From positions 1 to 37,328 of the forward strand of contig NZ_AULF01000035.1 of the NCBI RefSeq assembly GCF_000425145.1: a DNA stretch of 37,328 nucleotides, in the 5' to 3' direction. The number at the start of each line of letters is the position of its first letter. Position 1 is the stretch's first letter. The notes under the pieces were generated by a model. That model ran no database searches and was not told the origin of the DNA. It saw only the letters and a program-made list of their open reading frames with translations. The position numbers were made by a program, and so were the translations under genes. Shown here piece by piece: positions 1-37,328 of the stretch. The DNA is from Pedobacter glucosidilyticus DSM 23534. GTDB taxonomy: Bacteria; Bacteroidota; Bacteroidia; Sphingobacteriales; Sphingobacteriaceae.

Positions 1-80
<80 letters not shown>

Positions 81-171
81 ATAATGTGGTTTGATACTAA
101 CTTTCGTTAATATTTGTTTTCTTCCGTCTCTAGGTTACTGATCTCTCAGTGTCGCTACGTTATATGATATC

Positions 172-183
172 TTTTTAAAGAAC
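172..183 (-). promoter_or_regulatory. boxA-like antitermination element in the rRNA leader
   Basis: The minus strand reads GTTCTTTAAAAA here, close to the E. coli rrn boxA (TGCTCTTTAACA). It lies between the rRNA promoters and the 16S start, as expected for a NusB/S10-dependent antitermination site. The call rests on motif similarity and position only. No convincing boxB-like stem was identified next to it. Confidence 0.45.
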
Positions 184-303
184 TTCTGCGCCGCCCTTCT
201 CAGTTTGGCTTCTATTTCCTTCCAGATAATTGCTTATCTTTCTAGTTTTTCTCTTTTATTAACTAGCTACAATCGCTGTAACTCTTCCTCCCTTTCGGGG
301 CTG

Positions 304-335
304 CAAAGGTAATCATTCTAATTTTATTACCAAAA
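304..335 (-). promoter_or_regulatory. rRNA operon promoter P1 (Bacteroidota type)
   Basis: On the minus strand TTTG (335-332) is followed, after 20 bp, by TACCTTTG (311-304). This matches the -33/-7 consensus of Bacteroidota primary sigma promoters. Just downstream the transcript would read GCAGCCCCGAAAGGG, a short C-rich stem closed by a GAAA loop. It is the promoter nearer to 16S, leaving a leader of roughly 220 nt. Confidence 0.8.
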
Positions 336-448
336 TGTTTTTGAAAAAATTTTCTCCTCTATTCTCTCTAGCTTCTCCCTCTATTTTCTCTAAACATCTT
401 TCCCCTCTTTCCCTCTCTCTATTTCAAACATTCCCCCCTTGCGGGCTG
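336..448. other. polypyrimidine/polypurine tract between the two rRNA promoters
   Basis: The plus strand is almost all C and T in runs such as CCCTCTCTCT, and the minus (transcript) strand is correspondingly purine-rich. It lies upstream of P1 and inside the leader made from P2. No reading frame is supported. The rest of 81-725 holds the rRNA leader, this tract and the bamD promoter; I see no gene in it. Confidence 0.6.
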
Positions 449-480
449 CAAAGGTGCATATCTTTTTTATTTATCACAAA
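449..480 (-). promoter_or_regulatory. rRNA operon promoter P2 (upstream tandem copy)
   Basis: On the minus strand TTTG (480-477), a 20-bp spacer and CACCTTTG (456-449) repeat the architecture of the P1 copy about 145 bp away. The -7 box has C in place of the first T. The downstream sequence again gives a small hairpin, CCCGCAAGGG with a GCAA loop. Same spacer, same box and same kind of initial hairpin argue for a genuine tandem promoter. Confidence 0.7.
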
Positions 481-690
481 TACTTCCTCATCTTTTTCAC
501 TAATCTAAACATAACTCTCTGATTTCCTTTATGAAAAAATTATTTTTAAGTCTTCAATTTAGCCTGCCGCACGGATAATGACGCTATATAAGTTATTTAG
601 AACAGAGTTTATCATGCTGTTTACTGTTAAATTCTGTTAAAGAGTTACATTAAATTATTTATCTACTATATATTAGTAGTTGTTAAAAAA

Positions 691-721
691 TTGACTTGTA
701 TTATTTATTAAACTATCTTTG
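691..721 (+). promoter_or_regulatory. bamD operon promoter
   Basis: TTG at 691-693, a 20-bp spacer and TATCTTTG at 714-721 match the Bacteroidota -33/-7 consensus. Only four bases (CAGC) separate the -7 box from the ATG at 726. Transcription would therefore begin at or within a few bases of the start codon. This also rules out the upstream in-frame TTG at 696 as the start. Confidence 0.8.
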
Positions 722-725
722 CAGC

Positions 726-1601
726 ATGTTAAAAAATAAAGGCTTAGCATTATTGGGATTAATATTATTATTTGTAGGATTAAGCCTAAGTAGTTGTAAA
801 AGCAAATTTGAGAAGCTTAGAACAAGTAATGATGTTGCTAAAAAGTATCAAGAGGCTATAAAACTTTATAATAAAAAAGATTATACCAAAGCATTAACTT
901 TATTTGATGACTTAGTACAAAGGTATAGAGGAAGATCTGAGGCAGAGGATTTATACTATTATTACGCCTATACTAATTATCAATTAAAAGACTATTTATC
1001 GGCTAGATATCATTTTAAAACTTTTGCAGACACTTATCCTAGTAGTCCTAAAGCTGAAGAATGTAGATTTATGACAGCGTATTGTTACTATCTTGATTCT
1101 CCGAATTTTTCATTGGATCAAGATAATACTTATAAAGCTATAGAGTCATTGCAATTATTCATCAATATTTATCCAAGAAGTGAAAGGGTAGCGGAAGCGA
1201 GTAAATTAATTTTAGACTTGCGTGATAAGTTGGAACGTAAATCTTACGCCAATGCTAAGTTATTTTTGGATATTGGAGATTACCAGGCAGCAGTGATTGC
1301 ATTTAGAAATTCTATGAAAGATTTTCCGGACACAAAGTTTGCTGAGGAGATGGAATATTTGATTATAGAAGCTCAATATCTTTACGCAAAAAATAGTAGA
1401 GAAATTAAGCAAGAAGATAGATATAATGAAGCTTTAGTTGAGTACGAGAGATTTACTGAAAAGTATCCTAATAGTGCTTATACGGAAAAAGCAAAAAAGC
1501 TTAAGGAAGACATATTAAAAGGAATAGCATTAACAAAGGAAATATTAGCTACATATTCAGAGAATAAAAAAGTAGAAAAAGAAGATGAACAACAACAATA
1601 A
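726..1601 (+). CDS. bamD: outer membrane assembly lipoprotein BamD
   Basis: A lipoprotein of the beta-barrel assembly machinery, which folds proteins such as SusC into the outer membrane. The start is set at the ATG at 726 because an in-frame TTG further upstream lies inside the promoter. From 726 the protein has 291 residues: a signal sequence with lipobox LSSC (Cys24), then a run of tetratricopeptide-like helices (around residues 40-240) with the NKKDYTKALTLFDDL pattern typical of BamD/YfiO. The C-terminal tail is charged and Gln-rich. It overlaps rpoZ by 17 bp and heads the operon bamD-rpoZ-coaBC-DUF4835-recN. Family assignment is strong; a role in barrel assembly is inferred from the family. 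Confidence 0.9.
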   Translation: MLKNKGLALLGLILLFVGLSLSSCKSKFEKLRTSNDVAKKYQEAIKLYNKKDYTKALTLFDDLVQRYRGRSEAEDLYYYYAYTNYQLKDYLSARYHFKTFADTYPSSPKAEECRFMTAYCYYLDSPNFSLDQDNTYKAIESLQLFINIYPRSERVAEASKLILDLRDKLERKSYANAKLFLDIGDYQAAVIAFRNSMKDFPDTKFAEEMEYLIIEAQYLYAKNSREIKQEDRYNEALVEYERFTEKYPNSAYTEKAKKLKEDILKGIALTKEILATYSENKKVEKEDEQQQ

Positions 1602-1917
1602 TAAGCCTACAGTTTCTAGTACAACTGTAACCAGAGATTTAAGACAATTAGATATTGAGACTGAGAATATCTATGAGTCTTTAGTTATTATCAGTAAAAG
1701 AGCCAACCAAATTGGAGCTAACTTAAAAGAAGAGCTTCACGGTAAATTAGCTGAGTTTGCAAGCTCTAATGACAATTTAGAGGAAGTGTTTGAAAACAGA
1801 GAGCAGATTGAAATCTCTAAGCACTATGAGAGAATGCCAAAAGCTTCTTTAATTGCTATTGACGAATTTATTCATGGTAAAGTTTACCACAGAAATCCTT
1901 CTAAAGAACAAAAATAA
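1585..1917 (+). CDS. rpoZ: DNA-directed RNA polymerase omega subunit (Rpb6-like)
   Basis: A 110-residue omega subunit of RNA polymerase, the homologue of eukaryotic Rpb6, which helps assemble and stabilise the beta' subunit. The core NIYESLVIISKRANQIG is the conserved omega helix. The longer, acidic middle (around residues 50-75) and the KASLIAIDEFIHGKV end are usual for the Bacteroidota form. The start overlaps the end of bamD by 17 bp, so translation is probably coupled. The N-terminus is a run of asparagines (MNNNNNK), which is low complexity and likely disordered. Confidence 0.9.
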   Translation: MNNNNNKPTVSSTTVTRDLRQLDIETENIYESLVIISKRANQIGANLKEELHGKLAEFASSNDNLEEVFENREQIEISKHYERMPKASLIAIDEFIHGKVYHRNPSKEQK

Positions 1918-1975
1918 TTTGTTTTATATTTGGCTTTAGAGGCTGAGCGTTTTAGCAAAAAGCCTAAATAATTAA

Positions 1976-1992
1976 CTCTTAAATGTTAAGAG
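1976..1992 (+). other. small hairpin between rpoZ and coaBC
   Basis: CTCTTAA, a three-base loop and TTAAGAG form a perfect 7-bp stem 20 bp before coaBC, followed by AAATTTT. The stem is AT-rich with a short T run, so it is at best a weak terminator or an mRNA processing site inside the operon. Confidence 0.35.
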
Positions 1993-2013
1993 AAATTTTA
2001 AGACTTTTTGATG

Positions 2014-3207
2014 ATGCTTGAAGGAAAAAACATATTACTTGGCGTTTGTGGCAGTATAGCAAGTTACAAATCGGCAGAATTAACTAGATTACTTGTTAAA
2101 GCTGGTGCAAACGTCAAAATAGTAATGACTCATGATGCTAAAGCATTTATAACTCCTCTAACCTTATCTACCCTATCAAAAAATCAAGTATTTTCTACAT
2201 ATTATCAGGCCGATACAGGCCAGTGGAATAACCATGTTGAATTGGCTTTGTGGGCAGATTTAATATTAATTGCCCCTATCACGGCTAATACTTTAGCCAA
2301 ATTTGCTTCTGGAGGATGTGATAACTTATTAAGTGCATGTTATCTGTCTGCAAAATGTCCTATTATGTTTGCTCCTGCTATGGATTTAGATATGTGGAAG
2401 CATCCATCAACCCAAAAAAATATCCAAACCTTATTAAATTACGGAAATTTTATGATTAAACCTGGCAAAGGAGAACTAGCCAGTGGTCTTTATGGAGAAG
2501 GTAGAATGGAAGAACCGGAAGCTATATATCAACAGGTCATTCATCATTTCGAGTATGAACAACTATTGAAGGGTAAACATATTTTAGTAACGGCTGGACC
2601 AACTTTTGAACCGATAGACCCTGTTAGGTTTATTGGGAATCATTCATCCGGAAAAATGGGCTTTGCTATTGCCGAGCTTTGTGCACAACTTGGTGCAAGC
2701 GTAAGTTTGATTAGTGGACCAGTAGCTTTAGAAATTTATCATCCAAATATTGAAAGGGTTACTGTAATTACAGCAGAGGATATGCTAAATGCTGTTGATT
2801 ATGCTTTTGCTAACTGTGATGCTTGTATTATGAGCGCAGCAGTTGCAGATTACACTCCGCTACAGAAGGCTGAACAAAAAATAAAAAAAAATGATACCGA
2901 ATTTAATATCACTCTAAAAAAAACAACTGATATTCTTCAATATTTAGGCTCTATCAAAAAAAATCAAATTTTAGTTGGTTTTGCTTTAGAAACAGAAAAT
3001 GAAGAAGAACATGCTAAAATTAAATTGCAAAAGAAAAATCTAGACTTCATTGTTTTAAATTCATTAAAGGATGAAGGTGCTGGTTTTGGAGGTGATTTAA
3101 ATAAAATAACCATTATTCAGAAAGATGGGGCAACAACTTATTATGATTTAAAATCAAAATCTGAAGTTGCTCAAGACATCATCAATACATTAATAAAATA
3201 TTTATGA
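2014..3207 (+). CDS. coaBC: bifunctional phosphopantothenoylcysteine decarboxylase / phosphopantothenate-cysteine ligase
   Basis: Catalyses two successive steps of coenzyme A synthesis: joining cysteine to phosphopantothenate (CoaB) and FMN-dependent decarboxylation to phosphopantetheine (CoaC). The CoaC flavoprotein half covers about residues 1-185, with GVCGSIASYKSAEL, the NHVELA histidine and the APAMDLDMW motif. The CoaB half begins near VTAGPTFEPIDPVRFIGN and continues to the C-terminus. Three start codons lie in tandem (TTG 2008, ATG 2011, ATG 2014); the last gives the usual MLEGKNILLG beginning, but 2011 is equally possible. Length (397 residues) is normal. Its stop overlaps the next start (ATGA). 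Confidence 0.93.
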   Translation: MLEGKNILLGVCGSIASYKSAELTRLLVKAGANVKIVMTHDAKAFITPLTLSTLSKNQVFSTYYQADTGQWNNHVELALWADLILIAPITANTLAKFASGGCDNLLSACYLSAKCPIMFAPAMDLDMWKHPSTQKNIQTLLNYGNFMIKPGKGELASGLYGEGRMEEPEAIYQQVIHHFEYEQLLKGKHILVTAGPTFEPIDPVRFIGNHSSGKMGFAIAELCAQLGASVSLISGPVALEIYHPNIERVTVITAEDMLNAVDYAFANCDACIMSAAVADYTPLQKAEQKIKKNDTEFNITLKKTTDILQYLGSIKKNQILVGFALETENEEEHAKIKLQKKNLDFIVLNSLKDEGAGFGGDLNKITIIQKDGATTYYDLKSKSEVAQDIINTLIKYL

Positions 3208-4103
3208 AGCATTATCTTTTTAGCTTGATACTTTGCATTACGTCTTACATGTCTTATGCTCAGGATTTAAATGCTAGGGTGCAAATATTATCTCCTCAAA
3301 TTCAAAATACTAATAAAAGGCCTTTGGAAGTATTAGAAACTGCCATGTCAGATTTTCTTAACAATAGAAAATGGTGTGGAGACGAGCTTTTAGCTACAGA
3401 GAGAATAGACTGCAATTTTGTTATCAATCTTAAAGAGTGGGATGGCTCTAGTAATTTTAAAGCTGAAGCACAAATTATTAGTAGCAGACCTGTTTTTAAC
3501 AGCTCCTACAATACTACTTTGTTAAGCATTAATGATAAAAATTTTGATTTCTCTTATTCAGAAGGACAACCCCTTGATTTTTCTGACCAAAATTTCATTA
3601 ACAATTTAAGCTCGATGCTGGCATTTTATGCTTATGTAATTGTTGGACTTGATTATGATAGTTTTAATAAGCTAGGTGGCACTAACTATTTTAACAAAGC
3701 ACAAGATGTTTTAAACAATGCGCAAAATGCTCCATTTTCTGGCTGGAAAGCTTTTGAAGGTTTGAGAAACAGGTATTGGTTAGTAGAAAATATTACAAGT
3801 AAGAATTTCTTACCGTTAAGAGAAATTATTTATGATTACCATAGAGAAGGCTTAGATATGATGGCGGAAAATGTAACAAAAGCCCGAAAAACTATTTTAT
3901 CCACTTTAGCAAAGATATCTGAAATAGATAAACAAAGGCAGGGTGCTATGTTTAATCAAGCATTTTTTACTGCTAAAGCAGATGAAATTACCAATATTTT
4001 TTCAAAATCAGACCCATCTGAAAAATTAAAAGTATACAATATTTTAGTTGTTGCAGACCCCGCAAATACCAATACTTACGAAGCATTAAAAAACAACAAA
4101 TAG
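3204..4103 (+). CDS. DUF4835 family secreted protein (PorD-type)
   Basis: A 299-residue protein with an N-terminal signal peptide (MKHYLFSLILCITSYMSYAQ), predicted to act in the periplasm or outer membrane. The pattern NARVQILSPQIQNTNKRPLEVLETAMSDFLNNRKW is recognisable as DUF4835, a Bacteroidota family that usually lies between coaBC and recN. Some annotations link this family to the type IX secretion system as PorD; I recall that naming but cannot check it here. The start codon overlaps the coaBC stop, so the two are translationally coupled. A conserved CGDELL...DCNF segment holds two cysteines that could form a disulfide. Confidence 0.8.
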   Translation: MKHYLFSLILCITSYMSYAQDLNARVQILSPQIQNTNKRPLEVLETAMSDFLNNRKWCGDELLATERIDCNFVINLKEWDGSSNFKAEAQIISSRPVFNSSYNTTLLSINDKNFDFSYSEGQPLDFSDQNFINNLSSMLAFYAYVIVGLDYDSFNKLGGTNYFNKAQDVLNNAQNAPFSGWKAFEGLRNRYWLVENITSKNFLPLREIIYDYHREGLDMMAENVTKARKTILSTLAKISEIDKQRQGAMFNQAFFTAKADEITNIFSKSDPSEKLKVYNILVVADPANTNTYEALKNNK

Positions 4104-4110
4104 ATTAGCT

Positions 4111-5772
4111 ATGCTAAGCAGATTACATATTAAGAATTATGCACTTATAGATTCATTAGATATTTCTTTTGATGAGCATTTAAATATTCTTACCGGAGAA
4201 ACTGGGGCGGGAAAATCTATTATTTTAGGTGCTTTAGGTCTTATTTTAGGTCAAAGAGCAGAAGGTAAATACTTCTTTAACCAGCAGAAGAAATGCATTA
4301 TTGAAGGTTTTTTCCGAGTAAAAAACTACCAATTAAATGGCTTTTTTGAAGAAAAAGATTTAGATTATGAAGAAGAGACCGTTCTGAGAAGAGAAATATC
4401 TTTAGATGGAAAATCAAGAGCTTTCATTAATGATACCCCGGTTAATTTAACTACGCTGAAACAAGTTGGCGAACATCTGATAGATATCCACTCTCAACAT
4501 GCTACTTTAGAAATCAGTAACCAACAGTTTCAGCTATTGGTAGTGGACTTAATGGCAAATCATCAAGAATTACTTGAAAACTATAAATCATTTTATAAAA
4601 CTTATAAAAAGAAAGTTAAACAACTTGATGTATTGATTGAACAAAGTGAAAAAGAAAAAGCAGAACTTGATTATTTGCAATTTCAATTTAATGAGCTTGA
4701 GCAAGCAAAACTTAGTACAGATGAGCAAGAAAATCTGGAGCAAGAGTTGCAAAGATTAAATCATGCAGAAGAGATAAAATCTAATCTTTTAAATGCTTCT
4801 ACCCTATTACAAAATCAAGAAATTAATGCTTTAAGTTTAATAAAAGAAGCATCAAACCAATTACAGCAAGCTGAAAAGTATCAACAAGATATAAGCGCTT
4901 TAGGTGAAAGATTGAAAAGTTGTTTAATAGAACTAAAAGATATAGCCAATGAAGTAGAGGATTTAGAACAAACTATATCTTTTGATGAGAATAAAGCTAC
5001 TTTGGTAAGTGACAGGTTAGATTTAATTTACAATTTACAAAAGAAGCATCGCGTTAGTAGTAATCAAGAACTTTTAAATTATCAGGAAGAGTTATCATCC
5101 AAACTTAATAAAATTCTTTTTGCTGATGAAGACATAGAACGCTTGCAAAAAGAGATACAAGAAGAAAAACTTACTCTTATAAAACAAGCTAAAACTATCA
5201 GCTTAAACAGAATAAATGCTATTCCTGCTATAGAAGATTATATCATCAAAATTTTAACAGAGATTGGTATGGCTAATGCCGATGTTAAGCTTGAACAATG
5301 GGTTAAAGAAGAAGATAACTTTGACCAAGATGGGATAGACCAAATCAAGTTTTTATTTAGTGCAAATAAGGGCCATCAGTTACAAGAATTGAGCAAGGTT
5401 GCTTCTGGAGGAGAGTTATCTAGGTTGATGTTGAGCATTAAATCTTTGATTGCTAAGAAAACTGCTTTACCTACCATTATTTTTGATGAGATTGATACTG
5501 GAGTATCTGGAGAAGTGGCTCATAAGGTGGGCAATATTATGGAAAAGCTAGCCGAAGATATGCAGGTAATTACGATTACGCATTTACCACAAATGGCGAG
5601 TAAAGGAAAGTCTCATTATTATGTGTACAAAGAAATAAAAGACGATTTCACTTATTCTCAGATTAAAAAACTTAACAACGAAGAACGTATTTTGGAGATA
5701 GCCAAAATGCTAAGTGGAGAACATCCAAAAGATTCTGCAATACAAAATGCCAAAGAATTATTATATGGATAA
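4111..5772 (+). CDS. recN: DNA repair protein RecN (SMC-like ATPase)
   Basis: A 553-residue cytoplasmic ATPase of the SMC/RecF/RecN class that acts in recombinational double-strand-break repair. The Walker A motif is GETGAGKS at residues 29-36. A long coiled-coil region runs from about 155 to 360 and is rich in E, K, Q and L. The C-terminal head has the signature KVASGGELSRLMLSIK and Walker B TIIFDEIDTGVSG, followed by ITHLPQMAS. All ATPase elements are present and length is typical. It is seven bases after the DUF4835 gene and ends the operon. Confidence 0.95.
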   Translation: MLSRLHIKNYALIDSLDISFDEHLNILTGETGAGKSIILGALGLILGQRAEGKYFFNQQKKCIIEGFFRVKNYQLNGFFEEKDLDYEEETVLRREISLDGKSRAFINDTPVNLTTLKQVGEHLIDIHSQHATLEISNQQFQLLVVDLMANHQELLENYKSFYKTYKKKVKQLDVLIEQSEKEKAELDYLQFQFNELEQAKLSTDEQENLEQELQRLNHAEEIKSNLLNASTLLQNQEINALSLIKEASNQLQQAEKYQQDISALGERLKSCLIELKDIANEVEDLEQTISFDENKATLVSDRLDLIYNLQKKHRVSSNQELLNYQEELSSKLNKILFADEDIERLQKEIQEEKLTLIKQAKTISLNRINAIPAIEDYIIKILTEIGMANADVKLEQWVKEEDNFDQDGIDQIKFLFSANKGHQLQELSKVASGGELSRLMLSIKSLIAKKTALPTIIFDEIDTGVSGEVAHKVGNIMEKLAEDMQVITITHLPQMASKGKSHYYVYKEIKDDFTYSQIKKLNNEERILEIAKMLSGEHPKDSAIQNAKELLYG

Positions 5773-5851
5773 ATTTCAACATCCATAAAATTTTATAATC
5801 TTTACACATTCAAATTACAAATAGGCTTAATAGCTAAAAAAGAATTAAAAT

Positions 5852-6676
5852 ATGGCTTATAATTTATTAAAAGGGAAACGTGGTATCATCACAGGTGCTT
5901 TAGACGAAAACTCTATTGCATGGAAAGTTGCTGAGAAAGCTCATGAAGAAGGCGCTACTTTTGTATTGACCAACGCTCCTATAGCAATGCGTATGGGAGA
6001 AATAAATAAACTTGCTGAGAAAACTAACTCGCAAATTATCCCGGCTGATGCAACTAGCATAGATGATTTAACGAACCTTTATACTCAGGCTCAAGAAGTT
6101 TTAGGTGGTAAAATAGATTTCGTTTTACACTCTATAGGTATGAGTGTGAATATCCGTAAAAAAATTCCTTATACTGAGTCTAACTACGAGTATTTTGCAA
6201 AAGGCATTGATGTATCTGCTATGTCTTTACATAAAATGCTTGCGGTTGCAAAAAAATTAGATGCAATAAACGAAGGTGGAAGTGTGGTTGCCTTAACTTA
6301 TATGGCTGCACAACGTACTTATCCTTTCTATACCGATATGGCTGATATTAAAGCTATGTTAGAATCTATAGCCAGAAGTTTTGGTTACCATTACGGATTA
6401 GAGAAAAAAGTACGTATCAATACGGTTTCTCAATCACCAACAAAAACAACTGCAGGAACAGGAATTAAAGGTTTTGGCGATTTCTATGATTTTGCTGATA
6501 AAATTGCTCCTCTAGGTAATGCTGATGCAGAATCTTGTGCAGATTATTGTATTACCTTGTTCTCTGATTTAACCAGAATGGTTACCATGCAGAATTTATT
6601 CCATGACGGTGGTTACTCATCAACTGGTGTAAGTATGGAAGTAATGACAGCTATTGGAGCTGGCGAAGAAGGATAA
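5852..6676 (+). CDS. fabI: enoyl-[acyl-carrier-protein] reductase (NADH), FabI
   Basis: Reduces enoyl-ACP in the last step of each fatty acid elongation cycle. A short-chain dehydrogenase fold of 274 residues with the N-terminal GALDENSIAWKVA cofactor region, and a Tyr-x6-Lys pair in FYTDMADIKAMLESIARSFG that matches the FabI active site. The SQSPTKTTAGTGIKGF loop is the Bacteroidota form of the substrate-binding region. It lies 79 bp after recN with no clear consensus promoter between, so it may be transcribed with it or independently. A strong hairpin follows the gene. Confidence 0.93.
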   Translation: MAYNLLKGKRGIITGALDENSIAWKVAEKAHEEGATFVLTNAPIAMRMGEINKLAEKTNSQIIPADATSIDDLTNLYTQAQEVLGGKIDFVLHSIGMSVNIRKKIPYTESNYEYFAKGIDVSAMSLHKMLAVAKKLDAINEGGSVVALTYMAAQRTYPFYTDMADIKAMLESIARSFGYHYGLEKKVRINTVSQSPTKTTAGTGIKGFGDFYDFADKIAPLGNADAESCADYCITLFSDLTRMVTMQNLFHDGGYSSTGVSMEVMTAIGAGEEG

Positions 6677-6707
6677 TGTATAAGATTAATACCAAGTAAA
6701 CATAAGC

Positions 6708-6752
6708 AATAAAAGAAATGCCTTTAATTAAATTAGAGGCATTTCTTTTATT
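6708..6752. terminator. bidirectional terminator between fabI and the DUF2723 gene
   Basis: A perfect 16-bp inverted repeat (6708-6723 with 6737-6752, centred on GAAATGCCT/AGGCATTTC) encloses a 13-base loop. Its outer arms are A/T runs, so both strands end in T-rich tracts. It lies between the converging 3' ends of fabI (6676) and the leftward gene ending at 6791 and can serve both. Confidence 0.8.
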
Positions 6753-6790
6753 AAACATTTCTGTTCTTTTTATAAGGCTAGGTTTGTCTA

Positions 6791-9700
6791 CTACCTACTC
6801 ATCCCAAATTTTCTTTCATAATTACTCAACAAAGTATTTATCTCTTTATTTAGCGATGCTTCTCCATTCCGTTTGGTAATATCATCAAACTGGGCCAATA
6901 CAAATAAACCAAGTTGAATATCTCTCATACCTAAGTTTTCTTTATTTTGTGTTAAGCTGTAATGATAATCTAGCTCACCTTTTATTAAATCTTTACTTTG
7001 CGCTAGCAACTTAGCCGCCTCTTGTTTCAATCCTACTTGATACATCAAATCAACCAGTTCATATTTACTAAGCGCAAAATTAGAATCATAAGTAGTATAA
7101 ATAGGTAACTTATCCAAACACTCTTTTAAAACGTTTCTAGCACTATCTGTTTTGCCCTCAAATATTAAATTTCTAGCTAACTCTGTAAATTTATTTACAG
7201 ATAAGTAGACCATTTTGGTTGATTCAGGGTCTAAATAAGACGCTGTTTTCATGTTACCCCAAATAAATTTACTCATCATATTTTGATACATAGCAGTGGT
7301 ATTTACCACATCAGTTTCTGATAATGGATTATTATCATTGATCACTGCTTTGTTTTTAGGCAATAATCTTAAGGCAAAACCTTCATTATATAAGTATTTA
7401 TCTAAGCCAAAGAAATTGCTGCTAGGCACAGTAAACGCGAAATAAATAGGACGCTCCCATTTGTTATGAATCAAGATATCCAAAAATGCCAATTGACCTT
7501 TTGTAATATAATTTCCTGGAAACTGCCATTCTAAAGCAGGAACAATTTCTGCCGCATTACTTAAGGTTTTTGTCTTTAAAACCTCATCTGCATTTACAGT
7601 AAGTTTAAAATTCTTGGTAGGCAAGAAGTTTTCTTGCTTACCGCTTTGATATTGAACTTTAGCTTCCGGATTATCTGAAGTAATAAATTCAAAGATATCA
7701 CTCAATTCTTGATTTCCTGTAAGATTAAAATCCTGATAAAAAAGCACATCACGTGTACCAGTTACATAAGCTGATGAATCCATCGTGATAGGTAATGGTT
7801 GTGAAGCATTAAAAGGCTTTCTTAATTGGTTGATATACCAATCTGTATCAAATAAGCTTAAATTTACTATTCTTACATCAGGTCTAAAATTCTCAACCTC
7901 TTGTACATACCATAAAGGATAAGTATCGTTGTCTCCGTAAGTAAATAAGATGGCATTAGGGGCGCAACTATTTAAATAATTTTTTGCCAAGTCTCTTGCG
8001 GTAGTTTTCCCAGATCTATCATGATCATCCCACTCTTCGCTTGCCATTAATACTGGAGCTGCCAGCAAACAAACCACAGTTGCCAAAGCACCAGCAGTTT
8101 TAGCATTGAAGAATTTACTCAACCACTCGCTAATGGCAAATACACCCAAACCTATCCAAATGGCAAATGCATAAAAAGAACCTGCATAAGCATAATCTCT
8201 TTCACGCGGTTGGTTTGGTGTTTGATTTAGATATAAAACAATAGCTAAACCTGTAAAGAAAAATAATAAAGCTACAACACCAGCATCTTTTTGATTACGT
8301 TTAAAGTGCCAGAAGGCGCCTAGAATCCCTAAAATAAGAGGTAAAAAGTATAATTTATTATTGGCCTTATTTTCTGTCATGCTTTTAGGTAGGTTATTTT
8401 GGTCGCCTAAACGTAAAGCATCAAGAGGTTTTATGCCACTTATCCAATTACCTTTGGTATAATCTCCAATTCCTTGCTCATCGTTTTGCCTTCCAGCAAA
8501 ATTCCATAAGAAATAACGCATATACATAAACCCGACCTGATACGTACTAAAAAAGCCGATATTATGTTTAAAACTAGGACTTTCATCAGGTCCCATATCT
8601 AACCAATCACGATAAACGGCAACGTGGTTTCCTTCCTCACTATAAACTCTTGGAAATAATGTATTTCTATCATAAACATAAGATTGTTTCTTGCCTGTTA
8701 CCTCATATTTATCATTGCCCTTACGATAGCTTGTTGAACCCTCTTTGGAATCTATAACTTTACTATCAAAGTATTGCCCGTATAACAGAGGTCTATCACC
8801 ATACTGCTCTCTGTTTAAATAACCCAATAAAGCAAATACATTTTCAGGATCGCTATTATTTAAATTGGTATCAGCTTTAGCCCTAATCACAATCATAGCA
8901 TAAGAGCTGTAACCAAAAATGATAAGTAAAAAAGAGAGAACCGCTAAATTTAAAACTGGCTTGCTTTTTTGAACAGAATAGTAAAGCAGCCAAGCCACAG
9001 CTCCAACAATAAGGAAAGCAAAAAAGATAACACCGGTACCAAAGCCCATACCTAGTGTATTTACAAAGAACAAATCGAAATTTGCAGCAAATTTTACTAA
9101 ATATTGGATGATACCATATTGGATAAAACCTAAAACAACCACACCAATAATTAAAGCTATAAAGGTACCTTTGGTAGTAGCTTGCTTTGTTCTTCTAAAA
9201 TAATAAATAACCGCCATAGCAGGTATCACTAAAAGATTTAGCAAGTGAATACCAATAGATAAACCCATGATGTAGGCTATAAATAACAGCCATTTATCTG
9301 CCTGAGGTTCATCTGCATGGGCATCCCATTTTAAAATGGCCCAAAAAACCACTGCTGTAGAAAGCGATGACATCGCATAAACTTCTGCCTCAACTGCTGA
9401 AAACCAAAACGTATCAGAAAAAGTATAAGCTAATGCACCTACCAAACCTGCTCCCATAATGGTAATAAGCTGTGCCAATGTAGGTTCTTGCTTTCCTGGC
9501 ATTACAACTTTCTTTGCTAAGGCTGTTATTGTCCAGAAGAGGAATAAAATAGTTGCCGCACTAGATAAAGCAGAACTCATATTCACCCAAAAAGCTATCT
9601 TATCCTCGCTGCCAGCAAAAAGACTAAAAATTCTTCCAATCATTAAAAATAAAGGAGCGCCAGGCTGGTGTACTACTTGTAATCTATACGCTGCAGAGAT

Positions 9701-9814
9701 AAACTCTCCGCAATCCCAATAACTTGAAGTTGGTTCTAATGTTAAGGTATAAACCACCGCAGCTACTAAAAAGCTAAACCAACCCAGTAAATTATTAATC
9801 TTCTTATAGGTCAT
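6791..9814 (-). CDS. DUF2723 family multi-pass membrane protein, glycosyltransferase-like
   Basis: A 1007-residue inner membrane protein. The start MTYKKINNLLGWFSFLVAAVVYTL and the segment SSYWDCGEFISAAYRLQVVHQPGAP are hallmarks of DUF2723, a family related to protein O-mannosyltransferases and to human TMEM260; the D and E of WDCGEF match the acidic loop used by such GT-C enzymes. About ten or more hydrophobic helices fill residues 1-310 and 490-600, and the remaining C-terminal 400 residues look soluble and extracytoplasmic, with helical repeats at the end. A role in lipid-linked or protein glycosylation is inferred; donor and acceptor are unknown. It is a single-gene unit, opposite to its neighbours. 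Confidence 0.85.
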   Translation of the reverse strand: MTYKKINNLLGWFSFLVAAVVYTLTLEPTSSYWDCGEFISAAYRLQVVHQPGAPLFLMIGRIFSLFAGSEDKIAFWVNMSSALSSAATILFLFWTITALAKKVVMPGKQEPTLAQLITIMGAGLVGALAYTFSDTFWFSAVEAEVYAMSSLSTAVVFWAILKWDAHADEPQADKWLLFIAYIMGLSIGIHLLNLLVIPAMAVIYYFRRTKQATTKGTFIALIIGVVVLGFIQYGIIQYLVKFAANFDLFFVNTLGMGFGTGVIFFAFLIVGAVAWLLYYSVQKSKPVLNLAVLSFLLIIFGYSSYAMIVIRAKADTNLNNSDPENVFALLGYLNREQYGDRPLLYGQYFDSKVIDSKEGSTSYRKGNDKYEVTGKKQSYVYDRNTLFPRVYSEEGNHVAVYRDWLDMGPDESPSFKHNIGFFSTYQVGFMYMRYFLWNFAGRQNDEQGIGDYTKGNWISGIKPLDALRLGDQNNLPKSMTENKANNKLYFLPLILGILGAFWHFKRNQKDAGVVALLFFFTGLAIVLYLNQTPNQPRERDYAYAGSFYAFAIWIGLGVFAISEWLSKFFNAKTAGALATVVCLLAAPVLMASEEWDDHDRSGKTTARDLAKNYLNSCAPNAILFTYGDNDTYPLWYVQEVENFRPDVRIVNLSLFDTDWYINQLRKPFNASQPLPITMDSSAYVTGTRDVLFYQDFNLTGNQELSDIFEFITSDNPEAKVQYQSGKQENFLPTKNFKLTVNADEVLKTKTLSNAAEIVPALEWQFPGNYITKGQLAFLDILIHNKWERPIYFAFTVPSSNFFGLDKYLYNEGFALRLLPKNKAVINDNNPLSETDVVNTTAMYQNMMSKFIWGNMKTASYLDPESTKMVYLSVNKFTELARNLIFEGKTDSARNVLKECLDKLPIYTTYDSNFALSKYELVDLMYQVGLKQEAAKLLAQSKDLIKGELDYHYSLTQNKENLGMRDIQLGLFVLAQFDDITKRNGEASLNKEINTLLSNYERKFGMSR

Positions 9815-9995
9815 TTTCTATTTAAATTGATTCTTTATTGGCCGAAAATAACTATTTGAAATGAATAAAACAGGACTTTAACAAATATTAACCAGCTACT
9901 AAGGTTTATTTCGCCCTGAATTACCACTATAAAACAAGCAGTTACACTTTTTATTATTTTGATAGCTAAAGCATCTTTAAAAATTTTAAAAAAAA

Positions 9996-10027
9996 TTTGC
10001 ATGCTTTCTGTATTGAGGCTATATTTG
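9996..10027 (+). promoter_or_regulatory. tRNA-Gln promoter
   Basis: TTTG at 9996-9999, a 20-bp spacer and TATATTTG at 10020-10027 match the Bacteroidota consensus. The box lies 33 bp before the mature tRNA 5' end, leaving a short precursor leader. The remainder of 9815-10060 shows no gene. Confidence 0.75.
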
Positions 10028-10060
10028 CATTCCATTTCGGGAATACTTGAAATTGGAGAT

Positions 10061-10131
10061 TGCCTGATAGTATAATGGTAGTACGACGGTTTTTGGTACC
10101 GTTTGTCTAGGTTCGAATCCTGGTCGGGCAA
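10061..10131 (+). tRNA. tRNA-Gln (anticodon TTG)
   Basis: The full cloverleaf can be drawn. Acceptor arms TGCCTGA and TCGGGCA pair with one G-T; a short D arm has AATGGTAG in the loop; the anticodon stem ACGGT/ACCGT encloses TTTTGGT with anticodon TTG; the T arm CTAGG/CCTGG encloses TTCGAAT. Base 73 is A, whereas E. coli tRNA-Gln has G. The CCA end is not encoded in full. An open frame reading antisense through this gene is not credible. Confidence 0.95.
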
Positions 10132-10140
10132 CTAAAAATT

Positions 10141-10177
10141 AAAATCAGATTGTGAAAGTCACAATCTGATTTTTTTT
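10141..10177 (+). terminator. rho-independent terminator after tRNA-Gln
   Basis: A perfect inverted repeat, AAAATCAGATTGTG (from 10141) against its complement ending near 10173, has a loop of about five bases and an eight-T run. It ends only about 20 bp before the prs start, and no separate prs promoter is visible, so it may act as an attenuator for prs. Confidence 0.85.
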
Positions 10178-10196
10178 AAAATCGAATCGAAAGCTC

Positions 10197-11132
10197 ATGC
10201 CTTCTAATCCAGTAAAACTCTTTTCAGGATCTGCAACAAGAACTCTTGCTGATAAAATTGCTAAGTCGTACGGAAAAGAACTCGGAGATATTAAGCTATC
10301 TCGTTTTTCAGATGGCGAAATTCAACCTTCTTTCGATGAATCTATCAGAGGTTGTGATGTTTTCCTAGTACAATCTACCTGCCAACCAAATGATAATCTT
10401 TTTGAGTTATTGATGATGATAGATGCTGCTAAAAGAGCATCGGCACATTATATCAATGTGATTATCCCTTATTTTGGTTATGCTCGTCAGGATAGAAAAG
10501 ATAAACCCAGAGTAGCCATTGGCGCTAAACTAGTGGCTAATTTATTAACTGCCGCTGGTGCACACCGTGTCATGACTATGGATTTACACGCAGCACAAAT
10601 ACAAGCATTTTTTGATATCCCGGTAGACCACTTAGATGCAGCTGTTATTTTTGTCCCATACATTAAAAGTTTAGGGTTAGAAAATTTAACCATTGCTTCG
10701 CCAGATATGGGAGGCTCTTACAGAGCTCGTTTATTTGCAAAATTCTTTAATGCTGAGGTGGTTATTTGTGATAAGAGAAGAAAAAGAGCGAACGAAATAG
10801 AATCAATGTCTATCATTGGCGATGTAACTGGCCAAGATATCGTTTTAATTGACGACATTTGCGACACTGCCGGCACCTTATCCAAAGCAGCAGCTTTAAT
10901 TATGGAAAAAGGAGCTAAAAGTGTAAGAGCTGTTTGTACGCATGCTGTATTGTCTGGCAACGCGTATGAAACCATAGAAAACTCGGCTTTAACAGAAATT
11001 ATTGTTACAGACACTATCCCTGTTAAAAAAGAGAGTAGTAAAATTAAAGTATTATCAACTGCAGACTTATTTGCGAAAGCCATTACTAACGTAAACGAGC
11101 ATGCATCAATTAGTGAACTTTTTAAAATTTAA
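10197..11132 (+). CDS. prs: ribose-phosphate pyrophosphokinase
   Basis: Makes phosphoribosyl pyrophosphate from ribose 5-phosphate and ATP, the precursor of nucleotides, histidine and tryptophan. The 311-residue protein has the family features in order: LFSGSATRTLADKIAKSYG at the start, YFGYARQDRKDKPR (ATP/Mg loop), TMDLHAAQIQAFFDIPVDHL, and the PRPP-binding loop VLIDDICDTAGTL. Length is normal. It is followed after 12 bp by rplY, with which it shares a transcript. There is no obvious promoter of its own after the preceding terminator. Confidence 0.96.
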   Translation: MPSNPVKLFSGSATRTLADKIAKSYGKELGDIKLSRFSDGEIQPSFDESIRGCDVFLVQSTCQPNDNLFELLMMIDAAKRASAHYINVIIPYFGYARQDRKDKPRVAIGAKLVANLLTAAGAHRVMTMDLHAAQIQAFFDIPVDHLDAAVIFVPYIKSLGLENLTIASPDMGGSYRARLFAKFFNAEVVICDKRRKRANEIESMSIIGDVTGQDIVLIDDICDTAGTLSKAAALIMEKGAKSVRAVCTHAVLSGNAYETIENSALTEIIVTDTIPVKKESSKIKVLSTADLFAKAITNVNEHASISELFKI

Positions 11133-11144
11133 TATATAACAAAC

Positions 11145-11723
11145 ATGAAATCAATCGCAATTAGCGGTTCTCCAAGAGAGAACGTAGGGAAACGCGACGC
11201 TAAGGAGCTTCGTTACTCGGGTAAAGTGCCAGCTGTATTATACGGCGGAAAAGAGCAAATTCACTTTGCTGTTGAAGCACCATCATTAAGAGATTTAGTT
11301 TACACTCCAGACGTAAACTTTGCCGAATTAGAAATTGCTGGTAAAAAAACCAAAGCTATTTTAAAAGAAATTCAGTTTCATCCATTAACAGAGCAAATCT
11401 TACACGTAGATTTCTTGCAGTTATTTGATGATAAAAAAGTAACTATGGAAATCCCTGTAAAATTAACTGGTACTTCTCCAGGTGTTAAGATGGGTGGTAA
11501 ATTAGTTCAAAAGTTACGTAAATTAAAAGTTAACGCTTTGCCTAAAGATATGCCTCAATACGTTGAAGTTTCTTTAGAGCCTTTAGAAGTAGGTAAATCT
11601 ACTCGTGTTCGTGATTTAAAACCAGAAGGATATAGCATTACCAATGTTGGTGAAGATACTATTGTTTCTGTAATTATGTCTAGAGCTTTAAAACAAGCAG
11701 AGCAAGAAGCTAACAAAAAATAA
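11145..11723 (+). CDS. rplY: 50S ribosomal protein L25/general stress protein Ctc
   Basis: A 192-residue L25 of the long CTC type, which binds 5S rRNA in the large subunit. The N-terminal L25 domain (about residues 1-90) contains VGKRDAKELRYSGKVPAVLYG and HPLTEQILHVDFLQL; the C-terminal CTC beta-domain follows, with VKLTGTSPGVKMGGKLVQ. It ends in a Lys-rich tail. It lies 12 bp after prs, an arrangement common in Bacteroidota. A canonical terminator follows. Confidence 0.95.
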   Translation: MKSIAISGSPRENVGKRDAKELRYSGKVPAVLYGGKEQIHFAVEAPSLRDLVYTPDVNFAELEIAGKKTKAILKEIQFHPLTEQILHVDFLQLFDDKKVTMEIPVKLTGTSPGVKMGGKLVQKLRKLKVNALPKDMPQYVEVSLEPLEVGKSTRVRDLKPEGYSITNVGEDTIVSVIMSRALKQAEQEANKK

Positions 11724-11742
11724 TTAGCTTTAAGAATTGAAG

Positions 11743-11770
11743 AAAGACTGTCGCTTGGCAGTCTTTTTTT
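11743..11770 (+). terminator. rho-independent terminator after rplY
   Basis: AAAGACTGTC pairs with GGCAGTCTTT through 10 bp (one T-G wobble), closes on a GCTT tetraloop and runs into seven Ts. It ends the prs-rplY transcript 20 bp after the rplY stop. Confidence 0.88.
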
Positions 11771-11800
11771 GTTTATAATAGAAATATACAGATTTTAAGC

Positions 11801-11974
11801 ATGCAAATTTTAGAGAAGAAATACCTGCTATTCTTTTTCGTAGTATTAATTGTTTCGCCTTTGATAGGAATACTTTTATTCCAAGAAAAGCTAAACAGTG
11901 TGTTTTTGGCGAGAGCTTTTTTTACTGCTTGTTTAAGTACTTTGATATTTTTCTTTATCAGTAAAAGAAAATAA
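11801..11974 (+). CDS. small membrane protein, 57 residues
   Basis: An ATG-to-TAA frame of 57 codons that begins MQILEKKYLLFFFVV. It has two hydrophobic segments (about residues 8-27 and 35-54) joined by the polar link FQEKLNSV, and a positively charged end (SKRK). The shape, two helices and basic termini, is that of a small inner membrane protein. I do not recognise a family. It follows the rplY terminator and ends one base before the end of the leftward DUF721 gene, filling an otherwise empty gap, which argues for a real gene. No consensus promoter was found upstream. Confidence 0.5.
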   Translation: MQILEKKYLLFFFVVLIVSPLIGILLFQEKLNSVFLARAFFTACLSTLIFFFISKRK

Positions 11975-11975
11975 A

Positions 11976-12266
11976 TTATAGAAAAACGATATCCGATACC
12001 ACCTCAGCCCCTGTCTTCTCATTTAGGCTTTCTAAAATTTTTGAGCGCATCATTACCAACTCATTCTTTACCACAGATGATTCTATCCTAACAAAAAGCT
12101 TTTTATCTCTGATATAAATTTCTTTAGTTCTATTAGCCACGGCCTTACCTACCACAGCTTCCCAAGAAGAAACAGCAAAAGTTTCATCATATTTACCTTT
12201 TAACCGATAAGCTTTTAGCATCTGCTCTAATGCCTCTTTTAAGGTTTTATCATTAGTTCTGCTCAT
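11976..12266 (-). CDS. DUF721 domain protein (DciA-like)
   Basis: A 96-residue cytoplasmic protein with the DUF721 pattern: LKEALEQMLKAYRLKGKYDE, then SWEAVVGKAVANRTKEIYIRDKKLFVRIESSVVKNEL. In many bacteria DUF721 proteins with this core include DciA, the loader of the replicative helicase; whether this short form does the same is inference. It overlaps the end of recF by 14 bp, so it is in one operon with it, a classic pairing of replication and repair genes. Confidence 0.85.
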   Translation of the reverse strand: MSRTNDKTLKEALEQMLKAYRLKGKYDETFAVSSWEAVVGKAVANRTKEIYIRDKKLFVRIESSVVKNELVMMRSKILESLNEKTGAEVVSDIVFL

Positions 12267-13362
12267 TACGGATGATTTGATTTTCTATTGTAAATAAATT
12301 AAGCTTAACATTTATCGCATTGAAAATAGCTTTTAACCTTTCGGGATTAGTATCGGTAATAAAAATTTGTCCAAAATCATCTTCGGAAACCATTTTCATT
12401 AATTTGGTTATTCTCTTATCGTCTAACTTATCAAAAATATCATCTAATAACAATAAGGGTTTGTAGCCTTTTTGTTGATTAAGGAAACTATATTTTGCCA
12501 ATTTTAAAGCTATCAGGAAGGACTTCTGTTGCCCCTGAGAGCCAAATTTCTTAAGTGGCATACCGTGTATAGTAAATTGCAATTCGTCTTTATGGATACC
12601 TACTGTGGTTCTTTGTAAAATTTTATCTTTTTCTGCTGCACTCTTTAATAAAGTATCAAAATCACCATTTAACAACATCGAGTCGTAAGTTAATGAAACT
12701 TGTTCTGCATCATCACTTAAATATTGATAATGTTCGTTAAAAATACTGGTAAAAGACTCCATAAACTGCTTTCTTTTCTCAAAAATCTTCATTCCAGAGT
12801 TTACCAGCTGTTCATCAAAAATTTCTAGTAAAGTTGGGTCATACCTTCCTGTTTCTGCAATCCTTTTTAATAAGGCATTTCTGTTGAGTAAGCTTTTATT
12901 GTAAGTAATTAATTCATCCAAATAATGATGATCTGTTTGAGAAATCACATTATCTATAAATTTTCTACGTTCCTCGCTCCCATCTAAAATTAAACTGATA
13001 TCATTTGGAGAAATCATTACTAAAGGAAATAAGCCAATATGGTCTGCCAACCTTGTATACTCCTTCTTATTTCTTTTAAACTGTTTTTTTTGATTTTTCT
13101 TTACACCACAAGCAATAAATTCCTCTTGATTATCCTTATCAAATTTCCCTTGTATCATAAACAAGTCTCTGTCTTGTTTAATTTGCTGACTATCAATTGG
13201 ATTGAAATAACTTTTACACAGCGACAAATAATGTATGGCATCTAGTAAATTTGTTTTACCTGCTCCGTTATCACCCGTAAAAGCATTTGCACCGTCAGAG
13301 AAAACTAGCTCTGCCTCGTCATAGTTTTTAAAATTTACAAGTGAAAGATTTTTCAAGTACAT
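12253..13362 (-). CDS. recF: DNA replication and repair protein RecF
   Basis: A 369-residue ATPase that loads RecA at single-strand gaps together with RecO and RecR. Walker A is GDNGAGKT at residues 30-37, the ABC-type signature is FGSQGQQKSFLIALKLA, and Walker B is LLLLDDIFDKLD. The start MYLKNLSLVNFKNY is the usual one for the family. The start codon lies four bases downstream of a TAACTTTG box, the same geometry as at bamD. DUF721 overlaps its 3' end. Confidence 0.95.
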   Translation of the reverse strand: MYLKNLSLVNFKNYDEAELVFSDGANAFTGDNGAGKTNLLDAIHYLSLCKSYFNPIDSQQIKQDRDLFMIQGKFDKDNQEEFIACGVKKNQKKQFKRNKKEYTRLADHIGLFPLVMISPNDISLILDGSEERRKFIDNVISQTDHHYLDELITYNKSLLNRNALLKRIAETGRYDPTLLEIFDEQLVNSGMKIFEKRKQFMESFTSIFNEHYQYLSDDAEQVSLTYDSMLLNGDFDTLLKSAAEKDKILQRTTVGIHKDELQFTIHGMPLKKFGSQGQQKSFLIALKLAKYSFLNQQKGYKPLLLLDDIFDKLDDKRITKLMKMVSEDDFGQIFITDTNPERLKAIFNAINVKLNLFTIENQIIRNEQN

Positions 13363-13366
13363 ATAA

Positions 13367-13374
13367 CAAAGTTA
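13367..13374 (-). promoter_or_regulatory. candidate recF -7 box
   Basis: The minus strand reads TAACTTTG (13374-13367), an exact TAnnTTTG match, four bases before the recF ATG. There is no TTG at the expected -33 distance, so this is a partial promoter match. Confidence 0.45.
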
Positions 13375-13489
13375 ACTATCTAAGGCTTCTTCACTGTATT
13401 ATTATTAAAGAATTTACCTTCAAAAAATCCTTTTAAAGTATAGTAATTGAATATTAGTGAATTATATCGTAATTATTTAAATATAAGAG

Positions 13490-13519
13490 TTGTTGTTTTT
13501 AATGAAAACACTATTTTTG
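13490..13519 (+). promoter_or_regulatory. promoter of the membrane-anchored TPR gene
   Basis: TTG at 13490-13492, a 19-bp spacer and TATTTTTG at 13512-13519 match the consensus and lie 20 bp before the ATG at 13540. This placement argues against an in-frame upstream ATG at 13447, which precedes the promoter. Confidence 0.75.
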
Positions 13520-13539
13520 CAATCTTTAATAAAACCAAA

Positions 13540-14211
13540 ATGTCGAACACACAGATTGATAGTACACCAGAAGTAGCAAGTTCTTTAGGTAAAACAGGAA
13601 GCTTCATTCAAGAAAACCGTAAAAGTCTTCTTATTATAGGTGGTGCTGTAGTAGGATTAATATTATTATTTTTTGCTTATCAAAAGTTTTATTTGGCTCC
13701 AAGAGAAACGGATGCTTTAAACCAAATCTATAAAGCACAACAGTATTGGGAACAAAAAGACTGGGATAAAGCTATAAAAGGTGATGGTAATTTCCCTGGT
13801 TTTGAGAAAATCATAGAAGAATATGACAATACAAAATCGGCCAATCTGGCTTATTATTATTTAGGAATAGCTTATTTAAACAAGGGTGAGTTCCAGAAAG
13901 CAGCAGACAACTTAACCAACTATAGCGGTTCTGATGAAGTTATAGCTCCTTTGGCACTTGGTGGTGCTGGTGATGCTTTTGTTGAGTTGAAGCAATATGA
14001 TAAGGCCATTACTTATTATAACAAAGCAATTTCTAAAGGTAATAACCAATTTGCTGCTCCTATCTATCTTAAAAAACTAGGTTTAGTTTATGAGGAGCAA
14101 AAAGATTTTAAATCTGCTTTAGAAACCTATAATAAAATTAAAAATGATTTTCCTGAGAGTACTGTAGCTTTTAACATTGATATGTATATAGCTAGAGTAG
14201 AAGGAAAATAG
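13540..14211 (+). CDS. membrane-anchored tetratricopeptide repeat protein
   Basis: From the ATG at 13540 the protein has 223 residues. A short cytoplasmic N-terminus is followed by one transmembrane segment (SLLIIGGAVVGLILLFFAY, about residues 28-47) and a periplasmic domain of TPR units, e.g. LAYYYLGIAYLNKGEFQKAADNL, QYDKAITYYNKAISKG and DFKSALETYNKIKNDFPES. The layout resembles the YfgM/UPF0070 type of ancillary TPR protein, but function is not established. An upstream in-frame ATG (13447) was rejected because a consensus promoter lies between the two and the extra residues do not look like a signal. A terminator separates it from ribH. Confidence 0.85.
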   Translation: MSNTQIDSTPEVASSLGKTGSFIQENRKSLLIIGGAVVGLILLFFAYQKFYLAPRETDALNQIYKAQQYWEQKDWDKAIKGDGNFPGFEKIIEEYDNTKSANLAYYYLGIAYLNKGEFQKAADNLTNYSGSDEVIAPLALGGAGDAFVELKQYDKAITYYNKAISKGNNQFAAPIYLKKLGLVYEEQKDFKSALETYNKIKNDFPESTVAFNIDMYIARVEGK

Positions 14212-14233
14212 TTATATAAAGGAAATTCACATC

Positions 14234-14264
14234 AGGTTAGCTTTAATGGCTAACCTTTTTTTTT
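14234..14264 (+). terminator. rho-independent terminator before ribH
   Basis: AGGTTAGC and GCTAACCT form an 8-bp stem with a seven-base loop, followed by a nine-T run. It lies in the 59-bp gap between the TPR gene and ribH. The T run ends only six bases before the ribH ATG and no ribH promoter is visible, so it may be an attenuator rather than a full stop. Confidence 0.8.
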
Positions 14265-14270
14265 GATATT

Positions 14271-14762
14271 ATGGCAAGTCACTTAAAAAATTTATCAGAT
14301 TTTTCTCATACAACAGTACCATCAGCTAAACCTTTCCGTTTCGGTATTGTGGTAGCAGCATGGAATGCAGAGGTAACAGGGAAATTATACCAAGGAGCTT
14401 ATGACTCTTTACTTAAATATGGTGCAGAAGAAGAAAATATTGTCTCTGTTGAAGTTGCAGGCAGCTATGAGTTGATTGCTGGCGCAGATATTTTGCTAAG
14501 TAAACAACAATTAGACGCAGTCATTTGCTTAGGCTGTGTAATACAAGGCGAAACCCGACATTTTGATTTCATCTGTAATGCTGTGGCTAATGGAATTGCA
14601 GAAGTAGGTATTAAACATACAAAACCTGTTATTTTTGGTGTATTAACTACGGATAACCAAGAACAAGCTTTAGACAGAGCTGGAGGTAAGCATGGCAACA
14701 AAGGTGACGAGGCTGCTATTACTGCAATAAAAATTGCAGATATGGCTAAGAGTTTAAAATAA
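14271..14762 (+). CDS. ribH: 6,7-dimethyl-8-ribityllumazine synthase
   Basis: Condenses a ribityl-aminouracil with dihydroxybutanone phosphate in the penultimate step of riboflavin synthesis. The 163-residue protein shows the lumazine synthase landmarks: FGIVVAAWNAEVTGKLYQGA at the start, VEVAGSYELI, CLGCVIQGETRHFDFICNAV, and the C-terminal GVLTTDNQEQALDRAGG. The histidine of RHFDFIC is the conserved catalytic one. Length is typical. No FMN riboswitch is seen upstream; a terminator hairpin occupies the leader instead. Confidence 0.95.
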   Translation: MASHLKNLSDFSHTTVPSAKPFRFGIVVAAWNAEVTGKLYQGAYDSLLKYGAEEENIVSVEVAGSYELIAGADILLSKQQLDAVICLGCVIQGETRHFDFICNAVANGIAEVGIKHTKPVIFGVLTTDNQEQALDRAGGKHGNKGDEAAITAIKIADMAKSLK

Positions 14763-14804
14763 TTATATTAGCTTTACATAAATTTATATATTGTAGATTT
14801 ATCA

Positions 14805-14924
14805 ATGAAGAAATTTGTCTTTATAGCATTAGTTTTAATTGCAAGCATCACGATTCTAGAATCTTGTTCTTCTAAACTTTGCCCAGCTTATAGTTCTTAT
14901 CCTCAGGCTAGAGGAAGAAGATAA
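14805..14924 (+). CDS. small lipoprotein, 39 residues
   Basis: A 39-codon frame that begins MKKFVFIALVLIASITILESC. The Lys-rich start, hydrophobic core and LESC lipobox (Cys21) make a complete type II signal sequence. The mature part is only 19 residues (CSSKLCPAYSSYPQARGRR), basic at the end, with a second cysteine. Tiny lipoproteins of this kind are frequent and easily missed in Bacteroidota. It lies 42 bp after ribH and 24 bp before the next secreted protein, probably in one transcript. Function is unknown. Confidence 0.65.
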   Translation: MKKFVFIALVLIASITILESCSSKLCPAYSSYPQARGRR

Positions 14925-14948
14925 TCCTTAATCCTTTAAAATTTTAAT

Positions 14949-15680
14949 ATGAAAAAATTATTTTTTTCATGCCTTTTTATTGCCTTGTGCTTAACTGCTT
15001 TAGCACAAGATAAAAATGTTGTGATTGATAAAATTTGGACTGCTATTGGCGGCAAGCAAAACTTTGAGAAGAGTAGATACATACAGTTTACCTTTGAAGT
15101 TAAGCGAAATGATAAGATTGCAACATCAAGAAACCATTTATGGGACCGCTATACTGGCAACTATAGATTTGAGCAAACCAACAATGACAAGAAACAAGTA
15201 ATCTTGTTTAACATCAATACAAAAAAAGGTAAAGCTTATGAAAATGGTGTTCTTTTAAGCGACTCTTTAAATGAAGCTGCTATAAAAAAAGCTTATGCTT
15301 CTTATATTAATGATACTTATTGGTTGTTGGTGCCTTCTAAAATTGAAGACCCTGGTGTAAATACCACTTTGATAGCTAATGAAACTATAGATGGTAAAGA
15401 GTATCAGGTACTGAATTTGAATTTTGACAAAGTTGGTTTAACACCTGGCGACCAATACTGGCTTTATATTAACCCTGCCAATGGCGAAATAGAAAAATGG
15501 AAGTTCTTGCTACAAAATCAAAAAAATGCTAATATTTTTAACTGGTCTCCTTACGTAGAAATAGGGAACGGGGTAAAATTATCTACTAGCAAAACAAATA
15601 ATAGTAATAACTCAACCATTTCTTTCCCAAATACTAAAGTTTTGCAGAAAGTTAATCAACAAATATTTATAAAACCATGA
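14949..15680 (+). CDS. secreted protein of unknown function, LolA/DUF6503-like
   Basis: A 243-residue protein with a clear signal peptide ending LTALAQ. The mature part has alternating strands and the order seen in LolA/LolB-like lipid-carrier folds: an early IWTAIGGKQNFEKSRYIQFTF, a central TKKGKAYENGVLL, and a late YWLYINPANGEIEKWKFLLQ. The phrase YWLLVPSKIEDPGVNT is typical of Bacteroidota proteins annotated as DUF6503 or outer membrane lipoprotein-sorting-like. This assignment is by pattern only. Its stop overlaps the ytxJ start by four bases (ATGA), so the two are translationally coupled. Confidence 0.7.
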   Translation: MKKLFFSCLFIALCLTALAQDKNVVIDKIWTAIGGKQNFEKSRYIQFTFEVKRNDKIATSRNHLWDRYTGNYRFEQTNNDKKQVILFNINTKKGKAYENGVLLSDSLNEAAIKKAYASYINDTYWLLVPSKIEDPGVNTTLIANETIDGKEYQVLNLNFDKVGLTPGDQYWLYINPANGEIEKWKFLLQNQKNANIFNWSPYVEIGNGVKLSTSKTNNSNNSTISFPNTKVLQKVNQQIFIKP

Positions 15681-16003
15681 ACTGGATTAATTTAGAGAGC
15701 GAAGAACAATTAAACGAGATAAAAAATAAACAAGGGAATAGTGTTATTTTTAAGCATAGTACCAGATGTTCTATCAGTATGATGGCGAAGAAAAGACTGG
15801 ATATGGATGGAGATATTGTTCCTGAAAATTTATCTTGTTATTACTTAGACCTTTTAAATTACAGAAATATCTCTAACCAAATTGCTGATTTATTTCAGGT
15901 TCATCATGAATCTCCTCAATTACTGCTTATTCAAAATGGAGCGTGTATTTTAGATCAATCTCATGGAGAAATCAATCTGGAAGAAGTTGTTGAAATGATA
16001 TAA
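15677..16003 (+). CDS. ytxJ: bacillithiol-system redox protein YtxJ (BrxC-like)
   Basis: A 108-residue thioredoxin-fold protein without a signal peptide, so cytoplasmic. The motif FKHSTRCSISMMAKKRL places a single active-site cysteine at residue 31; the second Cys of dithiol thioredoxins is replaced by serine. This is the monothiol form of the YtxJ/BrxC family, which resolves mixed disulfides between proteins and bacillithiol. A cis-Pro segment (ESPQLLLIQNG) follows at the expected place. Presence of the family suggests that the organism makes bacillithiol, as several Bacteroidota do. Confidence 0.85.
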   Translation: MNWINLESEEQLNEIKNKQGNSVIFKHSTRCSISMMAKKRLDMDGDIVPENLSCYYLDLLNYRNISNQIADLFQVHHESPQLLLIQNGACILDQSHGEINLEEVVEMI

Positions 16004-16101
16004 CAATTTTGATGCACACTTTTGCAGAAGTATAAGGCGCAAGAGCTTTTATTTACCTAGCCCCTCTTTATACTCGCCAAAAAGTGATAATAGCTAGATG
16101 A

Positions 16102-16767
16102 TTAAAATTTTGTTTTCCAAGTGGTAATAGTCTTATCTATAGCATTTTGAATCGAGGTTTTTAAATTTAAATATTCAGGCTCCTTTTTCCAATTCCCTTT
16201 AATAGGAGCAACAGAACTGATACGGTCTGATAATAATAATGAATTATCTTGTAAATCAATGATACTGGTTGAGATATTCATATAGCCCTGTCTATCTATT
16301 TCAATCATGCTATAATAACTTACGAGTATACCGTATTTTACTTCTGCGTATAATATTTCATCAACATTATATTTTGATTTTAAAGCTCTAATATCTTTTT
16401 TGTAATATTTTTTATCAGTATCAGGTGTGTCAAATTTGCTAAAATTTTCATCTTTTAAATTGATATCAATGAGTATAAAATCTTTATTTCTTGATTTTAA
16501 AATATCAGAAATCTCATTCTTAAGTAATGAGAATGGATTAACCTGCGGCTCTATGGTTTGAAGTGGCTTGGTATACTTATCACCTGGTGTTAAAGCCATA
16601 TCTAAAAGACCTTGTGCGCCTGCTTTTGCTAACCCAATGCTATCTACATCTATGATAATACCTACTTTCTTAGATTCATAAAACTGTTTGTTTAAAGGTA
16701 ATTTAACAGCACAACTTCCTAGGCATAAAATGCAGATGACACTAATGGCAATCTTGAAAATTTTCAT
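16102..16767 (-). CDS. lipoprotein of unknown function
   Basis: A 221-residue protein with a type II signal sequence, lipobox LGSC (Cys19). The mature part starts VKLPLNKQFYESKKVGIIIDVDSIG, then has a Gly/Ala-rich AKAGAQGLLDMAL stretch, and ends in alternating helix and strand with ISTSIIDLQDNSLLLSDRISS. The last part recalls lipoproteins that assemble around a TolB-N/CsgG-like fold, but I do not recognise a family. It is a single leftward gene about 260 bp beyond the end of the sulfatase operon and on the same strand; a link to that operon is not supported. Confidence 0.75.
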   Translation of the reverse strand: MKIFKIAISVICILCLGSCAVKLPLNKQFYESKKVGIIIDVDSIGLAKAGAQGLLDMALTPGDKYTKPLQTIEPQVNPFSLLKNEISDILKSRNKDFILIDINLKDENFSKFDTPDTDKKYYKKDIRALKSKYNVDEILYAEVKYGILVSYYSMIEIDRQGYMNISTSIIDLQDNSLLLSDRISSVAPIKGNWKKEPEYLNLKTSIQNAIDKTITTWKTKF

Positions 16768-16931
16768 TTTGATAGATTATTTCTGTTTTAAATTGTTTAT
16801 TCTTTTAAGCAATACAAATTACGCAATTTACTTAATTCTTCTCCATAACTTCTTATAATTGCTTACCAAATCATGATAACGATTATTGATAAAGCACTTA
16901 TTTCCGGATTACAAATCGCTTTTTATTTGAA

Positions 16932-16961
16932 GTTCGAGATGAGCAAGCTAACATCTCGAAC
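16932..16961. repeat. inverted repeat downstream of the sulfatase operon
   Basis: GTTCGAGATG and CATCTCGAAC form a perfect 10-bp stem around a 10-base loop. It lies 65 bp beyond the stop of the last gene of the leftward operon and could protect or end that transcript, but there is no good T run on the minus strand. The rest of 16768-17026 shows no gene. Confidence 0.5.
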
Positions 16962-17026
16962 CGCTTAGTATTGATCTGGTAAAAAAGGTATTTGACTGTC
17001 TTATTTGACAATATTCATTATCAAAT

Positions 17027-18751
17027 TTATTTACTCGCAATAGTTATAACATCGCTTTCTTTGTATCCATACCTTACAGCTTTTACTTCTATATCTTTTT
17101 TCATGGATTTAAAAGGCTTATTATACAGCTTCCAATATTTATCTCCATCGTATTTGTAGGCTATAGAAGCTCCTTCTGTTTTGCATTTTAAGTTAATGAA
17201 ACCATCTTTTTGCTCGTATTCTGGTAAAGATGTTAAGGGCTGCTTACCACCAGGCCACATTTTTTCGGCTTGTATAATTTCTGGAGTATCTAACCAATCT
17301 CCGTATTTCTTCTGCCAATTGTACAATGCTGTACGCATAGTGTCTAATACAGCTTGATATGCTGGTTGTAAGGCTAAGTTTTGAAGCTCAAATGGATCTT
17401 TTATCACATCATATAATTCTTCTACTGGCTTGGATGCTTCCATCCATGCAGACTGAACGCTATTAAGGCTTTTGCTATGGTATAAACTATCAATTCTTTT
17501 CATGATAGGGGCTTGATACATAAAATCTAAATACTGATTATAAGCGGTATCGGGCCAATAATTTTTAATGTATTTAAATTGTTTAGTTCTAACGGCTCTT
17601 TGTAAATCGTACTTAGCATCCATCCTATCTCTACCGGCAAAAATATAAGTTCGGGCTTGTGCTGATTTTTGTTTGCCCAAAAATGCTTGCCCTTGTATAT
17701 GATTAGGAATAGGTATATCAGCGATAGAAAGTACAGTTGGCGCTAGGTCCACAAAACTGACAAGTTCTTCATTTATACCGCTTAATTGACCTTTTATCTT
17801 GTTTTTCCACTTTTCTGGAGTATAAATAATTAAGGGTACATGTATTCCTCCATCATTCATCCATCTTTTACTTCTTGGTAAGCCGTCACCATTATCGCCC
17901 ATAAAAAATATGATGGTATTGTCTAGTAATCCATCGGCTTTAAGCCTATTGATTAATTTACCAATCTGAGTATCCATCCTATTTATATTGGTGAGGTGTC
18001 TGGCGTAATCTTGTCTTACAATTGTATCATCCGGATAGTAAGGAGGTAATTTAACTTTTGCCGGATTAATGATATACTTTTCTTCTAAAACGGGTCTTGA
18101 TTTTACATCTTCTTCCAAGCGCTTTAAATCAACATTAAATTCTTTAAAAAACCTAAGCTTGGTACTATCGGGCCAAGTATTGATTTCATGAGTAGTTTGG
18201 TAGGTAAAACATGAAAAAAAAGGCTGATTTTTATCTTCTCTATCCCACCAACCAGCTGTTAAAGTATGGCTATCCCAAACGGTAAAGGGGGTTCCAAACT
18301 GATAATCTGTTTTAAAGCTATTGGTGCAGAAATAATTATTTGCCCTAAGATACTCTGTAAATGCTTTTACATAAGCCGGAGGCACTGCATTGTAAAAAGG
18401 CACCCCTGCATAAGGTGTAAGGCTTTTGGCTTGCCTCATGTGTTGTGTGCCTATACTGGTACTGTACATACCGGTAACAATAGCTGCCCTACTAGGCGCA
18501 CAAACTCCGGAAACAGTAAAAGCATTTTGATATTGAACGCCATTTTTTGCTAACCAATCTATATTTGGGGTATGTACTACTTCCTCACCATAGCTCCCCA
18601 AATGGTTATTAATATCTTCCGCCATGATCCAAACGATATTAGGCTTTTCTTCTTGGGCGTAAGTACTAACTGGGGCTCCAAAACATAGCATGAAAGCCAT
18701 TAATTTACTTAGCTTTTTGGCTGGGGTATTTATAAATTTATTAAAAATCAT
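17027..18751 (-). CDS. secreted sulfatase, S1 family, with C-terminal beta-sandwich
   Basis: A 574-residue type I sulfatase that would remove sulfate esters (or N-sulfate) from a glycan in the periplasm. A signal peptide ends near YAQ32. AEDINNHLGSYG (Asp46) supplies metal ligands, the formylglycine site is CAPSR with Cys84, and GDNGD at 284-288 closes the metal site. The CAPSR context and overall pattern resemble the N-sulfoglucosamine sulfohydrolase-like subgroup, by memory only. Residues about 505-574 (GASIAYKYDGDKYWKLYNKPF...) look like a chitobiase C-terminal/FN3-associated domain. It is the last gene of the leftward operon, 8 bp after the glycosidase. A maturing enzyme must be encoded outside the window. 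Confidence 0.9.
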   Translation of the reverse strand: MIFNKFINTPAKKLSKLMAFMLCFGAPVSTYAQEEKPNIVWIMAEDINNHLGSYGEEVVHTPNIDWLAKNGVQYQNAFTVSGVCAPSRAAIVTGMYSTSIGTQHMRQAKSLTPYAGVPFYNAVPPAYVKAFTEYLRANNYFCTNSFKTDYQFGTPFTVWDSHTLTAGWWDREDKNQPFFSCFTYQTTHEINTWPDSTKLRFFKEFNVDLKRLEEDVKSRPVLEEKYIINPAKVKLPPYYPDDTIVRQDYARHLTNINRMDTQIGKLINRLKADGLLDNTIIFFMGDNGDGLPRSKRWMNDGGIHVPLIIYTPEKWKNKIKGQLSGINEELVSFVDLAPTVLSIADIPIPNHIQGQAFLGKQKSAQARTYIFAGRDRMDAKYDLQRAVRTKQFKYIKNYWPDTAYNQYLDFMYQAPIMKRIDSLYHSKSLNSVQSAWMEASKPVEELYDVIKDPFELQNLALQPAYQAVLDTMRTALYNWQKKYGDWLDTPEIIQAEKMWPGGKQPLTSLPEYEQKDGFINLKCKTEGASIAYKYDGDKYWKLYNKPFKSMKKDIEVKAVRYGYKESDVITIASK

Positions 18752-18759
18752 AAGCTCAA

Positions 18760-20268
18760 TTATTTTAAAAAAGTAGTGATGCTGTAGGGTTCTAAAATCA
18801 ATTCTTTATTTGTAATTCCTGTGATTATTTTTAAACCTTCAGTATCCATTACATAATGTTGTAATGCTGCACTTTGCATATTATAATGATGTTTATATAA
18901 AAAATCAGGTATTGTAATTTTCCTTTTTTGGGATGAAAAATTGATAATGATAGCTCTTGATGATGATGGATGACTTACAATCCAGCCTTGTAAAGCTTCT
19001 AGCGATTGATGATGCGTACTTGCTAATAACGTATTATTTTTAAAAATAATTTCAGTGGCTTCGCCCCCTGTTTGGGTTAATTGTGCAAATGTTTTCATGG
19101 CCAATCCGCCTGCGCTTAAAGACCATGGTTTGCTAACTATCTTCTCATTTTGTAGATGACTAAAACCTCTATCATTATTGTAAAGAGCGCCAAATATAGG
19201 TCCAATAATATTATGAAGGTGTGTAATTTCTATTTGTGGATTTTTCAAAAACGCCAAATAAAAAGTACTGATAAACAAAGTGTTGGCCCAAGTCCCTCTA
19301 ATGGCGCTATTATCTGCTCTAACATTAAACTCTGTAGCCCATATTTTTTTATCCAAAGGGACACGCATCTCTTTATGCCTATTAGCTACTTCTAGTGCTT
19401 TTAGCATCATTTTATAAAAATTGCTATCCACATGAAGCAATGCTAATTCTTGCTGCTGCCTTAATTTAAGATTGTTACTTAGGTTGCCTCCAGTAGTTAG
19501 CCCTTCTTGTCCGGCTTGATTATTTGTCCGTTCTTGTGCTCCATCTAAACCAAAAGGAGTATAAACATGAAAAATAACGGCATCGGCATTGGTTGCATAT
19601 TTGAGTACACGCTCTGTCCAGTTCTTATGTCTCTCGCTTCTCACAGCTTCCCAACTAACAACAGCGCATTTTACCTCTGGGAATTCTTCTTTAATAGCTT
19701 TAATCCATTCGTAACAGGTTTTACCATAGTCTTCTGGTGTTGGAAACCTAGACATCTCTAGTTTAAGATTAAAATAAAGCTCATTACCCATTTCCACATA
19801 TTTTACCGGTAAACCTAAAGCTTTTGCCCTACGTAAGCCTCTTAAAGAGTGTTCTAAATCTTTAGATAACATGTTTAGCACATATACGGGTTCTGCTTTG
19901 CTGGCATCTATGGCTTTTTTAAAATTCTCTAGAGGATAACTGATTTTGAAGTTTTTCCAACCTTCTGCTACTACCCAATTGATTAATAAACTATCGGGTA
20001 CAGTGGGGTCTATCCATCCTCTATCCCAATCCCAAGTATTGGCGATGGTACCCGCAGGATACCTGATGGTTCTAGCTCCGGATTTTACAAAACCATTTAG
20101 CAAATTATTATTATCCCAAGGCATATTATTGGTGCCAACATTACCATTTAAGCCTACATAATTAGACTTGATGTTATGAGATATACCTTTACTTAACTGT
20201 ATTTCCTGTGCACAAGCTGTTATCGCTAAAAAGCTAATTATCAAAAATTGAATGCCTATTTTTTTCAT
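18760..20268 (-). CDS. secreted clan GH-A-like glycoside hydrolase
   Basis: A 502-residue protein with a signal sequence and a possible lipobox (AITAC, Cys19). The fold is read from TIRYPAGTIANTWDW near residue 68, the acid/base motif KYVEMGNELYF (Glu163) at the end of strand 4, and a candidate nucleophile in KKIWATEFNVRADN (Glu313). Two such glutamates, the first after Asn, are the mark of clan GH-A (retaining TIM barrels such as GH39, GH51 and GH79). A beta-sandwich tail (about 400-502) also fits GH51/GH79. I cannot name a family. It is 3 bp after one sulfatase and 8 bp before the other, so a sulfated chain is a reasonable substrate. Confidence 0.75.
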   Translation of the reverse strand: MKKIGIQFLIISFLAITACAQEIQLSKGISHNIKSNYVGLNGNVGTNNMPWDNNNLLNGFVKSGARTIRYPAGTIANTWDWDRGWIDPTVPDSLLINWVVAEGWKNFKISYPLENFKKAIDASKAEPVYVLNMLSKDLEHSLRGLRRAKALGLPVKYVEMGNELYFNLKLEMSRFPTPEDYGKTCYEWIKAIKEEFPEVKCAVVSWEAVRSERHKNWTERVLKYATNADAVIFHVYTPFGLDGAQERTNNQAGQEGLTTGGNLSNNLKLRQQQELALLHVDSNFYKMMLKALEVANRHKEMRVPLDKKIWATEFNVRADNSAIRGTWANTLFISTFYLAFLKNPQIEITHLHNIIGPIFGALYNNDRGFSHLQNEKIVSKPWSLSAGGLAMKTFAQLTQTGGEATEIIFKNNTLLASTHHQSLEALQGWIVSHPSSSRAIIINFSSQKRKITIPDFLYKHHYNMQSAALQHYVMDTEGLKIITGITNKELILEPYSITTFLK

Positions 20269-20271
20269 GGT

Positions 20272-21645
20272 TTACTTTTTTGTGGGCATAGTTGCTTTCA
20301 CCTGAAAGCGCCATTGGTTTAAAAGATTTAACATTTTCTGAGTAATCTCAGGTTCTTGAGCTGAAATATCTTTGGTTTCGCTTTCGTCTGATTTTAAATT
20401 AAATAGTTGTACAGATGAGTCTTCTAAAGATTGAATAAGTTTAAAATCATTTAAACGTATGGCGGATGTAGGGCGCCCACCTTGATTACTAAAATGTGGG
20501 TAGTGAAAAAACTGAGGTTGAGAACGAATTAAATCTGGATTTTTGATGATATTGGCAAAACTTGTACCATCAACGGTAAAGGTTGGCTTAGCACTATTTG
20601 TCCAATCTAATAAGGTTGGTAAATAATCAATAGTGCTTACAAGGGTATTACTCACACATCCTTTTTTTTGTGATGGATGATAAATTAACAAAGGAATTCT
20701 TATTCCGCCTTCATAAAGTGTACCTTTTCCATTTCTTAAAGGTGCTGAAGTGGTTGGTTTCAAATCTCCAGCCTCATCTGTAACAACACCCCCATTATCT
20801 GAAAGAAAGATAACGATGGTGTTTTTAAGCAACCCTTTTTGCTTTAACTTGCTCCATACTAAACCTATATTTTGGTCTAATTCTTCTACCATAGCAGCAT
20901 ATAACGGATTAATATCTTTACCATAAGGGTTGTATTTCTTTTGATATTTATTTTTTAAATGCTCTTGTGGCTGTAATGGTAAATGAGGATTGTAATGTGT
21001 AAGCATAAGAAAGAAAGGACTTTTACCAACAGTATCTAAATAAGATATGGCATCTTTGGTAATCATTTGTGTTATTTGAGGAAGCCTGTAACGGTTTCCA
21101 GTGCTATCTACACCTTTTATCCAAACATAAGAGTCGTTTTCAGGGATTAGACCGTAATCATAATGGGCTACCTTATCAAAACCATTTTTTCCTGGATAAC
21201 TTAGTGTAGGATGTGTATTTTCTCCTAAATGCCATTTTCCTATTAGTGCAGTTTGATAGCCTTCTTTTTTGAGATATTCTGGTAATGTTTGCACTTCATA
21301 GGGTAAATAATTGATGTAATGTGCAGGCATAACAGGTGAACTGTCATCTGTCTTTTTTCCATCAATAAAATTAGTTAAACCTAATCTTGCAGGATATTGG
21401 CCTGTTAAAATACTGGATCTTGTTGGAGAGCAAACTGGAGCAGCCGAGTAGGCATTTTTAAAAAGGATAGATTTTGAGGCTATATGATTGATATGGGGTG
21501 TTTCTATAAATTTATTTCCATAACATCCTAAATCATTCCTGCCTAAATCATCGGCTATAATTAAAACAATATTGGGTTTTGTTTGCGAGAAGGCTATTTG
21601 CGCAGAAACTGTAAGTATTAACAAAGATGTTTTTAAAACTTTCAT
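20272..21645 (-). CDS. secreted sulfatase, S1 family (arylsulfatase-like)
   Basis: A 457-residue sulfatase from the ATG at 21645; an in-frame start 14 codons earlier would put extra residues before the signal peptide MKVLKTSLLILTVSAQIAFS, so it is not preferred. Asp32/Asp33 (ADDLG) bind metal, the formylglycine motif is CSPTR with Cys72, GKWHLG (Lys137, His139) and SDNGG (Asp283, Asn284) complete the active site. All catalytic elements of a working type I sulfatase are present. It differs markedly from the second sulfatase in the operon, so two different sulfate positions are probably attacked. It lies 51 bp after the ADP-ribosylglycohydrolase-fold gene. Confidence 0.92.
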   Translation of the reverse strand: MKVLKTSLLILTVSAQIAFSQTKPNIVLIIADDLGRNDLGCYGNKFIETPHINHIASKSILFKNAYSAAPVCSPTRSSILTGQYPARLGLTNFIDGKKTDDSSPVMPAHYINYLPYEVQTLPEYLKKEGYQTALIGKWHLGENTHPTLSYPGKNGFDKVAHYDYGLIPENDSYVWIKGVDSTGNRYRLPQITQMITKDAISYLDTVGKSPFFLMLTHYNPHLPLQPQEHLKNKYQKKYNPYGKDINPLYAAMVEELDQNIGLVWSKLKQKGLLKNTIVIFLSDNGGVVTDEAGDLKPTTSAPLRNGKGTLYEGGIRIPLLIYHPSQKKGCVSNTLVSTIDYLPTLLDWTNSAKPTFTVDGTSFANIIKNPDLIRSQPQFFHYPHFSNQGGRPTSAIRLNDFKLIQSLEDSSVQLFNLKSDESETKDISAQEPEITQKMLNLLNQWRFQVKATMPTKK

Positions 21646-21696
21646 TTCTTTTTGTTTTATATAGAGATGAAGTATGTTCGCCTTCATCTCTCCTTA

Positions 21697-23598
21697 TTAA
21701 TAGTTTAAAAATGGTACAATGGTACTCCACTGACTTTGATGATGGTGTTCTCCTTTGAAATCTTTTAGCCCGAATTCTATTCTGGTTTCATCTGTTAAAG
21801 TATCTAACCTTATACAAATCTCATTTTCGCCCTCATTAAATTCTTGTAAAAAAACATGTGCAGCAGGCCAACATCTTTTAATTTCTAAGCTTTTATAAAC
21901 CTCTTTTCCGTTAACAAATACAGTTAAATAACTAGTGCAGCCCATGCAAACCCAAAGTTTTATTGCAGAAGAGAATGTTAGATTACTATATAAAAACAAG
22001 GTTTTTTCTCCTTTTCCATAAAAGAATTTATCTACCGGAATATTGAAAGAACTGGCATGTATAGTATCTATATGGAATGGCTGAGCTGCTCGATCAGCAA
22101 GTAGTTCTTTAATGGTATTAACCTTAATAAAATCCTTTTGGATATTAACTTGATCATGGTTCATGTAAATGGTTGATGGCATACTGCTCATACCATGTTC
22201 GGGATAAGTCTCATCACACGGAATAAGTTTTTTATCATCCTCAATAAAGGGCCCTAAAAGAGCCCAAGAACCATAGTAAGGCATATTAACAGCTATTTCA
22301 TGCAACTGCACATCGTCTTGCGCAATCAACAACTGATAACGAAAAGCATTTTTATAGGATGTTGGAGTTGGTAAATTGACTTCAAAATCGATGATAAAAT
22401 CATCCGAATCTATTTTTAATTTATCGATTTTATTGATGAGTTTGTCCTGATCATCTTTAAGTGAAAAAGAAAGCTTCGAAGAGTTTTGTTTATCAGTAAA
22501 ATAAATTCTGATGATTTGATGAGGCACAAAACAACTATCATCCCATAAAGGAAACTCTACTTTAACTTGATAAGGCGGATGAGGAATATTTAAGACGGCA
22601 TGGTTATCTGATATAGCATCATGATCAAAATACTGGCAAAATTTCATTCCCTCTTTACAGGTTGCTGCTGTTAGCTCAAATATGGTTGCGGGCTTATAAA
22701 TGTCTATAATAGCTTCGCTAATCAAGATTTCTTCGCCTACACGCTCTTTCCATAGGGTTGGAATGTTCTCATATCCTTTAATTATACCAATTAAAGCACC
22801 TGCTGTGGCCACTATACAATCGCTATCATGCCCCATGTGTAGTGCTTGTGCAATACAATTAAAATCAGTGTTAGATGTTGCCAGGGTAAGTATGGTAAAA
22901 GCGATGTTCATTGGGGCCGATGTAAAATCAGCGTCACCATAGAAACTTTTAATCTTATACATTACTTTTTCTGCATCATGCTGGCCGCACCAATCCAAAA
23001 CTTTAATAACCAACGCATACATAGAACCATCTTTGGGTATGTATCCTAAAGCTTTTCTTAATACCTGCAAGATATCGGTCTCAAAAAATGCAATGGAAGC
23101 ACAAACAGAAAAATATTGTTCTGCTTCTACACTAAAACCGCTATGATCTAAACTACCATCTAAACCAGCATAATAAGCTGCTTTTTCTGGCATGCCAGGG
23201 CACAGCATTCCCCACAACTCGCTTCTTATAGGGCAGCCCATACTGCTTTTCCAATAATAATTATTCAATCGGCCACTTTCTGGAGGTATAATACCGATAT
23301 TTAAATTTCTAGTTGCAATACCGTATTCATTCCAAGGGAAGCCAACAAAATTTTTCCAGTGCTGTGCAAAATCTTTTTCATTGATATGAACAGATTTTTT
23401 CATCACCATATCCAGCCACAATACTTGGAGATCCAAATCATCATTAGCAAAATTAGTTTCAAATAATTTATCGCTAATTTCAATAGCATTAAAGTGTTTA
23501 AACCCTTCTATTGGAGCTCCCAGAATTCCTCCGGCACATTTACCAACCCAGCCACCTAATACTTTATCGTAATACTTATCGTATGTTAATTGTGTCAT
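21697..23598 (-). CDS. ADP-ribosylglycohydrolase-fold protein with C-terminal beta-sandwich domain
   Basis: A 633-residue protein with no signal peptide, so probably cytoplasmic. Residues 12-32 (KVLGGWVGKCAGGILGAPIEG) are the family start; ANDDLDLQVLW (Asp53, Asp54, Asp56) and GHDSDCIVATAGALIG (Asp258, Asp260) match the two acidic clusters that bind the metal pair in ADP-ribosylglycohydrolases. The usual DTD is DSD here. From about 350 a second part begins, all-beta, with YGSWALLGPF and VFVNGKEVYKSL, like the jelly-roll modules of glycosidases. The family cleaves N- or O-glycosidic bonds at ribose; the substrate here is unknown. It is 8 bp after the 63-residue membrane protein and is clearly part of the same operon as the permease. 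Confidence 0.85.
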   Translation of the reverse strand: MTQLTYDKYYDKVLGGWVGKCAGGILGAPIEGFKHFNAIEISDKLFETNFANDDLDLQVLWLDMVMKKSVHINEKDFAQHWKNFVGFPWNEYGIATRNLNIGIIPPESGRLNNYYWKSSMGCPIRSELWGMLCPGMPEKAAYYAGLDGSLDHSGFSVEAEQYFSVCASIAFFETDILQVLRKALGYIPKDGSMYALVIKVLDWCGQHDAEKVMYKIKSFYGDADFTSAPMNIAFTILTLATSNTDFNCIAQALHMGHDSDCIVATAGALIGIIKGYENIPTLWKERVGEEILISEAIIDIYKPATIFELTAATCKEGMKFCQYFDHDAISDNHAVLNIPHPPYQVKVEFPLWDDSCFVPHQIIRIYFTDKQNSSKLSFSLKDDQDKLINKIDKLKIDSDDFIIDFEVNLPTPTSYKNAFRYQLLIAQDDVQLHEIAVNMPYYGSWALLGPFIEDDKKLIPCDETYPEHGMSSMPSTIYMNHDQVNIQKDFIKVNTIKELLADRAAQPFHIDTIHASSFNIPVDKFFYGKGEKTLFLYSNLTFSSAIKLWVCMGCTSYLTVFVNGKEVYKSLEIKRCWPAAHVFLQEFNEGENEICIRLDTLTDETRIEFGLKDFKGEHHHQSQWSTIVPFLNY

Positions 23599-23606
23599 TT
23601 TATTTA

Positions 23607-23798
23607 TTATATCTTATCTTTTTTTGTCACCCAAAATGGTGCACTTAAAAACCACATAAAAGCGCCTATAATCATAAAAATTTCATATTGCTTAAAAGTT
23701 ATAAGACCATGAAATGATAAAAAAGCTGGTACTGCCGTAAATAATAACCCCAAATAGGATAGCGTTTTTAATATGATTTTTATCGGGTAATTTGCCAT
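23607..23798 (-). CDS. small membrane protein, 63 residues
   Basis: A short protein with two hydrophobic segments (about residues 8-28 and 38-56), starting MANYPIKIILKTLSYLGLLF and ending FWVTKKDKI. It fits exactly between the permease (10 bp away) and the ADP-ribosylglycohydrolase-fold gene (8 bp away), which argues for a real gene. No family is recognised. It may be an accessory subunit of the permease or simply an unrelated small membrane protein; the tight spacing is the only evidence for a link. Confidence 0.7.
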   Translation of the reverse strand: MANYPIKIILKTLSYLGLLFTAVPAFLSFHGLITFKQYEIFMIIGAFMWFLSAPFWVTKKDKI

Positions 23799-23808
23799 CT
23801 TGTAATGT

Positions 23809-25230
23809 TTATAATGAATCTTTGATGATGTTTTTTGGCTGTTTCATTTGTCTTAACTTGCATAAAAACAAGTAAACTATGGCTGCAATAAACCAACCCG
23901 GTATAGCCATAAAAAAGAAAAAATCTAGCTCTAGCCCTAAATAAATAAGGTAGCAAAGCGTTACCGAAATTATCCATGTAGCTGCAACGGCCCAGTTCAT
24001 TTTCCCGTTTCTGTGATGAGAATAATCTGTCTCGAGATTAAGTTTTTTAAATACATAAACCTCCAGAACCACAATAGCCCCAACGGGTGCAGCAATTAAG
24101 GCAAACCATGCTAATAAATTATCTAGTTTGGAAACAATACCAGGGAATGAAGCCATTAAAGCAGCTGCTACGCCCAACCAAGCTGTTATTTTCCATCTTT
24201 TTGTTGATGGAAAAATACCTTGTATAGCTAAACCAGCCCGATACAAAGTTGGATTGGCGGTTGTCCAGCCCGCAATAACTACACATATAATTCCGGCTAT
24301 ACCAGCTCCTATACCTGCTACCTGACCCGGAGTAGGGTCTGAAATACCTGCTTGTAATGCTGCTGCGCAAAGTATCCCCGAAGCTATCCACGCCATAAAA
24401 TGCCCTATAAACATCCCTCCAAAAGAGGCAATACCATAGTACGATTTCTTAGCATATCTATATATAAAAGTATCTGCTAAACCAATGTGCATAGCAGTAT
24501 TGCAAAGCCATGCAAAAAACATGATATGCCAAAAATTATATTTTGACATGCCTTCTACCGGTGTACCTGTCCAAATGGTGGTATTAGCTACGGTCCAGAA
24601 ATCACTAAAAGAATGAACACCCAATTGAGGTAAGGTAGCAATGCCCGAAGCTAAGAAAACCCAGGGCATCCATGGGGTGCTGATGGTTGCAAATTTTGAA
24701 ACCAAATCAATCCCTTGAATAGCTATTACGGTTATAAGCGCTACCAAAACAGTTACCAATACAACCCAGGTAATACCACTTGGCAGCATTTGAGAGAAAC
24801 TTGGTGTTTCTAAACCCAAGACCAATGAAATTGCACCGGCAGAAACAACAGCCATAAAAGCTGCAAAAACACATGCTTGTATACCTGATATTCCGTTAAA
24901 AATAGAAACTAACTTATATCCACTTATTCTTTCTAATTGATAAAAAAGCGTTAAACGCGTTTTCACGGCAAGAGGTGCACAAATTAATGTCCAACTTAAT
25001 GTGGCCAATATATTTCCTACCAAAAGACCTAATATAACATCTGAAGCTGTTGCGCCATGTAAAACAAATAATGGCCCAATAACAAATTCTGTCCCTGCAA
25101 TGTGCTCGCTGGCTACCAGAGCTAAAAAATCTTTAAATCCTTTAACTTTAGATGCAGGTACAGGTTCTCTTTCATAATCATTAATTGCATCTAACTGATC
25201 ACTTATAGATGTCGCAGTATTATCAGACAT
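23809..25230 (-). CDS. NCS1-type nucleobase/nucleoside permease (CodB-like)
   Basis: A 473-residue inner membrane carrier with about 12 hydrophobic helices. The N-terminal DYEREPVPASKVKGFKDF and the helix-1 pattern SEHIAGTEFVIGPLFVLHGA are typical of the NCS1 (purine-cytosine permease) family, which imports nucleobases, hydantoins, thiamine precursors or nucleoside-like compounds with H+ or Na+. The exact ligand cannot be read. The gene follows a strong hairpin after susD and precedes the small membrane protein and the ADP-ribosylglycohydrolase-fold gene. An NCS1 carrier in a sulfatase-bearing SusCD locus is unusual, as such loci normally use sugar symporters. Confidence 0.8.
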   Translation of the reverse strand: MSDNTATSISDQLDAINDYEREPVPASKVKGFKDFLALVASEHIAGTEFVIGPLFVLHGATASDVILGLLVGNILATLSWTLICAPLAVKTRLTLFYQLERISGYKLVSIFNGISGIQACVFAAFMAVVSAGAISLVLGLETPSFSQMLPSGITWVVLVTVLVALITVIAIQGIDLVSKFATISTPWMPWVFLASGIATLPQLGVHSFSDFWTVANTTIWTGTPVEGMSKYNFWHIMFFAWLCNTAMHIGLADTFIYRYAKKSYYGIASFGGMFIGHFMAWIASGILCAAALQAGISDPTPGQVAGIGAGIAGIICVVIAGWTTANPTLYRAGLAIQGIFPSTKRWKITAWLGVAAALMASFPGIVSKLDNLLAWFALIAAPVGAIVVLEVYVFKKLNLETDYSHHRNGKMNWAVAATWIISVTLCYLIYLGLELDFFFFMAIPGWFIAAIVYLFLCKLRQMKQPKNIIKDSL

Positions 25231-25253
25231 AAAAATTTTAGAGATTTATATTG

Positions 25254-25301
25254 TAAAAAAAGGTTGCTTAAAAGCTATATAATTAGCTTTTAAGCAACCT
25301 T
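25254..25301 (-). terminator. strong hairpin between susD and the permease operon
   Basis: A perfect 18-bp inverted repeat (25301-25284 with 25277-25260, read on the minus strand as AAGGTTGCTTAAAAGCTA and its complement) with a six-base loop, followed by seven Ts. It lies just after susD (stop at 25313) and 30 bp before the permease ATG. No permease promoter is seen, so it probably lets only part of the susCD transcription through. Confidence 0.85.
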
Positions 25302-25312
25302 AAATAAATGGG

Positions 25313-26992
25313 TTAATTTGGATTTTGAGCTTCCAAACCTACTTGAAAGTTTAATGTTAAATCGTCAACATGAAACTTCAGCAATGTTCTGTTAGAATTC
25401 CACTCAAAAGTTGATGTTCCTCTAGTTAATGGTGCAACTTGTGAAGCAGGATAAATGGCTCCGTTAGCTGCATTATAAGCGGACATACGTTTCCAGCTCC
25501 AGAAATCAAAACCTTCAAAAAGTAATTCTCTTTGTCTTTCTCTAACAATTTCTGCGATCAAGCCAGCTTGAGTACCACCAATTGCTGGGTCTAACAAAGT
25601 ACGGTTAACATAGCCTGTAATAGCTCTTCTTCTTATAAGATTATAATCATCTAAGGCTAAAGCAGTGTTTCCTTGTACAGCGTTAATTTCAGCTCTGGTT
25701 ATCACCAATTCTGCTGCTCTTATTAATGGGAAAGTTTGCATTCCTATTAGAGTAGCTTGCGTTTGAAAACCCCATTTTTGTGTTAAACGTTGGTTTCCTA
25801 TTGCTCCCGCAAAAGCATTATTGAATGTTAACTGCGTAAATCTCCTATCGTTAACTACATCATCAAAAAGAGGACTTGTGGTAACCGCAGTATTTGAAGG
25901 AGGGTTAGGTGTTGGTCTGTTTAAAAACCATCTAGCTGCCCCTCTACTTTGAGGGTTTCCTCCTGACTCATTAGTAATGTTAATAGAAGCATTGGTATAA
26001 CCTGCGGTAGCGGTAGTGCTATTTACCAAACGTAAAATTTCTTCTGAATTAGCAGGCGGAGCTGTAAAGCCTGTACTATTAAATGGTAAAGTTATATCAT
26101 TTTGTAAGCTATATACCCTATTACCCGTTTCTGGCGTTCCGGTAATGGTACCTGGTGTATTGCCAATAACTTTATCAATAGTTTCTTTAGCTAATTGATA
26201 GCTTGCTGGAGTTGCTTGTTGGAAATACACCCTAGCTAACACCGCTAAAGCAGCTGCTTTATTAGCTCTAAACCTATATGCAGGAAAAGCCCCGTGAATG
26301 TTTGCATCATAAGCCACAGGCAATAAAGCCGCTGCTTGTTGCAAATCACTTATAATTTGGTCATAAGTTTCTTGTATAGTTGCTCTTTTAACTCCAGCAG
26401 AACCATCAATAGAAGGTTCTAAAGGTAACAAGATACCGCCACCAGACGTATTGGTATTATGACCATATTGGTGAGCCCAAAATCTAGCTGCATAAAAGAA
26501 ACATAAACCTCTTATAAAATAAGCTTCACCCATTAACCTATCCTTTTGTCTACTAAATTCAGAATCGGCAGGTGGTGTATTATTAATATAAAATAAGGTA
26601 CTATTAGCACTAGCAATAGGTACGTATAAGTTTCTTGATAATCTTGCCAAAAAAACATTATCTGGCTGCATAGAGAAATTATACATCAAATTGGTAGCCG
26701 CATTTGCACCACTTTGAGGTGAAGGAAACACAGTTCTTGTTGCACCCATAGCTTCTGCATAAAGCGCCATATCAAAAACCGATGAAGAGTTTACCGTTGG
26801 CGGACCTTGTGCAATAAGCCTTCCATAACCGCTGTTAATTATTCCGTCTAGATTTGCTGTACTTTGGTTTACCACACCACTAGATAATTCATCATTTGGA
26901 GGTAAATCAAACTTTTTACAGGCGTCAAATACAAAGCAGGTTAAGACCAAAACTAGGTACTTGGTGTATTTATGTTCAAATAATCGTTTCAT
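25313..26992 (-). CDS. SusD/RagB family glycan-binding lipoprotein
   Basis: A 559-residue outer membrane lipoprotein that forms a lid on its SusC partner and binds the incoming glycan. Signal sequence with lipobox FDAC (Cys25). The helical SusD body contains RLMGEAYFIRGLCFFYAARFW (the usual TPR-like helix), a typical SusD-like segment IQETYDQIISDLQQAAALLP, and the C-terminal EIVRERQRELLFEGFDFWSWKR. Length is normal for the family. It follows susC by 18 bp and is followed by a terminator-like hairpin. Confidence 0.95.
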   Translation of the reverse strand: MKRLFEHKYTKYLVLVLTCFVFDACKKFDLPPNDELSSGVVNQSTANLDGIINSGYGRLIAQGPPTVNSSSVFDMALYAEAMGATRTVFPSPQSGANAATNLMYNFSMQPDNVFLARLSRNLYVPIASANSTLFYINNTPPADSEFSRQKDRLMGEAYFIRGLCFFYAARFWAHQYGHNTNTSGGGILLPLEPSIDGSAGVKRATIQETYDQIISDLQQAAALLPVAYDANIHGAFPAYRFRANKAAALAVLARVYFQQATPASYQLAKETIDKVIGNTPGTITGTPETGNRVYSLQNDITLPFNSTGFTAPPANSEEILRLVNSTTATAGYTNASINITNESGGNPQSRGAARWFLNRPTPNPPSNTAVTTSPLFDDVVNDRRFTQLTFNNAFAGAIGNQRLTQKWGFQTQATLIGMQTFPLIRAAELVITRAEINAVQGNTALALDDYNLIRRRAITGYVNRTLLDPAIGGTQAGLIAEIVRERQRELLFEGFDFWSWKRMSAYNAANGAIYPASQVAPLTRGTSTFEWNSNRTLLKFHVDDLTLNFQVGLEAQNPN

Positions 26993-27010
26993 TGATTTAT
27001 ACTTTAAAAA

Positions 27011-30000
27011 TTAAAAATTCAACTGAAATCCAAAGCCAAAATTTCTTGCTTGCGGAGGATCAGCATTGGTTTGAGACGGTGCTATATTCTGTGGCTGATT
27101 GTTGAAATCTTGGAAGGTTATGGTTCCGCTGATTTCTGGATCCCAACCTGGGAAATCTGTAAACGTCAGCAAATTGGTAGCTGTTAAGAATATAGAAGCT
27201 CTGTTAATTTTTGCTCTTTGTGTTAATTTAGTTGGCAAATCATAACTTAATCTCAAGTTTCTTAATCTTGCATAATCTCCTTTGTAAAGGAAACGGGTAG
27301 TTGCCTGACCAGAATAAGTTGGATTAAAGAAGAAACCAGGATTTGTTGCATTATCTCCAGGTTGTGTCCATCTGTTCTCTAAAAACTGACTTTGAACATT
27401 TCTTGGTCCTTGCAACATATAAGCCTGACTTTGCGCACCAGCATCATAAATCCAATTACCTAAGCTAAAGGTAAATAAAGTTGAAAGTGTAAATTGTTTG
27501 AAACTGAAAGTATTAGAAACACCTCCTGTCCAATTAGCTTGTCCTGGTTTATCTGTTATAGGGGCAGATATTGCATCCCAGTTAACATTGTTAGTTGTGC
27601 CAGCTACGCGTCCAAACGGATCTACTACAATTCTCGCATTATCATCATGAGATCTGTTTCCCCTAGCATCTAGAACAACAGCACCTGAATTATCTCTAAC
27701 AACGTCTGCAAATACTTCAAATCCAGTAGTAGGGTCTACTCCTAAATATTTAGGCAAATAATAAGTACCTAAAGGCATGCCCACATAAACTCTGTTAACT
27801 CCAAAGGCTACAGCACTAGGGTCTAAACCTCCTAAATCAGTAACTTCATTTTGATTGTATGCCACATTAACATTTATATTCCAATTAAAGGCTTTGCCAT
27901 TAACAACTTTGGCACCTAATTGTACCTCATGTCCCCAATTTTTTAAAGCCCCTGCGTTTCTATAGTTTCTACCTCCTAGTATTCCGCTTGTTGGAGAAGG
28001 CGCTGCACCTAAAATTAAGTCGGTAGTATTACGAATATAATAGTTATATGACCCTGTAATTCTGTTATCAAATAAACCAAAATCCGCAGCCAAGTCTGTC
28101 ATTGCAGTTCTTTCCCATCTGATGTTTTCTGCTAATGCCTGAATTCTTCTTAAAGGATGTCCGATTTGACCACCGTAAAAGGCATTACCAACACCAAAAC
28201 CACCATAAGAAATTGCCTCTACACCACCTGGGTTTGAGTTACCTGTTAAACCCCAACTTGCTCTCAATTTTAAATTAGAAAGCCATTTAGAGTCTGATAA
28301 GAAGTCCTCATCCGTAACATTCCAACCAGCTGATAAAGAAGGGAAATTTGCCCACCTGTTATTAGCGCCAAATCTTGAAGAACCATCTCTTCTGAAACTA
28401 GCGCTAAAAATGTATTTGCTCTTGTAGTTGTAGTTTAATCTGGAGAAGAAAGACAAGTATAAATATTGGTCTAACCTATCTTGTGAGGTTGCTAAACCTG
28501 CAACTTGAGTGGTATTTAAAGATGGTGCACTAGGTAATTGTGTTGATTGTATAAATGCAGACCTGTTATTGTTATAACTGTATTGGTTACCTACAACCAA
28601 ATCAAAATTATGCTCGTTATTAATGCTTTGTTTAAAAGTGAAGAAGTTATTACTGTTGATAGTATTAGATGACCTTGTTCTAAAATCATTAACACCTCTG
28701 ATGGTTCCAAGCTCGCCACCAGGAGTAATAGCCGGATTCATATAAAACCTGTTTATCTGATTGATATAATCATTACCAACTTCTGATCTAAAAGTTAATG
28801 ATTTTAATATTTTGTACTCGGCGTAGATATTGCTTAAAAATCTTTGGTTATCTACACTACTATTAAATAGTAATTCATCTTGAAAAACTAAATTATTTAC
28901 CGATTGAGGAACGCCAAATAATGTTCCGTCCGCATTAAAACGCGGAAAAATAGGTAAAACAGAGTTAATGGCATTAAAGAAACCACCTGGGCTAAAACCT
29001 TGAGCAAATTGAGATGGGTTACCAATTGGATAAAGGTTGTTTTTAGTATAACTACCATTAATCATTGCACCCAATTTTAATTTTGAAGAAGCTGTATGAT
29101 CTAAATTTACTCTTCCACTTATTCTTTCAAAATCATTACGTTGTAAAATACCATCTTCCTTAGCATAGTTTAAACTGGTAAAGAACTGTGTTTTATCACT
29201 ACCGCCAGAAGCAGAAACGCCTGCACTAAAATTTGCACCATTTTTTCTAAACACATCATCTAAATGATTGATATTTTGGTTTGCAGTGGCAATGGCTAAG
29301 TTTTCGTCATAATTTAAAGAAGGTATTGCATTAGCAAAAAACTGGCTATATCCACCATTTACATAATCAGAAGGTACACCACCTAAGTTTCCATTAAAAG
29401 TTAAACCGGTGTTGATAGAGTTTTGTATGGCTTCTCTTCTTAAATTTAAGTATTGGTTACCATTAGCAAATGAAACTTTATTGGTTGGGTTGTTAACGCC
29501 ATAAGAAACATTTGCAGAAAATTTGGTAACGCCTGATTTTCCTTTTTTGGTGGTAATTAAAATTACACCATTGGCCGCTCTTGCTCCATAAATAGCACTG
29601 GCTGCTGCATCTTTCAGGATTTCAACCGATTCTATTTCATCAGCATCAATATTAGCCATTGGATTGGCAGGAGGAGATCCGCCTCTTCCGGTATTTCCAA
29701 AAAGACCAGAGTTGTCTGATTCTACAGGAATACCATCAATAATGTATAAAGGCTCGCCATTTGAAAAAATAGAACCACTACCTCTTACCCTGATACGGGC
29801 AGGAGCACCTGCCATACCGCTTGTTCCTGTTACGTTCAGGCCCGGAGCTAAACCTTGTAAAGAGTTTTGAAAGTTTGGAGTAGCAATAGCTGCAATATCC
29901 TCCCCTTTTACTTTAGATACAGAACCTGTTAACGTTTTCCTGCTCTGCGTACCAAAACCTACCACAACAACTTCATCTAAAGCTGATATGTTGTCTTCTA

Positions 30001-30277
30001 ACTCAACAGAAATGGTTTTTCTGTTATTTACTGGAACTTGTAAAGATTTAAAACCAACACCAGAAAACAACAATACAGCGTTTCCGGCTGCTTTAATACT
30101 AAAGTTTCCATTGGCATTGGTTACAACTCCTGTGGTTGTATTTAAAATTGTAACAGATATACCCGGCAATGGCAGCTTATCTGTTTTGGAAATGACTCTA
30201 CCCTCGACATTGTCTTGTGCTAGTAGAATCTGCTGACTTGAATAAATCAGCAAGATCATGAGTAATAATCTTTTCAT
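27011..30277 (-). CDS. SusC/RagA family TonB-dependent outer membrane transporter
   Basis: A 1088-residue outer membrane channel that imports the glycan using energy from TonB. After a signal peptide (ending LLAQ) come a carboxypeptidase-regulatory-like domain (about residues 23-100, VEGRVISKTDKLPLPGISV), a plug with LDEVVVVGFGTQSRKTLTGSV and EILKDAAASAIYGARAANGVI, and a 22-strand barrel ending in NFGFGFQLNF with the terminal Phe of the barrel-assembly signal. There is no N-terminal STN domain, so it is not expected to signal through an anti-sigma factor. That fits control by the AraC-type regulator nearby. Confidence 0.96.
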   Translation of the reverse strand: MKRLLLMILLIYSSQQILLAQDNVEGRVISKTDKLPLPGISVTILNTTTGVVTNANGNFSIKAAGNAVLLFSGVGFKSLQVPVNNRKTISVELEDNISALDEVVVVGFGTQSRKTLTGSVSKVKGEDIAAIATPNFQNSLQGLAPGLNVTGTSGMAGAPARIRVRGSGSIFSNGEPLYIIDGIPVESDNSGLFGNTGRGGSPPANPMANIDADEIESVEILKDAAASAIYGARAANGVILITTKKGKSGVTKFSANVSYGVNNPTNKVSFANGNQYLNLRREAIQNSINTGLTFNGNLGGVPSDYVNGGYSQFFANAIPSLNYDENLAIATANQNINHLDDVFRKNGANFSAGVSASGGSDKTQFFTSLNYAKEDGILQRNDFERISGRVNLDHTASSKLKLGAMINGSYTKNNLYPIGNPSQFAQGFSPGGFFNAINSVLPIFPRFNADGTLFGVPQSVNNLVFQDELLFNSSVDNQRFLSNIYAEYKILKSLTFRSEVGNDYINQINRFYMNPAITPGGELGTIRGVNDFRTRSSNTINSNNFFTFKQSINNEHNFDLVVGNQYSYNNNRSAFIQSTQLPSAPSLNTTQVAGLATSQDRLDQYLYLSFFSRLNYNYKSKYIFSASFRRDGSSRFGANNRWANFPSLSAGWNVTDEDFLSDSKWLSNLKLRASWGLTGNSNPGGVEAISYGGFGVGNAFYGGQIGHPLRRIQALAENIRWERTAMTDLAADFGLFDNRITGSYNYYIRNTTDLILGAAPSPTSGILGGRNYRNAGALKNWGHEVQLGAKVVNGKAFNWNINVNVAYNQNEVTDLGGLDPSAVAFGVNRVYVGMPLGTYYLPKYLGVDPTTGFEVFADVVRDNSGAVVLDARGNRSHDDNARIVVDPFGRVAGTTNNVNWDAISAPITDKPGQANWTGGVSNTFSFKQFTLSTLFTFSLGNWIYDAGAQSQAYMLQGPRNVQSQFLENRWTQPGDNATNPGFFFNPTYSGQATTRFLYKGDYARLRNLRLSYDLPTKLTQRAKINRASIFLTATNLLTFTDFPGWDPEISGTITFQDFNNQPQNIAPSQTNADPPQARNFGFGFQLNF

Positions 30278-30595
30278 TAGTTGAAATGATTTAATGTAAA
30301 TAATTTGGTTAGTAATTGACTTTGGTAAAAATGCTTGATTAGTAGGCTGTGTAACTCCTGATTCGCAAAATTGAAGTGAATTATCATCATAAATAATCTT
30401 AAGTTTTTGATTTTCAACGAATTAAATGACAACTAAAAAAACACCTTATCTCGTGATATTATGTTAAAAATTAAGATTAAATATCTATTAAGTTTATAGA
30501 TTATATAGTACTTATATTGGCATTTTATTAAACTATCTTGTACTTTTGGCTTAATTAGTCAAGAACAAGGTGGAATAAAGTGTAGGGAGTAAATA
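30278..30595. other. regulatory gap between susC and the araC-type gene
   Basis: 318 bp of AT-rich DNA that must hold the susC promoter and any operator. On the minus strand 30373-30366 reads CAATTTTG, one base off a -7 box, but no -33 TTG lies at the right distance. No open frame above 15 codons is credible. I see no riboswitch-like structure. Confidence 0.5.
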
Positions 30596-31693
30596 CTAAT
30601 TGAGTTGAGATTTTTGAAACTGGCGTGGGGTAAAACCAGTAAATTTTTTGAAGTTGGTATAAAAAACCGATTCTGAATTGTATCCACTTTCTAAAGCAAT
30701 GGTATACATTTTATCATTCATGGTTTTAGGATTTAGCAATAACTTTTTTGCCTCTTCAATTCTTTTATAGTTGATAAACTCATTAAATGTTTGGCCCAAA
30801 TGTTCGTTTAAAAATATAGATAAAATATAAGGTTGTACATTTAATGCTTTAGCTAAGCCTTTCTCATTTAAATCCCATTGCTTGTAAATTTTATCAATAT
30901 CAATGGCTTTATTTAAATTGCTTTTATAAAGTAATATTTCCTCCTCGCTAAGTTTTAGTTTATTCTTCTTTGAGATGGTAATATTAAACAACTCAATTTT
31001 ATCCATCTGTAAAAGCTGAGGTTCTTTTAGGGCATATATACCTGCTAATAAAAGTATAATACTATCTGTAATTACCAATACCATTTCTAGTATGGGGTTA
31101 AGTTGCGTTCTAAAGGAAGGTAAAAATTGGTTCTTAATTAGGATAAAGTACGCTGTTATCATTTTTAAGAAAAATATGATAAACAGGAGTTTCAACCAAT
31201 CAACCACCTCTTTCTTATTAAATTCTTTTAACTGATATGCCTTTACCTTTCTAATATATAATATAGCATATACTGTATATGAAATAACAACAGCTAATAA
31301 AACAATATCATGATATGCTGTACCTATATAAAGGTTATAAGAAAAGGGTAACCATTTAAAAATTAAAAAATAAGAAGTAAAAAGTATAACTAAAATAGTA
31401 GGTAAGAAATACAACCACAAATGTTTAGGATAACGCCTGTTTAAAATAAGCAGCATATAGATATATACAATAGGCCCTAAACTTATGTCTATATAGTCAG
31501 ATAGAAATACAAACTCTGGATGGGTATCTAGAAAATCTGCAAAGCGCAATAAATACTGATTACCTATATAAACAGATGTTAGCACATAAAATAAGGAGAG
31601 AAAAAAATTGGCTCTTGTGAATTTCATGATTAAAATAGAAACCCCAAAAAACAATCCTTGAAAACATGCCCAAATGTATAGTGCTGATAACAT
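30596..31693 (-). CDS. 7-TM AraC family transcriptional regulator
   Basis: A 365-residue protein with about seven hydrophobic helices in residues 1-235 (starting LSALYIWACFQGLFFGVSILIM) and an AraC/XylS DNA-binding domain in about 265-362, with two helix-turn-helix units: LAKALNVQPYILSIFLNEHLG and YTIALESGYNSESVFYTNFKKFTG, ending FTPRQFQKSQ. A membrane sensor fused directly to a DNA-binding domain suggests it detects a ligand at the inner membrane and controls the flanking genes. It lies between the leftward susC arm and the rightward esterase arm, so it is the likely regulator of one or both. It has no receiver or kinase domain. Confidence 0.88.
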   Translation of the reverse strand: MLSALYIWACFQGLFFGVSILIMKFTRANFFLSLFYVLTSVYIGNQYLLRFADFLDTHPEFVFLSDYIDISLGPIVYIYMLLILNRRYPKHLWLYFLPTILVILFTSYFLIFKWLPFSYNLYIGTAYHDIVLLAVVISYTVYAILYIRKVKAYQLKEFNKKEVVDWLKLLFIIFFLKMITAYFILIKNQFLPSFRTQLNPILEMVLVITDSIILLLAGIYALKEPQLLQMDKIELFNITISKKNKLKLSEEEILLYKSNLNKAIDIDKIYKQWDLNEKGLAKALNVQPYILSIFLNEHLGQTFNEFINYKRIEEAKKLLLNPKTMNDKMYTIALESGYNSESVFYTNFKKFTGFTPRQFQKSQLN

Positions 31694-31783
31694 AAAACAA
31701 TAATTACAGTAAAGTTATGGTTACACCTGTCTTAATTTATAGTTTATTAATCCGGTTTTGCAAATTCAAAGTCGCCAAATTAA

Positions 31784-32977
<1,194 letters not shown>

Positions 32978-32980
32978 TAC

Positions 32981-35191
32981 ATGAAAAAGTTCATCATCTT
33001 AAGCACATCTATTTTAATATTTTTAAGTTATACAGGCTTTTCTCAAGACTTAAGCAAATTTGTAAATCCGTTTATAGGAACATCTAATGCCGGAAATACA
33101 CATCCAGGAGCAGTACTTCCGTGGGGTACAGCATCAGTGGTTCCGCACAATACTTATAAAGGCCCTACACCCTACATACATGGCGAAAAATATTTACTAG
33201 GCTTTGGTAATTTACAACTATCTGGTGTTGGGTGCCCAGAAACTGGCAGTATTTTATTAAGACCTACTCACGGAGATCTTTTTACTGATGTAGAAAAAGG
33301 AAAATCAACCTATATTCATGAGCAAGCAACACCGGGTTACTATAGTACTTTTTTAGAAACTCATCATATCTTAGCTCAAATGACTGCCACACAAAGAAGT
33401 GGCAGATCAAAATATACCTACCCTAAAGGAAAGAATCATCTAATTATTGATTTAGGAACCACACAAAGCCATATTAAAGGTGGTTTAGTAGAAATAATCT
33501 CCGATAATGAAATAAGAGGCTATAAAAATGAAGGTAATTTTTGCGATTCTAGATTATCAAGGAAAACATTCTTTTACATTAAAATCATTGGTCCTGCATC
33601 GAAAACCGGATTGTTTAATGGTACCCAACTTATAACAGATAAAACTATATCTGGAGAGAAAGTTGGTGCTTATTTAAGTTATAACTTTGCTAAAGAAACC
33701 AGTATAGAGGTTTTGGTAGGCATATCTTTCGTAAGTATAGAAAATGCTAAACAAAACTTAGAGGCTGAACAGCCCAAGGATAAATCTTTTAAAGAAATTA
33801 AAAACTTAGCCAGAAAAGCCTGGAATACAGAGCTTAGTAAGGTAAAAGTTAAAGATGATGCTGACACCAATAAAACTAAATTCTATACGGCTTTATATCA
33901 TACTCTTATCCACCCAATGGTTTATAATGATGTTAATCATGATTATTTAACCATGCAAACTGAAGATCAAAAAGAAAGATTTGTTAAAAAAACAGATTAT
34001 ACAAGATATTCGGTTTTTTCTTTATGGGATACTTATAGAACTGTTCATCCATTATTTACATTACTTTACCCTAAACAGCAAAGAGACATGACCCAAAGTA
34101 TGATAGACATGTATAAAGAAGGGAAATGGCTACCCAAATGGGAATTATTTGGACAAGAAAGTTGGGTAATGGTTGGAGACCCTGCTAGTATCGTCATTGC
34201 TGACACCTATTTGAAGGGAATTAAAGATATCGACATTAAATCAGCCTATGAGGGGATGTTAAAAAGTGGTTCTTATTTAAAATCTCAAAACTATCTAAGA
34301 CCAGGCTTAAAAGAATATCTAAAATATGGCTATATCCCTATTGATAAAAGAGGTGGAGCCGATAGTACCCTTTTTTCTTTCAACAATGGTTATGTATGGG
34401 GACCAGTATCAACCTCACAAGAATATTATCTATCTGATTTTAATATTTCAAGAATAGCTAAAGCATTGGGCTTTAAAGATGATGAAAAAACCTACCTAGA
34501 AAGAAGTAATAATTTCACCACCTTATTTGATGATGGCTTAAAATTTTTCAGACCTAAAAACAGTAATGGTACTTGGTTAACTCCTTTTAATCCCTTAGAT
34601 AGAACTTTTGACATAAGATGGGAAAAAAGCGGTGGACATGGCTATGTAGAAGGTACCGCATGGATTTACAGATTTTTTGTGCCGCATAACCCTCAAAAGC
34701 TGATTGCTTTGTTTGGTGGCAATAAACCTTTTAAGGATAGTTTGGATTTACTTTTCTCAAAAAAATATTTTGATATTACCAATGAGCCTGATATTAGCTA
34801 TCCATACTTGTATAATTATATTGAAGGAGAAGAAAACAATACCTCTACAACTGTTCATCACATCATAGATCATTCTTACTCTACTAAACCAGGAGGCATC
34901 CCTGGTAATGATGATGCTGGAACGCTATCGGGATGGTTAGTTTTTGCAATGTCTGGCATTTATCCTGATTGCCCCGGGATTCCAGTTTATCAGATTAGTG
35001 TTCCAAAATTTAAAAAAGTGATATTAAACCTCTCTCAAGATTATTGGAGTTCTGATAAATTAACTATTCAAAAAATTGGTGAAGGTATAAAGATTAAAGA
35101 AATATGGCTTGATGGTAAAAAATTAACTTCTTTTTCTGTTAAACATGAAGATCTTGTTAAGGCTAAAAAGTTAACTATTAAAACCTTTTAA
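32981..35191 (+). CDS. GH92 family alpha-mannosidase
   Basis: A 736-residue secreted enzyme (signal peptide to about residue 22). The GH92 landmarks appear in order: FVNPFIGTSNAGNTHPGAVLPWG, then TRYSVFSLWDTYRTVHPLFTLL, the acid GYVEGTAWIYRFFVPHNP (Glu557) and the base region GIPGNDDAGTLSGW (Asp644/Asp645). The family uses Ca2+ and inverting hydrolysis to release mannose from alpha-1,2/1,3/1,4/1,6 linkages. All key residues look intact and the length is normal. It follows the esterase by 3 bp and precedes an FHS-type symporter. Confidence 0.94.
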   Translation: MKKFIILSTSILIFLSYTGFSQDLSKFVNPFIGTSNAGNTHPGAVLPWGTASVVPHNTYKGPTPYIHGEKYLLGFGNLQLSGVGCPETGSILLRPTHGDLFTDVEKGKSTYIHEQATPGYYSTFLETHHILAQMTATQRSGRSKYTYPKGKNHLIIDLGTTQSHIKGGLVEIISDNEIRGYKNEGNFCDSRLSRKTFFYIKIIGPASKTGLFNGTQLITDKTISGEKVGAYLSYNFAKETSIEVLVGISFVSIENAKQNLEAEQPKDKSFKEIKNLARKAWNTELSKVKVKDDADTNKTKFYTALYHTLIHPMVYNDVNHDYLTMQTEDQKERFVKKTDYTRYSVFSLWDTYRTVHPLFTLLYPKQQRDMTQSMIDMYKEGKWLPKWELFGQESWVMVGDPASIVIADTYLKGIKDIDIKSAYEGMLKSGSYLKSQNYLRPGLKEYLKYGYIPIDKRGGADSTLFSFNNGYVWGPVSTSQEYYLSDFNISRIAKALGFKDDEKTYLERSNNFTTLFDDGLKFFRPKNSNGTWLTPFNPLDRTFDIRWEKSGGHGYVEGTAWIYRFFVPHNPQKLIALFGGNKPFKDSLDLLFSKKYFDITNEPDISYPYLYNYIEGEENNTSTTVHHIIDHSYSTKPGGIPGNDDAGTLSGWLVFAMSGIYPDCPGIPVYQISVPKFKKVILNLSQDYWSSDKLTIQKIGEGIKIKEIWLDGKKLTSFSVKHEDLVKAKKLTIKTF

Positions 35192-35213
35192 ATTTTTTAT
35201 CACTTTTTCCATT

Positions 35214-35245
35214 TTTATCAGTGATATTTGATTATCACTGATAAA
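35214..35245 (+). terminator. palindromic hairpin between the GH92 and symporter genes
   Basis: TTTATCAGTGATA (35214-35226) and its exact complement (35233-35245) form a 13-bp stem with a TTTGAT loop, then TTTCTTATTTC. It is 22 bp after the GH92 stop and 17 bp before the symporter ATG. The weak T run suggests partial termination; a regulatory palindrome is the alternative. Confidence 0.65.
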
Positions 35246-35262
35246 TTTCTTATTTCTTGAAT

Positions 35263-36870
35263 ATGACATCACCAACATCAAAAAGTTATACATCCGCACT
35301 GTACACTTTAGTAACCGTTTTCTTTTTCTGGGGCTTTGTAGCGGCCTCTAACGGTATTTTTATCCCGTTTTGTAAAACGCATTTTAACCTCACCCAGTTT
35401 GAGTCTCAATTGATAGATTTTACTTTTTACGGAGGTTATTTCATAGGCTCTTTAATTTTATACTTTGCCTCACAAATTACTAAAGTAGATATCTTAAATA
35501 AGATGGGCTTTAAGAATGGCATTATCGTAGGTTTGGTGATTTCTGCATTGGGAGCCCTTATGATGGTACCTTCGGTTAATGTAGGCTCCTTCGGATTGAT
35601 CCTAACCGCTTTTTTTGTTATCGCGATAGGCTTTTCCTTACAACAAACAGCCGCCAATCCTTTTGCTGTTGCTTTAGGCACACCAGAAACTGGTGCTGAT
35701 AGGTTAAATCTTGCCGGTGGTGTAAACAATTTTGGTTCTTTATTAGGCCCCATTATCGTAAGTATTATCTTATTTGGTACAGCCGCAGGTGCCGAGCCTA
35801 AAGCCGTAGAAATTACTTCTATCAATATGCTTTATTACATCCTAGCTAGTTTGTTTATTGGGGTAGCCATTTTCTTTGCTATATCTAAATTACCAAAAGT
35901 AACTAGCGATGAACATATAGAAGCCAGTAAAAAAACGAATGGTCCTTTACTTATTATGTTGGTCGCATTTTTATTGATTTTAGCTGCCGATCCTCTAGCA
36001 AGTATGACAGGTATATCTGCAGCTATTTATGTTTATGCCTCTTTACTTATTGTAGTATTAACCTTATTCTTATCAAGCACAGCAGCAAGTAAAAAGCCCG
36101 AAGGCTGGGGCGCAATGAAATATCCTCAATTAATTTTAGGGATGCTAGCCATCTTTACCTATGTAGGGGTAGAGGTAAGTATACAAAGTAATTTTGGAGC
36201 ATTGTTAAATACGCCAGCATTTGGTTCTTATCCAGAGGCAGAAATAGCACCTTTTATCTCCTTATACTGGGGAAGCTTAATGATTGGCCGTTGGACAGGT
36301 GCTATATCGGCTTTTAACCTGAGCAAATCGGTTAAAAATATTTTAACTATAGTAGTTCCCTTTATTGCCTTCGCGGTGATATTAGGTTTTAACCATATTA
36401 GCGGTACTGATATTGGTAATTTATATATCTATGCCATTTGTATTGTGGTATTGATAGCGGGCTTCTTTTACAGTCAGGAAAAACCAGCAAAAACTTTGGC
36501 TACATTTTCTGTATTAGGTGTTGTAGCTATGTTAATTGGCTTATTAACCACAGGTCAAACAGCAACTTATGCTTTCATCAGCGGAGGTTTATGTTGCTCT
36601 ATCATGTGGCCATGTATTTTCTCATTATCCATCACGGGTTTAGGGAAATATACCAGTCAAGGTTCATCTTTTTTAATCATGATGATATTGGGAGGGGCCA
36701 TTATCCCACCGGTACAAGGCATTTTTGCCGATAACAGCGGTATCCATTTATCTTACATCATCCCGGTAATTTGCTTTGCTTACTTATTGTTTTTTGCATG
36801 GAAAGTAAGTAAGGAGCTACAAAAACAAGGCTTTGATGTCAATAAAATTGAAACAGAAGGTGGGCATTAA
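35263..36870 (+). CDS. sugar:H+ symporter, FHS/FucP family (MFS)
   Basis: A 535-residue inner membrane carrier with about 12-14 hydrophobic segments. The start is placed at the ATG at 35263; an in-frame TTG two codons earlier is less likely. Family marks are [35 protein letters not shown] and [34 protein letters not shown], the FucP/GluP signature, and the late [15 protein letters not shown]. This family imports fucose, glucose, galactose or mannose with protons. Next to a GH92 mannosidase, mannose import is the natural inference. It is about 50 residues longer than several FucP members. Confidence 0.88.
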
Positions 36871-36914
36871 CGATTTAAACCTCCTTCTATAAAAACATAG
36901 CAGAAAGCTAAGCT

Positions 36915-36988
36915 AGAGGCTGTCTCAAATCATCACTTTGTGTCAGGCTGAGCGGAGTCGAAGCCTTTTCTTATCCTTCGACTTCGCT
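36915..36988. repeat. palindromic dispersed repeat beside an IS110-like end
   Basis: GAGGCTGTCTCAAA (36915-36928) resembles the termini of several insertion sequences. It is followed by TGTCAGGCTGAGCGGAGTCGAAG. AGCGGAGTCGAAG (36951-36963) and CTTCGACTTCGCT (36976-36988) form a 13-bp stem with one G-T pair and a 12-base loop. I recall the TCAGGCTGAGCGGAGTCGAAG text as a common intergenic repeat in Bacteroidota, but could not search for copies. Confidence 0.6.
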
Positions 36989-37012
36989 ACCATTGACGTT
37001 TTTAATAACATA

Positions 37013-37327
37013 TTAATTTTCAATCAATTGCAAATTTAGCTCATTTGCTTTTTTAATAACAAAGTTCAACTGTTGCCGCTTTAGTTTTTCTTCATACTTC
37101 TTTACTCCCTGCTCTACATAATCCATTCCCTGATCAAACATCCTATAGTATAGTTCCGCTATTTTTCTAGCTGTGGCTTTAATTGCAATACCTGAACCTT
37201 TCCGGGATTTAAGCCTTCTTGCAAAAGCTCCTAAACCGGGCTGTTTACTAATCAAAAGACTTTGAGCTGCTTGTTTGAAAATCTGCCCAGCTCTTGTTAT
37301 TGGTTTTTTCTTGCTTCTTTTATTCAT
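37013..37327 (-). mobile_element. C-terminal part of an IS110-like transposase
   Basis: 104 residues are visible. KKKPITRAGQIFKQAAQSLLI, FARRLKSRKGSGIAIKATARKIAELYYRMF and YVEQGVKKYEEKL match the C-terminal catalytic-serine/Transposase_20 region of IS110-type elements in Bacteroidota. The apparent ATG at the edge (37327) is internal; a full-length enzyme has about 300-400 residues, so most of the gene lies beyond the window. No premature stop is seen in the visible part. Assignment is from pattern memory, and another IS family is possible. Confidence 0.65.
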
Positions 37328-37328
37328 T

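Follow-up and report, generated by a model that had tools for sequence, protein, structure and literature searches.

The rus loci of Bacteroides, which serve ribose scavenging, contain a nucleoside hydrolase, a ribokinase and a PF03747-type gene. In E. coli, yegTUV places a carrier by a PF03747 protein. Carriers of cytosine and of hydantoin are the known examples of the NCS1 fold (PMC9379551). The L-rhamnose/proton symporter RhaT belongs to the DMT superfamily, and ABC and MFS importers of rhamnose are also known (PMC3870299). Finally, Alteromonas sp. 76-1, the host of plasmid pAlt76, grows on ulvan (PMC6431674).

The window analysed here is the whole 37,328-nt stretch of contig NZ_AULF01000035.1 from Pedobacter glucosidilyticus DSM 23534. 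This species is a soil bacterium, and the locus is a polysaccharide utilisation locus with a SusC/SusD pair, degradative enzymes and a regulator. The following features were identified.

17027-18751, minus strand: second sulfatase (PF00884)
18760-20268, minus strand: 502-aa protein with a signal peptide recognised by eye and no Pfam match; motifs suggest a probable glycosidase of clan GH-A type
20272-21687, minus strand: sulfatase (PF00884), 9 bp downstream of the hydrolase gene
21697-23598, minus strand: ADP-ribosylglycohydrolase-fold hydrolase, 633 aa (PF03747), predicted cytoplasmic; its C-terminal region is rich in beta structure and bears a weak likeness to sugar-binding modules
23607-23798, minus strand: two-helix membrane protein, 63 aa, companion of the permease (open reading frame and positions of homologues)
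23809-25230, minus strand: permease, 473 aa, predicted NCS1 fold, from an uncharacterised family that has no Pfam entry and is linked to L-rhamnose catabolism (open reading frame, model, genome context)
25260-25301, minus strand: terminator-like hairpin, 18 pairs plus a T run, in the gap that separates the susD and permease genes; stem kept and loop changed in L002 and L003
25313-26992, minus strand: SusD-like lipoprotein (PF14322, PF07980)
27011-30277, minus strand: SusC-like TonB-dependent receptor (TIGR04056, E 3.2e-230)
30596-31693, minus strand: AraC-type regulator (domain match)
32981-35191, plus strand: GH92 glycosidase (domain match)

The three leftward genes of the central block are separated by gaps of 8 bp (hydrolase/companion) and 10 bp (companion/permease), as the first-pass annotation had read them from the open reading frames. 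It had also placed this block between susCD and two sulfatases plus a glycosidase: SusD, SusC and both sulfatases were recovered, and the glycosidase has no family match. At an E threshold of 0.01, nothing in Pfam or NCBIfam matched this 502-aa protein (its best Pfam match, E 0.095, is at chance level), and no PDB match was convincing. Homologues were found in one of the 295 other genomes of the phylum draw and, on plasmids, in one Rhodococcus match (24%). We take this protein to be a probable glycosidase from its GH-A-like motifs. GH92 is an alpha-mannosidase family, which counts against a link to rhamnose. The esterase, GH92 and MFS genes at 31820-36870 are divergent from the susCD-permease block. 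The gene order is conserved in two further Pedobacter records (L002 and L003). Because a hairpin (25301-25260) separates susD from the permease gene, the block from the permease onward need not be read at the level of susCD.

The 20 window proteins scanned included no PfkB ribokinase, no nucleoside hydrolase, no ulvan lyase (by Pfam, whose cover of ulvan lyases is uncertain) and no GH78, the last of which counts against a link to rhamnose. Like the rus loci, the window presents SusCD with a PF03747 gene, and comparable loci with PfkB and a DMT permease were found in our surveys. In contrast to the rus loci, it possesses another type of permease, sulfatases and a PF03747 protein that is probably cytoplasmic, and neither PfkB nor a nucleoside hydrolase among the proteins scanned. 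The carrier adjoining a PF03747 protein is reminiscent of yegTUV, but the carrier is of a different type and no kinase was found in the window.

The modelled permease (pLDDT 86.6) has the LeuT-type fold of CodB/Mhp1 (NCS1). Its best PDB fold matches are CodB (7qoa; E about 1e-10, TM 0.67-0.69 by query and 0.78-0.80 by target) and Mhp1 (4d1a/2jln; TM 0.71/0.73), with an identity of just 14-18% in these structural alignments. The NCS1 label of the first-pass annotation was thus appropriate for the predicted fold but not for the sequence family, since PF02133 and the other transporter families of Pfam, searched up to E 1, matched none of the 28 rows of the permease alignment (HMMER filters drop most weak matches). 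The family profile did not match any PDB sequence, and its direct comparison to CodB gave a moderate match (probability 62% local, 93% when forced global). The TM8 stretch WTT..(A/N).LY of the family aligns with the sodium-site threonines of CodB: T323/T324, invariant in 34 of 34 permease rows, are aligned to T278/T279 of the Na2 site (described in PMC9379551). For the nucleobase-binding side chains of CodB, Gln105, Trp108 and Phe204, the alignment of TM3 and TM6 is of low confidence. The family shares its predicted fold with CodB/Mhp1 and these TM8 threonines with CodB, but it differs by the absence of PF02133, by a gene context of rhamnose or polyol genes and by a two-helix companion. SGLT2-MAP17, named in the title of a fold-match entry, also joins a LeuT-fold sugar carrier to a small membrane protein, but its fold match to the permease is far weaker than that of CodB.

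We then relate the permease family to its gene context across the phylum, using three surveys (permease, 502-aa protein and RhaI) of 296 genomes each, assumed to be the same draw. Permease relatives were found in 28 of the 295 other genomes. A RhaI-type gene was present in 26 of these 28 genomes vs. 22 of the remaining 267 (Fisher p 6.7e-22, on an assumption of independent genomes that does not hold), and it was located at most 10 kb from the permease in 21 of the 26. Across the 48 genomes with RhaI, 2 possessed both RhaT and the permease, 20 RhaT alone, 24 the permease alone and 2 neither. Of the 26 genomes in the draw that have a RhaI-type gene but lack RhaT, 24 thus hold the permease. This near-exclusion (p 3.3e-9, with the same untrue assumption of independent genomes) partly tracks family lines. 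The permease appears to stand in for RhaT in rhamnose-pathway genomes, although RhaT is a member of the DMT superfamily and the Pfam scan found no RhaT domain (PF06379) in the permease. GH78-type genes were detected by tblastn in 8 of the 29 permease stretches, four of them named by Pfam, and some relatives (L111-L113, L181, L183) sit by mannitol-type (polyol) dehydrogenases. The naming of the rhamnose pathway leans on an aldolase-dehydrogenase above its cut-off and on RefSeq labels; in 48 of the 49 genomes the RhaI-type match scored under the curated NCBIfam equivalog cut-off, which counts against the link to rhamnose, and the kinase match was far under its own cut-off. The genome of P. glucosidilyticus presents a rhamnose-type operon on a contig other than that of the window, and the rhamnose linkage, which holds for the family, is only indirect for the window permease. 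This operon already holds a RhaT, so the uptake of free rhamnose does not require the window permease.

On plasmids, a Persicobacter rhamnose operon comprises a permease 57% identical to that of the window, RhaI, a RhaK-type kinase, a class II aldolase, the companion and a GH92 that is 48% identical to the window GH92. A sulfatase flanking this operon is 47% identical to the one at 17027-18751. The operon and its flank gave the top plasmid matches for the permease (10 records), GH92 (73) and the second sulfatase (298). For the second sulfatase, Persicobacter and four of the 298 records were inspected, and two plasmid relatives adjoin GH78/alpha-L-rhamnosidase genes. Three gammaproteobacterial plasmids possess a permease relative with rhaI, adjacent in two of them and ~12 kb apart on the ulvan plasmid pAlt76. 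The pAlt76 permease, 38% identical to that of the window and with the companion apparently fused, lies by a sulfatase and in one gene run with a rhamnulose-phosphate aldolase and rhaI, and on the same plasmid an alpha-L-rhamnosidase gene adjoins one for a second-sulfatase relative. In contrast, SusCD, GH92 and the hydrolase belong to the window. Three plasmid records name these relatives "nucleoside transporter" with rhaI and rhamnulose-phosphate aldolase in the same cluster, which shows how a nucleoside guess arises. The first-pass annotation had made such a guess, and it finds no support in carrier relatives located in L-rhamnose operons, on an ulvan plasmid or by mannitol-type dehydrogenases, and present where RhaT is missing. 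The permease family is not nucleobase-linked, and given its tie to rhamnose genes we reject a nucleobase or nucleoside as the first choice of cargo.

The 63-aa protein is a dedicated companion of the permease. Its homologues adjoin the permease or stand one gene away, and scoring every candidate revealed them in 22 of 29 permease genomes vs. 0 of 22 permease-less genomes. A further screen, which scored at most 27 candidates per genome and whose negatives are softer, found the companion solely in permease-bearing genomes. The companion also appears to be fused onto 570-aa relatives of the permease: hhalign aligned it to the C-terminal extension of five such proteins with a score of 22.45 over 54 columns, at a probability of only 12%, whereas 41 control windows scored at most 15.4 (15 from the permease itself, and 26 from five further clusters of neighbouring genes whose products are not in every case demonstrably membrane proteins). 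The carrier and its companion may pair physically.

The ADP-ribosylglycohydrolase fold proposed for the 633-aa protein was confirmed by PF03747 (E 5.3e-28; 98.9 bits vs. a gathering score of 26.2) and by the structure model, whose named PDB matches include hydrolases of ADP-ribosylated proteins. E31, D53, D54, D258 and D260, presumably metal ligands by comparison to DraG/ARH3, are invariant across the 51 aligned rows (51 of 65 cluster members, leaving out those <400 aa and five long ones); some short paralogues have changed motif residues (L124). The protein reached neither NCBIfam equivalog cut-off, with 22.7 bits for DraG (cut-off 490) and 15.5 bits for Tri1 (cut-off 337). A simple hydropathy score indicated a hydrophobic N-terminus in 44 of 48 long homologues of other genomes vs. 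none in the full-length types of the window and Persicobacter. These proteins would constitute a cytoplasmic subfamily, seen only in Pedobacter and Persicobacter, and the earlier suggestion of a substrate imported intact and cleaved in the cytoplasm is partly favoured. The model has a mean pLDDT of 63 and falls below 50 over most of 342-533 and 601-633. The C-terminal region had no Pfam match above chance, and its CBM35/PA14-like structure matches (E 0.01-0.1, on a poorly modelled region) are a hint only.

The neighbourhoods of the hydrolase yielded a mixed picture of its proposed partnership with the carrier. By the refuting condition set in the first-pass annotation, hydrolase homologues are rarely beside this permease, which was found in 0 of 46 of their loci in other genomes. 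In the 29 permease stretches of the phylum no ADP-ribosylglycohydrolase homologue was found, which counts against the rhamnose reading. A general rule that hydrolase homologues travel with this carrier is thereby ruled out. The single full-length homologue found on plasmids, in Persicobacter, shares its gene cluster with a permease belonging to the same clade, so that the carrier and the hydrolase do belong together in both lineages found (Pedobacter and Persicobacter). An AraC-type regulator gene, 34% to the window regulator at 30596-31693, lies between the two in Persicobacter. The permease of this cluster has no companion in its stretch, W322, N326 and T328 are changed, and a gene of the nucleoside hydrolase family (PF01156) lies nearby, all of which counts against the rhamnose reading. 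The distant homologue loci, with families named via one representative each, presented a PfkB kinase and a DMT permease in 15 of 46 and PF01156-type genes in 5 of 46.

On balance, we favour the interpretation that the locus harvests a sulfated, rhamnose-containing glycan through a two-component importer and that the cytoplasmic hydrolase acts on the import. Such a glycan is more likely than nucleosides to be the food of this cluster. SusCD would bring oligosaccharides through the outer membrane, and the sulfatases and the 502-aa enzyme would trim them in the periplasm. The permease and its two-helix companion would import L-rhamnose or a small rhamnose-bearing product through the inner membrane, probably coupled to sodium. 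The hydrolase would then cut the imported product, its putative substrate, at the anomeric carbon, and the freed rhamnose would enter the RhaI, kinase and aldolase pathway encoded elsewhere in the genome. Of 147 columns conserved in the rhamnose-linked rows, the window permease differs from the consensus in 39, which suggests that its cargo may have changed. Three of these differences, Y111F, N115S and F119A, fall in TM3 and are common to both other Pedobacter records. Across 34 rows, a change of N115 is confined to the two hydrolase-linked carriers. More tentatively, the family might stand in for RhaT across Bacteroidota and marine gammaproteobacteria, with the window carrier retuned through TM3 for a larger rhamnose-bearing glycoside that is split by the ADP-ribosylglycohydrolase-fold enzyme, a would-be new glycoside hydrolase family.

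Alternatively, the permease might import free L-rhamnose on top of RhaT with a hydrolase unrelated to this cargo, reversing for instance the ADP-ribosylation of a protein or small molecule. The rhamnose genes of the permease family and the PDB matches to hydrolases of ADP-ribosylated proteins are consistent with this scenario, but we consider it unlikely given the 8-bp spacing of the hydrolase (counted through the companion), the recurrent clustering in Persicobacter, the weak C-terminal resemblance to sugar-binding modules and the restriction of N115 changes to hydrolase-linked carriers.

A shift of the permease to another cargo, for example a deoxysugar other than rhamnose, a methylated or uronic sugar or a polyol, appears rather improbable. 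The TM3 substitutions and the RhaT retained in the genome would fit such a shift, as would the long branch of the window permease (0.89), although the tree kept both long-branch rows (window and L173), which were flagged as their joins may be false. The polyol-dehydrogenase-linked and 570-aa relatives also suggest that the family can shift. However, W322, N326 and T328, found in all 23 rhamnose-linked rows, are kept in the window permease, whereas L111-L113 have I326 and N328, and permease, companion, GH92 and sulfatase are common to the window and the Persicobacter rhamnose operon or its flank.

The import and cytoplasmic cleavage of a nucleoside-like N-glycoside from a sulfated glycoconjugate, the original proposal, matches the NCS1 fold, the PF03747 domain, the Persicobacter PF01156 gene and the PfkB, DMT and PF01156-type genes of distant loci, but it is very improbable considering the rhamnose genes tied to the permease family, the lack of PfkB and nucleoside hydrolase among the window proteins scanned, the absence of this permease from those 46 loci and a PF01156-type gene (by cluster membership) adjoining a GH78-type gene in the rhamnose-permease stretch L093, which indicates that PF01156-type genes alone do not mean nucleosides. 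Overall, the folds, the tight gene block and the carrier-hydrolase link of the first-pass annotation are retained without its nucleoside cargo.

Among the open-access papers listed for rhamnose with ADP-ribosylglycohydrolase, with nucleoside transporter and ulvan or with nucleobase cation symporter, none showed a report of this carrier. If the family carries rhamnose, it would constitute one more route of uptake in addition to RhaT and the known ABC and MFS importers, and fill the uptake gap of the RhaT-less genomes counted above. The "nucleoside transporter" label on ulvan-type plasmids would then need correction. The NCS1 branch, which is not known to have a small dedicated subunit, would also gain one, with SGLT2-MAP17 as a precedent in the wider LeuT fold. 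Finally, many PF03747 genes in sugar loci would become testable should the linked ADP-ribosylglycohydrolase-fold enzyme prove to be a glycosidase.

The three closely spaced leftward genes reported by the first-pass annotation are present, with gaps of 10 and 8 bp, and their flanks indeed contain SusD, SusC and two PF00884 sulfatases, together with an AraC-type regulator; the observation of the layout as a whole stands. The features are as follows:

17027-18751, reverse strand: second sulfatase
18760-20268, reverse strand: 502-aa protein
20272-21687, reverse strand: first sulfatase
21697-23598, reverse strand: hydrolase, 633 aa, matching PF03747 (E 5.3e-28)
23607-23798, reverse strand: companion, 63 aa
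23809-25230, reverse strand: permease, 473 aa
25260-25301 (read 25301-25260): hairpin (18 pairs, T run) separating susD from the permease
31820-36870: divergent esterase, GH92 (32981-35191, forward strand) and MFS transporter genes

The same gene order was found in P. puniceum (hydrolase 98% identical) and in a P. glucosidilyticus MAG (hydrolase 94%). Both of these other Pedobacter records conserve the hairpin stem (three records in all) with an altered loop. This strong, terminator-like hairpin may produce an expression step between susCD and the genes for the enzymes, so that the six-gene block of permease, companion, hydrolase, sulfatase, 502-aa protein and sulfatase may have an expression level of its own. 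Neither Pfam nor NCBIfam gave a match to the 502-aa protein, and no PDB match was convincing; it is rare (a relative in one of 295 other phylum genomes), and by eye its GNEL and ATEFN motifs resemble those of retaining clan GH-A glycosidases. The first sulfatase of the MAG (L003, 11912-13326) is one base shorter and its ORF stops at 457 aa, either an assembly error or a frameshift. The top NCBIfam match of the divergent esterase is a feruloyl-esterase fusion, below cut-off, and relatives of the MFS gene lie close to PF03747 genes in L144 and L166.

The label "NCS1" given to the permease proved valid for its fold and not for its Pfam family. No Pfam or NCBIfam model matched it at E 0.01, its profile found nothing in the PDB, and among 28 members of its family there were matches to just four unrelated Pfam families, each from a single member and none better than E 0.025. 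Its AlphaFold2 model (28 alignment rows, pLDDT 86.6) retrieved CodB first (E ~1e-10) and then Mhp1 among the leading fold matches. Profile comparison with E. coli CodB (62% probability) aligned AGWTTANPTLYRAG to the TM8 stretch NIWTTNDNALYASG, of which two threonines and a tyrosine are kept in all 34 permease rows. These two threonines hold sodium in CodB, as stated in the extract of PMC9379551.

The genomic surroundings point to rhamnose. The permease family was found in 29 of the 296 genomes of the phylum draw, and we compared 29 places in 28 genomes, leaving out that of the window. A RhaI-type gene lies within the fetched stretch at 21 of these places. At a contig end (L093) the stretch contains the aldolase-dehydrogenase and no RhaI, three places (L111-L113) have a mannitol/arabinitol-type dehydrogenase, and one (L099) has GH78 alone near the permease; three stretches (L086, L095, L107) had no RhaI-type, aldolase-dehydrogenase, mannitol/arabinitol-type dehydrogenase or GH78-type gene. 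GH78-type genes occur in 8 of the 29 stretches, four of them named by Pfam. By NCBIfam, the aldolase-dehydrogenase is well over its cut-off, the isomerase below (503 vs 647 bits) and the kinase far below (55 vs 528); only one of 49 RhaI-type matches over the genomes passes, and RefSeq labels the plasmid-borne isomerases rhaI. Genome-wide, and without the window's genome, a RhaI-type gene was detected in 26 of 28 permease genomes vs 22 of 267 others; the two permease genomes lacking it carry only a 37% relative that adjoins a polyol-type dehydrogenase.

Several of these places are worth recording individually. A branch of 570-aa permeases adjoins mannitol-type dehydrogenases (L111-L113, L181, L183), with a carbohydrate kinase as well in the last two, and its members are predicted to be, probably, polyol carriers. 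At L093 (5365-6420), a nucleoside-hydrolase-type gene, assigned by cluster membership, lies immediately after one of GH78 type in a stretch with the rhamnose-type permease; the nucleoside-hydrolase family may act on sugars besides nucleosides. At L086, permease and companion adjoin a distant GH92 (25%), away from the RhaI-type gene, in a genome with RhaT as well; this may be a second case of recruitment from the rhamnose operon.

Outside the phylum, a plasmid search with the permease yielded ten records, one from Persicobacter and nine gammaproteobacterial, six of which were inspected. The permease adjoins rhaI on one Catenovulum and one Pseudoalteromonas plasmid and lies ~12 kb from rhaI, in the same sugar-gene run, on pAlt76 of Alteromonas sp. 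76-1, described as an ulvan plasmid in the extract of PMC6431674. All three carry it under the label "nucleoside transporter". On two gammaproteobacterial plasmids it adjoins a mannitol dehydrogenase family gene and a carbohydrate kinase, and on one a GH78-like gene is nearby.

We then compared the permease with RhaT (PF06379) in all 49 RhaI genomes, using a search that detected RhaT in the E. coli and Bacteroides ihuae control genomes. Without the window's genome, 24 genomes have the permease alone, 20 RhaT alone, two both (G457 and G473, the latter's RhaT being weaker) and two neither. The split runs partly along families (RhaT only in f1, f2, f3, f9 and f10; permease only in f8, f14, f24, f26, f30, f38, f40 and f42; mixed in f4 and f5; neither in f15 and f32) and p-values therefore overstate the number of independent events.

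Homologues of the companion are 56-65 aa long with two helices and the consensus GLxLTxVPxFLVF...LWFxTAPFWM. At 20 of the 29 places one adjoins the permease gene or lies one gene away, between aldolase and RhaI. Searched genome-wide with a 22-row profile, the companion was detected in 22 of 29 permease genomes (the window's included) and in none of the 22 RhaI genomes without permease; it is thus confined to permease genomes and absent from seven of them (G363, G400, G415, G453, G473 and two polyol-type ones). In a 238-genome draw, with at most 27 candidates scored per genome, all 18 carriers have the permease. Five 570-aa permeases have a C-terminal extension of ~100 residues that shares the companion's two-helix layout, scores 22.45 in a profile comparison with it (41 control windows ≤15.4) and which we read as a putative fused companion, the raw probability being low (12%). 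These results make it quite probable that the permease family is a rhamnose-type importer of two components; a rhamnose-type cargo for the window's own permease is less well supported.

The window's genome carries RhaT, aldolase-dehydrogenase, RhaI-type and RhaK-type genes in one run on another contig. Plasmid pPP1 of Persicobacter psychrovividus was the top plasmid match for the window's permease (10 records), GH92 (73) and second sulfatase (298), and these matches are co-located at one place, L174. This locus has a row of GH92 (48%), RhaI-type (60% to the gene of the window's genome), RhaK-type (39%), class II aldolase, permease (57%) and companion (37%) genes, beside which a sulfatase (47% to the second sulfatase) lies on the opposite strand. 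Relatives of the second sulfatase were inspected in four other records. Those of Halocatena and Alteromonas adjoin a GH78 or alpha-L-rhamnosidase gene; the Mesobacillus relative has no such neighbor and the Burkholderia record is unannotated. A second pPP1 locus, L173, encodes a full-length relative of the 633-aa hydrolase, the only one that was found outside Pedobacter; identity is 60% in the catalytic part (317 residues aligned) and 35% in the C-terminal part (217 residues aligned). On one side, this gene is divergent from one 34% identical to the window's AraC regulator, with a permease (51%) beyond; SusCD, a PF01156 gene and DUF4380 lie on the other. In the L173 stretch, the companion search gave nothing above a chance-level match. 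The window, L173 and L174 permeases form one clade (100/99); the tree marks those of the window and L173 as long branches, and their joins may be spurious.

The first-pass annotation had proposed that the carrier imports a nucleoside-like N-glycoside that the hydrolase cleaves in the cytoplasm, a nucleoside reading that now appears unlikely. The hydrolase itself retains E31, D53, D54, D258 and D260, invariant in 51 of 51 aligned rows, and a good model was obtained for its N-terminal domain, whose fold matches MJ1187, ARH3 and DraG; its NCBIfam scores are far under the cut-offs for the Tri1 and DraG equivalogs. Homologues in other genomes, among the matches listed, share 23-31% identity over the catalytic part. 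We surveyed 46 of their loci for neighbors within five genes, naming families through representatives, and none has the NCS1-fold permease. A PfkB-type gene occurs in 17 loci (15 with a DMT permease as well), SusC or SusD in 16 and a PF01156-type gene in five. The loci combining PF03747, PfkB and DMT permease in other genera resemble rus loci; they include L122, L139, L144, L146, L149, L153, L154 and L157, and 8 of the 15 have SusC/D too. In three phylum genomes (L124, L141, L142), four PF03747-type paralogues stand in a run close to genes resembling, by eye, ABC sugar-importer parts (solute-binding cluster 49). By a simple score, 44 of 51 long hydrolase-type proteins have a hydrophobic N-terminus; the three Pedobacter hydrolases and four others fall under the threshold, and the Persicobacter one also lacks it. 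From these scores and neighborhoods, two branches seem to exist, one mostly exported, in ribose/nucleoside-like and other sugar loci, and one predicted to be cytoplasmic, clustered with a rhamnose-type carrier.

The hydrolase-linked carriers also differ in TM3, which in CodB contributes Gln105 and Trp108 to the site (extract of PMC9379551). F111 and A119 are found only in the window among 34 permeases, the rest having Y and F, and N115 is altered only in the two hydrolase-linked carriers (S in the window, I in L173, N in the other 32 rows). Two other Pedobacter records share the window's TM3 residues. The L173 permease further has G, I and S at W322, N326 and T328, which the window and all 23 rhamnose-linked rows keep. 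Divergence alone proves little: of 147 columns, 31 differ from the consensus in L174 itself, against 39 in the window and 47 in L173. Exact equivalence with the CodB residues aside, the TM3 changes of these two lineages hint, at the sequence level, at an altered cargo. The smaller TM3 side chains would make room for a larger cargo, in keeping with a cytoplasmic hydrolase that would act after import.
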